This document shows positions 1 to 64,000 of a DNA stretch of 64,000 bases, piece by piece (position 1 is the first letter of the stretch; the number at the start of each line of letters is the position of its first letter). The stretch lies in assembly GCA_018242725.1 (NCBI GenBank), contig JAFEBI010000004.1:124001-188000 (forward strand), given 5' to 3'. The position numbers and the translations under genes were made by a program. The notes beneath the pieces were generated by a model. The model saw only the letters and a program-made list of their open reading frames with translations. It made no database searches and was not told where the DNA came from. Source of the stretch: Nitrospira sp. (GTDB taxonomy: Bacteria > Nitrospirota > Nitrospiria > Nitrospirales > Nitrospiraceae).

Positions 1-937
1 CAAATAATGAACTCACCGACTCATCTTCATGAATGCGCCTGATCGCCTCGCCTAAAAGCGGCGCCACCGACAATTGATGCAACTTCGGACAAATCAACTC
101 TTTCCCTCGCAACGGAATGGTGTTGGTGATCACCACTTGGGAAAGACTCGACGACTGTAATCGTTCCAGCGCCGGCCCGGACAAGACCGCATGGGTACAG
201 GCGGTCATCACTTCTCGCGCGCCATGATCGAGACAGGCCTGAGCTCCCTGAACAATCGTACCCGCCGTATCGATCATATCATCAAGGAGAAGGACTCGCT
301 TCCCCTGCACATCCCCGATGATATTCATGATTTGAGCTTGATTGGGACCCTCTCGACGTTTATCAATGATCGCCAGATTGGCCTGAATCCGTTTGGCGAA
401 TGCCCGAGCACGCTCCACCCCACCGGCATCGGGAGAAACGACGACGAGGTCGGTCATTTGCTTTTTGATGATATAGTCCAGCAAAACCGGAAGCGCGTAC
501 AAATGATCGACCGGGACGTTAAAGAATCCCTGAATTTGTCCGGCATGAAGATCCATCGAAAGTACACGATCCGCCCCGGCCGTGGTCATCAAGTCCGCGA
601 CCAACTTGGCGGTAATGGGAACACGGGGTTGATCTTTCCGATCCTGACGGGCATATCCAAAATACGGGATCACCGCCGTGATTCGATTCGCGGAGGAGCG
701 TTTCAACGCATCGATGATGATCAACAACTCCATCAAGGAATCGTTGACCGGCTGACAGCAGGACTGCACGACAAAGACATCGGCACCCCGAACATTTTCG
801 TCGATCTTGACACGGATCTCGCCATCGCTGAACGAAGAGACCGTCGCTTCACCCAGCTTTTGCCCAAGATAAACGCAAATCTCATGCGCAAGCGCAAGAT
901 TGGCGTTGCCAGAGAAAATTTTCAATTCTCTGTTCAT
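1..937 (-). CDS. prs: Ribose-phosphate pyrophosphokinase, 3' end cut by the window edge
   Basis: Makes PRPP from ribose 5-phosphate and ATP in the cytosol for nucleotide, His and Trp synthesis. The reading frame is open from an ATG at 937 to the left edge (312 codons), so only the last few residues of a family of about 313-320 are missing. Visible family features: N-terminal [12 protein letters not shown], the stretch [17 protein letters not shown], the flexible-loop region [10 protein letters not shown], and the PRPP-binding loop [13 protein letters not shown]. It is the last visible gene downstream of ispE, with its own promoter in the 207-base gap. The plus-strand open frame over the same bases is a shadow. 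Confidence 0.97.
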
Positions 938-1084
938 TGAACGTTCCTAACTGACCGTCGCGTCTTGAGTCTAACGTGCTGGATTCTCTAGTGGTTCTTG
1001 TGCGGCGCGCAATGCTGATCGGTATCAGCCTGACAACACACGTCGCAGCACACACGACTGGGGAAACCCATCAAGGGGTGAAAC

Positions 1085-1112
1085 TGTATAAGAAATCTTC
1101 GGTCTCTGTCAA
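1085..1112 (-). promoter_or_regulatory. Sigma-70-type promoter for prs
   Basis: On the minus strand a perfect TTGACA (-35, 1107-1112) is followed after 16 bases by TATACA (-10, 1085-1090). The predicted start is near 1078, giving a leader of about 140 bases before the prs ATG at 937. It lies in the ispE-prs gap, so prs can be expressed apart from the pil/ispE transcript. Seen in sequence; activity is inferred. Confidence 0.65.
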
Positions 1113-1144
1113 CAAACGACCGGACGAATGTGAAAATCGGCCAA

Positions 1145-2053
1145 CTACGAAGAGGGCGAGGTCAGTGCGACAAACACCTTGAACTGTGGCTCATTCATAA
1201 ATAGGGCTCGTGCCTGATGGGCCTTTGCTTCATCACGAAACACCCCGAAAACGGTCGCCCCGCTCCCTGAAAGGAGCGCCGCATCAGCCCCGTGAGCCAG
1301 TAGTCGCCGTTTGATCTCCTGCAGCATGGGATAGGCCTGAAACACCGGTCCTTCGAAGTCATTTTCTGCTGCCTCCACTACCTGCTCCCATCTCAACTCA
1401 GATACTTGTTCCAGCATGGTGTGGGACCGGGATAGTGGAGCCACTCCGGTTCGATCGGCAGACAGCTGCTGATACGCCCACTTCGTTTCCACAGGGAAAC
1501 CCGGGTTGACTAAAACGACCCATCGCGTTCCTTTGATTCTCACCGGAGCAACCTGCTCACCGCGCCCTGCCACGGTTGCGGAGGGCGCGAAGAAAAAGAA
1601 CGGCACATCGCTCCCGAGCGGTTGACCGATTTGCGCCATCTTTTCCGACGACCATTCCAGATTAAACAACTGGTTCAACCCGAGAATCGTCGCAGCCGCA
1701 TCACTACTCCCACCTCCCAACCCAGCCCCCATCGGAATCCGCTTTCCGAGGGTAATGTCCAATCCCCCTATTTTTCCACTCTGTTTCATGACCGCCGCTG
1801 CCGCACGATAGACCAAATTGGAGCCATCCGTTTTCAAAGATGGGTCGTCACAGCGTAATGCGACTCCTGAATGGGTATCAGTCTGCGCAATGGTGATCTC
1901 GTCCTCCACCTGGACCGTCTGCATGAGCGACCAAAGATTGTGATAGCCGTCGGCGCGACGATCGAGAATGCGCAGCACAAGATTGATCTTGGCAGGTGCG
2001 AGAACGCGAATGGAGAGAGGAGTAGAGGTCGATGCAGGGGAACGGTTAGTCAC
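1145..2053 (-). CDS. ispE: 4-diphosphocytidyl-2-C-methyl-D-erythritol kinase
   Basis: GHMP-family kinase that phosphorylates CDP-ME in the non-mevalonate (MEP) route to isoprenoids; cytosolic. The 302 residues match the family length. Near the N-terminus is APAKINLVLRI, with the conserved Lys-Ile-Asn; the ATP-binding glycine loop is PMGAGLGGGSSDAAATI. The start overlaps the end of pilR by 8 bases, so translation is probably coupled. The product pathway feeds the prenyl synthase, hopanoid and carotenoid genes near 60 kb. The pairing with prs downstream is a widespread bacterial arrangement. Confidence 0.95.
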   Translation of the reverse strand: MTNRSPASTSTPLSIRVLAPAKINLVLRILDRRADGYHNLWSLMQTVQVEDEITIAQTDTHSGVALRCDDPSLKTDGSNLVYRAAAAVMKQSGKIGGLDITLGKRIPMGAGLGGGSSDAAATILGLNQLFNLEWSSEKMAQIGQPLGSDVPFFFFAPSATVAGRGEQVAPVRIKGTRWVVLVNPGFPVETKWAYQQLSADRTGVAPLSRSHTMLEQVSELRWEQVVEAAENDFEGPVFQAYPMLQEIKRRLLAHGADAALLSGSGATVFGVFRDEAKAHQARALFMNEPQFKVFVALTSPSS

Positions 2054-3431
2054 AGCCTCCTTTTATAGCATACTTCTCTAACCGATACCGGAATGATCTG
2101 GTGTTCAACCGGAGCATTCGCGCCGCTTTCTTCTTCACCCATTTGGACCGCTCCAGCGCCTTGAGTAACAGATCCTTTTCGATTCCGTTGATCAGCCCCT
2201 CAAGATCCACGCCTTCATCGGTCAAGTCCAGCGGCATCCCTTGTACCGGAGACGGCGCCGTGGGCCGATGAAGCCATCCGCGCACATCGGCGTCCGTCAC
2301 CGGTCCGTCCACAGAGAACGCCACCACTCGCTCGATCAGATTCTCCAGTTCACGAACGTTGCCGCGCCATTCATGCTCCAACAGGACATGCATCGCATCG
2401 GAGCTGAACACCGGCTTTGGTTTCCCACTTTCCTTCGCAAATCGCTCCAGAAAGTGATTGACGAGTAGGGGGATATCACCCGTTCGCATTCGTAACGGCG
2501 GAAGCCGGATGGGGATCACATCCAAGCGGTAGTAGAGATCTTCCCGAAATGAACCGTCCGCCACGGCCTTCTCAAGATCCTTATTGGTGGCGGCCACTAC
2601 CCGCACATCGACTTTAATGTCTTGACTGCCCCCGACTCGACGAAATTCTCGCTCCTGAATCACTCGGAGCAGTTTCACCTGAATGGTCGGTGTCGTGTCC
2701 CCGATTTCATCGAGAAAGATCGTTCCGCCGTTTGCGATCTCGAACAATCCCGCCTTATTCGCGATCGCCCCCGTGAATGATCCCTTCATATGGCCAAAGA
2801 GCTCGCTCTCCAGTAAGGTTTCCGGGACAGCACTGCAGTTCACGGCCACAAACGGCAAAGCGCTTCTTGCGCTGTTGTAGTGAATTGCGCGAGCCACTAG
2901 TTCTTTTCCCGTTCCGCTTTCCCCGCAAATCAGCACGTTGCTTTTCGAGTCCGCAACCCTTCGCACAACCTCAAACACTCGTTGTATCGCCTCACTCTGA
3001 CCGACCAACTGCGCGAATGACGACTGACTCGCCATTTCTCGCTTGAGCAGCATGTTCTCGGTCGTGAGGCGCCGCTTTTCCAACGCATTCCTGATGATCA
3101 ACTGCACTTCATCTACTTGAAATGGTTTCGTCAGATAATCATAGGCCCCCTGCTTCATCGCTTCGACGGCGGAATCCGCACTCGCAAAGGCGGTGATGAT
3201 CAACACCACTGTTTCTGGAGCGGTTGATTTGACAGCTTTGAGGACCTCCATCCCATCAACCTTGGGCATGCGCAGATCGGTAATGACCAGATCGAAGATT
3301 TCTTTCTGTAGTAATTCAACGGCATCCTCGCCATCCGTGGCGCTGGTCACAGCATACCCGGCCCGTTTGAGCATGATGCTCAATACCTCACGCAAGCTTT
3401 GTTCATCATCGACGACTAAGATCTTTTCCAC
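2046..3431 (-). CDS. pilR: Sigma-54-dependent response regulator, PilR type
   Basis: NtrC-family activator, 461 residues. Domains in order: receiver (about 1-120, acidic pair D8-D9, phosphoacceptor D52 in VITDLRMPK), AAA+ domain with Walker A GESGTGKE and sigma-54 contact loop GSFTGA, and a C-terminal Fis-type helix-turn-helix ([20 protein letters not shown]). GSFTGA instead of GAFTGA is also what I recall for PilR of Pseudomonas, so it supports this subgroup. In that family PilR turns on pilin transcription through sigma-54. It overlaps pilS by 16 bases and lies beside pilC. No pilA is in the window, so the target is inferred. Confidence 0.9.
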
Positions 3432-5110
3432 GGCTCTCTTCCCTCATGCCAAAGCCTGAATCCAGAATCTGCGGTACGAGGCAAACAGACCCCGAATCGC
3501 GTTCCCAGCCCTTCCTCACTCTCCACTTTGATCCACCCGCCATGAAGATCCACGATGCGATGGACCGCAGCCAATCCTAATCCTGACCCGCTCTTCTTGG
3601 TGGTAAAGAACGGAAGAAAAATCTTGTCGAGATTCTTCTTCGGAATGCCTTCTCCCGTATCATGGAACGACACCTCAATCACATCAGCCTTCCGACCCGC
3701 CACATCTACCTTTCGGCTTCCGGTTGATACCGTCAGCCGGCCGCCCTGAGGCATGGCATCAAACGCGTTCACCGCAAAATTCCAAAACACTTGCTTCATC
3801 TGATCCTGATCCACTTGCGCAGGCAGTGGGCCGGAACATGGAGCGGTCACAACAGTGATGTTCGTTCTCGTTCGTGCTTCATGTTGTACCAGATCAAACG
3901 TCTCAGCAAGGACTTTGTTCAAATCACACTCGACCAAATTCAGAGCGGGAGGCCTGGCATACTGCAGAAATTCAGTAATGATGGCGTTCAATCGAGTCGC
4001 TTCCCGGACCGCGATCTCCACCAACCGTCGGCTTGTCTCGTCGGTCTGAACATCATTCCGAAGCATTTGCATGGCGCCGGCGAGGGCGCCGAGGGGATTT
4101 CGGATTTCATGTGCCATCCCCGCCGACATTTCGCCGAGGCTGGCAAGCCATTCCTTGCGCCGCATTTCCTCTTCTAAATCCCGGATCTGCGTGAGATCCT
4201 TGCACACGCCGACCAGACCCGTCGTCTCCCCCTGTTCGTGTAAGGGACCGAGTGTCATGCCGAGAATCAGCCGATTTCCATCGGCCCGTTTACACTCAAC
4301 CTCAAATCGAAGATTATGTGAAACACGCTCAGCCCCTTCATTCTGCAATTCCTCCGGCTGCCAGTTGAATACTTCGCGCCAAGGGCGTCCTTGGACTTGC
4401 TGGCCGCTATAGCCGGTCGCTTCTTCGGCTGCAGGATTGAATGACGTGATCAGGCCATGCGCATCGGTTGTAAATACCCCGCTGCTGATGCTGTTCACGA
4501 TGTTCTCATGGAACGCTCTCAGGCGATGGAGTCCCTGCTCTTTCTCTTGGAGCGATTGATCAGCCGTCCGCAATTGATCCGCAAGTGCCCCACTCAGGAA
4601 CCCGACGACCAGAAATGCCAACGCATACACGCCGAACGCCTGCAGTGTTTCCGCAGCACTCAGGCGAGTATGAGGAAGCCAGCCCCAGGTCTCCGTGAGC
4701 CCATACAGCTGCAAATTAGTAAGAAGTCCAAAGAGGATGATGCAGAGGCTTGCCGTCAATAGGCCGACTCGACGCCGCGGAACCAAGCTGGCCACGGTCA
4801 CGCTGATGACGTAGAGCACGGCAAAGGGACTTTCAATCCCGCCTGTTCGTGCAATCAGCACGGACTCAACGACAAAGTCTATGGCGATTTGTCCCCAGGC
4901 AAACGGCACAAGTGCTTCCGGACGAACGAGATGTTGCAGGATGAGCGCGTAAAGGATCGTGGCCGCATAGGTGAACACGATCAGGGCATAGAACGTTTCA
5001 ACGCGCTCGCCCTTGGTCACCTGGAAGGCAAGGGACAATCCCAAGAGCAACGTCACAAGCACGACCCGCCATCCCATCAACCAATAGATTCTGGTCTTGA
5101 TTTCGTCCAC
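3416..5110 (-). CDS. pilS: PAS-domain sensor histidine kinase, PilS type
   Basis: Inner-membrane kinase of 564 residues. About six hydrophobic segments fill residues 12-185, followed by a PAS domain (about 205-320), a dimerisation/phosphoacceptor domain with MSAGMAHEIRNPLGALAGA (H in HEIRNP), and an ATPase domain with N box NAFDAMPQGG, DTGEGIP, and G box GSGLGLAAVH. The multi-helix N-terminal sensor, the single PAS domain and the adjacent regulator match the PilS-PilR pair. It lies between pilC and pilR in the same direction. The ligand or pilin signal cannot be read from the sequence. Confidence 0.88.
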   Translation of the reverse strand: MDEIKTRIYWLMGWRVVLVTLLLGLSLAFQVTKGERVETFYALIVFTYAATILYALILQHLVRPEALVPFAWGQIAIDFVVESVLIARTGGIESPFAVLYVISVTVASLVPRRRVGLLTASLCIILFGLLTNLQLYGLTETWGWLPHTRLSAAETLQAFGVYALAFLVVGFLSGALADQLRTADQSLQEKEQGLHRLRAFHENIVNSISSGVFTTDAHGLITSFNPAAEEATGYSGQQVQGRPWREVFNWQPEELQNEGAERVSHNLRFEVECKRADGNRLILGMTLGPLHEQGETTGLVGVCKDLTQIRDLEEEMRRKEWLASLGEMSAGMAHEIRNPLGALAGAMQMLRNDVQTDETSRRLVEIAVREATRLNAIITEFLQYARPPALNLVECDLNKVLAETFDLVQHEARTRTNITVVTAPCSGPLPAQVDQDQMKQVFWNFAVNAFDAMPQGGRLTVSTGSRKVDVAGRKADVIEVSFHDTGEGIPKKNLDKIFLPFFTTKKSGSGLGLAAVHRIVDLHGGWIKVESEEGLGTRFGVCLPRTADSGFRLWHEGREPWKRS

Positions 5111-5298
5111 GCAGTGCTCACCTTATTGTCAGGCCATTGTCCTCCATCAGGAGACCTGGTTGACTGGAGCGAACCTAGGAGTTGAAAGACCTACGGGCGG
5201 GAAGAAGACCTCTAGAGTTTCTGAAACAAAGATGAACAGACGTCCGATCAGCTTGGTCCATGAGGTGGGAAAGAGGCGAACCCACATCAGCGCATGCG

Positions 5299-6513
5299 CT
5301 ATCCAATCGCAGAGGCCATGGTAAAGATCGGCAGGTACATCGCCACGACGATGAAGCCGACCGTGACTCCCAGGAAGACCATCATCATGGGTTCCAAGAG
5401 CGCCGTAAGATTTCCAACAGCTTCGTCCACTTCGTCTTCGTAGAAATCCGCGATCTTCCCAAGCATGGTATCCAGCGCGCCTGTCGACTCTCCGACCGAG
5501 ATCATGTGCGTGACCATCTTCGGGAACGTACCGCTTTTTGCGAGCGGCTCCGAAATCGTCTTCCCGCTGCTGATGCTGACCTTTGCATCAAGAAGCGCTC
5601 CTTCGACAACCTTGTTGCCGGACGTCTTAGCACAAATCGTCAGCGCCTCAAGCAATGGCACACCGCTCGCCAGCAATGTCCCCAATGTCCTGGTGAACTT
5701 GGCCACCGATGCCTTTCGAATCAAGTCCCCGAACACGGGCAACTTCAGCAGGAACTTGTCAATGGCCAACCGCCCTTGTTTCGTGGCATAGTACTTTTTG
5801 AGCCCCACCACGGTTCCGATGATCACACCCAACATGATATACCAATTCCCTTGCGCGAAATTACTCATGTCAATGACGAGTTGGGTCGGGGCCGGAAGCC
5901 CCATTTTTCCGCCGGACATTTCCTTGAACATTTTTTCGAACACCGGGATGACCCAAATCATTAAGACGGTGATCACGATCGCCGCGATGCCCAGAATGGC
6001 GGCGGGATAGACCATGGCGCTCTTAATCTGCCCTTTTAACTTCATGGCCTTTTCGATATGTTTCGATAAACGTCCGAGAATTGTATCCAGTAATCCTCCC
6101 ACCTCGCCGGCATGGACCATATTGACGTACAGGTCATCGAAGATTTTTGGATGTTTGCTGAGGGCATCCGAAAACGTTGATCCGCCTTCGACCCGCCCCT
6201 TGATCTCACCGACCGACTTCCTCAACACGGCATTCTCGGACTGCGTCGATAGAATTTCGAGGCATTGAATCAACGGCAACCCGGCATTGATCATCGTTCC
6301 GAATTGTCGGGTGAAGACGACCAGGTCCTTTTCCTTCACCCCGCTTCCCAGTTGAAAACTGAAGCCCTCTTTGCCCGCCTTCTCTTCGAGGCTCGTGACG
6401 ACGAGATTCTGCTTGCGCAACTGCTCCGCGGCCTCATCTCTCGACTTGGCAACCAACTCGCCCTTTTTCACGACTCCGGACTTACTCCGCCCAATGTACG
6501 CAAATGTGGCCAT
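5299..6513 (-). CDS. pilC: Type IV pilus inner-membrane platform protein PilC
   Basis: Polytopic platform protein of the type IV pilus machine, which works with the PilB/PilT ATPases. At 404 residues it has the family length. The N-terminus FAYIGRSKSGVVKKGELVA and two repeats of the T2SSF/GspF domain (about 70-195 and 270-395) are clear. Hydrophobic segments lie near 170-190, 220-240 and 375-397. It is first in the pilC-pilS-pilR-ispE run, behind its own promoter. The ATPase, secretin and pilin genes are not in this window. Confidence 0.95.
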   Translation of the reverse strand: MATFAYIGRSKSGVVKKGELVAKSRDEAAEQLRKQNLVVTSLEEKAGKEGFSFQLGSGVKEKDLVVFTRQFGTMINAGLPLIQCLEILSTQSENAVLRKSVGEIKGRVEGGSTFSDALSKHPKIFDDLYVNMVHAGEVGGLLDTILGRLSKHIEKAMKLKGQIKSAMVYPAAILGIAAIVITVLMIWVIPVFEKMFKEMSGGKMGLPAPTQLVIDMSNFAQGNWYIMLGVIIGTVVGLKKYYATKQGRLAIDKFLLKLPVFGDLIRKASVAKFTRTLGTLLASGVPLLEALTICAKTSGNKVVEGALLDAKVSISSGKTISEPLAKSGTFPKMVTHMISVGESTGALDTMLGKIADFYEDEVDEAVGNLTALLEPMMMVFLGVTVGFIVVAMYLPIFTMASAIG

Positions 6514-6575
6514 AAGTTCTCGACCGGTTACGGCTCCTAATGCCGGTTATCGAACAATAGAAGGACGACAACGCG

Positions 6576-6604
6576 AGTCTACTGGTGACTCGAAACCCTG
6601 TCAA
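6576..6604 (-). promoter_or_regulatory. Sigma-70-type promoter for pilC-pilS-pilR-ispE
   Basis: Minus strand: TTGACA (-35, 6599-6604), 17-base spacer, TAGACT (-10, 6576-6581). The predicted start is near 6568, about 55 bases before the pilC ATG at 6513. No strong promoter was noticed in the 188-base pilC-pilS gap, so these genes are probably co-transcribed from here. Confidence 0.6.
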
Positions 6605-6663
6605 AAACAATTACATTCTTTACCTGGTCTCGAAGGCGAGTCATGAGGCTGAACACGGGGAGA

Positions 6664-7224
6664 TTAGGTCAATGGAGGGGCTGCATTCGCATCTCGGTAC
6701 CCTCGATACAAATAGTGGAGTCCTGAAGCAAGAGTAAACCCAACCATTAAGACAACAAGCGGGGTGATCGTCGAGCGATCAATATCACGCCATGTCAGTA
6801 GAACGGTTAGAAGAACATAGCTCAATTGAAACAGCGTCGTCCCCTTTCCTAGAAACGTTGGAGTGACATTAATCGGCGTACTCGTCACATGGGCGACCGC
6901 CGTCCCGAGCAAGAGCATCAGATCTCGGCTCACAACCAAAATGACAAGCCACGACGGCACGAGATGAAGCACGGCGAGCGAAATAAAGCTTGATGTCAGC
7001 AGCAGCTTGTCCGCGAGCGGATCGAGTAACGTTCCCAATCGTGTTCTCTGATTCAGCTTGCGTGCGAGATAGCCGTCAACCGCATCCGTAAGGCCAGCGA
7101 GCAGCAGTGTCAGCAGGGCGAATCCATAGGAGCCGTAGGTCATGAAACCAATGAAGACGGGAACCAAGAGGATACGAAGGATGGTCAGACTATTCGGAAT
7201 ATTCATGGAATGGAGTTTGGACAT
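6664..7224 (-). CDS. pgsA: CDP-diacylglycerol--glycerol-3-phosphate 3-phosphatidyltransferase
   Basis: Makes phosphatidylglycerol phosphate, the committed step to phosphatidylglycerol and cardiolipin, in the inner membrane. The 186-residue protein has four to five hydrophobic segments and the CDP-alcohol phosphotransferase signature D-G-x2-A-R-x8-G-x3-D-x3-D (DAVDGYLARKLNQRTRLGTL, then DPLAD). The ATG at 7224 has GGAGG only one base upstream; an in-frame ATG at 7206 (MNIPNSL) is closer to the usual family start and may be the real one. Transcribed from its own promoter, divergently from the next gene. Confidence 0.93.
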   Translation of the reverse strand: MSKLHSMNIPNSLTILRILLVPVFIGFMTYGSYGFALLTLLLAGLTDAVDGYLARKLNQRTRLGTLLDPLADKLLLTSSFISLAVLHLVPSWLVILVVSRDLMLLLGTAVAHVTSTPINVTPTFLGKGTTLFQLSYVLLTVLLTWRDIDRSTITPLVVLMVGFTLASGLHYLYRGYRDANAAPPLT

Positions 7225-7248
7225 GCCTCCGACTTGACGAGGCGAGGC

Positions 7249-7277
7249 ATCATAGTAACCGATGGTGCGCTTGTCAA
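7249..7277 (-). promoter_or_regulatory. Sigma-70-type promoter for pgsA
   Basis: Minus strand: perfect TTGACA (7272-7277), 17-base spacer, TATGAT (7249-7254). The predicted start is near 7242, so the leader before 7224 is under 20 bases. The -35 box lies only 4 bases from the -35 box of the divergent plus-strand promoter, so the two probably cannot be occupied at once. Confidence 0.7.
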
Positions 7278-7281
7278 CGAG

Positions 7282-7311
7282 TTGCAGGGAGAGAGGGACA
7301 ACTCCTATAAT
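7282..7311 (+). promoter_or_regulatory. Sigma-70-type promoter for the 105-residue unknown gene
   Basis: Plus strand: TTGCAG (-35, 7282-7287), 18-base spacer, perfect TATAAT (-10, 7306-7311). The predicted start near 7318 gives a leader of about 42 bases before the ATG at 7360. Back-to-back with the pgsA promoter. Confidence 0.65.
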
Positions 7312-7359
7312 TGAACCGGTGGCCTACTATCTCAACCGACGGCGAAGGGATACGGAAGT

Positions 7360-7677
7360 ATGAGCACGTTACCGCTTCTGTTCAAGAAGGAAGGATTGGT
7401 CGAAAAACATCAAGTGGAGGGGGTGGATCCGAGTGACCGCTACTTTAACCGAGCCATCCTCGTGAATCGAACCTCGGCAGGCTACTCGACAAAAATGATG
7501 TATGAAGCGTTGATTGTGGAGAGTCGATCGCACTCCACCATTATCGCTGCCGTAAAGGAATTAATTGAAAAACTCCAGGATTTTGGATTTACACGCCTGA
7601 GAACACGCACTAATTTTAAGGGCACTCGGTATCTCGCCGAGAAGGAAACCTGGATCGATTTTCCAGACCGCTCTTGA
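7360..7677 (+). CDS. Small conserved-looking protein of unknown function
   Basis: 105 residues, no signal peptide or membrane segment, charged throughout, so probably cytosolic. I do not recognise a named domain. The central part (SHSTIIAAVKELIEKLQDFG) looks like an amphipathic helix, followed by a short strand-like part rich in Arg and Thr (FTRLRTRTNFKGTRYL). The start is supported by a strong promoter 42 bases upstream and GGAAG just before the ATG. It stands alone between the divergent pgsA and a convergent serine hydrolase gene whose stop codon begins 3 bases after its own. No function is proposed. Confidence 0.8.
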   Translation: MSTLPLLFKKEGLVEKHQVEGVDPSDRYFNRAILVNRTSAGYSTKMMYEALIVESRSHSTIIAAVKELIEKLQDFGFTRLRTRTNFKGTRYLAEKETWIDFPDRS

Positions 7678-7679
7678 GG

Positions 7680-8810
7680 TCATGTAAGAAATTCTTGACT
7701 GACAAGGTCGTGGATCACCGGACGGAACTCCCGAATCGCCTCATTCCGACTTGAGGGATGAACGCGATTGGATATCAACACGACCTCCAAACGCTGTACG
7801 GGATCAATCCAAATTGAAGTTCCGGTATAGCCGAGATGACCGAAGGACTGAGCTGAAAAGTGCGATCCGGCCGATGAGGGCGTTGAGGGAGTATCCCACC
7901 CCAGTGCCCAACTGGATGTCCCGTCCTTCGCCTGTCGCTTGGTAAACTCCCTGACAAGATCTCCGTCGAGCATTGCCGGCTGCCCATGGTACGCCCTCAG
8001 CCACTCGCCTGTGATGGCCATAACTGCGTCAACATTTCCAAATAACCCCGCGTGACCCGCCTCGCCTCCCATTGCCCCGGCATTCTGATCATGCACCTCT
8101 CCACACAAGACCCGGCCTCGCCAGGAATCGAACTCCGTCGGAGCGACCCCGTCATGTGTTTCACGCACTCGCTCAAGAAATGCGTCTCGCTCTTCGGGCA
8201 GGATAAATTGAATGCAGGGGCTCCCCAGCCGATGCAGGATACGATCAGAGAAAAACTGATTCAATGATTGCCCGCTGGTCCGCTCAACGATCAGCCCCAG
8301 CAACATGAACCCCAGATCGCTATACAGGCTACGCACACCGCGCGCATAGACTAAATTTTCCGATCGGATCAAGCTCAACAGCTTTTGCTTGGCCAGGCCC
8401 CTCGCATCGCTCGATGACGGAATGGTTCCATCCGAACTGAGCCGCTCATAATAACCTCGCCACCCAGGCAGTCCAGATCGATGAGTCAACAAGTCTCGGA
8501 TGGTCGCAGACCCGATTGGACTCTCATCGCATTCCTCAAGGTACTCAGCAAGATGAGCATCAAGCCGACACCGGCCGTTCTGAATCAGCAGCACGAGAGC
8601 GGTCACGGTGGCCAGGGGTTTTGTTAAGGAAGCCAGATCATAGATGGTTGAGGAAAGCACGGAGGCTCCTGGTGGATCTATCGATAACCGTCCGGCACAA
8701 AATCGAGCGATCGGTCTCTCTCCCTGGCGCACAGCCAATACCGCTCCGGGGAAAACTCCATTCACGACGGCTCGGTCAAGTGCAACCTGAATGGCAGACG
8801 GTTCGGACAT
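7680..8810 (-). CDS. Class C beta-lactamase-fold serine hydrolase
   Basis: 376 residues of the beta-lactamase class C / penicillin-binding-protein fold family. Catalytic motifs: S-x-x-K as SLTK in DLASLTKPLATVTA, tyrosine motif Y-S-D in LYSDLGFMLLG, LLTHRSGLPG, and a third motif H-L-G in HLGYTGTS. There is no signal peptide, so unlike true beta-lactamases it probably acts in the cytosol, as an esterase or peptidase whose substrate cannot be inferred. It lies just downstream of divIVA, separated by 63 bases, in the same direction. Confidence 0.88.
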   Translation of the reverse strand: MSEPSAIQVALDRAVVNGVFPGAVLAVRQGERPIARFCAGRLSIDPPGASVLSSTIYDLASLTKPLATVTALVLLIQNGRCRLDAHLAEYLEECDESPIGSATIRDLLTHRSGLPGWRGYYERLSSDGTIPSSSDARGLAKQKLLSLIRSENLVYARGVRSLYSDLGFMLLGLIVERTSGQSLNQFFSDRILHRLGSPCIQFILPEERDAFLERVRETHDGVAPTEFDSWRGRVLCGEVHDQNAGAMGGEAGHAGLFGNVDAVMAITGEWLRAYHGQPAMLDGDLVREFTKRQAKDGTSSWALGWDTPSTPSSAGSHFSAQSFGHLGYTGTSIWIDPVQRLEVVLISNRVHPSSRNEAIREFRPVIHDLVSQEFLT

Positions 8811-8873
8811 GTGGAGAAGGTGATATAAAACAACCGGGAGCAGCGTTATAACGAGGGAAGGAGATTCAACGGA

Positions 8874-9386
8874 TCATCGCATGGGGCTCGATTCTCCTTC
8901 CATTTTCTCCTCCGGCATAATGTGATGTTCTTGATAGACCTCGCTCGCTTCAACATCCAGCATTCGTTCGAACGTGTTGAGCGTGGCTCGCATGCGCTCC
9001 ACCATCAGCAGACGCTGCTTCTTCAGGACAGACAGATCTCGCTGTGTATTGCCGAGCTCAACCCGTGCTTGCCGAAAAAGTTCGCTGGCCTTCAATTCAG
9101 CTTCTTTCACAACCAACTCAGCATCTCGTTGGGCGCTCCGCTTCACGTCCTCGGCCAACGACTGTGCCGAAACCAAGGTATTGGACAACGTCGTCTCCGT
9201 GCGCTTCAACTCTGTGACCTGTTGCTCAAGCGAGTAGATGCGGTCGCGCAATGCGGCATTGTCTCGATTCAGGTATTCAACCGTCTGTGCGATCTCCTCT
9301 AGAAATCGGTTGACCTCTTCGCGATCATAGCCACGAAGCTTGACCTGAAACACCATCTGTTGAATATCGATCGGCGTGATCTTCAT
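8874..9386 (-). CDS. divIVA: DivIVA-family cell division/polarity protein
   Basis: 170-residue coiled-coil protein. The N-terminal membrane-binding module is MKITPIDIQQMVFQVKLRGY followed by DREEVNRFLEE, then a long coiled coil (about 30-130). The family marks curved membrane at poles and septa. An upstream in-frame extension exists, but a GGGGGA ribosome binding site 4-5 bases before the ATG at 9386 and the fit to the family fix this start. It begins 20 bases after the yggT stop, the common yggT-divIVA order at the end of division clusters. Confidence 0.9.
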   Translation of the reverse strand: MKITPIDIQQMVFQVKLRGYDREEVNRFLEEIAQTVEYLNRDNAALRDRIYSLEQQVTELKRTETTLSNTLVSAQSLAEDVKRSAQRDAELVVKEAELKASELFRQARVELGNTQRDLSVLKKQRLLMVERMRATLNTFERMLDVEASEVYQEHHIMPEEKMEGESSPMR

Positions 9387-9406
9387 GCCGTCCCCCATTG
9401 GTTGAG

Positions 9407-9703
9407 TCAATTCATCCGTACTGCTATGTCCTTTACTGATTGGACAACCGCAATCTGCATAAACCAAATGGCTGCAATGACGATCAACGGGGAAAAGTCT
9501 ATGCCCATCCCCAATCCAATCCGCCGCCGAATCGGAGCCAGTATCGGTTCCGTTGCGCGAGTAAGAAATTGGACGATTGGATTCCACGGATCCGGATTGA
9601 CCCAGGAAATCAGCGCCCGTGCAATAATAATCCAGCTATAGAACGACAAAGCATAGTCTAGCACCGTTGCCAGCCCTAACAAGGTATTTCCAACCACAAA
9701 CAT
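9407..9703 (-). CDS. YggT-family small membrane protein
   Basis: 98 residues with two hydrophobic segments (about 2-28 and 70-90) around the conserved cytoplasmic part PIVQFLTRATEPILAPIRR, typical of one YggT unit. The family has been tied to osmotic stress and, by gene neighbourhood, to division. The start overlaps the proC stop as TAATG, so translation is coupled. The proC-yggT-divIVA order is widely conserved. Confidence 0.92.
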   Translation of the reverse strand: MFVVGNTLLGLATVLDYALSFYSWIIIARALISWVNPDPWNPIVQFLTRATEPILAPIRRRIGLGMGIDFSPLIVIAAIWFMQIAVVQSVKDIAVRMN

Positions 9704-10521
9704 TAGTTTCCAAGCTCCTGAGATCGTTTTGTTGCAGCCTCAACTGCGTCCATCAATACAGCTCGCAGACCGCCCTGTTCCAACCGATGCAATCCCGCGA
9801 TCGTCGTTCCCCCTGGAGACGCGACTTGATCCTTAAGACGCGCAGGATGCTGGCCGGACTCTAGTACCATCCTAGCCGCGCCCAACACCGTCTGCGCAGC
9901 CAACACACTCGCCGTCTCTCGAGGCAACCCCATCTTTACTCCACCATCCGCCATGGCCTCGATAGCCAGAAAAATGTACGCGGGGCCGCTTCCGCTCAAA
10001 CCAGTCACCGCATCCATAAGGCGCTCCTCAAGCAGAACAACCTTGCCGACCGATTCAAATATCTGCTGCACGCGGGCGACCGCCTCTGATCCGACTCCTG
10101 AACCGACCGCTAATGCCGTCATCCCCGCACCGACCATCGCCGGCGTATTCGGCATGGCACGGATGATTGATGCTTGAGGGCCAAGAAGTTCCTGAATTCG
10201 ATCGATTGGAACTCCAGCAGCCACCGACACAACAAGCCGATTACTCACACCCTTTCCCAGCCCCCTGAGCACGTCGGCAATGACCTGCGGCTTCACAGCG
10301 AGCATGACGACATCACTTGCACGTACCACCTCATCATGCGTGAGACCCACGTGAACCCCATAATGTCTCTTCAGGTGATCCTGCCTCGTAGCATCTGGAT
10401 CAGCCACACGGATCTTTCCCGGCTCAAACAACCTGGCAGTGAGCACGCCACTGATCAACGCTTCTGCCATGCGCCCACCACCGATAAACCCAATGGTGTG
10501 CATAACGACGGTACTAGACAT
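9703..10521 (-). CDS. proC: Pyrroline-5-carboxylate reductase
   Basis: Last step of proline synthesis, NAD(P)H-dependent, cytosolic. 272 residues from the ATG at 10521. The dinucleotide loop is IGFIGGGRMAEALI; PNTPAMVGAGM and the dimer-domain signature SGSGPAYIFLAIEAMADGG are present. A 12-residue upstream extension is possible, but the chosen start overlaps the yggS stop by 8 bases, matching the tight packing of the cluster. Confidence 0.95.
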   Translation of the reverse strand: MSSTVVMHTIGFIGGGRMAEALISGVLTARLFEPGKIRVADPDATRQDHLKRHYGVHVGLTHDEVVRASDVVMLAVKPQVIADVLRGLGKGVSNRLVVSVAAGVPIDRIQELLGPQASIIRAMPNTPAMVGAGMTALAVGSGVGSEAVARVQQIFESVGKVVLLEERLMDAVTGLSGSGPAYIFLAIEAMADGGVKMGLPRETASVLAAQTVLGAARMVLESGQHPARLKDQVASPGGTTIAGLHRLEQGGLRAVLMDAVEAATKRSQELGN

Positions 10522-11224
10522 GTCGTGCTCCAAAAATGGCGCTGCCGACACGAACAAGCGTTGCCCCCTCTTCTATAGCAACTTCGTAGTCATTCGACAT
10601 GCCCATGGACAGCTCGTCCATCTTCACTGATGGGAGATGTTGAGCATCGATCGTCTTCGCCAACTCAGCGAGCTTTCTAAAATAGGGCCTGGCTGAACCA
10701 GGATCACGAGTTGGAGGTGGAATCGCCATCAACCCTTTGATACGGATATGGGAGAGATGCGCTATTTCTGACACGGCCTGTCGTACGTGATCTGGATAAA
10801 ACCCTGCTTTTGTGGGCTCGTTACCGATATTGACCTCCAGCAGCACATCTTGCCGATGACCGGCATCTCCCGCGCGTCGGTCGATTTCTTGCGCCAGCTC
10901 CAAGCTGTCGACCGAATGAATCAGATCGAACACACCGATCACGGATCGCGCCTTCCTCCGTTGTAATTGCCCGATAAAATGCCACTGAACGGAGCTATGG
11001 TTGAAGGCAGGAACTTTGGTAAGCGCCTCTTGGACTCGATTTTCTCCCAAGAGGAACAAGCCCGCCTGCACCCCTTCTGCGATCTGCTGAACGGCGACCG
11101 TCTTTGTCGCAGCCACAAGACGCACCGCGCCGGCTGGACGTCCAGCCTTTTCTGCAGCCGATCGAATCTTTGCTAACACCGACTGCACTCTGGCTTCGAT
11201 GGTGTCTTGAACGAACGATTCCAT
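10514..11224 (-). CDS. yggS: Pyridoxal phosphate homeostasis protein, YggS/PLPBP family
   Basis: 236-residue single-domain TIM-barrel protein that binds PLP without known enzyme activity and buffers vitamin B6. The PLP lysine is in LVAATKTV, and the C-terminal phosphate-binding part is MGMSNDYEVAIEEGATLVRV followed by GSAIFG. It sits between pgeF and proC, its classical neighbours. Confidence 0.94.
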   Translation of the reverse strand: MESFVQDTIEARVQSVLAKIRSAAEKAGRPAGAVRLVAATKTVAVQQIAEGVQAGLFLLGENRVQEALTKVPAFNHSSVQWHFIGQLQRRKARSVIGVFDLIHSVDSLELAQEIDRRAGDAGHRQDVLLEVNIGNEPTKAGFYPDHVRQAVSEIAHLSHIRIKGLMAIPPPTRDPGSARPYFRKLAELAKTIDAQHLPSVKMDELSMGMSNDYEVAIEEGATLVRVGSAIFGARHV

Positions 11225-11307
11225 ATCTCACTCACGAATCACAGCGCACCCCTGCGGCACGCCGGCCATATTGTATCGGATTAGACTCAGAATTGGCAGA
11301 GACTGGT

Positions 11308-12063
11308 TTATCGTGGCTTGAGTGGCAAACCAATGGCACTAATCATGGTCCCGTTGACTTTTCCTTCTCGCCGAAAGGAAAAAAACAGATCCTCATGACA
11401 AATCGTACAAAGGTTCACGGTCGTGATGGCCTGTGGAGTGGCTCCATAGGCTAATGCCTGCTCTTTAATCAGACCCTTCAAATCCAGTCTGGCCTTCCCC
11501 TCTCCCTGAAATCGAACGACCTTCTCCCAACTAGGAACCCCCCGGCGAAGACGCTCAAGGACTGGGGCATCGACTTCGTAACAGCACGCACCAGCTGATG
11601 GACCAATACTCAGCCGTACCTGTTTAGGATTTGAGCCAAAACGTGCCTCAAATAGCGCCAGTGTCTTTGGGACGATCGCCTCTACGGCTCCTCGCCATCC
11701 GGCATGGATTGCCGCCACAACTCCACGGATGGGATCATGTATGAGAATCGGGACACAATCGGCCGTCCTCACTGCCACCATAACTCCTGGCTGATCGGTC
11801 ACCAAAGCATCCCAGCCTCCCACAAAACGGTCGGCGGCTGACAGCGCACGATCCACCACCAGAGCCTCGGTTCCATGCACTTGTTTGACGGACAGCGTCC
11901 ATGCTGAGGGCGCAGCCCCTTGGACGCCCTGCAAGGGTATGCCAACTTCCAGGTCGTGCTCCATGGTGTGCTGCCTGGTTCCAAAAAAGTGGTGCGCCTG
12001 ATTCTTCGTATCTATAAATGCCGGGACCGTTATCACGAATGCGCTTACCATCTCAATGCTCAC
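11308..12063 (-). CDS. pgeF: PgeF/YfiH-family multicopper-oxidase-fold protein
   Basis: 251 residues of the DUF152/YfiH family, described as purine nucleoside phosphorylase-like enzymes and, in E. coli, as a peptidoglycan editing factor. Metal-site motifs are visible: TADCVPILI and AAIHAGWRGAVEAI, plus the His in VKQVHGTEALVV. It lies directly downstream of ftsZ (28-base gap), a location typical of the family and consistent with a role linked to wall synthesis. Confidence 0.9.
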   Translation of the reverse strand: MSIEMVSAFVITVPAFIDTKNQAHHFFGTRQHTMEHDLEVGIPLQGVQGAAPSAWTLSVKQVHGTEALVVDRALSAADRFVGGWDALVTDQPGVMVAVRTADCVPILIHDPIRGVVAAIHAGWRGAVEAIVPKTLALFEARFGSNPKQVRLSIGPSAGACCYEVDAPVLERLRRGVPSWEKVVRFQGEGKARLDLKGLIKEQALAYGATPQAITTVNLCTICHEDLFFSFRREGKVNGTMISAIGLPLKPR

Positions 12064-12091
12064 CAGATCTCACATACTGAGCGATCCAAGA

Positions 12092-13288
12092 CTAGTCGAC
12101 CTGCTTACGAAGAAATGTCGGGACATCCCATTCGTCTTCAGCCGTCATTGCCGCGCGATCCGTCGGGTCACGCATCTCCGTCATACGCCGTAAAAATGTT
12201 GGCCGGTCGAGATCTTTTACTGGTCGATCCACGGCAAGGGAGGCCACCATGCCTGCCAGAAGCGGCTGGATTGGTTTGGCGGGCCGATTCGCTCCTCGAT
12301 CACCTGCTATGGGAGCCGCAGGCTGATCTTCCTCTCGCTCAAACCCAGTGGCAATCACCGTAATAATGAGATCTTCTCCCATCTCGGGATTGATCACCTG
12401 CCCGACGATGATATTGGCTTCCGAGTCGGCCGTCTGTTGGATAATACTGGCAGCCTCTTCCACTTCGTGCAGCGATAAACTACCCCCCCCCGTTATATTA
12501 AGGAGAACTCCTCGGGCTCCTTCCACACTACCTTCCTCAAGAAGTGGGCTGCACATCGCCTTCTGAGCCGCCTCAATCGCTCGATTCGGACCGCGTGACA
12601 CGCCCATTCCCATGACGGCACGGCCGGTATGTGACATCACCGTACGCACGTCGGCAAAATCGACGTTGACATGGCCTGTCGTCGTAATCACGTCGGCAAT
12701 CCCTTGAATGGCTTGCCGCAGGACGTCATCCGCCACCTTGAAGGCCTCTAACAGCGGGGTTGATTTATCGACGATTCCCAAGAGCCGTTGATTGGGGATC
12801 ACCAGCAAGGTATCCACATGCCGACGCATGTCGCGGATTCCCTCCTCGGCATGTTTATTTCTCCGTTGGCCTTCATACTGAAACGGCTTCGTCACGACGC
12901 CCACCGTCAAAATTCCCATTTCTCGCGCAATGCTGGCGACAATGGGAGCGGCTCCGGTCCCGGTTCCTCCCCCCATGCCGGCCGTGACGAACACCATATC
13001 CGCTCCCTCCAGGCATTCACGGATATGCTCCTTGCTTTCAAGCGCGGCGTCCCGTCCGATTTCCGGTTTTGCGCCAGCGCCTAACCCCCGCGTCCGCTCC
13101 GGCCCAAGCTGGATTTTGTATGGGGCCAGAGAGCGATCCAACGCCTGCAGATCGGTGTTGCTGGCGATAAAATCGACACGCGCGAGGCCTGAGGTGATCA
13201 TCGTATTGATGGCATTGCATCCCGCTCCGCCTATTCCGATCACCTTAATCCGGACAGGTGACAACATATCTTCCTGAAATGAAAACAT
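12092..13288 (-). CDS. ftsZ: Cell division protein FtsZ
   Basis: Tubulin-like GTPase that forms the Z ring. 398 residues. The GTP-binding tubulin signature is [13 protein letters not shown], the N-terminus has [18 protein letters not shown], and the variable linker ends in the conserved tail [11 protein letters not shown], which binds FtsA. The start at 13288 is set by AGGAGGTG with correct spacing; an upstream frame extension has none. Codons near 12483-12491 form an unbroken run of nine G on the coding strand. Confidence 0.98.
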
Positions 13289-13351
13289 TGAAGCACCTCC
13301 TCGCATCACCCGCGCACCGAGCGCCTTCCGCTCGCAAGGGTTTTATTAAGG

Positions 13352-14587
13352 TTAAAAAACCTCCAACACCCGTTTCGTCCAGCTGAACATTTTTTTTGCC
13401 CAGGTCCCACCATTTCGAAGCCCCGCTGTCTCCAATTCATCGACATGGCGCCGGCCATGCAGTAGGAGACCAACCCCTGTCGAATGACTGGGATGGCCGA
13501 CGATATCTCGAAGCCCACCCACCCCTAATGGTACGCCTCGACGGGCCGGCAGGTTCAAAACTCTCTCGGCGGCATCCGGCATCCCTTCCAGCAACGAGGT
13601 GCCTCCGGTGATCACGACACCGGCCCCCAACATGCCTTCATATCCGGCACGCGTCATTTCCCTCCGAACAAGCTCGAACATCTCGTCAACACGGGGCTCC
13701 AAGATCTCCGCAATATCTCGCCTGGAAAACGTGCGTGGTGGCCGGTCTCCCACCGAAGATACCTGGACGACCTGATGACCGCTCACCAACTCGGTCCTCG
13801 CGATGCCATGTTGGGTTTTGATCCTTTCAGCCTCGGTTTGCGAGGTCATGAGCCCAATGGCCAGGTCCTTTGTTAAATTCTGGCCACCGATCGGGAGAAC
13901 CGCCGAATGACGGATACTCCCATCCAAAAAAATGGCGAGGTCGGTGGTCCCGCCCCCCAAATCTACCATCATCACACCGAGTTCGCGTTCTTCCTGGCTG
14001 AGCACGGCCTCACTGGATGCCAGCGGCTGAAGGATGATATCGACCACGTCAAGCCCTGCTCGATTCACGCTCTTCACGATATTTTGCGCGGACGTCACCG
14101 CTCCGGTAATGACATGCACGTTGACTTCCAACCGATTCCCGGACAGGCCTAACGGCTCCCGCACCCCTTCCTGACCATCCACCATGAATTCCCGAGGTAA
14201 CACGTGGAGGATCCTCCGCTCCTGCGGGATCACCGCGAGCGTACGGGCGCTTTCAATGGCTCGGTGGATATCTTCTCGAGTCACCTCCGCTCGTTTCAGC
14301 GCCACGACGCCTTTGCAGTTTTCGGCCGAGATGTGGCTGCCGGCGATGCCGGTGTACACGGAGTTGATCTGAACCGCCGCCATCAGCTCTGCTTCTTCAA
14401 CGGCCTTCTTGATGGACTCAACGGTGCTTTCAATGTCGACCACGACTCCTTTGCGCAAGCCACGTGAGGGGCTCATGCCGACGCCGATAATGTTGAGACC
14501 GCCCGCATCGGTCATTTCCGCAACGATCGCGCAGATCTTCGTCGTCCCGATGTCGAGTCCGACTAGAATTTGATCTCGCTTCGGCAC
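13352..14587 (-). CDS. ftsA: Cell division protein FtsA
   Basis: Actin-like ATPase that tethers FtsZ to the membrane. About 411 residues. Phosphate-1 motif LVGLDIGTTKICAIV, 1C subdomain after about residue 85, MVDLGGGTTDLAIF (phosphate 2), and a C-terminal amphipathic stretch KKMFSWTKRVLEVF that fits the membrane-targeting helix. Two GTG starts are possible: 14596 overlaps the ftsQ stop, but 14587 lies 8 bases after GGAGGG and is preferred. Confidence 0.96.
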   Translation of the reverse strand: MPKRDQILVGLDIGTTKICAIVAEMTDAGGLNIIGVGMSPSRGLRKGVVVDIESTVESIKKAVEEAELMAAVQINSVYTGIAGSHISAENCKGVVALKRAEVTREDIHRAIESARTLAVIPQERRILHVLPREFMVDGQEGVREPLGLSGNRLEVNVHVITGAVTSAQNIVKSVNRAGLDVVDIILQPLASSEAVLSQEERELGVMMVDLGGGTTDLAIFLDGSIRHSAVLPIGGQNLTKDLAIGLMTSQTEAERIKTQHGIARTELVSGHQVVQVSSVGDRPPRTFSRRDIAEILEPRVDEMFELVRREMTRAGYEGMLGAGVVITGGTSLLEGMPDAAERVLNLPARRGVPLGVGGLRDIVGHPSHSTGVGLLLHGRRHVDELETAGLRNGGTWAKKMFSWTKRVLEVF

Positions 14588-14592
14588 CGCAA

Positions 14593-15453
14593 TCACCCTC
14601 CGCTTTCCCGTACGATGATTCGATTATCGTACCGGAGATCTACTTCACTGACCGCCCGCCCCGCCCCGTCAAAATTTAGTGATTTCAACGTTGGTTTGAC
14701 GCGTTGGAACCGCTCCCACTGCTCCTCAACCGATTCCTCTCCAAATCGAAATCGAACGCCCTGTATGAGCGCCACAAGATTTGCTTGGTTTTCAGCCTGT
14801 ACCCGCAACCTCCCATCGAAGGTGTGCCCAATGACTCTTGCGAGTTCGATGCCAGACATGATTGAGCGCCGCACCACGTCGGTCCCCTTCAGCAAGCCAT
14901 CAAGATCAACTCCTGTTACGAGTGGAAACGCATCATCATCAGCCTGCCCCAGCTTGGTTAGGACATGCCCTTCTTCATCACTCAGAAAGTTCTGCGATGC
15001 CGACCGGACGATCGCGGCAGGCTTTCGTTCGATCACCAAGATCTTCAACTCATGAAACGGGACTCGCGAGACTTGAGCCTCTTTGATCCAGGGATGAACC
15101 TCGATCCGCTCTTCGACGGTGGCGGTCGCGACCTGATAGAGGGGCATCCCGCGCCTGACCTGAGCCAGCTCGATCACCTTCTGCTTATCAAGATGATGCA
15201 CGCCTTCAACGGTGATCGTGTGGATCTCAAGCAATTCACGAGCTATGCGGCTGGAGTACGTCACGGCCATTGTGATCAGCCACCCAAGAATCGCCAGACC
15301 GGCCACAACCGCACCGAGACGCACCGCGACCCTTCGCTTAGCCGCTGGCATCCGCCCAACTTGGATCACCGCCCTTTCCCCTGATGAATCCTTCCAACGA
15401 TTCAGGCGCGGGACTGCAGGCGCGGCTCGACGTGTTCTAAAAGAGACTCTCAT
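14593..15453 (-). CDS. ftsQ: Cell division protein FtsQ
   Basis: Bitopic divisome protein of 286 residues: a basic cytoplasmic N-terminus, one membrane helix (about 47-67, VRLGAVVAGLAILGWLITMA), then a POTRA domain (IHTITVEGVHHLDKQKVIEL) and the FtsQ beta domain. The ATG at 15453 overlaps the ddl stop as ATGA, favouring this start over one 33 bases upstream. Order ddl-ftsQ-ftsA-ftsZ is the classical one. Confidence 0.93.
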   Translation of the reverse strand: MRVSFRTRRAAPAVPRLNRWKDSSGERAVIQVGRMPAAKRRVAVRLGAVVAGLAILGWLITMAVTYSSRIARELLEIHTITVEGVHHLDKQKVIELAQVRRGMPLYQVATATVEERIEVHPWIKEAQVSRVPFHELKILVIERKPAAIVRSASQNFLSDEEGHVLTKLGQADDDAFPLVTGVDLDGLLKGTDVVRRSIMSGIELARVIGHTFDGRLRVQAENQANLVALIQGVRFRFGEESVEEQWERFQRVKPTLKSLNFDGAGRAVSEVDLRYDNRIIVRESGG

Positions 15454-16436
15454 GACACAGACTCCGGCTCGGCACGCTGAGCCCATTGAGCGGCACGATC
15501 CAGTGCCGACCGTAAGATCCGCTCGACCAAGTCGTCGTACCCGATGCCGGCCTGTGCGGCAGCCATCGGCAGGAGACTCGTCGCGGTCATGCCAGGAACT
15601 GTATTGATTTCCAATACATAAGGCTGGCCTCGCGGCGTGATGCGAAAGTCCACGCGCGCAGCCCCCTCGCAGCCGAGGACTTGGTAACTGCGGTGGGCCA
15701 ACTCCCCTATTTTCTGCAGCACTTTGGCCGGAAGAGGAGCAGGGCAGAGATATTGGGTCTTACCTTTTTGGTATTTGGCCGAAAAATCATAAAATCCTTC
15801 GGGGGCCACAATTTCTATGGCCGGAAGTATGCTTGCCTTGCCCATGGCTGTCCCAAGGATCGACACGGTCGCTTCGTGTCCAGAAATGTAGCCCTCCACC
15901 ATCGCTTCAGAGTCATAGCGAAGAGCCAGAGCAAGTGCCTCCTTCCACTGAGCGGCGCGACGCACAACCGTGACACCGATCGTGGAGCCTTGCGACACCG
16001 GCTTGACGACAATAGGTAACTGAAGCTTGGCCTCCTTCAGAGCCTTCGCCAGCGAAGGCCTCTCTCCATCACGGATAACCGTTCCAGAAGGAACCGGGAT
16101 CCCATGTGCGGCCAACAATGTTTTCGTCATCACTTTGTGCATACCCACGGCACTAGCCCGAACGCCTGACCCTGTGTATGGAATCCCGATGGTCTCAAGA
16201 AACCCCTGGACTAAGCCGTCTTCACCCCCCAGCCCATGAAGCGAGAGAAAGGCGATGGCAACGTCCTGTTCCTTTAAGTCTTGATGCAGTCGATCACCGA
16301 CATCGATGGTCACCACATCATATCCTCGGCGGAAGAGTGCCTGATAAACCGCTTGGCCGGTCTTCAGAGAAATCTCCCGTTCGGAAGATCGACCTCCCAT
16401 CAGGACCGCAATGCGCTTATCCGTCATTCTGCCCAT
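15450..16436 (-). CDS. ddl: D-alanine--D-alanine ligase
   Basis: ATP-grasp ligase that makes D-Ala-D-Ala for the peptidoglycan pentapeptide. 328 residues with VLMGGRSSEREISLKTG at the N-terminus, the ATP-grasp lid, and EINTVPGMTATSLLP at the C-terminus. A second ATG at 16427 (MTDKRIAV) is an equally plausible start. Stop overlaps ftsQ start. Confidence 0.96.
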   Translation of the reverse strand: MGRMTDKRIAVLMGGRSSEREISLKTGQAVYQALFRRGYDVVTIDVGDRLHQDLKEQDVAIAFLSLHGLGGEDGLVQGFLETIGIPYTGSGVRASAVGMHKVMTKTLLAAHGIPVPSGTVIRDGERPSLAKALKEAKLQLPIVVKPVSQGSTIGVTVVRRAAQWKEALALALRYDSEAMVEGYISGHEATVSILGTAMGKASILPAIEIVAPEGFYDFSAKYQKGKTQYLCPAPLPAKVLQKIGELAHRSYQVLGCEGAARVDFRITPRGQPYVLEINTVPGMTATSLLPMAAAQAGIGYDDLVERILRSALDRAAQWAQRAEPESVS

Positions 16437-16456
16437 AGATACCAGGAGTCCGTACG

Positions 16457-17401
16457 TTACGCTTGCCCCACCAATTTCAGCTCCAGCTCCAACTTGAGTC
16501 CGGTCTTCCGAGCAACCTGAGCACGAACCTTTTTGATAAGAGCGAGCACATCGGTGGCACTCGCTCGCCCCTGGTTCACAATAAAATTGGCATGCTTTGT
16601 GGAGACACAGGCATCGCCGACTGAGACACCCTTGAGCCCTGCCGCCTCAACAACCCGTCCTGCTGAGTCATTGGCGGGATTTTTGAATACACACCCAGCG
16701 CTCGGGAGCGTCAGGGGCTGCGTCTCTCGCCGGTAGCGCAAATAATCCTTCACGACCTTCTCAATCTCGGCCCGTACTCCCTGCCTCAGTTGGAGCCAGA
16801 CACCGACCACGATTCCCACAGGCAATGCTGCCTGCCGATACCCGAATGAGATCGATTCCGCCGGGCAGTCCAGAACCTCACCGTTTGCGAGCACCATTCG
16901 AACGGCTTTGACGGAATCCTTCATCTCGCCCAGTCTCGTTCCAGCATTCATCACGACGCACCCCGCCACCGTCCCAGGAATCCCAGCAGCCCATTCCAAT
17001 CCCGTCAACGAGCGGCGGATGGCATGGCTAATCAATGTCGGCATACCGACACCGCCCTCGGCATAGAGCACAGCCCCGGATTCCTCCTTGATCGCACGAA
17101 GCTTTGCCAAACTGACCACCACCCCCCGAATACCCTTGTCCCGAACCAGGAGATTGGTCCCCCCCAGCACAAAGATTGGAAGCTTCTGTCCATGCGTCTG
17201 GTTGACCAACCGAGTGACATCTTCCACATCCGCCGGTTCCACGAGCACATCAGCCGGACCACCGATCCGAAAGGACGTGTACTCACTCAACGGCGCGTTG
17301 AAGCGAACCATTCCCCGAATACCGGCCACGGCGGACTGGACCTTTCGCTGTAGCCTTGTGTGTCGCGCCGCCGTCCCATGCCTGTGAGCTATACGTTTCA
17401 T
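16457..17401 (-). CDS. murB: UDP-N-acetylmuramate dehydrogenase
   Basis: FAD-dependent reductase making UDP-MurNAc. 314 residues. FAD-domain motifs SFRIGGPADVLVEP, FVLGGTNLLVRDKG, and GIPGTVAGCVVMNAGT. The residue in the position of the usual catalytic Ser is Cys (PSAGCVFKNP); Cys in this place occurs in some other MurB proteins, so activity is expected. Starts 6 bases after murC. Confidence 0.95.
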   Translation of the reverse strand: MKRIAHRHGTAARHTRLQRKVQSAVAGIRGMVRFNAPLSEYTSFRIGGPADVLVEPADVEDVTRLVNQTHGQKLPIFVLGGTNLLVRDKGIRGVVVSLAKLRAIKEESGAVLYAEGGVGMPTLISHAIRRSLTGLEWAAGIPGTVAGCVVMNAGTRLGEMKDSVKAVRMVLANGEVLDCPAESISFGYRQAALPVGIVVGVWLQLRQGVRAEIEKVVKDYLRYRRETQPLTLPSAGCVFKNPANDSAGRVVEAAGLKGVSVGDACVSTKHANFIVNQGRASATDVLALIKKVRAQVARKTGLKLELELKLVGQA

Positions 17402-17407
17402 GAATCA

Positions 17408-18883
17408 TCACGTCGACTCGAGCCGTGCAAGAATTCCAGTACCAGCTTTCCAAATGTCCCCCGCGCCCAAGGTCAATACAAGATCCCCAGCACGAAGATG
17501 TGGCAAGACCTGGTCCGGAAGGGTCTCCTTCCGTTCGATATAGGTCACTGCGGGATGGCCTGCCGCCCTCACCGTCTCTGCAAGCGCAGCCCCGGTCACC
17601 CCCGGAAGAGGTTGTTCTCCAGCCGCATAAATGTCCGTCATAAACAGGACATCGGCATGATCAAACGCGTGGGCGAACTCTCCGAGACAATCCCGCGTCC
17701 GGCTATATCGATGAGGTTGAAAGAGGGCAACCAATCGACGATCCCAGCCCTGTTTAGCCGCAGCGAGCGTCGCTCTGACCTCCGTAGGATGGTGTCCATA
17801 ATCATCGACCACCATGATCCCCCCCGCTTCGCCCCGCAAATGGAATCGGCGTTCAACACCGGTAAACGCCGCCAATCCTTTACGAATCAAATCTACCGGG
17901 ACATCCAGCTCCATCCCGATCGCAATGGCAACGAGTGCGTTCGAAACATTGTGAATCCCCGGCACCGTCAACCGGAACGGACCTAGGTTCTTCCCACGAA
18001 AATGTGCGCGGAAGTCGGCGCCCCACTGTTTGAGCACGATGTCCGTCGCCAGAAAATCCGGCGTCACTCCGTCACGTTCATGGAGTCCATAGGTGTAGTA
18101 GCGCTTGACGACGCGGGGAAAGAGCGACGCGAGGCGGTCGTCGTCTGCACATAACACCGCGACACCATAGAAGGGAATCTTATTGATAAACTCGAGAAAA
18201 CTTTCGTTGATTCGCTCCATCGACCCATAATGATCCAGGTGCTCACGGTCCAAATTCGTCACGGCGACGATGGTAGGGGGAAGGCGCAGAAAAGACCCGT
18301 CACTTTCATCTGCCTCGGCCACAAGAAGGTCGCCTCTGCCGAGCCGTGCATGGCTTCCCAATGCGTTCACTTTGCCGCCGATGACCATCGTTGGATCGAG
18401 ATCGCCCTGTGCAAGCACAGTGGCCACCATTGACGTCGTGGTGGTCTTACCATGGGCTCCGGCAATGGCGACTCCGAACTTTAATCGCATGAGCTCTGCC
18501 AGCATTTCTGCCCGCGGAATCACGGGAATTTGCATCGCTTTCGCTTTCACCACCTCAGGATTACTTCCGGCCACAGCCGACGAAATGACCACGACCTGCG
18601 CCGCGCCTACATTTGACTCATGATGGCCGATGAAGATTCTCCCGCCTAGCTCTTCCAGGCGCTTGGTGGTCTCCGAGGCGTGCAGATCTGACCCCGTCAC
18701 GGTATACCCCATTGTGAGCAGCACTTCGGCGATGCCGCTCATACCGGCACCGCCGATCCCAACAAGATGAATTTGTTCGACCTTGCGAAACATTCCCATA
18801 CGACTTACCCGTTGCCGTCCAGTAGCAGCTCGTACGCCAAGCGTTCTACCCTCCGACCTTTCTAAAAGATTGGTTGATGTCAT
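17408..18883 (-). CDS. murC: UDP-N-acetylmuramate--L-alanine ligase
   Basis: Adds L-Ala to UDP-MurNAc. 491 residues: N-terminal Rossmann domain with [22 protein letters not shown] loop [15 protein letters not shown], and C-terminal ligase domain with [10 protein letters not shown]. The ATG at 18883 has GGGAG 6 bases upstream and overlaps murG by 38 bases; this gives a 30-residue N-terminal extension before the core, so a downstream start near MFRKVEQ is also possible. Confidence 0.95.
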
Positions 18884-19970
18884 GATTCACTCCCATCATC
18901 GCGTAACACTCGCTGACGATACGCTCACCGGCGTCAATTCGTCGCATCCCCAAACTCCCGCGATGCATGCGGTCCCACCGCTGGGAGTCCGATGCGATCG
19001 CATCCACCATCTCGCTCAATCTCGCCCCTGTCAGGTCTGATTGCGGCAGCACCACGGCTCCACCGGCCGCTTCCATGGCTCGAGCGTTCTTCATCTGATG
19101 ATCATAAATGGCCGTGGGTAACGGAATCAGAATTGCGGGTTTTCCGCAAGCCGTCAGCTCAGCGATCGTCATAGCCCCAGCACGAGCCACCACGACATCC
19201 GCACTCCGTAACACGGTCGGCATGTCATACAGAAACGGGACAACGGTAGCCGAGATCCCCAGCGCCTTGTACCCTTCCCTGACCCGATCATAATCTCCCT
19301 CACCTGTTTGGTGTGTGATCGCCAGTGTGGGCAAGCGCACCATGAGTGCGGGCAATCCTTCGAGCACCGCACTATTGATCGCCTTGGCTCCCTGACTGCC
19401 CCCGAAGACCAGCAGGTGTCGTCCATTCCGCTTATTCGTCCCCTGGCTCTCGGGTTCATACCTCAGGAACTCCTGCCTGATGGGTGTTCCAACAACTTGT
19501 ACGCTTTGTCGATCAAAGAACGTCGCCGCCGATTCAAACGCCAAAAAGATCCGTTGGGCAAGTGGACCCACCACTTGGTTGGCCAAACCGGGATAGGCAT
19601 TCGGCTCTAATATCACTCGGGGGATCTTCCTCAATGCTGCCGCCACCAGCACCGTTGGGCTTGTGTACCCACCGACGCCAATCACGAGATCAGCTCTCCA
19701 CCGTCTCAGAACTTGCCATGATTGCCAAATTCCGACTGGAAGCGACAGCACAGCCTGAAGAACATCGAGTAATCCTTTCCCCATCACCGGCTTGGCCGTG
19801 ATCATGACCAGCTCGAATCCTTCATGTGCGAGCACGCGAGACTCAACACCTCGGCTCGTACCCACAAAGAGAATCTTCGTTGAAGAATCGTGCCGCAGAA
19901 ATTCTCGTGCCAGGGCAATGGCCGGATAGAGATGGCCCCCTGTGCCTCCTGCGGCAATGACGATCGTCAT
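18846..19970 (-). CDS. murG: UDP-GlcNAc:lipid I N-acetylglucosaminyltransferase
   Basis: Makes lipid II from lipid I on the inner face of the membrane (GT28, GT-B fold). 374 residues. Donor and acceptor loops: [20 protein letters not shown] at the N-terminus, [18 protein letters not shown], and [13 protein letters not shown] near the C-terminus. The frame is open far upstream (to 21287), but that part is antisense-like shadow of ftsW; the start at 19970 overlaps the ftsW stop as ATGA and matches the family. Confidence 0.96.
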
Positions 19971-21172
19971 CGTGAACGTACCCACCCATGCCCACTCCGA
20001 TGTTCCATCTCCTCTCGTCCGGCATGCCGATCCCTGGAGATGCTCAACAACATTCCTACTCCAGCCAAGCTGACGACAAGAGAGGATCCTCCATAACTGA
20101 CGAATGGTAACGTGAGCCCTTTTGTCGGCACGAGCCCGGTCACCACACAAGCGTTGATCAACGCCTGCACTCCGATTAGTGTCGTGATACCGATTCCCAA
20201 GTACCGCCCAAAGGGAACCCGTGCGCGCGTGGAAATCTGAAATCCACGGATCATGAACAACACAAATAAGAGGGTAATGACACCGGTACCGACGAACCCC
20301 AGCTCTTCGCCGATGAGCGCCAAGACAAAGTCTGTGTGTGCTTCGGGAAGAAAAAAGAGTTTCTGTTTCCCTTCTCCCAACCCTACTCCAAAAAGGCCGC
20401 CGCTGCCGAACGCCAGAAATGATTGAGTAATCTGAAATCCTGTATCGGATGCATCGCTCCATGGCTGCAAGAACGCCATGAGTCGTTGTCGGCGATACTC
20501 GGTAGACAAGACGAGCGCCAGTCCAATTGGTATCGCACAGAGCACCAATGTTGACAGATGAGACAGGCGTGCCCCCCCCACGAATAGAAGACTGCCCGTG
20601 ACCACCCCTAACACCACGACCGTTCCCAAATCCGGCTCCATCAGAACCAATCCGCTGAGAAGGCCAACAACAAGCAACACTGGGAGTAGCCCTGTCTGAA
20701 AGTCTTGGATCCTGCCTTCCTTTCTTGTTAGGTACGCGGCGAGATAGATCACCACACCCAGCTTCAACATCTCGGCAGGCTGAATCGAGAGCGGCCCTGC
20801 CCCTAGCCACCGTCTGGCTCCGTTGGCGGCCATCCCCAACGAGGGAATCAATACCATGATCAGGAGCGCCGTCATACCCCCAAGCAGCGGAATGGACAAC
20901 CGTTTCCACCAGACATAGTCGACGCGAGACAGCACGTGGAGAAGGCTCAACCCCACCACCAACCAGACGCACTGCCTCTTGAGGTAGTACCAGGAATCGT
21001 GATATCGATTGCCTGCCAGTACCGCACTCGCACTGAACACCATGACCAAGCCGACAATTGTCAGCATCACCGTCACGCATAACAAGACTTGATCCATCCC
21101 AACCCGCGGCGAAACCCGCGAGCCATTCGAGATCCAAGGTAGTGCCAAAGTCCCAGCTTCTTTCTTTGACAT
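19967..21172 (-). CDS. ftsW: Lipid II polymerase / division protein FtsW
   Basis: SEDS-family glycosyltransferase that polymerises septal peptidoglycan with FtsI. 401 residues with about ten membrane segments. Family hallmarks visible: QPAEMLKLGVVIYLAAYL, the catalytic-loop Asp in VLMEPDLGTVVVLG, EAHTDFVLALIGEELGFVG, and PFVSYGGSSLV at the C-terminus. Located between murD and murG, as usual. Confidence 0.96.
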   Translation of the reverse strand: MSKKEAGTLALPWISNGSRVSPRVGMDQVLLCVTVMLTIVGLVMVFSASAVLAGNRYHDSWYYLKRQCVWLVVGLSLLHVLSRVDYVWWKRLSIPLLGGMTALLIMVLIPSLGMAANGARRWLGAGPLSIQPAEMLKLGVVIYLAAYLTRKEGRIQDFQTGLLPVLLVVGLLSGLVLMEPDLGTVVVLGVVTGSLLFVGGARLSHLSTLVLCAIPIGLALVLSTEYRRQRLMAFLQPWSDASDTGFQITQSFLAFGSGGLFGVGLGEGKQKLFFLPEAHTDFVLALIGEELGFVGTGVITLLFVLFMIRGFQISTRARVPFGRYLGIGITTLIGVQALINACVVTGLVPTKGLTLPFVSYGGSSLVVSLAGVGMLLSISRDRHAGREEMEHRSGHGWVRSR

Positions 21173-21207
21173 CGTTCAGTGTCAATGCTCCGCTGTATCG
21201 CCGACCG

Positions 21208-22617
21208 TCAGGCCGGCAAAGATTGCACTGCACTCTTAAATTGTCTCCCACGGTCTTGATAATCAGCAAACATATCGAAACTCGCACAGGCCGGCGACAT
21301 CAACACGACGTCCCCCGAGCTTGCTCCCAAGGCAGCCAACTCCACTGCCTCCTGTAGGCTATTCGGCCGGTCGATGGCCCCATAACCTTGTACGGCATCA
21401 GCGATCAACGGCGCCGCCTCTCCAATTAACAAGAGGCGTTTCACCCGTTGATGGATCGCCGGAACCAACCGCGAGAAATCTCCACCTTTGTCGCGCCCGC
21501 CGGCAATCAGCCAAATCGGCTGATCAATACTGAGCAGTGCCTTCAATGTCGCGTCGACATTGGTTCCTTTTGAGTCGTTGATAAAGCGTACCCCTCGACG
21601 CTCACGGACCACCTCCAAGGCATGTTCCAGACCTGGGAACTCCTTAAGAACGCGACATACATCATCCAGAGGGCACCCACTCAACAGTGCATAGGTGGCG
21701 GCAGCCATGGCATTCTCAACGTTATGATCGCCAATGATCTTGAGTTCGCTACGAAGACAGACTTCCCGTGCCTGACCATCAATGGCCGTCATAATGCGAC
21801 CATGTTCGAGATAGGTTCCTCCTACCAGGTCCGGCGGTAACGGTGGCCGCCTCGTAAATCCAAACGTTCGAGCCTTTACGCCATGTCGTAGTGCACTGAC
21901 TCGGGGATCATCGAGATTAAACAGAGCAACATCCGATGGAGTTTGGTTCTCAAAAATCCTATTTTTTGCGGCAATATACTCTGCAATGGACTCATACCGA
22001 TCCTGGTGATCCACCGTCACATTGAGAATTGCCGCAATCCAGGGGTGAAACTGCTCAACCGTTTCGAGCTGAAAACTGGAAACTTCCACGACGGCAGCAT
22101 CGTACGGACAAGCTCGTCCCTGCTTCATTGTTCGTAACGACTGGATAGCCGCCTCACTAAAGGCAGTCCCGAGATTGCCGCCAACAAATACCCGCTTCCC
22201 ACTAGCCTGTAACATTTTCCCGATCATCGTGACCGTCGTGCTCTTCCCATTAGTACCGGTCAGTGCCAGAATCGGAACGGGCATGAATCTGGACGCAAGA
22301 TCGAGCTCGCTGATCACCTTCACGCCCCGACGGCGGACACGCTCCAACGCTTCCATCCGATAGGGCACTCCCGGACTAATGACCACTAACTCGGCCGACG
22401 TCAGAGCCGTTTCATAACTGCTTCCCAACACCACGTCGATCGCCGACTCTTCAACGGTATTGAGTACGCCAAGCAATTCCGCTCGATCCTTCCGATCGGC
22501 AACGGTCACAACCGCACCGGCTGTCTGCAGGAGATGAGCGGCGGCCACCCCACTCCGTGCCAGTCCAACGACCGTCACCCGTTTCCCTTCAAGCTGTTTC
22601 GTGTCCAGTCCAACCAT
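21208..22617 (-). CDS. murD: UDP-N-acetylmuramoyl-L-alanine--D-glutamate ligase
   Basis: Adds D-Glu in the cytosolic part of peptidoglycan synthesis. 469 residues. N-terminal VTVVGLARSGVAAAHLL, ATP loop ALTGTNGKSTTVTMIGKML, and the C-terminal part IWLIAGGRDKGGDFSRL, a MurD hallmark. Begins 7 bases after mraY. Confidence 0.96.
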   Translation of the reverse strand: MVGLDTKQLEGKRVTVVGLARSGVAAAHLLQTAGAVVTVADRKDRAELLGVLNTVEESAIDVVLGSSYETALTSAELVVISPGVPYRMEALERVRRRGVKVISELDLASRFMPVPILALTGTNGKSTTVTMIGKMLQASGKRVFVGGNLGTAFSEAAIQSLRTMKQGRACPYDAAVVEVSSFQLETVEQFHPWIAAILNVTVDHQDRYESIAEYIAAKNRIFENQTPSDVALFNLDDPRVSALRHGVKARTFGFTRRPPLPPDLVGGTYLEHGRIMTAIDGQAREVCLRSELKIIGDHNVENAMAAATYALLSGCPLDDVCRVLKEFPGLEHALEVVRERRGVRFINDSKGTNVDATLKALLSIDQPIWLIAGGRDKGGDFSRLVPAIHQRVKRLLLIGEAAPLIADAVQGYGAIDRPNSLQEAVELAALGASSGDVVLMSPACASFDMFADYQDRGRQFKSAVQSLPA

Positions 22618-22623
22618 ATCGGA

Positions 22624-23700
22624 CTACCTTAATTTGAGCGTGCTCAGACTCAATAGCGCGAGTAAAATCGCGATAATCCATAGGCGAACGACCACCTTTG
22701 GCTCTTCCCAGCCTTTCATCTCAAAGTGATGGTGAATGGGGGCCATGAGAAAGATTCGCTTGCCTCGAGACTTGAATGACAGGACTTGAAAAATGACTGA
22801 CACTGCCTCAATGACAAAGACCCCACCAACCATCAACAGAAGCAATTCATGCTTGCTGATCACCGCCACTGTCCCCAGTGCCGCCCCAAGCGGAAGCGAT
22901 CCGACGTCTCCCATAAAGACGGAGGCGGGATAGGTATTGAACCAAAGAAAGCCGAGGCTCGATCCCAAGATTGCGGCCGTGAACACCGCCAATTCTCCTG
23001 CCCCTTCGATATGCGGAATGAGAAGATATTCAGACATCAGCCGGTGACCGGTCACATAGGCAACAACAGTATAGGCCAGTGCCGTGATCATGATCGGCCC
23101 GATGGCCAACCCGTCGAGACCATCCGTCAGATTCACAGCATTGGAGCTCCCAACGATGACAATGATGGCAAACACGATGTAAAACCAGCCTAAGTCCGGC
23201 ATGAAACTTTTAAAGAACGGCACACTGAGCTTCGTGTTGTACTCCGGCAAGGAATAGAGAACCACTGCGACAATAAGCGCGACCACAATTTGTGCCGAAA
23301 ATTTTTGCGACGCGGAGAGTCCCTTCGATCGCGCTTTGATAAATTTCAAATAGTCATCGATAAACCCAATGACACAGAACCCAAGCGTGGCACCGAGTAC
23401 CAACCAGACGTGAGGGCGCGAGATGTCCGCCCACAATAAGGTCGACAGCGTCACCGCAAAGATAATCAAGATGCCGCCCATCGTCGGCGTTCCGCTTTTA
23501 GCAAGATGCCGCTTCGGTCCGTCATCCCGTACTTGTTGACCCAACTTGATTTCTTGGAGCTTTCTGATCACCCACGGAGCCAGCACAAAAGCGATCAGAA
23601 AGGCCGTGACCGCCGCATAAATAATACGGAAGCTCTGGTAGCGGAAGACGTTCAGAAAGGAGAATTGGGTGTGAAAGGGGTAGAGCCAAATATACAGCAT
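22624..23700 (-). CDS. mraY: Phospho-N-acetylmuramoyl-pentapeptide transferase
   Basis: Membrane enzyme making lipid I from UDP-MurNAc-pentapeptide and undecaprenyl phosphate. 358 residues from the ATG at 23700 (MLYIWLYPF), the family length; the longer frame to 23766 overlaps murF and is not needed. About ten membrane segments; motifs GTPTMGGILIIFAV, FIDDYLKFIKARSKGLSA, NLTDGLDGLAIGP, and the HHHFEMKGWEE loop near the C-terminus. Confidence 0.96.
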   Translation of the reverse strand: MLYIWLYPFHTQFSFLNVFRYQSFRIIYAAVTAFLIAFVLAPWVIRKLQEIKLGQQVRDDGPKRHLAKSGTPTMGGILIIFAVTLSTLLWADISRPHVWLVLGATLGFCVIGFIDDYLKFIKARSKGLSASQKFSAQIVVALIVAVVLYSLPEYNTKLSVPFFKSFMPDLGWFYIVFAIIVIVGSSNAVNLTDGLDGLAIGPIMITALAYTVVAYVTGHRLMSEYLLIPHIEGAGELAVFTAAILGSSLGFLWFNTYPASVFMGDVGSLPLGAALGTVAVISKHELLLLMVGGVFVIEAVSVIFQVLSFKSRGKRIFLMAPIHHHFEMKGWEEPKVVVRLWIIAILLALLSLSTLKLR

Positions 23701-23713
23701 ATGCCGACGAGAC

Positions 23714-25180
23714 CTATGAGGCTTTCTTTCGCGCACCCCTACGTTCTCGGAGCGCGTCTGCCACACGTTCCAATTTCATACCGCGAGATGCTTTGATCAA
23801 CACCACGTCCCCGGATTGAGCCATCGTTTTCACCACATCGGCTGCAGCGTCGGCATCCGATACTTCCATGATGTGGGACGGATCTTGCCCCGCCTCCCTC
23901 GCACCTCTGGCAAGGCTTTTCCCCAAGTGTCCACAAACCACCAGTTGGTCGATCCTCTGCCGTGCAACAAAACCACCTACCTCCTCATGCATCCGTGCGG
24001 CATTCGGACCAAGCTCCAGCATATCCCCCAAGATCGCAATCTTTTTTCCCTTCGCTCGAACCTGGCCTAGGAGCTGAACCGCGGCCGTCATCGACGCTGG
24101 GTTAGCATTGTAACAGTCGATGATGAGCTTGACCCCCTGACAAACAGCGACCTGCGACCTCATGGCCGCCGGACGAAATTTCGAAAGCCCCTGAGCAATT
24201 GCCGACCCAGATAGCCCCAGGGTCGTACCGACCGCTGCCGCAGCCAGAGCATTGACAACATTGTGCTCGCCCTGAACTCGAATATGGACATTAGTATGGC
24301 GTCTGCTTCCAGGAAGCAGCAGGCGAAACATCGTACCGTTGCGTTCGTCTGACGTCACATTCATGGCACGGACGTCGGCTTTCGCCGATAAGCCAAAAGA
24401 CACCACACGGCACCGGGCTCGCGCGGTGAGATAGTTGTAGTAAGAATCATCGGCGTTCAGGACAGCGGTCCCATTGCCTGGGAGCAGATCGAGCAACTCC
24501 GCTTTTGCTTGCGCAGAGACGTCCATGGATCCAAAAAACTCCAGATGATCAGACCCGATGTTCGTAATGATCCCGATTGTCGGCTTGGCTATTTCGCATA
24601 ACCTGGTTGTCTGACCAGTATTGTCGACTCCCATCTCGATGACCGCTCCCTGATGCCGCGCATTGAGACGGAAGAGGGTTTGCGGAACCCCCAACCGGTT
24701 GTTGAGATTGCCCTCCGTCTTGAGGATCTTCCAGCGATGCGCCATGACACTGGCCACCATTTCCTTGGTCGTCGTCTTCCCATTACTGCCCGTCACGGCG
24801 ACGATCGGAATCTTGAAGCGACCCCGAAAGTATGAGGCCAGCTGTTGGTAGGCGTACAGTGGATCAGGAACACCGAGAATCATCGGCCTCATTCGTTTGG
24901 AGGGGAGCCTCCCCGCACAGAGAGAGACATCGTACGAATCAAGGACGATCGCTCCAACTGCACCACGCATCAGCGCCGCTTTGACAAAATCATGCCCGTC
25001 AAACCGTTCGCCTTGTATCGCGACAAAGAGATCTCCAGGACGAAGTGACCGCGTGTCGAGACTGATGCGCCGGACTCGTTGCTTACCCCAGGCATCTTCA
25101 TCTCCACTTAAGACCCGACCGCCGATCACTTCCCGCAACTCTTCGCCGGAAAAGAAGATCATGGCTGTACGTCCCTGCAC
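23714..25180 (-). CDS. murF: UDP-MurNAc-tripeptide--D-Ala-D-Ala ligase
   Basis: Adds D-Ala-D-Ala to the UDP-MurNAc-tripeptide. 488 residues; ATP loop IVAVTGSNGKTTTKEMVASV, then MGVDNTGQ, and DCYNANPASMTAAVQLL. The start shown is a GTG with AGGA 8 bases upstream; an ATG at 25162 (MIFFSGEEL) fits the domain start equally well. Between murE and mraY. Confidence 0.95.
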   Translation of the reverse strand: MQGRTAMIFFSGEELREVIGGRVLSGDEDAWGKQRVRRISLDTRSLRPGDLFVAIQGERFDGHDFVKAALMRGAVGAIVLDSYDVSLCAGRLPSKRMRPMILGVPDPLYAYQQLASYFRGRFKIPIVAVTGSNGKTTTKEMVASVMAHRWKILKTEGNLNNRLGVPQTLFRLNARHQGAVIEMGVDNTGQTTRLCEIAKPTIGIITNIGSDHLEFFGSMDVSAQAKAELLDLLPGNGTAVLNADDSYYNYLTARARCRVVSFGLSAKADVRAMNVTSDERNGTMFRLLLPGSRRHTNVHIRVQGEHNVVNALAAAAVGTTLGLSGSAIAQGLSKFRPAAMRSQVAVCQGVKLIIDCYNANPASMTAAVQLLGQVRAKGKKIAILGDMLELGPNAARMHEEVGGFVARQRIDQLVVCGHLGKSLARGAREAGQDPSHIMEVSDADAAADVVKTMAQSGDVVLIKASRGMKLERVADALRERRGARKKAS

Positions 25181-25203
25181 CGAGCAAATCCTACTGCCCT
25201 GGG

Positions 25204-26706
25204 TTAGGCTTGAAATCTGAGTCGTTCGATCGCCTGACGCGCTACTTCGCGATCGTCGAAGTGATGTTTCGTGGTCCCAATGATCTGATAATTCTCGTGC
25301 CCTTTCCCAGCGATTAACACCATATCCGCTTGCCGTGCTTCTCGTACCGCCGTCTCAATGGCTTCCCGTCGGTCAGGAATTTTATAATATTGCACATGAG
25401 GCCGTTGCCCCAACGCCTTCACAACCCCCTGCTCCACTTGCTCAAGAATCGCATGCGGGTCTTCCGTTCTTGGATTATCAGAGGTGAGAATCACGATATC
25501 ACTGGAACGCACAGCGGCTTCCCCCATCTTCGGCCGTTTCCCTCGATCACGATCCCCGCCACAACCAAATACCGTAATGATTCTCCCGGTCTTTAATGTT
25601 TCTGCCGCCATCAACAGTCGATTCACAGCATCTTCAGTATGGGCATAGTCGACGACGACTGTGAACGGCTGGCCTGCCATCACACGCTCGAACCGTCCCG
25701 GCACATTCGTGACCCGACTGACGGCGTGATGAATCTGATCAGGTGTTGCTCCCTCATGAAGGGCCACCCCAATGGCGGCTAATAGGTTATAGACATTGTG
25801 TTCGCCCACAAGGTGACTTTCGACTCGAAAATTCCCCCGTGGAGTCACAGCGGTAAACACCGTCCCCTGAAGGGACAGCAGTACATCTTCCGCACGGAGG
25901 TCGGCTTTGGCCTTGAGCGCATAGGTCCATACAGGCACAGGACATCGCGCAACGATACGTGGGCCATAGGAATCATCGACGTTGACGATCGCTCGCTTAT
26001 TCGCTTTATGGCCATTGGCGAGTCCCGTAAAAAGTCGCAACTTGGCCTGAAAGTAGGCTTCCATTGTCCCATGAAAATCAAGATGGTCCTGCGTCAGATT
26101 GGAAAAAACCGCCACATCATATTCGCACCCGCTCGTACGGTCCTGGGCCAAGGCATGTGAGGATACTTCCATCACAGCCGTTGTACATCCGTGAGTAACC
26201 ATTTTTGCGAGCAACTGCTGGAGTTCAAGCGCTCCAGGAGTCGTATGTGCTGCAGGGATTACAGTGTCCCCAATTTGATACGCAACCGTACCGATCATCC
26301 CCACCCGAGCGCGTACAGCTTCTAAGAACGCTTTGCATACATAGGTCGTCGTGGTTTTCCCGTTTGTTCCGGTCACGCCAACCATCCGCAACCGTGACGA
26401 CGGATCTCCATAGAACTGGCTTCCCAGAAGGCCCAGCGCCTTTCTGGAATCCTCAACGTAAACAAAAGGAACCGTCCCTGTCTCCATTGGTTGTTGTGCA
26501 ACCACACCTCCGACACCACCGCTTACCGCCATCGGAATAAACTGGTGCCCATCCACCCGCTCACCTTTCACAGCCACAAAGACACTTCCGGCTGAAATCG
26601 CACGGGAATCGTCAGTGATTCCGTTCACAGCGATATTGAGGTCACCACGACGTTCAAAAACAGACATGTGCCCTTCAAGGGCTTGAAGCATGGTGGCAAA
26701 GGTCAT
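25204..26706 (-). CDS. murE: UDP-MurNAc-L-Ala-D-Glu--2,6-diaminopimelate ligase
   Basis: Adds the third residue of the stem peptide. 500 residues, ATP loop VGVTGTNGKTTTTYVCKAFL, and carbamylated-Lys region. The substrate motif DNPR (TSDNPRTEDPHAI) indicates meso-diaminopimelate rather than lysine, by established MurE specificity rules. This supports a Gram-negative type wall. Between ftsI and murF. Confidence 0.96.
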   Translation of the reverse strand: MTFATMLQALEGHMSVFERRGDLNIAVNGITDDSRAISAGSVFVAVKGERVDGHQFIPMAVSGGVGGVVAQQPMETGTVPFVYVEDSRKALGLLGSQFYGDPSSRLRMVGVTGTNGKTTTTYVCKAFLEAVRARVGMIGTVAYQIGDTVIPAAHTTPGALELQQLLAKMVTHGCTTAVMEVSSHALAQDRTSGCEYDVAVFSNLTQDHLDFHGTMEAYFQAKLRLFTGLANGHKANKRAIVNVDDSYGPRIVARCPVPVWTYALKAKADLRAEDVLLSLQGTVFTAVTPRGNFRVESHLVGEHNVYNLLAAIGVALHEGATPDQIHHAVSRVTNVPGRFERVMAGQPFTVVVDYAHTEDAVNRLLMAAETLKTGRIITVFGCGGDRDRGKRPKMGEAAVRSSDIVILTSDNPRTEDPHAILEQVEQGVVKALGQRPHVQYYKIPDRREAIETAVREARQADMVLIAGKGHENYQIIGTTKHHFDDREVARQAIERLRFQA

Positions 26707-26733
26707 TGACGTTTCCTAATATTATCGGGATTA

Positions 26734-28443
26734 CTACAGCGCCATTGCCAGCGTAACGGGCTCGTCCGATGCCACACCCAAGTAACTCAACACCTGCTCG
26801 CCGACGCGGCTAAACACGGGAGCGGCCACCGTCCCGCCCCACGTATCACCCTGAGGTTCATCGATCACCACGATCATCGCCAGTCGTGGGTTATTCGCCG
26901 GGACATACCCCGCGAACGATGTCACAAACCGAGAACCCGAGTAGCTACCCGTTCGAGGATCAATCTTTTGGGCCGTGCCGGTCTTCCCAGCCACCCGAAA
27001 ACCTGGAATGGCCGCCTTTGCCCCGGTTCCATCTGTGACAACTCCTTCTAAGATGTTTGTCATCGTATGGGCGGTTTCAGGAGAAACGGCCCGTCGTCTC
27101 ACCTGGGGAGAGATTGTCTTCAGAAGTTGCCCTTCGGAACTTCGAATCTCTGAAACCACGTAGGGTCTCATCAAGACCCCTTCGTTTGCCAGAGCCGCTA
27201 TTGCGGAGACCATCTGTATCGGCGTCACACCTATTTCCTGTCCTATTGAAATCGAGGCGACAGAACGCCGCCCCCAGTCCTTCGGATGCCTGACCAACCC
27301 TGCTCCTTCTCCAGGAAGGTCGATCTCCGTCTTTTGCCCAAATCCAAACGCCTGAAGATATCGATAAAGCCGCTGCTCTCCCAATGCCATACCGGTCTTC
27401 GCCGCGCCGATGTTACTGGACTTCTGTATGACCTGCGCAAAGGAGACCCAACCCAGCTTCTCATGATCATGAATCACGGTATTGGCAACCGCCATACGAC
27501 CATGCTCTCCAAACACCATCGTATTCGGCCTCACAACCCGCTCTTCAATGGCCGCAGCCGCCATCACGGCCTTCAGTGTAGACCCCGGCTCGTACGCATC
27601 TGTAAGCGCCTTGTTTCGCCATCGATCCGGACTGAGGTTCGAGACCACGTTTGGATCAAATCTCGGACTAACCGCCATCGCCAGCACCGCTCCGGTCCGT
27701 GGATCCAAAACAATCATCGTGCCTGACTTTGCTTGAGCGCGAGTCACGGCCTCCTCAAGCTCCCTTTCCGTAATGTACTGAATCACCTCATCGATCGTGA
27801 GTGCGAGGTTATATCCCGGTGTGGGACTTCGTTCCGTCATATCCTTTGGAAACACCGAACGCCCCAGAGCGTCACGCTGGAGGACCATCATCCGCTTTTC
27901 ACCACGCAAGTACGACTCATACCGATGTTCAACACCCTCCAGCCCCTCACCATCCATTCCAGCAAAACCCAACACATGAGACAGAAATGAGCCCTTGGGG
28001 TAGAACCGACGCCCCTCCATGACGACTCCAACCCCATCGATGGATAACCGTTCCAGACGACGCCCCTGCTCAGGGTCTAACTTTCGAGCCAGCCACACAA
28101 AACTCCGTGCCTGTCGAAGCTTGCGCTCTAACTCTTCACTCCGAACTTGCAAAACAGGCGCGAGCACCCGAGCAGTTTTTGTCGGGCTGTCCAACGTAGC
28201 CGGAACCCCAAAAGCGGACGGCACTTCAACGTTCATTGCCAAGACCTTACCGTGCTTATCGACAATGGTGCCGCGCGCTCCTTCCAGTGATACCGTCTTT
28301 CGATGTTGTCGGTCCGCCTTGACCGACAGTTCAGCAGCTTGCCAGACCTGCAGTGTCACCAGGCGGAACAGAACCACCCCAAAGCCACCCAGCAGTAGCA
28401 GCAATAGGATATAGTGACGACCGACAGGAACAAAACTCGCCAC
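26734..28443 (-). CDS. ftsI: Septal peptidoglycan transpeptidase FtsI (PBP3)
   Basis: Class B penicillin-binding protein, 569 residues. One N-terminal membrane helix (about 10-30), pedestal domain, and transpeptidase domain with the serine motif STLK (YEPGSTLKAVMAAAA), SSN (KSSNIGAAK), and KTG (VAGKTGTAQK). The GTG start at 28443 shares its first base with the ftsL stop (TAGTG) and has a perfect AGGAGG. Works with FtsW. Confidence 0.96.
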   Translation of the reverse strand: MASFVPVGRHYILLLLLLGGFGVVLFRLVTLQVWQAAELSVKADRQHRKTVSLEGARGTIVDKHGKVLAMNVEVPSAFGVPATLDSPTKTARVLAPVLQVRSEELERKLRQARSFVWLARKLDPEQGRRLERLSIDGVGVVMEGRRFYPKGSFLSHVLGFAGMDGEGLEGVEHRYESYLRGEKRMMVLQRDALGRSVFPKDMTERSPTPGYNLALTIDEVIQYITERELEEAVTRAQAKSGTMIVLDPRTGAVLAMAVSPRFDPNVVSNLSPDRWRNKALTDAYEPGSTLKAVMAAAAIEERVVRPNTMVFGEHGRMAVANTVIHDHEKLGWVSFAQVIQKSSNIGAAKTGMALGEQRLYRYLQAFGFGQKTEIDLPGEGAGLVRHPKDWGRRSVASISIGQEIGVTPIQMVSAIAALANEGVLMRPYVVSEIRSSEGQLLKTISPQVRRRAVSPETAHTMTNILEGVVTDGTGAKAAIPGFRVAGKTGTAQKIDPRTGSYSGSRFVTSFAGYVPANNPRLAMIVVIDEPQGDTWGGTVAAPVFSRVGEQVLSYLGVASDEPVTLAMAL

Positions 28444-28784
28444 TAGTACCTCCTAGCCAAAAGATCGTTCTTCGCGACTCGGACTTCCACTGGCGCAGCA
28501 TCGGCCACCGCGACTGGCTGCATGCTACCCGGCCTAAACTGAACCAATATGACCTGCCCTTGCTGCGGCAAACCCATCCCCAGCTCTTTGGTCGCCAGGC
28601 GTGCGATCCGACCGGATGCGCTCAAGGTGGAAAACTGTACTTTTAATTCATCACGTTGTCGCTCCAACGCAGTTTTATCGCGCTTCAGCTGTTCGATCTG
28701 ATAACCAACTCGAACCATATCGACTCGCTCCCACACAAATCCGAACACCAAACACAGCCCAAGAAGAACAGCCAAGATTTTCAT
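28443..28784 (-). CDS. ftsL: Cell division protein FtsL
   Basis: 113-residue bitopic protein: short N-terminus, membrane helix (about 3-19), then a coiled coil (YQIEQLKRDKTALERQRDEL) and a short periplasmic tail. Sequence conservation in this family is poor; size, topology and position between rsmH and ftsI identify it. It would bridge FtsQ and FtsWI in the divisome. Confidence 0.88.
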   Translation of the reverse strand: MKILAVLLGLCLVFGFVWERVDMVRVGYQIEQLKRDKTALERQRDELKVQFSTLSASGRIARLATKELGMGLPQQGQVILVQFRPGSMQPVAVADAAPVEVRVAKNDLLARRY

Positions 28785-28792
28785 GACAACTC

Positions 28793-29710
28793 CTACTTCG
28801 ATTGACGTTCGGCAACACGCAATTTGGCGCTTCGTGACCGTGGGTTTCTCTCACTCTCTTCCCTGGATGGAACGACTGGCTTCTTCGTGCACAAGGAAAG
28901 TCGTGCCTGAGGCTCTTGCGCCAAAGACCGAAACGTATGCTTGACCATGCGGTCTTCAAGAGAATGGAAAGAAATCGCGCAGATCCTTCCCCCCTCCGAC
29001 AACACGTCGGTCGCATCTCGAAGTGACGGTTCAATGCTCTCAAGCTCTTGATTGACGGCGATGCGAATAGCCTGAAAGGTCCGTGTTGCGCAATGAATTC
29101 GACCGTGTCGATACGATGACGGCACTGAGCGAGCGATGACTGCAGCCAATGCCCCTGTCGTCTCAATCCGACAACGATGTCGTTCCCGCACAATGGCCCC
29201 GGCAATCCGCCGTGCATACCGCTCCTCTCCGAACTGATAAATAATGTCCGCAAGCACAGCCTCCGGACTGGTGTTCACTACATCAGTGGCAGTGGAACCG
29301 ATCGACTGGTCCATACGCATATCGAGGGGGCCATCTTGCTGAAAGCTGAATCCTCTAGCAGGGTTGTTAATCTGTGGAGAGGAAACCCCAAAATCAAAGA
29401 TCACTCCCCCCACGGTCGCAACACCAACTTCTGCAAGATGCTGCCTTAAGTCTCGATAATTCCCTTGGCGCAACACAACCTGATCTCCAAATCGACGCAA
29501 CCGCTGCCGACAGAACTCAATCGCTTCGGGATCGCGATCTAATCCAATGACTCTCGTTCCAGGTTGACCAGACTCCAAAAGCAGCTCGGCATGCCCACCA
29601 TACCCCACCGTACAGTCCAGAATGGTGACGGGTTGACTGGAAATAAGCCATTCGCATACTTCTTTCCCAAACACAGATATGTGCGGCGATTCGCTAGCAA
29701 TACTTTTCAC
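28793..29710 (-). CDS. rsmH: 16S rRNA (cytosine-1402-N4)-methyltransferase
   Basis: Also called MraW. 305 residues. SAM-binding VTILDCTVGYGGHAELLLE, VIGLDRDPEAI, FDFGVSSPQINNPARGFSF, and C-terminal ICAISFHSLEDRMVKHTFR. The start is a GTG at 29710: the conserved His-x-Ser-Val segment at residues 10-13 requires a start here. No clear ribosome binding site; instead the start codon lies inside the third box of the MraZ-like operator. First gene of the division cluster. Confidence 0.95.
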   Translation of the reverse strand: MKSIASESPHISVFGKEVCEWLISSQPVTILDCTVGYGGHAELLLESGQPGTRVIGLDRDPEAIEFCRQRLRRFGDQVVLRQGNYRDLRQHLAEVGVATVGGVIFDFGVSSPQINNPARGFSFQQDGPLDMRMDQSIGSTATDVVNTSPEAVLADIIYQFGEERYARRIAGAIVRERHRCRIETTGALAAVIARSVPSSYRHGRIHCATRTFQAIRIAVNQELESIEPSLRDATDVLSEGGRICAISFHSLEDRMVKHTFRSLAQEPQARLSLCTKKPVVPSREESERNPRSRSAKLRVAERQSK

Positions 29711-29733
29711 CCACTAGACACCACTTTTACCCA
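29709..29733 (-). promoter_or_regulatory. MraZ-type operator (three direct TGGGN-like boxes)
   Basis: Minus strand: TGGGT (29729-29733), TGGTG (29719-29723), TGGGT (29709-29713), each pair separated by exactly 5 bases, giving a 10-base period. This is the layout described for MraZ sites at the E. coli mra promoter (TGGGN direct repeats with 5-base spacers). The boxes lie downstream of the -10 element and run into the rsmH start codon, a repressing position. No mraZ gene is adjacent. Confidence 0.7.
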
Positions 29734-29744
29734 CCACTCGAGCG

Positions 29745-29772
29745 AGTATACTCTCGCATTTCTGGTTGTCAA
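29745..29772 (-). promoter_or_regulatory. Sigma-70-type promoter of the division/cell-wall cluster
   Basis: Minus strand: perfect TTGACA (29767-29772), 16-base spacer, TATACT (29745-29750). The predicted start near 29738 leaves a leader of under 30 bases before the rsmH GTG. It is immediately followed by the MraZ-type operator, which would block early elongation or initiation when occupied. Confidence 0.75.
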
Positions 29773-29971
29773 CTGCATTTCAGTGACTTACAGCTCGTTG
29801 CACCTGTAGATAACGTTCAGGATGGCACTCGCCATGGAGGCCAATTCTTCTGCCGTTGATAGGTCTAAGTGGCCATATCATTTACCTCTCCCCTCTCGAC
29901 TCCATCTATTCAACCCATCCAACTCTTTGAGTTTCATTGACTTCTACAACATTGAGTTAGAGAATGATATT

Positions 29972-31075
29972 ATGTGGAAAACTACCCTTACTTATTTCAT
30001 TGCAGGTCTTTCCCTTTCGATCACTACTTTATTCCTCGCACCAGGGCAAGCCATGGCGAAAGACTTCAATCCCGACAACCCACTCAATCCACCGGCTCCG
30101 GTGTTTTGGTGTCCGGACAAGACACCTGATCAGCAGATTTCGACCGGCAAAAGCTCCGGCTGCAAACCCCTCTATGACCAGAAGTCCATTGAATCGTTCC
30201 AAGAGTCCGCACGAAAGCGAGGATTTGATATCCCTGAGCGTGACCCCATCAAGATTGTCGACTTACAAAGTGCCGCTTCAAAATTTTCAGATCGCTATCG
30301 AACCTTTGTGTCCTGTTGTCTCACCGACGCCGACGCACCGGGGGATATTGTGGACCTCATCGAAGAGGCCAACCACATCCTCAAGGCGGTCCAGCAGAAA
30401 GGTATCTATAATTCGACCGGGTTTGGGAAGGGACAAGGAGCCACGACCACAGGCCCCGGAAATGGCACCGGAAATGGCGGCCTAGGCGGTGGTCCAGGAA
30501 TCGCCCCAAAACTTGGAACGTTTGCTCGTCAATTCACACTCAGTGAAATCGTTGGAACCGTCGCTCGTGCCCGTGAGGATCTGCTTCGCCTCAACGACCG
30601 CCTCGAAATGTTGAACAAAGCACATGAGGACCTCCAAGAGGTCGACTATGAGAGCAGCGGACGTGCCAGATTACGGATTCAGGAGGAAGAAGAGGCGATC
30701 AAGAGAGAATTCCAGGCGAAAAAGCCTCCCTCCGCAGCACCAACGGGAATGGATATTCAGGACACGACCTTACGATCACGAATCGGCGGGGACATTGAAG
30801 ATACTAGATTGAATGCCAACTTCGGCGCAGACATCGGCGCCTCGGTTTCTCCCTACAGCAATGTGAACGAATCACTTCGCCCTCGACGAGGGGAGACTAT
30901 TCATGACAGCCAACTTCCCCATCGACCAGGCACAGAGATCCAAGACACCACGATGTCGAGCAGCACAGGGTTTGAAGTCGACCATTCACAAAATCGTGAA
31001 GGATCTTCCACCGTTCCTCGACGGGGAGTCGGAGCCGCAATCGGCGATTCTAATCTAAACAGCCAGCGTCGATAA
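29972..31075 (+). CDS. Exported protein with C-terminal 13-residue repeats, unknown function
   Basis: 367 residues from the ATG at 29972. The N-terminus MWKTTLTYFIAGLSLSITTL is a signal peptide ending near AMAKD. Then a Cys-containing domain (two Cys flank an STGKSSG loop; a CC pair in TFVSCCLTD), a Gly-rich hinge (about 160-180), a charged coiled-coil-like part (about 200-255), and a C-terminal region of degenerate repeats starting G-x-D/E-I-x-D-T/S-x-L/M, spaced 13 or about 21 residues. The upstream frame (to 29822) contains no better start. I do not recognise the family; periplasmic or outer-membrane location is inferred. Confidence 0.85.
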   Translation: MWKTTLTYFIAGLSLSITTLFLAPGQAMAKDFNPDNPLNPPAPVFWCPDKTPDQQISTGKSSGCKPLYDQKSIESFQESARKRGFDIPERDPIKIVDLQSAASKFSDRYRTFVSCCLTDADAPGDIVDLIEEANHILKAVQQKGIYNSTGFGKGQGATTTGPGNGTGNGGLGGGPGIAPKLGTFARQFTLSEIVGTVARAREDLLRLNDRLEMLNKAHEDLQEVDYESSGRARLRIQEEEEAIKREFQAKKPPSAAPTGMDIQDTTLRSRIGGDIEDTRLNANFGADIGASVSPYSNVNESLRPRRGETIHDSQLPHRPGTEIQDTTMSSSTGFEVDHSQNREGSSTVPRRGVGAAIGDSNLNSQRR

Positions 31076-31086
31076 TCTCTCTCTCT

Positions 31087-32100
31087 TTATCTTCCGCTTA
31101 CCATCGGCATTGACGTCCACGTCTCGCCTGCATCCTGACTCCGATAGAGCCCGCTTCCGTTGGTACCAGCATAGAATACCCTGGGGTCAACATCACTTTG
31201 AGCAATGGATCTGATATTGGTGGTGGACAATCCCCTATTGTTGACCGTCCAGGTCGCCCCGCCATCATCACTTCGATGTACTCCGTCACGCCCCGTGACA
31301 TACAGCACGCCGCGCCGCGTTCGATCCAGCAGCATCCCGACAATCATTTGATCCGCAAGCGATTCCCCGATGCGCTTCCAGGACTTGGCTCCATCGATGG
31401 TTTTATACATTCCTGCCAACGTGGCGGCATAGACGGTCTCTGGCTCATGCGGATCAACAAGTATCGCCGTCACATTCAAGGCCCTTGATGTTTTCACCAT
31501 GCTGGGTGGAACGAGCCCATCGTTCACTTTTTCCCAATGGCCGGCCTGATCAATCGACTTGTAGACGCCACCGCTCGTTCCCGCATAAAGAATCGACGAC
31601 CGAGTGGGGTCCATCCCAAGTGTCACGACCATCAAGACTTCCTTCATTCCCTCCATTCTCTTGACCCACTGTTCACCACCATTTTTCGTCTCGAAGACAC
31701 CCATCGTCGTAGCGATGAAGATATGCTGTGCATTAGCAGGGTCAAAGAGGAACTGATTCACGACGGAGCTGATGGTCGCATCATCAAGCCCTAAACGCAT
31801 CGAAACCCAACGCTGTCCTCCATCGTGGCTCTTGTAAACAGCATCACCCTTCGTACCCGCATAGACCGTCGCGGGATACGAAGGATCAACAGCCATGGCG
31901 ATCACACGGGAATGACTCATCCCGTGCGAAAGGTTCGCCCAAACCTGTCCCCCGTCACGGGTCTTATAGATGTAATCATTCGTCGCAATGTAGATGATGT
32001 CAGGGTTCTTGGGATGGAGCTGAATCAAGACAATCGGATCACTCCGATTGCAGCCCAAAAGAGAGCTCGCAAGAAAGAGGAGGACGCGCAGAATCTTCAT
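31087..32100 (-). CDS. BNR/sortilin-type beta-propeller lipoprotein
   Basis: 337 residues. The N-terminus MKILRVLLFLASSLLGC is a lipoprotein signal with lipobox LLGC. The rest is a chain of BNR/Asp-box units (for example YKTRDGGQVWANLS, YKSHDGGQRWVSM, HRSDDGGATWTVN, YRSQDAGETWTSM), about six, predicting a beta-propeller like those of YCF48/sortilin-like proteins. No catalytic sialidase residues are evident, so a binding or assembly role is more likely. Ends 11 bases from the convergent repeat-protein gene. Confidence 0.85.
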   Translation of the reverse strand: MKILRVLLFLASSLLGCNRSDPIVLIQLHPKNPDIIYIATNDYIYKTRDGGQVWANLSHGMSHSRVIAMAVDPSYPATVYAGTKGDAVYKSHDGGQRWVSMRLGLDDATISSVVNQFLFDPANAQHIFIATTMGVFETKNGGEQWVKRMEGMKEVLMVVTLGMDPTRSSILYAGTSGGVYKSIDQAGHWEKVNDGLVPPSMVKTSRALNVTAILVDPHEPETVYAATLAGMYKTIDGAKSWKRIGESLADQMIVGMLLDRTRRGVLYVTGRDGVHRSDDGGATWTVNNRGLSTTNIRSIAQSDVDPRVFYAGTNGSGLYRSQDAGETWTSMPMVSGR

Positions 32101-32125
32101 GAGACCGCCACAAACGCCACACCAT

Positions 32126-32623
32126 TTACCTATAGTTTGTAAACTGCAAATCGATGCCGAAATCTTTTCCCTTCAAGAACGCGATCGCCGATTGCAGCTC
32201 GTCCTTGCTCTTACCAAAAACTCGCACCTGCTCGCCTTGAATCTGCCCTTGGACTTTCAATTTCGAGTCCTTGATCGCCTTCGTAATCTCCTTCGCCTTG
32301 TCAGACGCCAGGCCACTCTGAATCTTGGCCACCTGCCGTACGGTCCCACTCAAAGCTGGTTCAATAGTTCCATAATCGAAGGCCTTCAACGATACTCCGC
32401 GCTTCACGCACTTGGTCTTAATGATCTCTTGAACAGCGTTGAGTTTGTAGTCATCGTCTGACACCACCACCAGCTCCTTTTCTTTCTCTTTCAGCGCAAT
32501 CTCCGTCTTCGAGTCCTTGAAATCGAACCGCTGCTTAATTTCCTTCGTCGCCTGATCCAGCGCGTTCTTTAACTCCTGCATATTCACTTCCGAGACCACA
32601 TCGAGTGAAAACTGATCAGCCAC
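32126..32623 (-). CDS. yajQ: YajQ-family nucleotide/c-di-GMP-binding protein
   Basis: 165 residues of the DUF520/YajQ family; in Xanthomonas and Pseudomonas a member is a c-di-GMP receptor. Visible family parts: N-terminal SLDVVSEVNMQELKNALDQA, RFDFKDSKTEI, the central VKRGVSLKAFDYGTIEPAL, and C-terminal GQIQGEQVRVFGKSKDELQ. It is cytosolic, with two ACT-like folds expected. Together with five PilZ proteins in the window it adds to a c-di-GMP theme; which nucleotide it binds is not known from sequence. Confidence 0.94.
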   Translation of the reverse strand: MADQFSLDVVSEVNMQELKNALDQATKEIKQRFDFKDSKTEIALKEKEKELVVVSDDDYKLNAVQEIIKTKCVKRGVSLKAFDYGTIEPALSGTVRQVAKIQSGLASDKAKEITKAIKDSKLKVQGQIQGEQVRVFGKSKDELQSAIAFLKGKDFGIDLQFTNYR

Positions 32624-32671
32624 GGTTCCCTCCTTCTTCTTTCTTCATCCTACGGAGCAGCCTGGTTGATC

Positions 32672-32755
32672 CTCGACTGCGCGCAGTGAACAAGCACGTT
32701 GTTCACAACCAGTGCTTTTGTATCAACAGATGTGCGCGCTCAGCGAGTAAGGGAA
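32672..32755. repeat. Copy 1 of a dispersed hairpin repeat
   Basis: In the yajQ-cstA gap. The left core (32672-32697) and right core (32731-32755) match those of the element at 40415-40513: left cores agree at about 21 of 26 positions around CTGCGCGCA, right cores share TGCGCG-x-TCAGCGAG and AAGGGAA. Between them is a separate perfect 8-base hairpin (GTGAACAA at 32686-32693 with TTGTTCAC at 32699-32706). Looks like a degraded copy. Confidence 0.5.
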
Positions 32756-32779
32756 CGACCAGCCGTCTCTTCCCCCCCC

Positions 32780-34798
32780 TCAACAACATCCAGTTCCATG
32801 CGGCAATTTAAAGCTTTTCTCATCATCATGATGACACATCGCGGTTTGCATCCGCCCTGCCGAACCGCCACCCGCTACCACCACAACTTCGCTTGATGTG
32901 AATGGCTTCTTCAAGACCACATAGCCGTACCACTGCCTGATACTATCGCTCAAGACGATCATCCCGAGCACCGCGACCAAGGCGACCAAGACCGCATCGA
33001 GATAGAGAGTAAATGCCTGGCCGGCCGCCAAGGTTCCGGCTTTCCTCAAGAACATCCAAAACATCTCATACGATCCGGTCAACGTAATCACTCCCACAAA
33101 TAACATCGGCAAAGCCGTGACCCAGAGATAAGGTGATTTCCACATCTTGATGAGCACCGTCGTCCCGATGCAGAGCGCCAACATACCAAGAAGCTGGTTC
33201 GCCGCACCGAACATCGGCCAAATCGTCGAAATGCTTCCGGTCCCGATTAAATAGGCCCACGCTCCCACTACCAGACCACTACTCAACATCACGCCCGGTA
33301 CCCAGTTCATCCGACGAAAGGGCGCATAGACCCGACCAACCATCTCTTGGATAAGATAGCGTGCCACACGTGTGCCCGTATCGATTGTGGTCAGAATGAA
33401 CAGTGCCTCGAATACCAGCGCAAATTGATACCAGTAGGCCATCAGGCCAGCCATTCCAGGCAAGGCAGAAAAGATCGATGCCATGCCAACCGCAAGAGAC
33501 ACAGCCCCACCGGGACGCCCCGCCACATCCACTTCAACCATCTGTGACAATTCGGCAATCTTTGACGGAGCAAACCCCATGGCTGTTAATGTCTCCGCGC
33601 CCAATGTCGTATTGATCGCCAAGTAATCGCCGGGAATCAGCACCGAGGCCGCGATCAACGCCATCACGCCGACAAAGCTCTCCAGCAGCATCGCCGCATA
33701 GCCCACCACCGCTTGTGATTCTTGCTCGATCATCTTCGGCGTCGTACCGGACGAGACAAGTGAGTGAAAACCTGAGATCGCTCCGCAGGCAATCGTGATG
33801 AACAGAAAAGGGAACAGGGTGCCAGGAATAATCGGCCCTCCACCATTAGCAAACTGCGTCACACGCGGCATCTCGATCGTCGGCGCCATGAGGATCACAC
33901 CGAACCCTAGCAGGAAGACGACGCCGAGCTTCATAAAGGTGGAGAGATACCCCCGAGGCACCAGCAACATCCAACCAGGCAACGCGGATGCGAGAAAACC
34001 ATATCCGGCCAAGAGCCAGACCAGCATCGGCTTCTCGAACTCAAAAAGTCTAGCATAGGACGACTGCGCGACCACGCGACCGAACAACACTGCCGCGATT
34101 AATAGGATGACACCAAACACCGACACTTCTACAACCGCGCCGGGGCGAAACTTCTGGAGGTAGAAGCCCATAATCAAACCGATGGGAATCGTCATTGCGA
34201 TCGTAAAGGTCCCCCAGGCGTTGTGATAGAGGGCATTCACGACAGCAAAGCCCAATCCCGCCAGCGCCACCACCACGATAAAGAGCACGGCCACCGCAGT
34301 CGCCGTCCCGGTGATCGAACCGAGTTCGTCGTGGGCAATCTCGGGAAGAGAGCGCCCATTGCGCCGCATCGACGCCACGAGAATAATGAAATCCTGCACC
34401 GCCCCGCCCAGCACGGCCCCGATCACCAACCAGAGAAATCCCGGCACAAATCCGAATTGTGCTGCCAAAACCGGCCCGAGCAACGGCCCCGCCCCAGCAA
34501 TCGCCGCAAAGTGATGACCAAAGAGCACGACCTTGTTCGTGGGATGAAAATTGACACCGTCATTCAACCGCACTGCCGGCGTCACATGCTGATTATTGAG
34601 TCCGACGACATGCCTGGCCAACCAGCGGCCATAGAATCGATAGGCCAAGACATAGATGCAGACCGCCGCCACCACCAGCCAAAGCCCATTCACCTTTTCA
34701 GTGGGATTCACCGCGCCAACCACGTGGGCCAGAGCAAACGCACTAAGGACGGAAAGGAACACCCAGAGCAGATTCACCGCTGCTTTCATGCGCGGCAT
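32780..34798 (-). CDS. cstA: Carbon starvation protein CstA (peptide/pyruvate transporter family)
   Basis: 672 residues, about 16-18 membrane segments. Family motifs: YRFYGRWLARHVVGLN, FGHHFAAIAGAGPLLGPVLA, VQDFIILVASMRRNGRSL, and SGFHSLVSSGTTPKMI. E. coli CstA and its paralogue are linked to peptide and pyruvate uptake. The C-terminal tail carries Cys and His residues (TAMCHHDDEKSFKLPHGTGCC without a domain match). No LytTR-type sensor genes adjoin it, unlike many cstA/btsT loci. Confidence 0.93.
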   Translation of the reverse strand: MPRMKAAVNLLWVFLSVLSAFALAHVVGAVNPTEKVNGLWLVVAAVCIYVLAYRFYGRWLARHVVGLNNQHVTPAVRLNDGVNFHPTNKVVLFGHHFAAIAGAGPLLGPVLAAQFGFVPGFLWLVIGAVLGGAVQDFIILVASMRRNGRSLPEIAHDELGSITGTATAVAVLFIVVVALAGLGFAVVNALYHNAWGTFTIAMTIPIGLIMGFYLQKFRPGAVVEVSVFGVILLIAAVLFGRVVAQSSYARLFEFEKPMLVWLLAGYGFLASALPGWMLLVPRGYLSTFMKLGVVFLLGFGVILMAPTIEMPRVTQFANGGGPIIPGTLFPFLFITIACGAISGFHSLVSSGTTPKMIEQESQAVVGYAAMLLESFVGVMALIAASVLIPGDYLAINTTLGAETLTAMGFAPSKIAELSQMVEVDVAGRPGGAVSLAVGMASIFSALPGMAGLMAYWYQFALVFEALFILTTIDTGTRVARYLIQEMVGRVYAPFRRMNWVPGVMLSSGLVVGAWAYLIGTGSISTIWPMFGAANQLLGMLALCIGTTVLIKMWKSPYLWVTALPMLFVGVITLTGSYEMFWMFLRKAGTLAAGQAFTLYLDAVLVALVAVLGMIVLSDSIRQWYGYVVLKKPFTSSEVVVVAGGGSAGRMQTAMCHHDDEKSFKLPHGTGCC

Positions 34799-35219
34799 CC
34801 TAACAACCTGTCAGCCGCTTGTAAATCGCGAGCCTCCCATTTCTGTCAAACCCATAGAGCGTGCGCATAACGCCAGGAGTATTGCAGATAAGGGAATGGT
34901 TGAACCGATCAGTACCTCGTGAGGGACCCAGCTACCTAAATGACTTGTCTCGGAGGCACGAGTGGGAGGAGCCGAAAACCAACGAGTCAAATCGGATCGT
35001 ATCCATGCTAGCCATACGATTACCCCACCCTGCAGTAACTAGACTGATACCACCGAACATGCGCTTCTCTTCCACACCCTTTCGGTGTGTGACGTATGCC
35101 ATGACCCGTTCTGTCAATCGTTCGTTGTAGGCCGTCTGACTCTCCTCGCCGACTCTACGCGGTCGGCGACAACCGATCAATGGATCGGCGCCCCAGTTTT
35201 GGATATACTTCTGATTACC
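34799..35219. other. Gap between cstA and a PilZ gene, with a TfoX-like remnant
   Basis: 421 bases without an intact gene. The only recognisable content is a decayed N-terminal piece of a TfoX-like gene on the minus strand (35037-35135). The cstA promoter must lie near 34800-34870; a TTGACA is present there on the minus strand but with no convincing -10 box. Confidence 0.6.
35037..35135 (-). pseudogene. Remnant of a TfoX-like (N-terminal domain) gene
   Basis: One minus-strand frame reads TAYNERLTERVMAYVTHRKG, then VEEKRMFGGISLV, which matches the first part of TfoX N-terminal domain proteins (usual pattern M-A-Y-x-E...GVxEKrMFGG). The usual ATG is ACG here, a single transition, and after about 32 residues the similarity stops, with no continuation noticed in the other two frames. 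So both the start and the C-terminal two thirds are lost. The frame around it stays open by chance. Confidence 0.55.
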
Positions 35220-35618
35220 ATGGCATCTGATTCGCCCCCCTCGCAACCTTCCCCGAAAGATCGCCGCGAGTTTTACCGTATCACCAGTATCCTTGCCATC
35301 CGCCTTCAACATGAGACCGACACATCCGAAGGCTCTTATTCAAAGGCACCTGTGAATCTCAGTGCTGGAGGGATCGGCGTGACGATTAACACAGTCTTTC
35401 AGCCGAATGATACTCTCCTATGCACCTTGTTACTGGCTGACCAAGAACCCTTCAGGGCCTACGTGGAAGTGTTGCGCGTTGATCCCATTCACAACCCGCC
35501 GCACACTTTTCGTCTTCATGGTCGTTTCATCCGGATGAGCACACAAGAACGCGACTTCTTGGTCAGAACGATTCTCCATCTGCAACGTGAGCATCTTACC
35601 AAGCACTATTCCGCCTAA
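35220..35618 (+). CDS. PilZ-domain protein
   Basis: 132 residues from the ATG at 35220. The c-di-GMP motif is present in its two parts: DRREFYRI (R-x-x-x-R type) near residue 14 and NLSAGGIGVTIN (N/D-x-S-x-x-G) near residue 43. A single PilZ domain with a short C-terminal helix. Cytosolic. One of five small PilZ proteins in the window and the first of two in tandem. Confidence 0.85.
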   Translation: MASDSPPSQPSPKDRREFYRITSILAIRLQHETDTSEGSYSKAPVNLSAGGIGVTINTVFQPNDTLLCTLLLADQEPFRAYVEVLRVDPIHNPPHTFRLHGRFIRMSTQERDFLVRTILHLQREHLTKHYSA

Positions 35619-35731
35619 TACGAGCCAGAAACGAGTCTGCCCATAACACTCACAATTCCATTGGACATTCGCGCTTGTCCTACCAATGAGGGATTCCCTT
35701 TTGCCAGTAGGGTTGACTAGACTGCCCTACC

Positions 35732-36103
35732 GTGGAATTCACACGCACCTATTCTCGCCAGCACTATCGAGTCCCTCTTGCCGTGCAATACCCAGTGATG
35801 TTTTCCGCGACCGACACCATTGCAGAAGGAAAAGTCATGAACCTTACGGTGTTCGGCTGCACCATTGAATGCACGGATGCTCTGCAGCAGGGAACCTCGT
35901 TGCAAGTGCGATTGATCCTTCCAGACCAGACTCAGTCGCTAGCGGTGGAAGAGGCGGAAGTTCGGTGGGTCTGGGGGAATCGCATGGGGGTTCAATTCCA
36001 CAAGGTTGAACGCGCCGCAGACTTTCGGCTCCATGGCTTTGTGTGGGATCGCATGATCGAGCGATTTCGGACGATTGTTCAGGAGGGACTCTCAACCCGT
36101 TGA
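35732..36103 (+). CDS. PilZ-domain protein
   Basis: 123 residues. N-terminal RQHYRVPLAVQYPVMF gives the Arg-rich part (RxxxR), and MNLTVFGCTIECTDAL aligns with the NxSxxG part but as NLTVFG. VRWVWGNRMGVQF is the usual final strand. Follows another PilZ gene by 113 bases. Its end overlaps the end of the convergent flippase-like gene by 25 bases. Binding to c-di-GMP is plausible, not certain, because the second motif has Thr for Ser. Confidence 0.82.
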   Translation: MEFTRTYSRQHYRVPLAVQYPVMFSATDTIAEGKVMNLTVFGCTIECTDALQQGTSLQVRLILPDQTQSLAVEEAEVRWVWGNRMGVQFHKVERAADFRLHGFVWDRMIERFRTIVQEGLSTR

Positions 36104-37083
36104 TCTTCGGTCAATCCTCGTTTCCCCACCATGGCAAGACAAACCAACCCGATGCCGATCCAAACGAGTTCTCGAAAACGTCGCAGCAAGGCAAAGGTGA
36201 TTCCTGTTACATCACTGTAGCCAAAGGCTTTTAAGAGCAAGAGGTTCCCGGCCTCTTGAGTCCCCAAACTGCCGGGGATAAAAAATGTTCCCCCCTTAAT
36301 GAACACGGCAAGAGCAGCGATCGAGATGGTCGACAACAGCGTAGCCGGGCCGTCCAGAAAATAGATAATCGCGAACACCTCCAACGCTTCCGCCATCCAT
36401 CCGAAGAAGTAGATCACGATCGACACACAAAAGGCTCTTTGGTGGTGGCTATAGAAATACCGAATCGTCTGATCGATAGAACGCAGATGTTCTTCCTGCG
36501 CGTCGAGCGCACGGATCCGCACTCCCAATGTGTTCAGGATCGAGAGGATGGACGCGAAGAGTCCGCGCCGCTGAATCAACACAAATCCCGCGATGGAACA
36601 AACCAGTACCCCCACACTCACCAGACCGGCAGTGATGGTCTGTCCCGCCGAACTACCCGCACCCAAAATCCAGAACCCCAAGGCGATCCCCACTAAAATA
36701 AACACCACCTGGGCGATCGTCATCGTGGTCTTGGCGATCACAACCGATGCTGCGCCATCCGCAATGGAAACGTTGTATTGCTTGAGCAAATAGGCCTTCA
36801 GCGGTTCACCGCCTACGTACGCAGGCGTAGTCATGTTCACAACTTCGCCTGCCATCCGGATCGCCAATAAGCGCAAAAATGGAACCCGTTGTGCCGCTTG
36901 TCCCAGTACAATATTCCACCCATAGGCCTCGATCACATACATGACGACAGATGGGATCAAGATCAGGCACAGCGTACTGGGGCCAAGTTTTGATGCCGCC
37001 TCGTAAATATTCTCGGGGCCGATATTCCAAACCAGGAGGCTCAGAACGAGGATGCCCAGGACGAGTAGGATATAGCGTAACAC
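36079..37083 (-). CDS. Flippase-like membrane protein (UPF0104/LPG synthase TM family)
   Basis: 334 residues, about eight membrane segments, with the family's central VNMTTPAYVGGEPLKAYLL and the later GGTFFIPGSLGTQEAG. Members of this family (AglD, MprF membrane part, HpnL-like) are tied to moving or modifying lipids. It is the last gene of the phosphonate-like operon, 24 bases after the CDP-alcohol phosphatidyltransferase, which suggests translocation of the lipid made there. No soluble aminoacyl-transferase domain is present. Confidence 0.82.
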   Translation of the reverse strand: MLRYILLVLGILVLSLLVWNIGPENIYEAASKLGPSTLCLILIPSVVMYVIEAYGWNIVLGQAAQRVPFLRLLAIRMAGEVVNMTTPAYVGGEPLKAYLLKQYNVSIADGAASVVIAKTTMTIAQVVFILVGIALGFWILGAGSSAGQTITAGLVSVGVLVCSIAGFVLIQRRGLFASILSILNTLGVRIRALDAQEEHLRSIDQTIRYFYSHHQRAFCVSIVIYFFGWMAEALEVFAIIYFLDGPATLLSTISIAALAVFIKGGTFFIPGSLGTQEAGNLLLLKAFGYSDVTGITFALLRRFRELVWIGIGLVCLAMVGKRGLTEDQRVESPS

Positions 37084-37107
37084 GTGAATCTGACGCGAAC
37101 GCGGTCG

Positions 37108-38592
37108 TTATAGCCGAGGTAACGCAACTGCAGAGGGACGGATCACCCAGACCATGGCGCAGGCGAATAAGAGAGAACCAATCGCCGCAAAGAGAAGAAA
37201 CCAAAAAAGCTGGCCGAATAGGGCAAACCCGATCAAGGAAATTGAAAAGTCACGGCTCGCGACGTTTTTCAACATCACATTAGCCCAAGCCGCATGGGCT
37301 GGAGTCCTCCACCCGACTACACTTTTGATTTTTTGTGCCTTTTCGACAAGCAGAAACGAGATACCATTGCCCAACACGGCAGCTCCACCAAGCGCAAGTG
37401 GCACCCAATCATCCTCTTGCCCGATCTGTGCCGTATAGAGCCCGACAGCAATCCCCGCGAATATTGCCATATGAACGAGGTTATCCATGGCGATATCGAG
37501 CCAGGCCCCAAACGGCGATTCAGTAAAAGTCAATCGAGCGACTTCTCCGTCGCAGCAATCGATCACCGCCGCCAGCTGAAACAACAGGGCTGCCACAATA
37601 GCAGCGCTGTACGTTCCCAGACCAAACCCCGCAGCAGCCACCAGCCCGATAAGCCCGGCTAAGACCGTGATGGAATTGGGAGACAGGCCGAGTTCGAGGA
37701 ACAGCCGTGTGAACCCACGAGAGACTTTGCGATTGAAATATCGATCAACGAATCCCTCAAACTCTCCTTTGAGGGAATTAAACAACTTCTTTTCAGCCCG
37801 CTCCACATCATCCGGTGTCCGTACCGACTGATACCACATACCCTGCTTTTCCTCAGCCATCACCACATGCAGTCGCCCATCCCCTGCAACCTGCTCAATC
37901 CACTGATGAATCGGCATGCGGCCTTTTTCATGCGCACTCACATTTGCCGCGTTCATGAGGCTAGCTGGAACAACAAGAAGCTCGGCGACCAACAGGGTTG
38001 ACTCATCCAATCGAGTTGTGGTTGTGGTGTCTCGACCAAGAGCCGGGATCGGCAACCGCACACCTGAATTCGTAGATCGCTCACCCTGCTGTGATCTCGG
38101 CTGAGCTACCACGATAGCCTGACCATCTCGCACATCCTGTCGTAATTGCTCAATTAATCCACGTGAGAACACGCCATTGATACTGGCGATGAGCGCAAAT
38201 CCTCGAACCTCCGCTGCTAAGGCTTCCCATGTCCGAGGATCATCAATGGGAAATTCTCGGATCGGCATCCACCGGACAGGAATGGTGACACGCGGTCCTT
38301 TCGCCAGGGAATGCTTCAGCTGCTCCTCGTCGGGCCCGGAGAGGACGATCAATTGCCGAATCCCGGCTCGCTGCAATGTGAGTACGGTTCGTTGAAAAAG
38401 ACCGATCCCGACAACACTGGTGAGGGGCCCCAGCTCGCCAACTTCTGACCCGATTGGCCCACCAAAAACCCCGACCGACGGGAGCAGAATCGCCGTCGCC
38501 AGCCCTTGGATTTCGACTCTCTTTTGAAGGGTGCTTTTGCTCATGGGCACACTGGTAAACCTATACCGCGATACCCCCAGCACATGAGTCAC
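37108..38592 (-). CDS. CDP-alcohol phosphatidyltransferase with degenerate N-terminal nucleotidyltransferase domain
   Basis: 494 residues. C-terminal membrane half (about 280-485) has the signature D-G-x2-A-R-x8-G-x3-D-x3-D (CDGEVARLTFTESPFGAWLD then IAMDN). N-terminal half (about 28-250) has the overall pattern of nucleotidyltransferases but lacks the G-x-G-x-R...P-K loop. The layout recalls archaeal inositol-phosphate cytidylyltransferase/phosphatidyltransferase fusions. An intact nucleotidyltransferase is encoded just upstream. The likely reaction is transfer of a phospho- or phosphono-alcohol from a CDP/CMP-activated donor to a lipid. Start is GTG at 38592; ATG at 38544 is an alternative. 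Confidence 0.82.
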   Translation of the reverse strand: MTHVLGVSRYRFTSVPMSKSTLQKRVEIQGLATAILLPSVGVFGGPIGSEVGELGPLTSVVGIGLFQRTVLTLQRAGIRQLIVLSGPDEEQLKHSLAKGPRVTIPVRWMPIREFPIDDPRTWEALAAEVRGFALIASINGVFSRGLIEQLRQDVRDGQAIVVAQPRSQQGERSTNSGVRLPIPALGRDTTTTTRLDESTLLVAELLVVPASLMNAANVSAHEKGRMPIHQWIEQVAGDGRLHVVMAEEKQGMWYQSVRTPDDVERAEKKLFNSLKGEFEGFVDRYFNRKVSRGFTRLFLELGLSPNSITVLAGLIGLVAAAGFGLGTYSAAIVAALLFQLAAVIDCCDGEVARLTFTESPFGAWLDIAMDNLVHMAIFAGIAVGLYTAQIGQEDDWVPLALGGAAVLGNGISFLLVEKAQKIKSVVGWRTPAHAAWANVMLKNVASRDFSISLIGFALFGQLFWFLLFAAIGSLLFACAMVWVIRPSAVALPRL

Positions 38593-38596
38593 TTTC

Positions 38597-39316
38597 TCAC
38601 AGTCTCGGCAAAACTTCCAACTCAGCTTTTTTTATATCATTGATAAAATCGATCTCGGTCCAGGGCAATCCTCCGATCTTCTCATGCCCCACCCTCACCT
38701 CGCGGAAATATTCTAACAGCGCATCTTCGTATTCCATCTGCCACATATTTTTCTCGATGTATCCGCGAAGAGACGACACGACCCGGGGCGTGTCGGCGTG
38801 CCGCACCCGAAGGAACCCCACCCCTTCACCGGCATAATCATAGTGCTCCGGCATCTTTTTCGTAAGAGCGATCACTCTGCCTCCGGCCACGACCACCATA
38901 CATTCTTCACCGGTTTGCTTGACGGTCTCATCCATCAACAAGGCGTTCTCAAATGGCGACGCGACAAGGCGTCGCAGAATGTCTCGATGAAAGAGCACAT
39001 CGGCATCCATCACAATGGTGTCGTCATCCAACGCAGACCGTGCAATCCACAGAGAGGAAATACTCCCTCGGTGAAACTCCTCATTGACCAGAAATGTGAC
39101 ACCGACCCCGCAGGAATCCGCCGCCACAGCGGCGCGAATCATCTCCTGCTTATAGCCGACGACAATGTCCGCTCGGCGAATCCCCACCGCTGCCAACGAC
39201 TCTAAATAGCGGTGCAAGAGCGATCGCCCCCCCATCTCGATCAAACACTTGGGACGATGTTGTGTGACCTCCCAAAGCCGCTTGCCGACTCCCGCTGCAA
39301 GAATGATCGCCTTCAT
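38597..39316 (-). CDS. Sugar-phosphate/phosphonate-type nucleotidyltransferase
   Basis: 239 residues. N-terminal AIILAAGVGKRLWEVTQHRP followed by KCL is the nucleotide-binding signature; VMDADVLFH carries the metal-binding Asp residues; the C-terminal half has KIGGLPWTEIDFINDI. Resembles LicC/PntC-type cytidylyltransferases that activate phosphocholine or 2-aminoethylphosphonate. The ATG at 39316 overlaps the aminotransferase stop as ATGA. Its position between a PhnW-like aminotransferase and a CDP-alcohol transferase supports making CMP-aminoethylphosphonate; the substrate itself is inferred. Confidence 0.82.
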   Translation of the reverse strand: MKAIILAAGVGKRLWEVTQHRPKCLIEMGGRSLLHRYLESLAAVGIRRADIVVGYKQEMIRAAVAADSCGVGVTFLVNEEFHRGSISSLWIARSALDDDTIVMDADVLFHRDILRRLVASPFENALLMDETVKQTGEECMVVVAGGRVIALTKKMPEHYDYAGEGVGFLRVRHADTPRVVSSLRGYIEKNMWQMEYEDALLEYFREVRVGHEKIGGLPWTEIDFINDIKKAELEVLPRL

Positions 39317-40395
39317 CTTGGACGACACGCCTGTTCGAATGCATCGAGAAATCCGCCAAACTGTTCCTCCGTGAGCGCTCCCATATTGGCCACACGGAAA
39401 ATTTTATTCTCCAAGTTGCCTTGCCCGGCGTAAATCACGTACCCCTGCCGTTTGAGACGATCATGCAAGTCTTCGTACGAGACGCCTTCCGGCAGATGAT
39501 ACGCGGTAATGGTATTCGATTGTCGCTCGACCGGCAAAAGAGCGTTCACCCCAAGCTTGGCCATTCGGTCACGGATCACCGTCGCCATCTTCTTATAGCG
39601 TTGGATACGATTCGATACGCCTTCTTCGAGCAGCTCGCTCAGCGCCTCGTCGAATGCGTAATAGACTTGCACGGCCGGTGTGAACGGAATCATCCCACGT
39701 CCGTCATTGTCGATGTAATGAGTCAGATGGAGATACCACGATCGCTTTGGGTACGCGCGCATTTTTTCGACGAATCCCTTCCGGACAAGCACGAAGGACA
39801 CGCCTGGAAACCCTTGAATACATTTTCCTGCCGTGCCGACCACCATATAAATGTGCGACTTGGCGATATCAAGCGTCTCTCCAGCCAATGCGCTGACGGC
39901 ATCAAGTACGAACACACGATTCTGATTGTCGACAATTTCGGCGACCTCGTGAACAGGATTGAGGAGTCCGGTCGTCGTCTCATGATGCACCATTCCTACG
40001 ACGTGCACTTCTGGATGCTGACGGAGGGCAAGGAGCAGACGTTCGGGATCGGGACGAACCGTCCACTCATACTTCAACTCGCTTACCCCCAAGCGATGAA
40101 GCCCAATGATCTGAGACATCCGCTCACCGTAGACCCCGTTGTTGAGGATGAGCATGCGCTTGCCGTGAGGAAGCGACGACATCAACGCGGCCTCGACAGC
40201 CGCGGTTCCTGACCCCGTCATGAGGACGGCCACGTATTCCGATTCAGCTCCTGGAACGAAGGCCGTGAGCAGCTTGGTTTGGATACGATGAAGCAGTTCG
40301 GAGAACTCTTCTTCCCGATGACAGATGTCGGGCTTCACAAGCGCCTGACGAACACGCTCTGAAACGTTGACCGGCCCTGGATTCAGGAGAACCAT
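39313..40395 (-). CDS. PhnW-like 2-aminoethylphosphonate aminotransferase
   Basis: Class V PLP aminotransferase, 360 residues from the ATG at 40395, chosen because GGAG lies 6 bases upstream; the frame continues upstream through a hairpin repeat and is not coding there. N-terminal LLNPGPVNVSERVRQAL and DICHREEEF, PLP-phosphate part MTGSGTAAVEAAL, Asp in VLDAVSALAGE, PLP Lys in GTAGKCIQGFPGVSFVLV (the K-C-I-Q-G-P pattern of PhnW). Follows the decarboxylase pair, so phosphonoacetaldehyde to 2-aminoethylphosphonate is the natural reaction here. Confidence 0.86.
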   Translation of the reverse strand: MVLLNPGPVNVSERVRQALVKPDICHREEEFSELLHRIQTKLLTAFVPGAESEYVAVLMTGSGTAAVEAALMSSLPHGKRMLILNNGVYGERMSQIIGLHRLGVSELKYEWTVRPDPERLLLALRQHPEVHVVGMVHHETTTGLLNPVHEVAEIVDNQNRVFVLDAVSALAGETLDIAKSHIYMVVGTAGKCIQGFPGVSFVLVRKGFVEKMRAYPKRSWYLHLTHYIDNDGRGMIPFTPAVQVYYAFDEALSELLEEGVSNRIQRYKKMATVIRDRMAKLGVNALLPVERQSNTITAYHLPEGVSYEDLHDRLKRQGYVIYAGQGNLENKIFRVANMGALTEEQFGGFLDAFEQACRPR

Positions 40396-40414
40396 TCTTC
40401 TCTCCTCTCTTTTC

Positions 40415-40513
40415 ATAGGGGCGCGACAAGCTTCCCTCCACTGCGCGCATTGACCGAGCATATTCCGGTTATGCGCGGTCAGCGAGCACAAGGGAATTTT
40501 GTCGCGCCCCTAT
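40415..40513. repeat. 99-base palindromic element inside the phosphonate-like operon (copy 2 of dispersed repeat)
   Basis: Perfect 15-base inverted ends (40415-40429 with 40499-40513), then TTCCCT/AGGGAA, and an inner arm GACCGAGCATA / TATGCGCGGTC with one mismatch, so the whole unit can fold into one long hairpin. One end touches the stop codon of the decarboxylase beta gene, the other ends 20 bases before the aminotransferase start. Its cores match the copy at 32672-32755. Could be a MITE/REP-like element that now serves as an intercistronic RNA hairpin. Confidence 0.75.
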
Positions 40514-41091
40514 CCCTCAATCGCTTTCATGAACCGCTGGGTGATGACGACAGGATCATGCACGACACGTCCTGCATCTTCGACAAACTCATTGACCTTG
40601 ATCAGCAATAAACTGGGACCATCTTTCTTCAGCATATCCTTAAACTCGTAGACCAGATCATCACGATCGAGCACCCGCTCCACATTGACGTAACCAGCTG
40701 ATTTGGCGACCTTGTCCAGCGGCACCACATTAGAAATAGTGGGCTGATTCCCGGTCGTCCCATACACTTCGTTGTCAAATACGACATGGATAAAATTCTT
40801 GGGTCGTAACGCGCCAACCGTCGCAAGCGTCCCCATTCCCATCAGCACATTCCCGTCCCCATCGAACGTCACTACCTGTTTGTTTGGCTTTGCCAATGCG
40901 ACGCCGAGCGCAATCGCCGCAGCATTTCCCATGGATCCAATCATGTAGAAATGTGTGGGACGATCGGCGATCTTGTGTGCCTCCCGCGAAGGAAACCCAT
41001 TGCAGATCACGACGGGTTGATCGGTCAACAGTTCTAATAAGGTGGCGATCGCCTGAGCCCGGCTGATCAGAGTGCCTTCTTCAGGTCTCAT
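40510..41091 (-). CDS. Phosphonopyruvate/sulfopyruvate decarboxylase, beta (TPP-binding) subunit
   Basis: 193 residues. TPP/Mg motif G-D-G...N: FDGDGNVLMGMGTLATVGAL, with FDNEVYGTTGNQPT about 27 residues later. MGSMGNAAAIALGVALA precedes it. In split enzymes (ComE, or Ppd halves) this is the pyrophosphate-binding domain. The ATG at 41091 overlaps the alpha-subunit stop as ATGA. With a PhnW-like gene downstream, phosphonopyruvate to phosphonoacetaldehyde is more likely than sulfopyruvate, but sequence alone does not settle it. Confidence 0.85.
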   Translation of the reverse strand: MRPEEGTLISRAQAIATLLELLTDQPVVICNGFPSREAHKIADRPTHFYMIGSMGNAAAIALGVALAKPNKQVVTFDGDGNVLMGMGTLATVGALRPKNFIHVVFDNEVYGTTGNQPTISNVVPLDKVAKSAGYVNVERVLDRDDLVYEFKDMLKKDGPSLLLIKVNEFVEDAGRVVHDPVVITQRFMKAIEG

Positions 41092-41585
41092 GGGTGTAAT
41101 CCCCTCACCACACCCTTCGTGAGGACAAGCGCGACGGGGATCTGCCTTTTCTTTAAGGTATCGATACCCCATCGCAAGTCTTCGACGGCTGTTTTTTCGG
41201 CCAATGTCCGATGGGGGATCCTCACTGTCTCAAGCAGTTGCGGCATGACTTCGCCCATCACAAGATGTTCAGGCGCATCGTTTCCACCTTGGCCCCGCCA
41301 TGACACAATCAATAGGCATGGCTGGCGATAGATCAGATTGAGGGAAATAAGGGCATTCAGACAAGTCCCGAGTCCAGAATTCTGCATAAGCACAGCCGGG
41401 ACCTTCCCCGCCATGTATGCGCCTGCCGCCATGCCGACCGCTTCGTCCTCGCGGACGGCCGGGATATAGACCCCTCGAATCATGAGTTCCGCAATAATTC
41501 CCCCAAGCATGGAATCCGGAACCCCGGTGAAAAAATTCACCCCCAACTCCTGCATAGCCTGGACAAACACGTCGCTGTCAATCAC
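41088..41585 (-). CDS. Phosphonopyruvate/sulfopyruvate decarboxylase, alpha (PYR-domain) subunit
   Basis: 165 residues. LGVNFFTGVPDSMLGGIIAE, then VREDEAVGMAAGAYMAGKVP with the catalytic-type Glu of the PYR domain, then VLMQNSGLGTCLNALISLN; this MQNSGLGN-like string is typical of phosphonopyruvate decarboxylases. First gene of the operon, 50 bases from a consensus promoter, so nothing upstream (in particular no PEP mutase) belongs to the same transcript. Confidence 0.86.
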   Translation of the reverse strand: MIDSDVFVQAMQELGVNFFTGVPDSMLGGIIAELMIRGVYIPAVREDEAVGMAAGAYMAGKVPAVLMQNSGLGTCLNALISLNLIYRQPCLLIVSWRGQGGNDAPEHLVMGEVMPQLLETVRIPHRTLAEKTAVEDLRWGIDTLKKRQIPVALVLTKGVVRGLHP

Positions 41586-41634
41586 AAGAGATGTCCTGCA
41601 CGCCTAATCGATAAACACTCGCCGAAGCCGGCGC

Positions 41635-41664
41635 ATTATAAGATAGCCCCCTACGGGTTCTCAA
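41635..41664 (-). promoter_or_regulatory. Sigma-70-type promoter of the phosphonate-like operon
   Basis: Minus strand: TTGAGA (-35, 41659-41664), 18-base spacer, perfect TATAAT (-10, 41635-41640). The predicted start near 41628 gives a leader of about 43 bases before the alpha-subunit ATG at 41585. Confidence 0.65.
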
Positions 41665-41743
41665 GAAAGATTGCGTGGTTGTGTTCATACCAGGCACATG
41701 GTAGCGTGAGAACACTCGGTATACATCTTGGTTCACCCGAACG

Positions 41744-42274
41744 ATGGCTCCTATCCTCCATCTGGCACATTCTCCCTGGATCGCTGCGCTTATGCTCCTC
41801 CCGCTGCTTGGCATGGACTCGGCATGGGCGGGATCCATGACGGATGATCCGAAAGGTTTTCGAGACGTTCCCTGGGGGACTGCCTTGTCCTCTCGCCAAG
41901 ACGTGGAACCGTTTCGCTCTAGCACACATATCATTGAATATCTTCCTAAGACAGATCCGCTTTCGTTTGCTGACACGCAGATGACCAGCATTCTCTACCT
42001 TTCGGTCGATGATCAATTCGCACGAGTGACAATCCGTTATCACGGCAGTGACGTCCATAAAGGGGTTCTCAATTTTCTCGAAACTCGATTCGGCCGATTG
42101 GATCGCGTACCAGGGCAAATGGCACGAGGCCTCACACAGCAATATACCTGGCGTGGATCCGATACGGAGATCAACCTGACCTACCAAGCCGGAACGGAGC
42201 GAGGCTATATTTTCTTTGATAGTCGAACCCTTTCCCCGCGGTTCAACGACGACATCACTGACTCTGCAGAGTAG
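41744..42274 (+). CDS. Exported protein of unknown function, tandem paralogue A
   Basis: 176 residues with a signal peptide (WIAALMLLPLLGMDSAWA, cleavage near AWA-GS). The mature part opens with DDPKGFRDVPWGTAL and contains RVTIRYHGSDVHKGVLNFLE, TRFGRLDRVPGQMARG, and ERGYIFFDSRTLSPR. These same blocks recur in the next gene, so the two are duplicates. Periplasmic location inferred. I know of no function; the pattern of a short exported domain starting with D-P-x-G-F-x-x-x-x-W-G is reminiscent of many uncharacterised envelope proteins. Confidence 0.82.
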   Translation: MAPILHLAHSPWIAALMLLPLLGMDSAWAGSMTDDPKGFRDVPWGTALSSRQDVEPFRSSTHIIEYLPKTDPLSFADTQMTSILYLSVDDQFARVTIRYHGSDVHKGVLNFLETRFGRLDRVPGQMARGLTQQYTWRGSDTEINLTYQAGTERGYIFFDSRTLSPRFNDDITDSAE

Positions 42275-42277
42275 GTT

Positions 42278-42811
42278 ATGACGAGGCATCCCTTTGGACA
42301 ATTGGCCCTCTTCACAACAATATTGGTGCCTCTGGCTTTGCTAGAGCCGAACCGTTTTTCATCTGCAGTCCCGCTTGCAAATGATCCTGATGGATTTGAG
42401 ATGATCTCGTGGGGATCGATTCTTGGAGAAATGAACGCGTTTACAAAAATCGATGAGGCAGGCCGTTTGCAGACCTACGAATTGAGCGGGCAGCCCCCCA
42501 TGCTCGGAGCAGTCCCTGTGGACTCCTTACGGTTTACAACGTTTGAGAAGAAGTTCGGTCGCGTGACTGTGCGGTATACCGGTCACACGACCCACGCCAA
42601 GATCCTGAGCTATCTAGAATCGAGGTATGGTCCCCTTGATCGTACACCAGGTCAAATTGCTGCTGGTTCGGTCAAGGTCTACGCTTGGCACGGACTGTAC
42701 ACGGAAGTGACTTTGCGCTTCGAAGGTGGGCTTGAACGCGGCATTGTATTTTTTGAAAGTCGAACCCTGCCTGAAAAATTGACCGATGAGACCTCGATTA
42801 CAGCTTTTTGA
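42278..42811 (+). CDS. Exported protein of unknown function, tandem paralogue B
   Basis: 177 residues, starting 3 bases after its paralogue's stop. Signal-like N-terminus (LALFTTILVPLALLEPNRF). Shared blocks: NDPDGFEMISWGSIL, RVTVRYTGHTTHAKILSYLE, SRYGPLDRTPGQIAAG, and ERGIVFFESRTLPEK. Identity with the first copy is patchy, so the duplication is old. The two are probably co-transcribed and may work as a pair. Confidence 0.82.
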   Translation: MTRHPFGQLALFTTILVPLALLEPNRFSSAVPLANDPDGFEMISWGSILGEMNAFTKIDEAGRLQTYELSGQPPMLGAVPVDSLRFTTFEKKFGRVTVRYTGHTTHAKILSYLESRYGPLDRTPGQIAAGSVKVYAWHGLYTEVTLRFEGGLERGIVFFESRTLPEKLTDETSITAF

Positions 42812-43024
42812 TTATTTACTTCTGTAAAGAATAATCGGGAAAGCCTTAATTCTGTTCCAGTCATAGCAGCTTGTGCCTCAGTCAAAAGCTTTCCCACCCA
42901 CTAGTTGATACCCGCCTACTAACTTCCACTCCTCTAGACTACTTTTATCCACATTCCCAGGGAGTTGCTTGGCGAGAAGCTCCACTATTCCTGAATTCAT
43001 TTTGCAAACCACCCCACTGACGTT

Positions 43025-43432
43025 ATGATCGTCGAGTCAATCATGAATGGACGGAAGCAGTACAGCCCTCTCGATAAGCGATGTGCCGAACGTGTCGCCA
43101 TTACCTGTCGTGTACGCTACACTGGCGAGGTCCCCACTCAGCCGCATCAAGGAGAAGGGCTCACAAAAAACATCTCGGTGTCTGGATGCCACGTCATCAC
43201 TGATCAGCATGTCACGCGCGGAACCCTACTGACTCTTACCATTTCACTTCCAGATGGATTGCCGATATTGTCGTTGGAATCCGCGCTGGTTGTCTGGGTT
43301 TCTGGCAGTCAGTTTTCAGTCCGATTTCTGGACTTGAGCCGAGACCACCGGAAACGAATTCAAAACTTTATTTGGAAAAGTATTTCTCACAATACTGTGA
43401 GCGACCAACGGACACGCTTTCGGCTGATCTAA
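43025..43432 (+). CDS. PilZ-domain protein
   Basis: 135 residues. DKRCAERVAITCRVRY is the Arg part (R-x-x-x-R: KRCAER), and KNISVSGCHVITDQ gives N-I-S-x-S-G, the second part. VVWVSGSQFSVRFLDLS is the last strand. The first in-frame start is used; a start at the ATG at 43043 (MNGRKQYSP) is also possible. Stands alone between two unknown gene groups. Confidence 0.82.
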   Translation: MIVESIMNGRKQYSPLDKRCAERVAITCRVRYTGEVPTQPHQGEGLTKNISVSGCHVITDQHVTRGTLLTLTISLPDGLPILSLESALVVWVSGSQFSVRFLDLSRDHRKRIQNFIWKSISHNTVSDQRTRFRLI

Positions 43433-43839
43433 CCTCCTTCAGGTCCAGTAGCCAACCAACCCCTTCTGCCGAGTTCCTTTGATCTCAAAATCTGATATTG
43501 TCGTTAGTCCGCCCTTGGTTCAGAAAGAATAAGCCGGTTCCGCACTGAGCTCACTCCTGTCATCGGTTAAGACACCTCACGACCTTTCACAGACCGTTGA
43601 TGCCCCAACCTCCGGATGGTTTCTTCCCCCCGCATAAGAGGGAGGGCAAAATCGCCATGCCGCGCTAGCCTTTACCCTAACAGCAGCTTCCATGAACCAA
43701 TGAGATCGGCAGCAACTAGGCGAAAGGATAACCTGGTGAAAAGTCGAAACGTATATTAGACACTCACAATAGGAGTAACAGAATCGAGGAAGAGCGACGC
43801 AATGAACGCGGGTCATCGAATCAATCAGGAGGAACATCT
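43433..43839. other. Gene-free gap between two PilZ genes
   Basis: 407 bases. I see no plausible reading frame with a ribosome binding site, no tRNA and no clear c-di-GMP riboswitch. The last 20 bases contain CAGGAGGAAC, a strong ribosome binding site for the next PilZ gene. Confidence 0.5.
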
Positions 43840-44223
43840 ATGAGACAGGCAAGAGGCACAACCCAACTTGAATCACATCAATCTCATCGCTCGATTGAAC
43901 GCCGCAGGGCACCAAGAAAGAGCGTCTCCTTTGGGCTCATGTACTCGGGAGTGTCTGGTGATGATGTGCTGATAGGAGACGGGACCATAGTGGACCTCTC
44001 GGAAAGTGGCCTAGGTCTTCGTGGTGATATTCCTGTCCCGGTGGGCATGGAGTTGACATTATTCTTATATCTTTCAGACCTGGATGAGCCCTTGTCCATT
44101 CTGGAGTCGACGGTTGTTTGGAGTGCCGGTTCGCTATTTGGTGTCATATTCAATGACCTCAGCCTCTCCGATGGAGAGAGACTGCGATCATTTCTTCGTA
44201 CCCATTCAGCCGGCCAAGCGTAA
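43840..44223 (+). CDS. PilZ-domain protein
   Basis: 127 residues, preceded by a strong AGGAGGA site 7 bases before the ATG. SIERRRAPRKSVSFGLMYSG supplies the Arg part (RRRAPRK), and VDLSESGLGLRGD the D-x-S-x-x-G part, so both c-di-GMP contacts are intact. VVWSAGSLFGVIFNDLS is the closing strand. Nearest neighbours are another PilZ gene upstream and the RND efflux genes downstream. Confidence 0.85.
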   Translation: MRQARGTTQLESHQSHRSIERRRAPRKSVSFGLMYSGVSGDDVLIGDGTIVDLSESGLGLRGDIPVPVGMELTLFLYLSDLDEPLSILESTVVWSAGSLFGVIFNDLSLSDGERLRSFLRTHSAGQA

Positions 44224-44674
44224 TCGATTGTTTACCGTTAGTGGCCTCCACCTCCGCTGCAATGACCATCCCGTCACCGAGATGGTCATTGCGAGTTGAT
44301 CAACCTTCGAGTAGATCTACAGAGTCTTCCAGGCCTACCAATAGACCGGTTTTTCAAATACGAGCCCATTGCGGTGGGAGCAAATCCCCTTATGATCTAC
44401 CAACGAACAGCGCCGGTGAAACGAAACCATCCCCCCAACAGATTGTCGCCGCCTATTGAATACCAGTGATGCCAAGTACTGATCCAATCTTGTCTACGAA
44501 TCAGATGACGTGCTACGTTGATGAGCGCCTGCTCACCTGCCATGAACAACATCGCCAAACCGGCTGGAGTTACCCATGTGTCTGACTCATGAGGCAACCG
44601 TAGAGGAATATGTCTCCCTGTTCCTCAATGGGCTCGTTCAGCAATGACTCAATCCGTCGTGATTCAATCCTGAT
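44224..44674. other. Gene-free gap before the RND efflux genes
   Basis: 451 bases. The only clear structure is the 12-base inverted repeat at 44259-44292. A 66-codon minus-strand frame (44397-44597) has no domain likeness or ribosome binding site and was left out. Confidence 0.5.
44259..44292. repeat. Perfect 12-base inverted repeat, 10-base loop
   Basis: GCAATGACCATC (44259-44270) pairs exactly with GATGGTCATTGC (44281-44292). It starts 35 bases after the PilZ stop. No T-run follows on either strand, so it is not a standard intrinsic terminator. It could be an RNA stability hairpin or a site for a dimeric regulator. Confidence 0.7.
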
Positions 44675-45862
44675 ATGCGCCAACTCTCTCGCCATCCGTT
44701 GATCGCTCTCGGCGTGATCGTTGTTTTGGCGGTCATTAGTCTGGTGGTCTTGCGGCTCACCACCGGTGCCAAATCCGATACGGTGAGAACGCGTGTGATC
44801 ACGGTAGGAATTGCACCGCCGATTCGGGCAGACCTCGACATTCGTTTAGCCTATACGGCAGATATCTCTCCCTATCAGGTCGTCAATATTTTCTCCCGGG
44901 TTGACGGGTATATCGCCAAGCTGCATGTCGATAAAGGTGATTTTGTTAAAACCAATCAGTTACTCGTTGAAATTGACCATACGGACTATCACCATGCCGT
45001 GAATCAAGCCAAAGCCAACCTTTCGGCTGCTAAGGCAAAAGTCGCACAACAGGATGCCGTCCTTCGTAACACCAAGCTGACGTTCGATCGTATGCAGGCT
45101 CTCATCAAAGACCAATTCGTGTCTCAGCAGGATTTGGATACCGCTCAGGTCAATCTAGATGCCGCCAGCGCCGCACAGGATTCGCTCCAGGCCCAAGTCA
45201 ATCAGATGGAAGTTGCGCTGGCGCAGTCGGAGAGGAACTTGACCTACTCGTATATCCGAGCCCCATTTGCAGGCTATGTTGCGGAACGGAATCTTGATAC
45301 CGGTGCATATGTCAGCAGCGCAACCGCGAGCACGTCCACGATGTCGCGGGGCATCATGAGTCTACATGATATCAATACCGTCCGCGTGTTGATTGAGGTC
45401 GTTGAACGAGATATCCCTCTCGTGCAAGTTGGACAAAAGGCTGAGCTTCGCGCGGAAGCCTACCCCGACCGTGTCTTCGAAGGAACGGTGACGCGCATCG
45501 TCCAAGCCTTGAATCGCGCAACCCGTACGATGACCGTAGAGATCGACCTACCGAACGGTGACCGACGGCTCAAAGGCGGTATGTTTGCTCGAGTCGAAGT
45601 CCTGGTGGGAACCCACAGCCAAGCCTTACAGATCCCCATCGATGCTGTCAGCCGGTTGGAGGACACTCAGTACGTCTATGTGGTTCGAGACGGGAAAGCT
45701 CGACGCGTCGAAGTTGAGGTCGGAGCACGAAGCGGCAATCGCATTGAGATCATCAAGGGGTTAACAGGCAATGAATCGGTCATCGTATCCGGTAAAGACT
45801 TGGTACACGACGGGAGACCGGTGCAAACCCAACCACTGGATGCAGTGAAAAGTGAGATGTAA
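44675..45862 (+). CDS. RND efflux periplasmic adaptor (HlyD/AcrA family)
   Basis: 395 residues: N-terminal membrane anchor (about 8-28), barrel-sandwich/lipoyl half (VVNIFSRVDGYIAKLHVDKG then DFVKTNQLLVEID), alpha-helical hairpin (about 105-190, Ala/Gln-rich coiled coil), second lipoyl half (YSYIRAPFAGYVAERNLDTG), beta barrel and membrane-proximal domain. Bridges the inner-membrane pump to an outer-membrane channel. Followed 89 bases later by its pump; no TolC-like gene is in the window. Confidence 0.93.
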   Translation: MRQLSRHPLIALGVIVVLAVISLVVLRLTTGAKSDTVRTRVITVGIAPPIRADLDIRLAYTADISPYQVVNIFSRVDGYIAKLHVDKGDFVKTNQLLVEIDHTDYHHAVNQAKANLSAAKAKVAQQDAVLRNTKLTFDRMQALIKDQFVSQQDLDTAQVNLDAASAAQDSLQAQVNQMEVALAQSERNLTYSYIRAPFAGYVAERNLDTGAYVSSATASTSTMSRGIMSLHDINTVRVLIEVVERDIPLVQVGQKAELRAEAYPDRVFEGTVTRIVQALNRATRTMTVEIDLPNGDRRLKGGMFARVEVLVGTHSQALQIPIDAVSRLEDTQYVYVVRDGKARRVEVEVGARSGNRIEIIKGLTGNESVIVSGKDLVHDGRPVQTQPLDAVKSEM

Positions 45863-45951
45863 CACGTGAAACGCAACGGAGCGACACGATTGCTACTTGC
45901 CCTTCAGGACTCGGTCACTAACGTCTATCCCTCCACCGTTCACCAATCTAT

Positions 45952-48900
45952 ATGTGGTTGACCCTTCTCGCATTGCGCAATCGAATCGGCATCCTCATGC
46001 TCTCGCTCGCGATGGTCGTGCTGGGGTTCACGGCTCTCCAACGCTTGCCGGTGGATCTTTTCCCCCAAATTCAGGTCCCCGTTGCGTTTGTCGGCGTCAT
46101 CTATAAAGGGGCCCCCCCACTCGATATCGAACAAAGCGTCGTGTACCCGATCGAGAAAGCGGTCAGCTCCGCATCCAATGTCGAGCATGTAGAATCATTC
46201 AGCAAGCAGGGCCTCGGCGCTGTGCAAATTTGGTTCAACTGGGGAACCGATATCAATGTTGGGCAAATGGAGGTCATGCAGCGTATTACCCAGATCTTAA
46301 ACAGCCTCCCGCCGGGCATTCTGCAGCCTTTTATCGTCAAGTTTGACGTGTCCAATATCCCCGTCTCCATCGTGTCGGTCGCGAGTGACGAACTGGACGA
46401 ACGAGCCCTGTACGATCTGGCGTACAACACCATCGCCCCGCAAATCGAACAGATCGCGAATGTCGCGGCAGCCACGGTCGAAGGCGGGAGAATCCGCCAA
46501 ATCAATATCAATCTCGACCCTGCGTTGCTGAGTGCCCGCGGGCTTTCGATTCTCGATGTCGTGAAATCCGTCAAAGCCTCAAACGTCATTCTCCCTTCAG
46601 GCGATGTCAAGGCCGGCAATCTCGACTACAACGTCTTTACCAATAACCAATTTCGCACCGTGGAACCGATCCAGGACGTCATCATCAAGGTGAATCCGCA
46701 AGGCAACCCCGTTCGGGTGCGTGATGTGGGAACCGTGACCGATTCGTCAGATATTCAAACGAATATCGTCCACGCAGACGGAGCCAGATCCGTGTTCCTT
46801 CGCGTGAACAAACAGCCGATCGCCAATACGGTCGAAGTGGTGGATGCCCTCCGTGCAGCCATACCCAAAATACTTGGAGTTCCTGAGGGAGTGAATCTCA
46901 ACATTTCGTTTGACCAATCACTCTATATACGCCAGTCGATCCGCAATCTCGTCGAACAAGCCCTTCATGGCTCGTTACTGGCCGCGGCAGTGATTTTCAT
47001 CTTTCTCCGCAACCTGACAAGCACCGTGATCGTCTCCGCTGCCATCCCCCTCTCCATGCTCGTGACCTTTATCGTGCTCTATTTCACAGGACAGACCTTG
47101 AACGTCTTCACGCTCGGAGGACTTGCTCTTGGCATCGGTCGACTCGTTGATGACTCCATCGTGGAACTGGAAAATATCCAACGGCACCTCAACACCAACC
47201 CCAGCCGTTGGGACAGTATTCTCAATGCCGCCCGAGAAGTAGCCATGCCGATTTTGGCATCGACGGTGACGACCGTGGTGGTCTTCCTGCCGATGTTTTT
47301 CGTTGTCGGTATCGCGCGGCTGCTGTTGATTCCCTTGACCGTCACCATCGCGATCGCGCTCTTTACATCATTCTTGGTCTCTCGCACCGTCACACCTGCT
47401 CTCTGCTACAAATTCCTCCGACCTGAGCAAGAAGCCCATCGAACGATGCCAGGCTGGCTGGTCGCACTCATGGAATGGAGCCGCCGCCGCTATGACTCGC
47501 TCGATAGGAGTTACGAAGATTCCTTGCGGTGGGTACTAGGGCATCGCCGTATCTTCATCTTCACGGTTCTGCTGATCTTTCTGGGATCACTCACCTTGAT
47601 TCCCCTGATCGGGACGGAGTTTCTGCCTGTGTCCGATGAGAGTCAGTTCCGCATCGTCCTGCGGGCTCCGGTCGGCCAACGAGTCGAACGGACCGAGCAG
47701 CAAGTCACGGAAGTCGAGCGGGTCCTCCGTACGGTCATCCCGTCGAATGAACTGGAAACCATTGTCTCCAGTACCGGCATCTTGTCTCAGGGCCGTTCGT
47801 CGCTGTTTAACCCCAATACCGGCCCTCACACCTCATCGATTCAAGTGTATTTGGTCTCACCGGAAAAACGGGCTAGGAGCCAAGTCGACATCATGAATGA
47901 TGTCCGCCCGAAGATCGTGAAGCTGTTTCCCGGGGTCTCGATGTATTTCGACCCTGGGGGGATCGTCAAACGCGTCACCAGCTTTGGGTCGCAAAAATCC
48001 GTCGATGTCGAAATTTATGGGTATGATTTCGACAAGGCACGGGAGGTCATCACACGGGTCAAAGAGATTATGGAACAGACTCCCGGCCTGGCCGACATCG
48101 AGCCCAGCCGGGAAGAAAACTACCCGGAAATCAATGTCACAGTCGATCGAGAAAAAGCCGCACTGCTTGGTATCAGTGAGGCGGATGTCGCCAATACCGT
48201 CCTCTTTTCCTTGAACGGGAACGGCCAAACCGACCCCATTATCTACACAGACCCATACAACGGGAACGAGTACTTCATCAGTGCCTGGTTAGCCGAGGAA
48301 CACCGCGCTAATCTCACCGATCTGGAAAACATCCTCCTCACGACCAAAACCGGTGAGCCGGTGTTGCTGAAGAATGTGGCATCGCTCAAACTGAATGCGG
48401 GCCCGGTCAAGATCGATCGCAAATATTTCCAGCGCGTGATTCACCTGACAGCCAATCCCACGACTCGCACGCTCGGCGAGATTGCCGACGATCTGGAGTC
48501 GGCCTTTTCAGAGCTTCAGCTGCCGGCAGGATTCAGCATCAAGCTCGCCGGGCAAATTCAACAACAGCGTGAAACCTTTCACGGGATGCAATTCGCAATC
48601 ATCCTGGCGCTCCTACTGGTCTACATGGTGATGGCCGCCCAGTTTAAATCGCTCATCGATCCGTTCATCATCATGTTTTCAGTGCCCATGGGCCTCCCTG
48701 GTGTCATCTTGATCTTGTTCCTCACCAACACGACGCTTTCGACCGCGTCGCTGATGGGCATCATCATGATGTTTGGGATTGTTGTTTCGAACGGGGTGTT
48801 ACTGGTCGATTACACCAACGTGTTGCGGCGCCGAGGGGCTCTCCTTCAGAGCGCCGTAGTGACCGCCGCGCGCACGCGGTTGCGGCCGATTCTCATGACC

Positions 48901-49119
48901 TCACTGGCAACGATCTTTGGGCTCCTGCCCATGGCAATCGGGCTGGGAACCGGCGGGGAAACGAACGCGCCCCTCGCACGAGCAGTGGTGGGAGGCCTAA
49001 GTGTCTCCACCCTACTCACCGTGTTTCTCATCCCAACGCTGTATATGATTTTAGAAGAATGGGTGCCGAGAAATCTGGAAGAAGAAGGGAGCCATTCGAC
49101 ACCGGCGACGTCAGAGTAG
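45952..49119 (+). CDS. RND efflux pump, HAE-1/AcrB family
   Basis: 1055 residues, 12 membrane segments in the usual 1+5 / 1+5 layout with two large periplasmic loops. N-terminal LPVDLFPQIQVPVAFVGVIY, YPIEKAVSSASNVEHVES; the TM4 proton-relay pair is GIGRLVDDSIVELENI (Asp-Asp). C-terminal half repeats the pattern (MAAQFKSLIDPFIIMFSVPM). Substrate cannot be told from sequence. Forms an operon with the adaptor. Confidence 0.95.
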   Translation: MWLTLLALRNRIGILMLSLAMVVLGFTALQRLPVDLFPQIQVPVAFVGVIYKGAPPLDIEQSVVYPIEKAVSSASNVEHVESFSKQGLGAVQIWFNWGTDINVGQMEVMQRITQILNSLPPGILQPFIVKFDVSNIPVSIVSVASDELDERALYDLAYNTIAPQIEQIANVAAATVEGGRIRQININLDPALLSARGLSILDVVKSVKASNVILPSGDVKAGNLDYNVFTNNQFRTVEPIQDVIIKVNPQGNPVRVRDVGTVTDSSDIQTNIVHADGARSVFLRVNKQPIANTVEVVDALRAAIPKILGVPEGVNLNISFDQSLYIRQSIRNLVEQALHGSLLAAAVIFIFLRNLTSTVIVSAAIPLSMLVTFIVLYFTGQTLNVFTLGGLALGIGRLVDDSIVELENIQRHLNTNPSRWDSILNAAREVAMPILASTVTTVVVFLPMFFVVGIARLLLIPLTVTIAIALFTSFLVSRTVTPALCYKFLRPEQEAHRTMPGWLVALMEWSRRRYDSLDRSYEDSLRWVLGHRRIFIFTVLLIFLGSLTLIPLIGTEFLPVSDESQFRIVLRAPVGQRVERTEQQVTEVERVLRTVIPSNELETIVSSTGILSQGRSSLFNPNTGPHTSSIQVYLVSPEKRARSQVDIMNDVRPKIVKLFPGVSMYFDPGGIVKRVTSFGSQKSVDVEIYGYDFDKAREVITRVKEIMEQTPGLADIEPSREENYPEINVTVDREKAALLGISEADVANTVLFSLNGNGQTDPIIYTDPYNGNEYFISAWLAEEHRANLTDLENILLTTKTGEPVLLKNVASLKLNAGPVKIDRKYFQRVIHLTANPTTRTLGEIADDLESAFSELQLPAGFSIKLAGQIQQQRETFHGMQFAIILALLLVYMVMAAQFKSLIDPFIIMFSVPMGLPGVILILFLTNTTLSTASLMGIIMMFGIVVSNGVLLVDYTNVLRRRGALLQSAVVTAARTRLRPILMTSLATIFGLLPMAIGLGTGGETNAPLARAVVGGLSVSTLLTVFLIPTLYMILEEWVPRNLEEEGSHSTPATSE

Positions 49120-49124
49120 CGACA

Positions 49125-49463
49125 TCAATCCTCAGTGATATCGGGGAACAGGGACTTCAGCTGCATGGCCAGTCCAACATCTCCGGCGACTTGCAACCGA
49201 CCTGACATGGCCAGCATCATGCCGCTTAATTGTCCGTTCAGAACCTTGATGCAGTCCTCACCGGTCATCGACAAAGTCACGTGGGGATCAGTATGAGCCC
49301 CGTCCTTCACGACGCAAGTCCCGTTCCGCACCAGCACGTGATACTGCCCGCCTTGATCCCCCCGGAGATCGAATTGATAGACCGCATCGAGATCCTCCGC
49401 AGCCTTCGTATCAAGTTTGGCGGGCAGGGAACGGAGCACGTCTTGAATGGTCGTAACTTTCAT
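49125..49463 (-). CDS. SCP-2 sterol-transfer-fold protein
   Basis: 112 residues, one SCP-2 domain: AVYQFDLRGDQGGQYHVLVR, VVKDGAHTDPHVTLSMTGED, and LNGQLSGMMLAMSGRLQVAG. The fold binds lipophilic molecules; a hopanoid or other lipid ligand is conceivable given the hopanoid gene in the window but is not shown. Converges with the RND pump gene, 5 bases apart. Confidence 0.87.
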   Translation of the reverse strand: MKVTTIQDVLRSLPAKLDTKAAEDLDAVYQFDLRGDQGGQYHVLVRNGTCVVKDGAHTDPHVTLSMTGEDCIKVLNGQLSGMMLAMSGRLQVAGDVGLAMQLKSLFPDITED

Positions 49464-49492
49464 AGCTGGATATCATGCCCATGATGAGAGGG

Positions 49493-49532
49493 TTTATAAA
49501 ACACGTCGGGGGCGCCGACTCTGCGCCCCCGA
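49493..49532 (-). terminator. Rho-independent terminator after the SpeD-like gene
   Basis: Perfect 10-base stem TCGGGGGCGC / GCGCCCCCGA (49506-49515 with 49523-49532), 7-base loop. On the minus strand it is followed by GTGTTTTATAAA. It lies 25 bases beyond the stop of the SpeD-like gene. Confidence 0.72.
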
Positions 49533-49556
49533 TGCGATCTCAATGCGGATGAGTGT

Positions 49557-49997
49557 CTAGTAGCGGAGCGTGGCCGTCGCAACACTACGACGGGCGCCGA
49601 AAAACTCTTTTGAAAATGATTCGACAACGGCGGGATCATACCCTTTGCAACTGAAAATGTCGAGGTAGGCATGGTTGGTGGCATTGGCAAAATGGCCGCT
49701 GATCAAGGACGTGGAAATCAGCTGCACCATCGAATACCCGGCCACAGGTCCATCGCCGAAATCGACGACCTGACATTCGCCGAAGCGTTTCATTTCGATG
49801 AGCTCACAGAGCTCGATCACATAGCGCTTGATATAGTCGGCATCTCGAATAAGCTTGGGATTGCAATCGTGGAGGTCGACAGCGGTACAGAGTCCCCAGG
49901 CTTTGCCGCTTCCCACCATATCCTGGATAGGACGGGCAGCAGCCTCAGGGGCAGTGGATGGTAAGATGGTGGACTCGGAACTAGCCGAGGTACTCAT
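49557..49997 (-). CDS. Divergent S-adenosylmethionine decarboxylase (SpeD) homologue
   Basis: 146 residues. After a Ser/Ala-rich N-terminus of about 30, it aligns with bacterial SpeD. The residues known for T. maritima AdoMetDC all have counterparts at exact spacing: S89 (S55), pyruvoyl-forming S97 (S63), H102 (H68) and C117 (C83 in FSCKG). But the usual Glu-Ser-His at the cleavage site is Thr-Ser-Leu (STSLISGHF). So self-processing is expected, while AdoMet specificity is doubtful; some SpeD homologues are known to have become arginine or ornithine decarboxylases. No speE is nearby. It has its own terminator. Confidence 0.75.
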   Translation of the reverse strand: MSTSASSESTILPSTAPEAAARPIQDMVGSGKAWGLCTAVDLHDCNPKLIRDADYIKRYVIELCELIEMKRFGECQVVDFGDGPVAGYSMVQLISTSLISGHFANATNHAYLDIFSCKGYDPAVVESFSKEFFGARRSVATATLRY

Positions 49998-50167
49998 AGA
50001 GGGGGGTTCCCTTTCTGTAAGGAGGTTGAAGAGACAGGACCTGTCATGCGTGAACTATACCATGTTTTCTTTTGATCGTATGAGATGACAAAGAATATTT
50101 TAGCTCCGGGAGGAAGGCCTTCATCGATTAGTTGACAAGGTCTCGACGCTCAGGAAGAATAGGCACC

Positions 50168-50332
50168 ATGGTTTCTACATCAGACGTCGTTCGAGTTGAG
50201 TTGCCGGATCGCCTGTGCACCTGGTGCAAAGTGCTCATGACCAAACGACTGGTTGGGGGAAAGCAGTTTATCCACTACACCTGTCCTAAGTGCATTTTTC
50301 AGCACACCCGCCGCGTGACAGCAAAGCCATAA
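50168..50332 (+). CDS. Small zinc-ribbon protein
   Basis: 54 residues from the ATG at 50168. Two C-x2-C knuckles: CTWCKVLMTKR and YTCPKCIFQHTRR, 20 residues apart, a rubredoxin-like zinc ribbon with a basic tail. AGGAAG precedes the start at a slightly long distance. Too small for a catalytic role; nucleic-acid or protein binding would be typical. Confidence 0.7.
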   Translation: MVSTSDVVRVELPDRLCTWCKVLMTKRLVGGKQFIHYTCPKCIFQHTRRVTAKP

Positions 50333-50778
50333 CCACATGACTTTGTTTGCCATTTCACCTTCAAGACGCTGGAATTCGCATGTTCTGCGCAGGTGGAATC
50401 GTCCCCTCCATGTGCCTATGCCTCTCACGTACTTCACCTCTCTGGCGACAGAGATTTCACGCATACTCACAGTCCAGGCAGTCCCAAACCGCTTGAAGCT
50501 TGATTGATGTCTAACTCCGACAACCCCGTTACTCAACGGCGGAAGAACTACACAACCCGGGGTCATGGATGGAACGATGAGGAAGACCTCCCGTGCCCAG
50601 ATCGGCACGGAGATGATGAAGCAGTCATCCATCAAACCGTACAGGGTTCCATGCAGTGAGTGACTGAACGATGCGAGCACGAGGCTGATGAAACTTTTCA
50701 CGACCTCGTAAGAAGAACTCGGCTCGATGAATGGAATCACCCTGGAATCGCATCTTCTCAGCAGAGAATTCGAGAAGG
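50333..50778. other. Gene-free gap
   Basis: 446 bases. A 200-codon minus-strand frame spans it but has no domain likeness, no ribosome binding site and runs antisense through the zinc-ribbon gene, so I see nothing real here. Confidence 0.5.
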
Positions 50779-51102
50779 TCACCGACGAGAAAAACTACGC
50801 TGAACCTGATCATCCAGCGCATGGTCCAACTGCGCCCGATCCTCGGGACTCATCGAAACAATTTTTGCGCCCAGTTTCGGGGAGCGGACATGAATAACTT
50901 CCAGTTCACAGGTTATGGACTTCCCGGACTCCACCTCCATCGTGAGTTGCAACACATCACCACTCTTGGCATACAGACGACTCTCCAAGCGGACACCCGA
51001 CTCACTCATATCGAGCACCGTACAAGACGCCGTAAGCCCCCCACGATGTAATCGCCCCTTCCGACCCACCTCAATACGTGAAGACTTGCGCTTAAATCCC
51101 AT
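50779..51102 (-). CDS. PilZ-domain protein
   Basis: 107 residues. The start at 51102 (MGFKRKSSR) is fixed by AGGAGG with 7-base spacing; a longer frame lacks one. KRKSSRIEVGRKGRLH is the basic part and LDMSESGVRLESR the D-x-S-x-x-G part. LGAKIVSMSPEDRAQLDHAL closes the domain. Fifth PilZ protein of the window and the only one on the minus strand. Confidence 0.83.
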   Translation of the reverse strand: MGFKRKSSRIEVGRKGRLHRGGLTASCTVLDMSESGVRLESRLYAKSGDVLQLTMEVESGKSITCELEVIHVRSPKLGAKIVSMSPEDRAQLDHALDDQVQRSFSRR

Positions 51103-51168
51103 CGCTACGCCTCCTGCTTCTATCACCATAGCAAGAGGGTGCCTCCAGTCCAAGAAATTCCTGAAACT

Positions 51169-51534
51169 CTAGAGTTTTCCCGACACCAATGCCCGCATGT
51201 GCTCCATCCGCTTCCGATTCACACCAAGATCGCTATAGCCGGTGCGGGAAGCAGAACGGAAGTGAACAGTCTTGGTGGTTTCGTCGAAGAGAAATTCGAC
51301 GTCATCCACGAAGCGGAGCAATAGGCTCGTGAACTCATAGTGGAGGTAGGACTCATCTTCCTCGACGAGCTTAGTCCGCGATAATGTCGCCAGCACGGTC
51401 TTCAAGGCTTCTTTCGCTTCAGCACGAGCCTTTGTATACCGAAACGATGCGATGGCATGCCCCTCATCGGTCGCCTGGGTTGAGACACAATTGGGGCTTG
51501 AAGGACAAGGCTGCAACGTCCGAGTGGGGAGCAT
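51169..51534 (-). CDS. DUF1499-family protein
   Basis: 121 residues. Begins LQPCPSSPNCVSTQATD, the C-P-x-S-P-N-C-V-S-S/T signature of DUF1499, and ends with SRTGYSDLGVNRKRMEHMRA (R-x-G-x-x-D-x-G-x-N-R-x-R), also typical. The start at 51534 has GAGAGG 6 bases upstream. No signal peptide. Function of the family is not established. Lies 66 bases upstream of the PilZ gene. Confidence 0.87.
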   Translation of the reverse strand: MLPTRTLQPCPSSPNCVSTQATDEGHAIASFRYTKARAEAKEALKTVLATLSRTKLVEEDESYLHYEFTSLLLRFVDDVEFLFDETTKTVHFRSASRTGYSDLGVNRKRMEHMRALVSGKL

Positions 51535-51660
51535 AGGTACCTCTCTCCGTATGATGGCACTGCAGTGTGACTGAATCAACGCCTTCCACGCAAGGCTCGT
51601 TCTCCTTCGTGATCATGTAACGAGTACTGAACCCGCTTCTGTCGTCACAGCACCATAAGA

Positions 51661-51999
51661 AAGACATTCACCGCCGTCGTCGGCGCTTCTCGCGAAGACA
51701 GCAACCAGACCACCATCACCAACGGCCCCACCGCTAGTGCCGACAATTCAGCCAGCAACGCTGGCGCCGCCTATGTCTTCACGCGGTCCGGGACCTCCTG
51801 GGCTCAGGAGGCCTATCTCAAGGCCCCCAATGCTGAAGCCGGTGACTTGTTTGGCTACAGCGTCGCCGTCAGCGGCAACACTGTCGTCGTCGGCGCCCCT
51901 GGCGAAGCCAGCAACCAAACCACCATCACCAACGGCCCCACCGCCAGTCCCGACAACTCCGCTGTCGCTGCCGGTGCCGCCTATGTCTTCACCTGGTAG
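51661..51999 (+). pseudogene. Headless C-terminal remnant of an FG-GAP beta-propeller protein
   Basis: An open frame without a start codon reads TAVVGASREDSNQTTITNGP, later GAAYVFTRSGTSWAQEAYLK, GDLFGYSVAVSGNTVVVGAP and a second SNQTTITNGPTAS...GAAYVFT before TAG at 51997. These are nearly two FG-GAP units; their DNA is also strongly repeated (51698-51782 versus 51908-51992). Upstream, in-frame stops appear at once (TGA at 51628). A strong hairpin follows the stop. So the gene lost its front part, or this is a shed repeat. Confidence 0.65.
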
Positions 52000-52011
52000 G
52001 GCAATTCCAGT

Positions 52012-52045
52012 GTCCGCCGGCCCCTCAGCTGTGGGCCCGGCGGAC
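52012..52045 (+). terminator. Hairpin after the FG-GAP remnant
   Basis: GTCCGCCGG (52012-52020) pairs with CCGGCGGAC (52037-52045), 16-base loop that can extend the stem with C-G pairs. It lies 12 bases after the stop; only a pyrimidine-rich, T-poor tract follows, so it may be a weak terminator left from the intact gene. Confidence 0.4.
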
Positions 52046-52164
52046 TCCGCTCTCCCTCCATTTCAGATCTACCTATTCCCCTGATTGACTGGACAATCAC
52101 AGCGACTCTGGTACGTTCCGAATGAAATATCACTCTGAATCAGTAGACAGGAGGTTCACACCCG

Positions 52165-52599
52165 ATGCAACGACTCACCGCACTGGTCATCGGCACACTC
52201 ATTCTGCTTTCCGAGCAGGTCACGTTCGCCGCTGGTCCTGACCTACCAGGCGGGCGTCGTTCCGCCCAGCCGGATCCGCTCACCCAGGCGGTGAAACACA
52301 CCATTCTGAAAGCCGCCGACCGGTTCCAACGCTGCTATCTCGACTATCTCACGGACGGCGCCCCCATCAAGGATGGGGAGCTGACGGTCGATTGGCAGAT
52401 TACGCCGAAGGGCAAACCGGTGAAGGCGGAAGTCGTGTCGTCGCCTTTTTTCGCCGCCGGAACCACACCGACCCTCGAACCGTGCATCGTGAAACAGATT
52501 ACCGCGCTGGAATTTCACCCGACCGGCAAACCGGAGAACTACTACACGTTTCACAAATTCCGCTTCAAGGACGTGCAGCAAACCGCTGCAGCACCATAG
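52165..52599 (+). CDS. Exported protein with AgmX/PglI C-terminal-like domain
   Basis: 144 residues. Signal peptide MQRLTALVIGTLILLSEQVT ending near FAA-GP. The rest shows the TonB-C-like pattern of AgmX/PglI domains: RFQRCYLDYL, GELTVDWQITPKGKPVKAEV, TPTLEPCIVKQITALEFHP, with two conserved Cys (in RCY and PCIV) likely to form a disulphide. Such domains occur in energy-transducing or gliding-motility proteins. AGGAGG precedes the start. Alone on the plus strand. Confidence 0.8.
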   Translation: MQRLTALVIGTLILLSEQVTFAAGPDLPGGRRSAQPDPLTQAVKHTILKAADRFQRCYLDYLTDGAPIKDGELTVDWQITPKGKPVKAEVVSSPFFAAGTTPTLEPCIVKQITALEFHPTGKPENYYTFHKFRFKDVQQTAAAP

Positions 52600-52679
52600 A
52601 TAGGGATGGTCCGGCCCGTCTGTTTACTCACGCGCCGATATCGCAGGGCCAGAGCTCAAGGATCACCCCGCGCATACGA

Positions 52680-53807
52680 TCAATACAAAAGAGTATCCAT
52701 CGTCGCCGATTGGTCTTCACGCGCCGCCACGTCCACTGAAACGCGCCCGATGATGCGTCCGTCTTTGGCCTCGACGTCCACGCGCCACTCGCCGGCATCC
52801 AGCCCTTGCTTGGAACTATAGGCTCGATAGCCCCCCTCGCGTCCGCCGGAAATGTTGATCGGAATCTTGTCCGCATGGACAAACGGTCTGCTGCTGTTCG
52901 GGCGATAGTACCAATGATGATAGATCGTCGTATTGAGATCCACCGGCGCAAAGACGGCCGTGAAGCAGTAGATCGGGTGATCCGAGGGATAGATTGTGTC
53001 CGACTGTTTCCAGATTTGATACCACCGTTTCTCGAACGACAGTTCAAACTGATCGCCGCTTCGCTTGATCTCATGATACATCCCGCCAAATTTGAGCGAG
53101 AGCGGCACGGGCGGAATCCAATTCAAAAAATAAAACCCGACCAGAATCCCGATCAACGCCGCAGCAGGAACGGTCACACCGATGCCTTCCTCTCGAGATC
53201 GGTCCGGATTATTTCGATAGATCAACTGAGCCACGCGCAAAACAACCACGACGCTCAGCAGGGCCCCGATCGCGAAAATTGCCGCATTCATGTAGCCGGT
53301 GATCACGGGCAAGAAAAACGTGAAGAACGCAAAGCAGACCACCGCATAGAGGCTGATGAGCAATCGAAGGTTCGAGAGCCGGTCACGCAAAAACTCATTG
53401 GCGACCAAAAGCATGATCAGCAGAGCAAAGAATACGGCGGTGCCGGAGAAGGTGGCGCTTCGCGAATAGAAGATCGTATAGGCGCTGAAGAGGCTGCCTA
53501 ACAGAAACTGGCTGGCCATCGGATAATACGGACGGCTCTCCAGCACTCGACGCATGAAGGGAGAGGATGCTGCAAGCTGGTCGGGATCCGGTAGAGACTG
53601 CATCCCGACCCGTCCCGTCAACACAATCAGTGCCCCGAGCACGGCGAGATACAGCAGGAGGATTAAGTTGTCTTGAAGCCGGTCTATCCTCGTGAGCGTC
53701 AGCGTATCGTACGTCACGCCGGAAAGGAAGAACACGGCCGGCATGAACGGTTTTGTGAGAAGAGACTGAACTTTGCCCAGAGGACTCATGCCGTTCTCAT
53801 GCGCCAT
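52680..53807 (-). CDS. DUF2914-domain membrane protein
   Basis: 375 residues. About seven to eight hydrophobic segments up to residue 245, then a C-terminal soluble DUF2914 domain with YCFTAVFAPVDLNTTIYHHW and DAGEWRVDVEAKDGRIIGRV. Function of the family is unknown; the domain probably lies in the periplasm. An alternative start at 53789 (MSPLGKV) is possible. Confidence 0.82.
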   Translation of the reverse strand: MAHENGMSPLGKVQSLLTKPFMPAVFFLSGVTYDTLTLTRIDRLQDNLILLLYLAVLGALIVLTGRVGMQSLPDPDQLAASSPFMRRVLESRPYYPMASQFLLGSLFSAYTIFYSRSATFSGTAVFFALLIMLLVANEFLRDRLSNLRLLISLYAVVCFAFFTFFLPVITGYMNAAIFAIGALLSVVVVLRVAQLIYRNNPDRSREEGIGVTVPAAALIGILVGFYFLNWIPPVPLSLKFGGMYHEIKRSGDQFELSFEKRWYQIWKQSDTIYPSDHPIYCFTAVFAPVDLNTTIYHHWYYRPNSSRPFVHADKIPINISGGREGGYRAYSSKQGLDAGEWRVDVEAKDGRIIGRVSVDVAAREDQSATMDTLLY

Positions 53808-53982
53808 CTCGTTCGGATGTTCAATCCAAATACTGAATCGTTCGGCAGCCTACCCCATGTCGAAGACGGAGTCTCAGCATGCTCAACAAGGTCCCTGAAG
53901 AAGGCCGGAGGCGTACGCTCTGGGGCACAGTACGGACTGTTTCGAGGCGAGAACAAAGTCGGAGGCCTTTTTCAACATCCTG

Positions 53983-55044
53983 TCATACAAAGGCAGGCAG
54001 CGGCGCATACACGACCGGATGCCCGATCAATCGTTCCAACCATGGTGCCATATTGTCCTCCGGGAGCGGCGCTTGGTTGAGACGTACTTCAACCTTGAAC
54101 TGTTGATGCCCTCCAACGATACCGATGATCGCAGAAGCATCGTCCCGGTCTGGTAAGAGCGTCTGTGTTTGAAACTCACAGAGCGTGGCATAGAGCACCC
54201 CATCAGGGCCGATCGCGGTTACTATCTCAGGGAGTTCATCCAGCGGGCAGTGGACCGAGCATCGATACATGAGCCGGGCACTCGGCTCGATGGCTTGGAA
54301 CTCGGCCAACGCCGCTTCGGAAAACCCGGTCAGATAGGTGCGAACCCCGGCCGGCTCAGGATGAAATGTCTCTGCGAGCTTGCTGGACGGGACGAGAAAC
54401 TCAAACGCATCCGACGTATTGTACTCAAATTGGCAGGGACCGAATGCATCAGGCCAGGAGCAGAAGAACGGAACAGACGTATCAGCGGGCCGTAGGACAA
54501 CGGCTTCCTTCTCGACGCAGGTTTCGATTGGGAGATCTAAAATAGTAATCGCTTCCAGAAATGCCGCTCGCCGCTCATCCAACCATCGCATCCGGTCCGT
54601 ATCACCCCGCGTTTCCCCTGGGGTGATGACGTGGCTCGTTTGAAGCCGGATTCGAATGAACGAATGGGCATGGCGAAATCCGATCCAGCACATGGCGCGC
54701 GGCTCATGGAATCGCAGGCGCTCTCGAATGCGCCAGGGGTGGCTGATGGAGCAATAGGTCCCGATGTCTTGATGACGCTGATAGACCGTATGATAGGCAC
54801 CGGATAGGAGAAAGAAATCCCCCCGCCACCCCTCGCGCACATGGATCAGCGTCACATCTTCCGTCGCCCACGGATCAAGCTGATCGACAGCATCGAGAGA
54901 CGGGACCGTCCATTCCTCGACGTAACAAATGACATCCTGAGCCGGCGAGACCGGTTTCAACCCCAGAGCCGCGAGTCGTTCTCCGACTGCGAGAGCTTGC
55001 TGAAAACTCAATGGCGCCGTCGTTTCCCACCGCCGCTCTCGCAC
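53983..55044 (-). CDS. Protein of unknown function, 353 residues
   Basis: Soluble, no signal peptide, no domain I recognise. It is a full-length, well-composed protein (balanced charge, many Trp/Tyr/Phe) rather than a chance frame. Cys residues are scattered (DVICYVEEW, GTYCSISHPW, MYRCSVHCPLDELP). The N-terminal WETTAPLSFQQALAVGERLA resembles a helical dimer region. It is 94 bases upstream of nothing transcribed with it that I can identify on the same strand; DUF2914 follows 175 bases downstream. Confidence 0.75.
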   Translation of the reverse strand: MRERRWETTAPLSFQQALAVGERLAALGLKPVSPAQDVICYVEEWTVPSLDAVDQLDPWATEDVTLIHVREGWRGDFFLLSGAYHTVYQRHQDIGTYCSISHPWRIRERLRFHEPRAMCWIGFRHAHSFIRIRLQTSHVITPGETRGDTDRMRWLDERRAAFLEAITILDLPIETCVEKEAVVLRPADTSVPFFCSWPDAFGPCQFEYNTSDAFEFLVPSSKLAETFHPEPAGVRTYLTGFSEAALAEFQAIEPSARLMYRCSVHCPLDELPEIVTAIGPDGVLYATLCEFQTQTLLPDRDDASAIIGIVGGHQQFKVEVRLNQAPLPEDNMAPWLERLIGHPVVYAPLPAFV

Positions 55045-55138
55045 GGATCACTTCCTTTAGCGCGCCCCGAGATCAGAGACGGCATGATACGCACATCGAC
55101 GCCCGCCTCCTCCCATCAGATTCGATGGGCGCCTCCGC

Positions 55139-55786
55139 TCATTTCTGCCGTACCGACCTCAGCGCCTTGCGCTCGATCATCGTGTCGCCCAGCAGTCGCT
55201 CGATTCCATCCCGCAAGGTGGCGGAGAGTTGCTCCTGCACGTCGTCATTACTGAACCAAAAAACGGTTCGCGAACGAGCCCCTTCGACTCTTCGAATGGT
55301 GGTGCTGTGATCCGACTGATTTTGTGCCTGCACGTGAAAGCGGCTGCTGGTGTCAATGACCGTCGAAAAAACCCGGCTCTTGGCGCTCGCCGAGAAATCT
55401 TGCACCTGTCCGGTGATGACGATGTCCGCATCGGGCACCGAGCCGGCCGGAGCGACACGCACGTTCCAGACACGATCGTTCCACCCACGGGTTTTCAATC
55501 GGTCGGCGAGCCGCTGCGTGAGTATCTCGGCAAGTCGATCGCTCGGCACATTGAAATAGGTCGTTCCTCCCCAAAGATGCGTGCGTGTCCCGACACGGCT
55601 TTTGTCCGTCCGTCGATCCTCAAAGGGTTCGATGACGATCTTGACCTGCTCGATGTCGGTCACCTGGACCATTGGCAGTTTTTCACGCAAGTCCAGAGTC
55701 CGCACCTCTCCCGTTCCCCGACAACCGGCCAACATAGCCGCCACCACGATGGCACAGCCCAGAACTCGCAACGACGATGGCTTCAC
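55139..55786 (-). CDS. Lipoprotein of unknown function (YajG-like fold possible)
   Basis: 215 residues from a GTG at 55786, chosen because GGGAGG lies 6 bases upstream. The N-terminus VLGCAIVVAAMLAGC is a lipoprotein signal with lipobox MLAGC. Mature part: KIVIEPFEDRRTDKSRVGTR, LAEILTQRLADRLKTRGW, DADIVITGQVQDFSAS; this pattern of a strand, a long helix and a DxxLxGxV strand is shared by YajG and many outer-membrane lipoproteins. Ends in a basic tail. Role unknown. Confidence 0.8.
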   Translation of the reverse strand: MKPSSLRVLGCAIVVAAMLAGCRGTGEVRTLDLREKLPMVQVTDIEQVKIVIEPFEDRRTDKSRVGTRTHLWGGTTYFNVPSDRLAEILTQRLADRLKTRGWNDRVWNVRVAPAGSVPDADIVITGQVQDFSASAKSRVFSTVIDTSSRFHVQAQNQSDHSTTIRRVEGARSRTVFWFSNDDVQEQLSATLRDGIERLLGDTMIERKALRSVRQK

Positions 55787-55869
55787 AGGCGCCTCCCTGG
55801 CAAAGTTGGGACATAGTAGTGGGCACAGTCTACCCAAGTTGGGCCTCGGAGACAATTAGGATTACATGG

Positions 55870-56490
55870 TTAGTGAGTAATGATGGGGAGTATCGTCCGA
55901 AACGTCTCACAGACGATATGAGGCAGTTGCCCGTCCCGAACGCTCATGTCCTCAAAAGAAATACACCGCAACACCTTGATCCGTGATCGCTCGGCTACGA
56001 CGGCGGCAATCTGGGCCTTTCGGTCGTGCGTGATCGGGAAGGTATAGCCTTCTCCGCGTTTCCACTCCCAGAGCGCCGGGGACAGCGACAATTCCAACCC
56101 TCTTCCCGCCACTTGGTGAAATCGCCCAAGAAGCTGTTGCCTATAGTGCCGAAGTCCGTCGCCTTCCAACAGCATGGCGCACACCACGTAATGCCCCCAC
56201 CAGACCAGCGTACGGAACGTAAACGTATTCCCGCCCTGAAAGTGTTTGGGATAGTCAAGGTACTGATAGGGGAAATCCTCCAGATGCTCTCCCTTCACCA
56301 GTTGATGGACCTTCGAGTCAAAACCGGGAGGGGTGACGAGCGTGACAGCGTCAAGGTCCGCTTGTAGCGCGTGGTGCGTCCCTTCCAGCATGCGTCGGAT
56401 CTTCGCCGTAACGGCAGCTTTTTTTCGAAACAACTGCGTATCGGCCAGCAGCGTCGTTTCATCATCGGTGAACGCAAGTGACTGAGGCAT
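55870..56490 (-). CDS. Protein of unknown function
   Basis: 206 residues from the ATG at 56490 (MPQSLAFTDD); the longer frame to 56574 runs into the gene upstream and has no better start. Soluble. Notable stretches: LDYPKHFQGGNTFTFRTLVW, WGHYVVCAMLLEGDGLRHYR, GLELSLSPALWEWKRGEGY. I do not recognise a family. Same direction as the three genes around it, so probably one transcript with the lipoprotein 84 bases downstream. Confidence 0.72.
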   Translation of the reverse strand: MPQSLAFTDDETTLLADTQLFRKKAAVTAKIRRMLEGTHHALQADLDAVTLVTPPGFDSKVHQLVKGEHLEDFPYQYLDYPKHFQGGNTFTFRTLVWWGHYVVCAMLLEGDGLRHYRQQLLGRFHQVAGRGLELSLSPALWEWKRGEGYTFPITHDRKAQIAAVVAERSRIKVLRCISFEDMSVRDGQLPHIVCETFRTILPIITH

Positions 56491-56545
56491 GGCATCACAC
56501 AAGGAAGGAACTCGACTATTCCGGCTCTCAGCTGACCGCGCCCCT

Positions 56546-56917
56546 CTATTTTTGGCGCGTTTCAAATGCAGCAACGGTCACATCGTACAGACGCCGGCAG
56601 TCGGCACACCGGAGCCGCACCAGATCCTGAAACACATCCATCTCCCGAAGCGTGAGCGACGCAGCATGGGCAGTGACGCAGGCCTTGAGGTAGTCCTCCC
56701 CTGACGGCTTGTCCCGAAGAGCCGCTTCTCCAGCCGTCTGCTGTGCGGATGAGGCGCGTGATGTGACGCTCGCAATGCTCAGGTGATGGGCGGACTTGCA
56801 GGAACTGCACAGAAGAACCACCGCGTTCTCCTCCGTCATTCGCTTGACCGTCACACAGAGCGGATGAACCGACCAGCACTGCTGGAGAAACGCCCCGCTG
56901 CGAATCACCTGTGTCAT
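56546..56917 (-). CDS. Small Cys-motif protein of unknown function
   Basis: 123 residues from the ATG at 56917, which has GAGG 6 bases upstream. Two C-x2-C pairs, LLCSSCKSAHHLS (about 37-49) and RLRCADCRRLYDV (near the C-terminus), 60 residues apart, could bind one zinc. A helical middle part separates them. Neighbour genes also encode Cys-motif proteins (57015-57305). No family recognised. Confidence 0.7.
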   Translation of the reverse strand: MTQVIRSGAFLQQCWSVHPLCVTVKRMTEENAVVLLCSSCKSAHHLSIASVTSRASSAQQTAGEAALRDKPSGEDYLKACVTAHAASLTLREMDVFQDLVRLRCADCRRLYDVTVAAFETRQK

Positions 56918-57014
56918 GATCGCCTCAATCACCGGTGAGTCAGCCACAAGCCTCCTCACCAATATTCAGTGGACCGCGTCTGGAAATCGAACAGAAGCAG
57001 AAGAGAACCAGAAC

Positions 57015-57305
57015 TCAGGGCATAGCTGCCGCAGGGGATCCACCGTTGTTCGGTGAAGGAATAAGACTCCCCTCCCGCACCGCACGGCAGGCCTTGCACA
57101 CCCGCGGTCTGGCTTTCAAAAAAGAGACTTTCCCACTGGCAAGACAACTGTAATGGACAAATTCGTCACAGACCGTACACCGCGACCACCCTCCACGGAG
57201 CATGGTCTTATCCCGATAAAGATCTTCTTGGCACACCCGGCAGAGACGCGCCAAAACCGGAAGCGTCATCGGCTCCCAGTCTCCGCCAGCTTTTCGAATA
57301 CTCAT
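57015..57305 (-). CDS. Small PHD-finger-like (Cys4-His-Cys3) protein
   Basis: 96 residues (an ATG at 57269 with GGGAG upstream is an alternative start). The cysteines and one histidine follow CRVC-x17-CTVC-x4-HYSC-x15-CKAC, i.e. C-x2-C-x17-C-x2-C-x4-H-x2-C-x15-C-x2-C, which meets the PHD-finger spacing, with the typical aromatic two residues before a late Cys missing. PHD fingers are mainly eukaryotic; in a bacterium the motif may be an independent double zinc site. Upstream neighbour of another Cys-motif gene. Confidence 0.7.
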   Translation of the reverse strand: MSIRKAGGDWEPMTLPVLARLCRVCQEDLYRDKTMLRGGWSRCTVCDEFVHYSCLASGKVSFLKARPRVCKACRAVREGSLIPSPNNGGSPAAAMP

Positions 57306-57500
57306 GGGGCGGCAGTATAGCGGGGCAATCACGTGAAAAACAAGCAAGCGAAGATTATGCGGAGCCCCCCTATCAATCACAGGTCACCAATGGAAATGTT
57401 CGCCCAGCCAGCACTGGAGGAACCTCGGAAGAGTGTGGTGAGCACGATCACAGTAGTACGGATCGTTTCTCGTCACTGCACGAATGGATCAGCAACGGAT

Positions 57501-57977
57501 CTATGGCTTACATTCACCGATGCGTTCGATCACAGCTTTGGTTTTCATGTAAACCAGCCCCTTGGGAGTATCCGTCTTGTCCTCACGTACTCGCTCTATT
57601 CTCGCTGTGGTATAGATTCCGTCGATTTTCTGGATACTCTTGCCGAGGCCCGTCGTGCACGTTCGTTGGGAGGAGATTTTCCCTTTTCCGATATCGATGG
57701 GACCTTCGCACAACCCATTTTTGTCTTTACCGACACCTAACAAGCTCTCAAGACTATTCGATCTCGCGCAAAACTCAACGATCATGGGCGTTGAGTTGCG
57801 TTTCTCGACCATTTCTGGAGCGGGCAGAGGATTGATCACCTCAAGCACCTCTTCTTTGGTGCGCCACTGTCCCTGCTGAATCGTATCATCCGCGAGGCTA
57901 CGACCGACGGGCAAAAAAGCAAGCGTGGAAACTATGGACACTATTGCAAACATACGGTAGCGAGGGTCAATCTGCAT
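57501..57977 (-). CDS. Exported DUF3617-like protein
   Basis: 158 residues from the ATG at 57977 (MQIDPRYRMFAIV). Signal peptide up to GRSLA-DD. The mature part begins IQQGQWRTKEEV, then has Cys residues in EFCARSNS, GLCEGP, RTCTTG, and a final ECKP, the layout of DUF3617 proteins (G-x-W near the N-terminus, spaced Cys). Function unknown. It directly follows the SBP56-like gene by 65 bases in the same direction, so may be co-transcribed. Confidence 0.7.
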   Translation of the reverse strand: MQIDPRYRMFAIVSIVSTLAFLPVGRSLADDTIQQGQWRTKEEVLEVINPLPAPEMVEKRNSTPMIVEFCARSNSLESLLGVGKDKNGLCEGPIDIGKGKISSQRTCTTGLGKSIQKIDGIYTTARIERVREDKTDTPKGLVYMKTKAVIERIGECKP

Positions 57978-58042
57978 TGCTGTAACCGCATGAGATGGTT
58001 GAAAAACTGTCGCAATAGTAACCACTCCCATCCCCAAACGGT

Positions 58043-59383
58043 CTACTTCATTGCCACTCCATGCGGCCTTGCGGGGAATGCAAACGCCGTATTGAAGTCC
58101 AAATTAAAACGGGTGTCGAGTGTCAGGGTCTCAGAGGTGACCTTAATCACATGAATCTTATGATCCCCCTCGAAATGGATCTTGCCGAAACTATCCTCAT
58201 TGAGAAAGTAGTCAGTGACGACCAAGCGAGAGTCATCCTGGGTGAGATGAACGCTGTGGGGGCCTGTGTTTCTACCAAGGGTCACGACTGACTTTTGGGC
58301 AAAATGCTCGACATCACTGATGTCCAGCATACCGACTTGCCCAGCCTCAAACGACGCAAAGATGAGGCGGTCTCCACGCTTGGGCATGGCAAGAAGCTGG
58401 ACCATGCCACCGTCGGTAGGAACCTCTATATGCGGAACAATATCATCGCAATCAAACGCCTGTACGACTCTCCCATTGGTGGGATCCACAGTATAGACCA
58501 GACCACTAAACATGTTCACAGTGATAGCCCGTCCATGCGGATCGCCCGGAATGAGTTTCACATCCATGGATCCGAGCGTCTCCGGCAGCATGACCGTCCG
58601 GACGATTCGCCGCTTCGCCAAATCCCAAAACCGTAGCGCACCGCGCAATTCAACTGGGCCAGGCCAGACATTCAAGGTAGTGACAGGGTTGATGAAGTCA
58701 GTGGTGACCAGCCGATTATGCTTAAAATCAGCCGAAATCCCATGTGGATTGAAACCTTCCAACGATGAGCCATCGAGTGGAGCCTCGAACGGAGTGACAC
58801 CAGGAACACCGGGATACTCTGCGATGAATTGAAGATTCCGGTCAAATTCAGCGAGTTGTCCCGGCGTTCCCCCCGTCGCCGAACCCATCTGTGTGACGAG
58901 AAATCCTCCATCCGGCAGGGGCAAAAAATCGTCGGTAATGCTCGAGTTCGGGGCACTTTTCGAAAACAGAAATCTCGGATGGCGGGCGTCTGATACATCA
59001 AAGAAGAAAATGCCCTTCTGCCCCTTTAAGACACTGAGCAATCCACCGCAGGCGAGGATATTCTTGTCCGCAGACAGATGACAGTGGTGCGGCTCGTTCC
59101 CCACATTCCCCGGTGGGGGGATGGGCACTGTCCGAATTACTCGACCATAATTGTCGGAGTGTTCATTGAAATCGATGACTGCCAAAAAATCTGGCGCCAC
59201 TCGGTTCTGATCGCCAGCCCAAACGTAGAGAGTCTTTTCCTTGTCGCCATTTCCATGTCCATGGCTCTCGTGAGCCTGGACTATGGAGCCACCCCAAAGG
59301 CTTCCTCCTCCCAGCAATAGGCCTCCTATCACGAGTACAATTGCATTGAGAGTGTGGCTATATTCTCGGCTAAGGTTTCGCAC
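58043..59383 (-). CDS. Exported SBP56 / methanethiol-oxidase-like protein
   Basis: 446 residues. N-terminal hydrophobic segment (about 14-36, ending IVQA-HE) indicates export. The rest is a beta-propeller with conserved His motifs: NEPHHCHLSADKNILACGG, FNPHGISADFKHNRLVTTDF, TGPHSVHLTQDDSRLVVTDY and final RPHGVAMK. These His residues are placed as in the selenium-binding protein/methanethiol oxidase family, where they bind copper. A periplasmic sulfur- or copper-linked oxidase is possible. Other beta-propeller families could also explain it. Confidence 0.72.
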   Translation of the reverse strand: MRNLSREYSHTLNAIVLVIGGLLLGGGSLWGGSIVQAHESHGHGNGDKEKTLYVWAGDQNRVAPDFLAVIDFNEHSDNYGRVIRTVPIPPPGNVGNEPHHCHLSADKNILACGGLLSVLKGQKGIFFFDVSDARHPRFLFSKSAPNSSITDDFLPLPDGGFLVTQMGSATGGTPGQLAEFDRNLQFIAEYPGVPGVTPFEAPLDGSSLEGFNPHGISADFKHNRLVTTDFINPVTTLNVWPGPVELRGALRFWDLAKRRIVRTVMLPETLGSMDVKLIPGDPHGRAITVNMFSGLVYTVDPTNGRVVQAFDCDDIVPHIEVPTDGGMVQLLAMPKRGDRLIFASFEAGQVGMLDISDVEHFAQKSVVTLGRNTGPHSVHLTQDDSRLVVTDYFLNEDSFGKIHFEGDHKIHVIKVTSETLTLDTRFNLDFNTAFAFPARPHGVAMK

Positions 59384-59836
59384 GTATAGTCTCCTTCATC
59401 ATCGTCACGGTGAAACATGCAGTAGGTTCCGCTGAGCGACTACGACAATCATCCAGTCCGCAGCGATTTAAGATCCTCGACATCGTCATTGCCTCGGTGG
59501 AGTAGTGGGACTAAGGTTTCCCTCAGCAAGCTACGGACATCATCTAAACTCAACTGTGAAGGCTTCTCGGAAACAGAGATTCTCCTCGTAGCAACGCCTG
59601 AACTCCTAATTCATTGTTGCGACACGTGTCAACCTCAGTCTCACCCGCTACCCTTCGGAATCCTTCGGTCGAGCGATCAGAATGAGCCTCCGCTCTCCTC
59701 GTTCACGCCTGATGGCTTGTGAAGCCTCCCAGAGAAACGATAAAAAGCCAGTTGCCCCGTCCTCATATGTTTGACACCCTTCAGATCGTTTGTTACTCTC
59801 CGCGCGAATTGGCAGACAGGTAGAAAGCTGGACGTC
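59384..59836. other. Gap between the SBP56-like gene and the prenyl synthase gene
   Basis: 453 bases between divergent genes. No gene seen. It holds the likely ispA promoter (59771-59799) and a minus-strand TTGACA near 59622 without a good -10. Confidence 0.5.
59771..59799 (+). promoter_or_regulatory. Possible promoter of the prenyl synthase gene
   Basis: Perfect TTGACA (59771-59776), 17-base spacer, weak TACTCT (59794-59799). About 30 bases before the ATG at 59837. Confidence 0.4.
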
Positions 59837-60727
59837 ATGAACATCGCTGACTATCTCGAACGGAAACGGCTCGACGTGGATCAATTCCTCGATCTGGTTG
59901 CACCTCCATCCATGACCCCGCCCACGACACTGCATGAGAGCCTGCGCTACAGCCTGATGGCAGGCGGAAAACGAGTCCGACCGATTTTGACGATTGCCGC
60001 TGCGGAAGCGCTGGGCCAACCCCCTCCCGGCCTGATGGCCGTCGCCTGTTCATTGGAGCTCATCCATACCTACTCGCTGATCCACGATGATCTGCCTGCA
60101 ATGGACAACGACGATTTTCGCCGTGGGAAACCGACGAACCATAAAGTCTATGGCGAAGCCATGGCCATCCTCGCCGGCGACGCGCTCCTGACGATGGCCT
60201 TCGACTTGGTCAGTCGACCGGATCTTATGAAAGGGTGCGATCCCGTTCAGCAAGTCCGCATCATTCAGGAATTGGCCTTTGGGTCCGGCACTATGGGCAT
60301 GGTGGGTGGCCAAGTGTTCGACATTCAGGCTGAAAATAAAGACATTGATCTCCCAACCCTTCAGAATATTCACAAGCATAAAACCGGCATGCTGATACGC
60401 GCTGCGGTCCGCATGGGCGCCATTGCCGCAGGAGCCGACGACCGCCAACTCGATGACATGACCGGCTATGCCGAAGACATCGGCCTGGCATTTCAAATCG
60501 CCGATGACGTGCTGAACGTTACCGGCACGCGTGAAGAGTTGGGGAAGAATCCTAATACCGATGCGGAACGTGGGAAGAAAACCTATCCCACATTCTACGG
60601 AGTGGATGGGGCAAAGCAACTGGCCGACGATTGTGTCACTCGCGCGATCACCCGCTTATCGTCCTTCGGCCCCTCTGCCGACCCGCTGCGCGAGATCGCG
60701 CGATACATCACTGCTCGCAAAAACTAA
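59837..60727 (+). CDS. ispA: Short/medium-chain trans-prenyl diphosphate synthase (FPP/GGPP synthase)
   Basis: 296 residues. First Asp-rich motif DDLPAMDNDD (HDDLPAMDNDDFRRGKPTNH), GGKRVRP upstream, second motif FQIADDVLNVTG. In the second motif the last Asp of DDxxD is Asn (DDVLN). Residues before the first motif are short (Leu/Ile-Tyr-Ser), compatible with a C15 or C20 product; which one is not certain. First of three isoprenoid genes (HpnA-like, CruF-like), with MEP-pathway ispE in the window too. Confidence 0.93.
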   Translation: MNIADYLERKRLDVDQFLDLVAPPSMTPPTTLHESLRYSLMAGGKRVRPILTIAAAEALGQPPPGLMAVACSLELIHTYSLIHDDLPAMDNDDFRRGKPTNHKVYGEAMAILAGDALLTMAFDLVSRPDLMKGCDPVQQVRIIQELAFGSGTMGMVGGQVFDIQAENKDIDLPTLQNIHKHKTGMLIRAAVRMGAIAAGADDRQLDDMTGYAEDIGLAFQIADDVLNVTGTREELGKNPNTDAERGKKTYPTFYGVDGAKQLADDCVTRAITRLSSFGPSADPLREIARYITARKN

Positions 60728-60814
60728 GAGCTCATCGCATATGGCTTATGGCGCAAACATAGGATTAGGTTTTTTTGCTGCCAGCTATGCGCCACCTGCC
60801 ATTCGCTCTCCTCG

Positions 60815-61798
60815 ATGAAAGCTCTCGTCACAGGCGCAACCGGGTTTGTTGGAGCTGCGGTTGCCCGGGCCCTCGTAGGAGCCGGTACCGACGTTCGTGT
60901 CTTGGCTCGGCCTGAAGCCGACCTCACAAACCTACAGGGTCTTCCGGTTGAACGAGTCGCGGGGGATTTGCGTGACCCCGCATCACTCCGCGCCGCGCTC
61001 AGCACCTGCCGCCGCCTCTATCACGTCGCGGCACACTACGCCCTCTGGGCCAAGCATCCCTCCATCTTTTACGACGTCAACGTGGCCGGCACCAGAAATC
61101 TACTGGAGGCCGCGCGCGAGGTCGGCGTGGAACGGACGGTCTATTGCAGCACCATCGGCGCCATCGGCTTACCACCTGGTGGCGGGCTCGGAACAGAAGA
61201 GACACCGGTCTCCCTCGAACAGATGGCCGGTCACTATAAACGGTCGAAATACTTAGCCGAACAAGAGGTGCACAGGCTGGCCAAGGAGGGCTTGCCGGTG
61301 GTCATCGTCAATCCCAGCGCCCCGGTCGGAGAGGGCGACGTCAAACCGACGCCCACCGGCCAGGTCATCGTCGATTTCATGAAGGGGCGGATGCCGGCCT
61401 ACATCGAAACTGGGATGAATATCATCGATGTGGATGACGTCGCGACCGGCCATCTGCTCGCGATGGAGAAAGGTCGCCAAGGCGAGCGGTATATCCTCGG
61501 CTCTACGAATCTCTTACTGCGTGAAGTGTTTGAGATCCTCAGCCGATTGACCGGGCTCAAAGCGCCATCCGTGAAACTTCCGCGAGGTGCGGTGCTGCCG
61601 CTCGCCTACCTCAATCACTGGTTTGCCAATGTGACGGGTCTCCCTCCACGCATTCCGTTGGAAGGCGTAAAGATGGCCAAATACAAGATGCACTACGATT
61701 GCAGCAAGGCCATCCGAGAACTTGGACTGCCGCAGCATCCTCCCGAAGTTGCGCTGGGCAAGGCCGTCCGGTGGTTCAAATCTCACGGATACGCATGA
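60815..61798 (+). CDS. hpnA: Hopanoid-associated sugar epimerase HpnA-like
   Basis: 327-residue short-chain dehydrogenase/epimerase. NAD-binding VTGATGFVGAAVARAL, catalytic-type Y-x3-K in GHYKRSKYLAEQE, plus VNPSAPVGEGDVKPTPTG, the HpnA signature region. HpnA is tied to elongated hopanoid side chains. Follows the prenyl synthase by 87 bases and precedes a carotenoid gene. Confidence 0.88.
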   Translation: MKALVTGATGFVGAAVARALVGAGTDVRVLARPEADLTNLQGLPVERVAGDLRDPASLRAALSTCRRLYHVAAHYALWAKHPSIFYDVNVAGTRNLLEAAREVGVERTVYCSTIGAIGLPPGGGLGTEETPVSLEQMAGHYKRSKYLAEQEVHRLAKEGLPVVIVNPSAPVGEGDVKPTPTGQVIVDFMKGRMPAYIETGMNIIDVDDVATGHLLAMEKGRQGERYILGSTNLLLREVFEILSRLTGLKAPSVKLPRGAVLPLAYLNHWFANVTGLPPRIPLEGVKMAKYKMHYDCSKAIRELGLPQHPPEVALGKAVRWFKSHGYA

Positions 61799-61882
61799 CG
61801 GCACGCCTACGAGCGTCGCGGTGAGTCATGAGGGCTACGCTATTCGGCAACTCAACACGAAGCACTCACCACTCAACATCTC

Positions 61883-62674
61883 ATGGAAAGTCTTGACCTC
61901 TTTTTCAAGACCATTGTCCTGCGACCTTATGTCTTTGTTTTTCTTGCCGCCTTTCTCTTTTCCGCCATCAAGCTGATCGGATGGCCACGAACCTGGCGGT
62001 TCTGGCTGATCAGCTGGAGCACCGCCTTTGTCTGTGAATTTTCGTCGACCAGAACCGGCATCCCCTTCGGTTGGTACTTCTATAATGGTTCGACGATCGG
62101 ACAGGAGCTCTATTTTTTCGACGTGCCGTTCATGGATTCCATCTCATTCAGCTTTCTCCTCTTTGCCTCCTACTGTGTGGCACTTGGGCTCCTGCTCCCG
62201 TTTGATGTTACGTTGAAGAACGACCGGTCTTCTCTCAAACCGTTGCGCTTTGATGTCACTGCCCGCACAAGTTGGGCGGTCTATGGACTGACTGCCTTGC
62301 TGTTTGCCTTCATCGATATGGTCATTGACCCGGTGGCCTTGCGCGGCGACCGTTGGTTCTTGGGAAAAATCTATTACTACCCCGATCCCGGATGGCACTT
62401 CGGGGTCCCCTTTGCAAACTATGTAGGTTGGGCAGTAGTCGGACTGATTTCGCTGGCGCTGTATATTCCATTGGACCGACGCCTCACTTCATTCATACCA
62501 CCCCCACCTGTGGCCCAGCGCCTCCTACTCGGAATCGGGCTATATTACGGCGTCTTAGCCTTTAACCTCGGCATGACATTTTGGATTGGTGAAACGTTCA
62601 TGGGTATCAGCGGTTTGCTGATGCATCTCCCGATCGTCATGATCTTGACCTCTCGCCTTGTTATCCGCCAATAG
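61883..62674 (+). CDS. Carotenoid biosynthesis membrane protein (CruF/DUF422)
   Basis: 263 residues, six to seven membrane segments. CEFSSTRTGIPFGWYFYNGS, VPFMDSISFSFL, and IDPVALRGDRWFLGKIYYYP with PFANYVGW afterwards are the conserved parts of the CruF / bisanhydrobacterioruberin hydratase family, which hydrates carotenoid ends. It ends within an overlapping frame; the next gene starts downstream at 62760. Confidence 0.85.
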   Translation: MESLDLFFKTIVLRPYVFVFLAAFLFSAIKLIGWPRTWRFWLISWSTAFVCEFSSTRTGIPFGWYFYNGSTIGQELYFFDVPFMDSISFSFLLFASYCVALGLLLPFDVTLKNDRSSLKPLRFDVTARTSWAVYGLTALLFAFIDMVIDPVALRGDRWFLGKIYYYPDPGWHFGVPFANYVGWAVVGLISLALYIPLDRRLTSFIPPPPVAQRLLLGIGLYYGVLAFNLGMTFWIGETFMGISGLLMHLPIVMILTSRLVIRQ

Positions 62675-62759
62675 ATGCACCTCGCCGCACAGTGGGGTGA
62701 CATTCAGGCCAAAGAATTTGTATAGTCAGATGAGCGTCATGCCAAGGGAAGTCATCGCA

Positions 62760-63182
62760 ATGGACAGGCAGATGTACTCAGACCCCATTGATCAAGAACA
62801 CCCACGACACAGTCGTACTGTGTTCGGTCAGGCAGTGAGATCAAGCCGCAATCGATCTGCCACAGGCGGTATCCTGCTCCTCACAGGCTTGTCGTTTTGC
62901 CTGATGGCGTTAGCCCCCGTACCGGAACTCCTGCACGTGCTGGGCATCGTGACGTCCATTGATGAGAAGCATATTGACGTGAAAACTGCGAAAGGACAGG
63001 TCGTATCGGTCCTGCTGACCAAGCAGGTCAAATACAAGAACAAAAACAACCCGAAATCACTCGACCCGCCCGCCGTCGGCGACCGCGTCATCATCGAAGC
63101 GTCACGAGACGAGAAAAACAAGAAAGTCACCGCGACGGTCGTGCACTATTCACCAGGCAGCATTCCTCCACCTCCACAATAA
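62760..63182 (+). CDS. Membrane-anchored protein with a DUF5666-like OB-fold domain
   Basis: 140 residues from the ATG at 62760 (AAGGGAAG 8 bases upstream). One membrane helix (about 36-54, ILLLTGLSFCLMALAP), then HVLGIVTSIDEKHIDVKTAK and a strand-rich part ending in a Pro-rich tail. The 'GIVTSIDEKHIDVKT' pattern is like DUF5666/OB-fold metal-related domains. Starts 85 bases after the carotenoid gene and 3 bases before the next gene. Confidence 0.75.
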   Translation: MDRQMYSDPIDQEHPRHSRTVFGQAVRSSRNRSATGGILLLTGLSFCLMALAPVPELLHVLGIVTSIDEKHIDVKTAKGQVVSVLLTKQVKYKNKNNPKSLDPPAVGDRVIIEASRDEKNKKVTATVVHYSPGSIPPPPQ

Positions 63183-63185
63183 ACC

Positions 63186-63644
63186 ATGCCGACCCTTCGC
63201 TTCGCACGAGCCGTCCATGAGTCGCCCTTTCACGGAGGGTTGCGCCAGGCCTTTCTGCGGGTGTTCATCACCGGCATCGCCGTCTTCCTGGCTATCGCCG
63301 TTGTTCCTGGGTTGGAGGCCAACAGTTTCGGTGCCGGTGTGGCCGCCGTACTGGTCTTGACCTTCTTGAACCTCATCCTTCGCCCCATTTTGTTTCTGCT
63401 CACGTTGCCGCTGATCGTCTTTACGCTTGGACTCTTTCTGGTGGTGCTGAACGCACTGCTGCTTGAACTGACCGCGTTTTTCGTGAAGGGGTTCACGGTC
63501 TCAGGGTTCTGGGCTTCAGTCGGGGGTGCGTTGGTCATCAGCCTGGTCACAACAGTCCTCAACGGCTGGACAATTGACCGCCGCTTCCCTCCTGATCTTC
63601 AAGAGGAGCCTCGTCGGCCACCCAAGATCATCAATCCGAATTGA
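63186..63644 (+). CDS. Phage holin family 4 / YvlD-type membrane protein
   Basis: 152 residues, four membrane segments (about 25-45, 48-68, 72-95, 108-128). Matches the 'four-TM phage holin superfamily IV' family, which despite its name is a common chromosomal membrane protein (YvlD). Key strings: VLVLTFLNLILRPILFLLTL and FWASVGGALVISLVTTVLNG. No phage genes are near, so a lysis role is not implied. Starts 3 bases after the preceding stop. Confidence 0.88.
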   Translation: MPTLRFARAVHESPFHGGLRQAFLRVFITGIAVFLAIAVVPGLEANSFGAGVAAVLVLTFLNLILRPILFLLTLPLIVFTLGLFLVVLNALLLELTAFFVKGFTVSGFWASVGGALVISLVTTVLNGWTIDRRFPPDLQEEPRRPPKIINPN

Positions 63645-63658
63645 GCCCACGCGATGAT

Positions 63659-63683
63659 AAAAAGGGCTACCGGTAGCCGGTAG
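63659..63683 (-). terminator. Possible terminator for the 48-residue membrane protein gene
   Basis: Minus strand: CTACCGG and CCGGTAG pair around a 3-base loop (63667-63683), then CCC and five T (63659-63663). Contains a perfect 14-base palindrome (63665-63678). It is about 100 bases beyond the stop at 63784. Confidence 0.4.
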
Positions 63684-63783
63684 GGAATCACAATGGCCCG
63701 CCGAGGTACGTCATCAATGGGCCATGTCTTTTGAAAAAGAACCAGTAATCACTTCGCGTCCACTCTCTCGCCGATCGGCACCG

Positions 63784-63930
63784 TTATTCGTCTCGATGCT
63801 CATATGCGACAGGCTTTTGCTGGTTTCCCGTCTGTCCTGACCGACCGATGTCATACATGAACAGCGCAAGCATCATGATTACCATATTGATTGAGGCCAA
63901 GATCGCTATCATCACAATATCCCCAAACAT
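63784..63930 (-). CDS. 48-residue single-helix membrane protein
   Basis: A short frame: ATG at 63930, AGGGGCGGT just upstream as ribosome binding site, TAA at 63784. The protein MFGDIVMIAILASINMVIMM plus LALFMYDIGRSG has one membrane helix (about 5-26) and a polar C-terminal tail (RSGQTGNQQKPVAYEHRDE). A possible terminator follows. Small single-helix proteins of this kind often act as regulators of larger membrane proteins; nothing specific can be said. Confidence 0.6.
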   Translation of the reverse strand: MFGDIVMIAILASINMVIMMLALFMYDIGRSGQTGNQQKPVAYEHRDE

Positions 63931-64000
63931 ACCGCCCCTTTCCCTTCTGCCTTGTTATGAGAATTGTTTCTATAGCTAGAATTCTGAGGCACTTTCGATT

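Follow-up and report, generated by a model that had tools for sequence, protein, structure and literature searches.

A putative MraZ operator at the head of the Nitrospira division cluster, in an order whose mraZ gene lies elsewhere

The window, a 64,000-nucleotide stretch of a Nitrospira sp. genome located on contig C29, carries on its minus strand a division (dcw) cluster that starts with rsmH (mraW) and runs through ftsL, a gene for an ftsI-type penicillin-binding protein, murE, and murF to mraY, murD, ftsW, murG, murC, murB, ddl, ftsQ, ftsA, and ftsZ (Table 1). Set against the order mraZ, rsmH, ftsL, ftsI, murE, murF, the cluster is kept from rsmH onward and mraZ is absent at its head. The sequence-only reading that preceded this analysis had placed rsmH first, with no mraZ adjoining, and this is borne out by the gene reading of the window and by profile search. 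The close named relatives of RsmH from the window come from Nitrospira records, the best being that of Nitrospira sp. UW-LDO-01 (92% identity). No start farther upstream than the rsmH GTG is possible, because two codons before it the frame is closed by a TAG. Divergent from rsmH is a 417-amino-acid open reading frame (29822-31075, plus strand) without an NCBIfam match, the first part of which may be a wrongly extended start.

Read directly from the sequence, the cluster is preceded by a sigma-70 promoter, TTGACA-16-TATACT (29772-29745, minus strand), with a score of 11/12 in a promoter scan, where shuffled sequences gave an expectation of 0.3 promoter-like sites. The minus strand 3' of TATACT reads GTGGGTAAAAGTGGTGTCTAGTGGGTG, and the stretch after the promoter that holds the boxes is GTGGGTAAAAGTGGTGTCTAGTGGGTGAAAAG. 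It contains the layout TGGGT-N5-TGGTG-N5-TGGGT at a strict 10-bp period (29733-29709, minus strand). The consensus promoter, the three boxes with 5+5 spacing, and the overlap of box 3 with the rsmH GTG, by two bases common to both, had all been described from the letters of the window and hold on direct reading. At least three direct repeats with a GTG core and a 10-bp period near a division-cluster promoter, by which we recognized a MraZ operator, are present here.

Table 1. Features of the division-cluster head in the window
Feature	Position	Strand	Basis or comment
-35 hexamer (TTGACA), division-cluster promoter	29767..29772	-	direct reading and promoter scan
-10 hexamer TATACT	29745..29750	-	direct reading and promoter scan; conserved in the genus
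Predicted transcription start, ~7 nt 3' of the -10	29736..29740	-	from geometry alone
Putative MraZ-type operator, three GTGG-core boxes, 10-bp period	29709..29734	-	sequence, pattern and matrix searches
Box 1, TGGGT	29729-29733	-	
Box 2, TGGTG	29719-29723	-	
Box 3, TGGGT	29709-29713	-	
rsmH GTG start codon	29708..29710	-	box 3 overlaps by two bases
rsmH (mraW), first cluster gene	28793..29710	-	TIGR00006, 323.7 bits (cut-off, 154.3)
ftsL	28443..28784	-	TIGR02209, 44.6 bits (cut-off, 42.45)
ftsI-type penicillin-binding protein	26734..28443	-	position, and matches to transpeptidase families that stay under equivalog cut-offs
murE	25204-26706	-	profile match
murF	23714-25180	-	profile match
Remaining dcw cluster, mraY to ftsZ	12092..23766	-	named from translations and gene order, no library scan

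The exact 25-mer array pattern occurs once in the window, and with up to two mismatches two matches were found where 0.37 would be expected by chance. Across the whole 4.02-Mb genome, which was searched by pattern and not by matrix scan, a slightly looser form of the pattern has a single exact match. Among 59 genomes of the genus, 52 match the pattern with at most one mismatch at rsmH (one of them a split assembly that is consistent with rsmH), and further one-mismatch matches number about 7, against 6 for a reversed-pattern control. The array is thus the single recurrent match in the genus and lies at rsmH, so that the predicted regulon is one operon. Chance origin of the array is ruled out by the shuffles and by its conservation throughout the genus.

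When the rsmH upstream regions of the genus were read, the array was present in 51 of 54; two of the others are misplaced pieces (L020 and L022), which were left out of the counts, and the third (L069) holds an altered array. It has therefore been kept genus-wide rather than lost in close relatives. All 51 promoters scored retain TTGACA and the 16-nt spacer, and the distance from the -10 to box 1 is 7 to 11 nt. In the matrix built from these arrays, positions 1-3, 9-12, and 21-23, which belong to the box cores, never vary, and most spacer positions do. An in-frame rsmH start candidate, mostly GTG, falls inside the array region in 47 of the 51 genomes; operator and rsmH start codon are coupled in the genus, the codon usually being a GTG that a box provides or overlaps.

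MraZ is among the most conserved bacterial regulators, and its gene usually lies next to the division cluster, with MraZ controlling itself. In the genome of the window, profile search found a single mraZ, on contig C1, behind two genes named from their translations, one comF-like and the other small and of zinc-ribbon type, and away from division genes. Both PF02381 halves of the protein score above the cut-off (51.7 and 43.1 bits), as does the whole protein (93.1 bits; cut-off, 23), and each half has the D-x-x-G-R motif, as D-E-K-G-R (DEKGR) in one and D-K-T-G-R (DKTGR) in the other. On TIGR00242 the protein reaches 93.4 bits in a match that is nearly full-length and narrowly misses the cut-off of 98.35, which is an annotation threshold and not a biological feature. 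Despite that miss, the assignment to MraZ is carried by PF02381 and by the match to the solved MraZ 1n0e (E value, 6.1e-10). The sequence-only reading had left open whether the genome contains mraZ at all and had proposed searching for the same boxes in front of it; the gene is present, and a pattern search found no array before the relocated mraZ in this genome.

Separation of the two genes extends through the order Nitrospirales. The mraZ gene was found in 55 of 59 genomes of the genus and in 193 of 195 genomes of the phylum. Among phylum genomes whose listings place both mraZ and rsmH, the two adjoin on the same strand with a gap of at most 593 bp in all 72 outside the order and in none of the 30 inside it. 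Thirteen of these 30 have both genes on one contig, always at least 212 kb apart, and the remaining 17 have them on different contigs. The distance is 212 to 356 kb, with the genes on opposite strands, in 11 of the 13, which suggests one old event; the spacing appears as if large-scale gene order had been preserved since mraZ moved. In the rsmH upstream regions read in the order, mraZ does not intervene, and the promoter and array lie directly against rsmH.

Matrix scores place the array in the same way. Because the matrix derives from the 51 genus rsmH arrays, the score of those sites is circular, and that of other groups is independent. All 20 outgroup regions read upstream of cis mraZ contained the array; their median score was 17.9 (minimum, 7.7) against a median of -8.4 for shuffles, and 15 of the 20 scored above every shuffle. 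For the rsmH upstream regions of 20 genomes from the order's other genera, the median was 18.6, with 16 above every shuffle. Upstream of trans mraZ, medians were -12.4 in the genus and -9.5 in other genera of the order (maximum, -0.9), and none of the 63 regions held an array or scored above its shuffles. An array that stands before cis mraZ in the outgroups and before rsmH in the order, and that is absent at trans mraZ, would have belonged to mraZ and stayed behind. The earlier suggestion that mraZ had moved in trans is supported by the single mraZ on C1 and by the same type of array before cis mraZ in outgroups; comparison of the site in related genomes found it conserved at rsmH, with mraZ detached throughout the order, which extends a single-locus case to the whole order.

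Very probably, then, the array is a MraZ operator that was left at rsmH when mraZ moved, and MraZ controls the cluster from a distance without direct autoregulation. The mraZ gene would have left the division cluster in an ancestor of the Nitrospirales, in what we infer to be one ancestral relocation, while the operator stayed. MraZ expressed from its remote locus would occupy the three 10-bp-phased boxes immediately 3' of the -10 and would cover both the rsmH start codon and the transcription start. It would block or modulate transcription of the cluster, from rsmH-ftsL-ftsI-murE-murF to the genes that follow. With the array missing from the mraZ promoter, MraZ would no longer regulate itself directly, and direct autoregulation has probably been lost in the order. 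Control of the cluster would be uncoupled from that of mraZ by this detachment, and the single target predicted for Nitrospira MraZ makes a clean regulon to study in vitro. A literature search turned up no description of mraZ detached from the cluster in Nitrospira.

The other possibility raised from the window, that a different protein and not MraZ now uses the array in the order, is unlikely. It would accord with the loss of adjacency between mraZ and the site and with the cross-binding known for similar direct-repeat sites, as of MraZ on the HsdC site (PMC5282649). Five genomes of the order (G050, G145, G149, G198, and G210) have altered or degenerate arrays and have kept mraZ, which, with the TIGR00242 near miss, is a counterpoint to MraZ as the binder. 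Against a change of protein, an array of the same type stands before cis mraZ in all 20 outgroups read, nearly every genome of the order has kept mraZ, and no other candidate binder was found. Two of the five genomes, G050 in the genus (L069) and G145 in another family (L163), which represent distant lineages, have the middle box inverted and still in phase. Their layout of GTGG, TCCCA, and TGGG at 10-bp steps occurred in none of 10,800 shuffles, a figure that overstates the surprise because the pattern was written after these two genomes had been seen. At L167, the third box appears inverted.

The inverted boxes bear on a very improbable alternative, that the boxes are mainly a translation signal, a GTG-rich ribosome-binding and start region of rsmH, and not a protein operator. 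The in-frame start candidates in the genus arrays speak for such a signal, as do some box 2 sequences that read AAGTGGAGG and are Shine-Dalgarno-like. An inverted box that remains in 10-bp phase fits DNA read by a pseudo-symmetric domain and argues against a purely RNA signal; in the outgroups, moreover, the array usually stands apart from the mraZ start codon, at distances of up to 171 nt on its 5' side by computed start call, and an Rfam search of the array region matched no RNA family. We give least credence to the array as a functionless relic since the move of mraZ. Arrays that are degenerate or altered, as in some of the order's genera, would be expected of a relic; invariant core positions among mostly variable spacer positions in 51 genus arrays would not, when rsmH itself drops to 54% identity to the window's copy among the genomes compared.

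At the trans mraZ promoter, a further pair of features was found. In the family that contains the genus, a gene for a small HTH_17 protein (PF12728, 62.2 bits) precedes mraZ, and a palindrome, TGACA-N5-TGTCA, lies just upstream of the -35 (for example, at L047, L056, and L286). The palindrome is perfect or one position off in most genomes of the family and was unique in all eight genomes tested. In the other family of the order, neither the HTH_17 gene nor the palindrome was found at mraZ. The HTH_17 gene is intact in most of the family; in the genome of the window (C1, ~121.2-122.0 kb; L003:7252-8000), its frame is broken by an in-frame TGA and its start is apparently shortened, and the palindrome is degraded in this genome and its nearest relatives. 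Joint decay of frame and palindrome suggests that the HTH_17 protein may bind the palindrome.

A scheme that joins these parts is, as a whole, doubtful. In it, MraZ of the order would be a dedicated trans regulator without direct self-control, its level in the family would have come under the new HTH protein and the palindrome, and the operator in the genus would be fused to the rsmH start, where GTG would tune rsmH translation. RsmH modifies C1402 of 16S rRNA, a modification with effects on non-AUG initiation, and it is speculation that RsmH might feed back on its own GTG start. That idea arises from the altered non-AUG initiation reported in an E. coli mraW mutant (PMC8475190).

Several features of the Nitrospira site recall characterized MraZ systems. 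In E. coli, as Eraso et al. (2014) are cited in PMC8475190 and PMC7761207, the Pmra operator consists of repeated boxes just 3' of the division-cluster promoter, as here, and MraZ controls mraZ and the following dcw genes; by the same accounts mraZ is the first gene and self-regulating, whereas in Nitrospira rsmH is first and mraZ is distant without an array. The Mollicute site, (AAAGTGKN3)3 (Fisunov et al. 2016, in the form quoted in PMC5282649), shares with the Nitrospira array a GTG core, three direct repeats, and a 10-bp period, so that the likeness to MraZ-site geometry noted earlier stands; the Mollicute arrangement is cis and that of Nitrospira trans. PmraBc of B. cenocepacia (PMC7761207) has 7-nt repeats with 3-nt spacers, 3' of the -10 and over the transcription start, the same as here, with four repeats and mraZ in cis in place of three boxes and mraZ in trans. 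MraZ is a repressor in E. coli and M. genitalium (PMC8475190) and an activator in N. elongata (PMC9395523). The position of the array over the predicted start and early leader, as in B. cenocepacia and E. coli, favors repression, and we infer that MraZ would repress rather than activate at rsmH. In M. genitalium, an mraZ mutant was complemented only in cis, a sign that, at least in that species, trans action is not easy; regulation there reportedly depends on mraZ, operator, and cluster being linked (PMC8475190). An order with an unlinked mraZ that lacks its own operator is a natural experiment on this point and would show that not every lineage needs such linkage. In N. elongata, an ectopic copy of mraZ alters expression of the first dcw genes, so that trans action is possible (PMC9395523); that copy was engineered and MraZ activates there, whereas the detachment in Nitrospira is natural.
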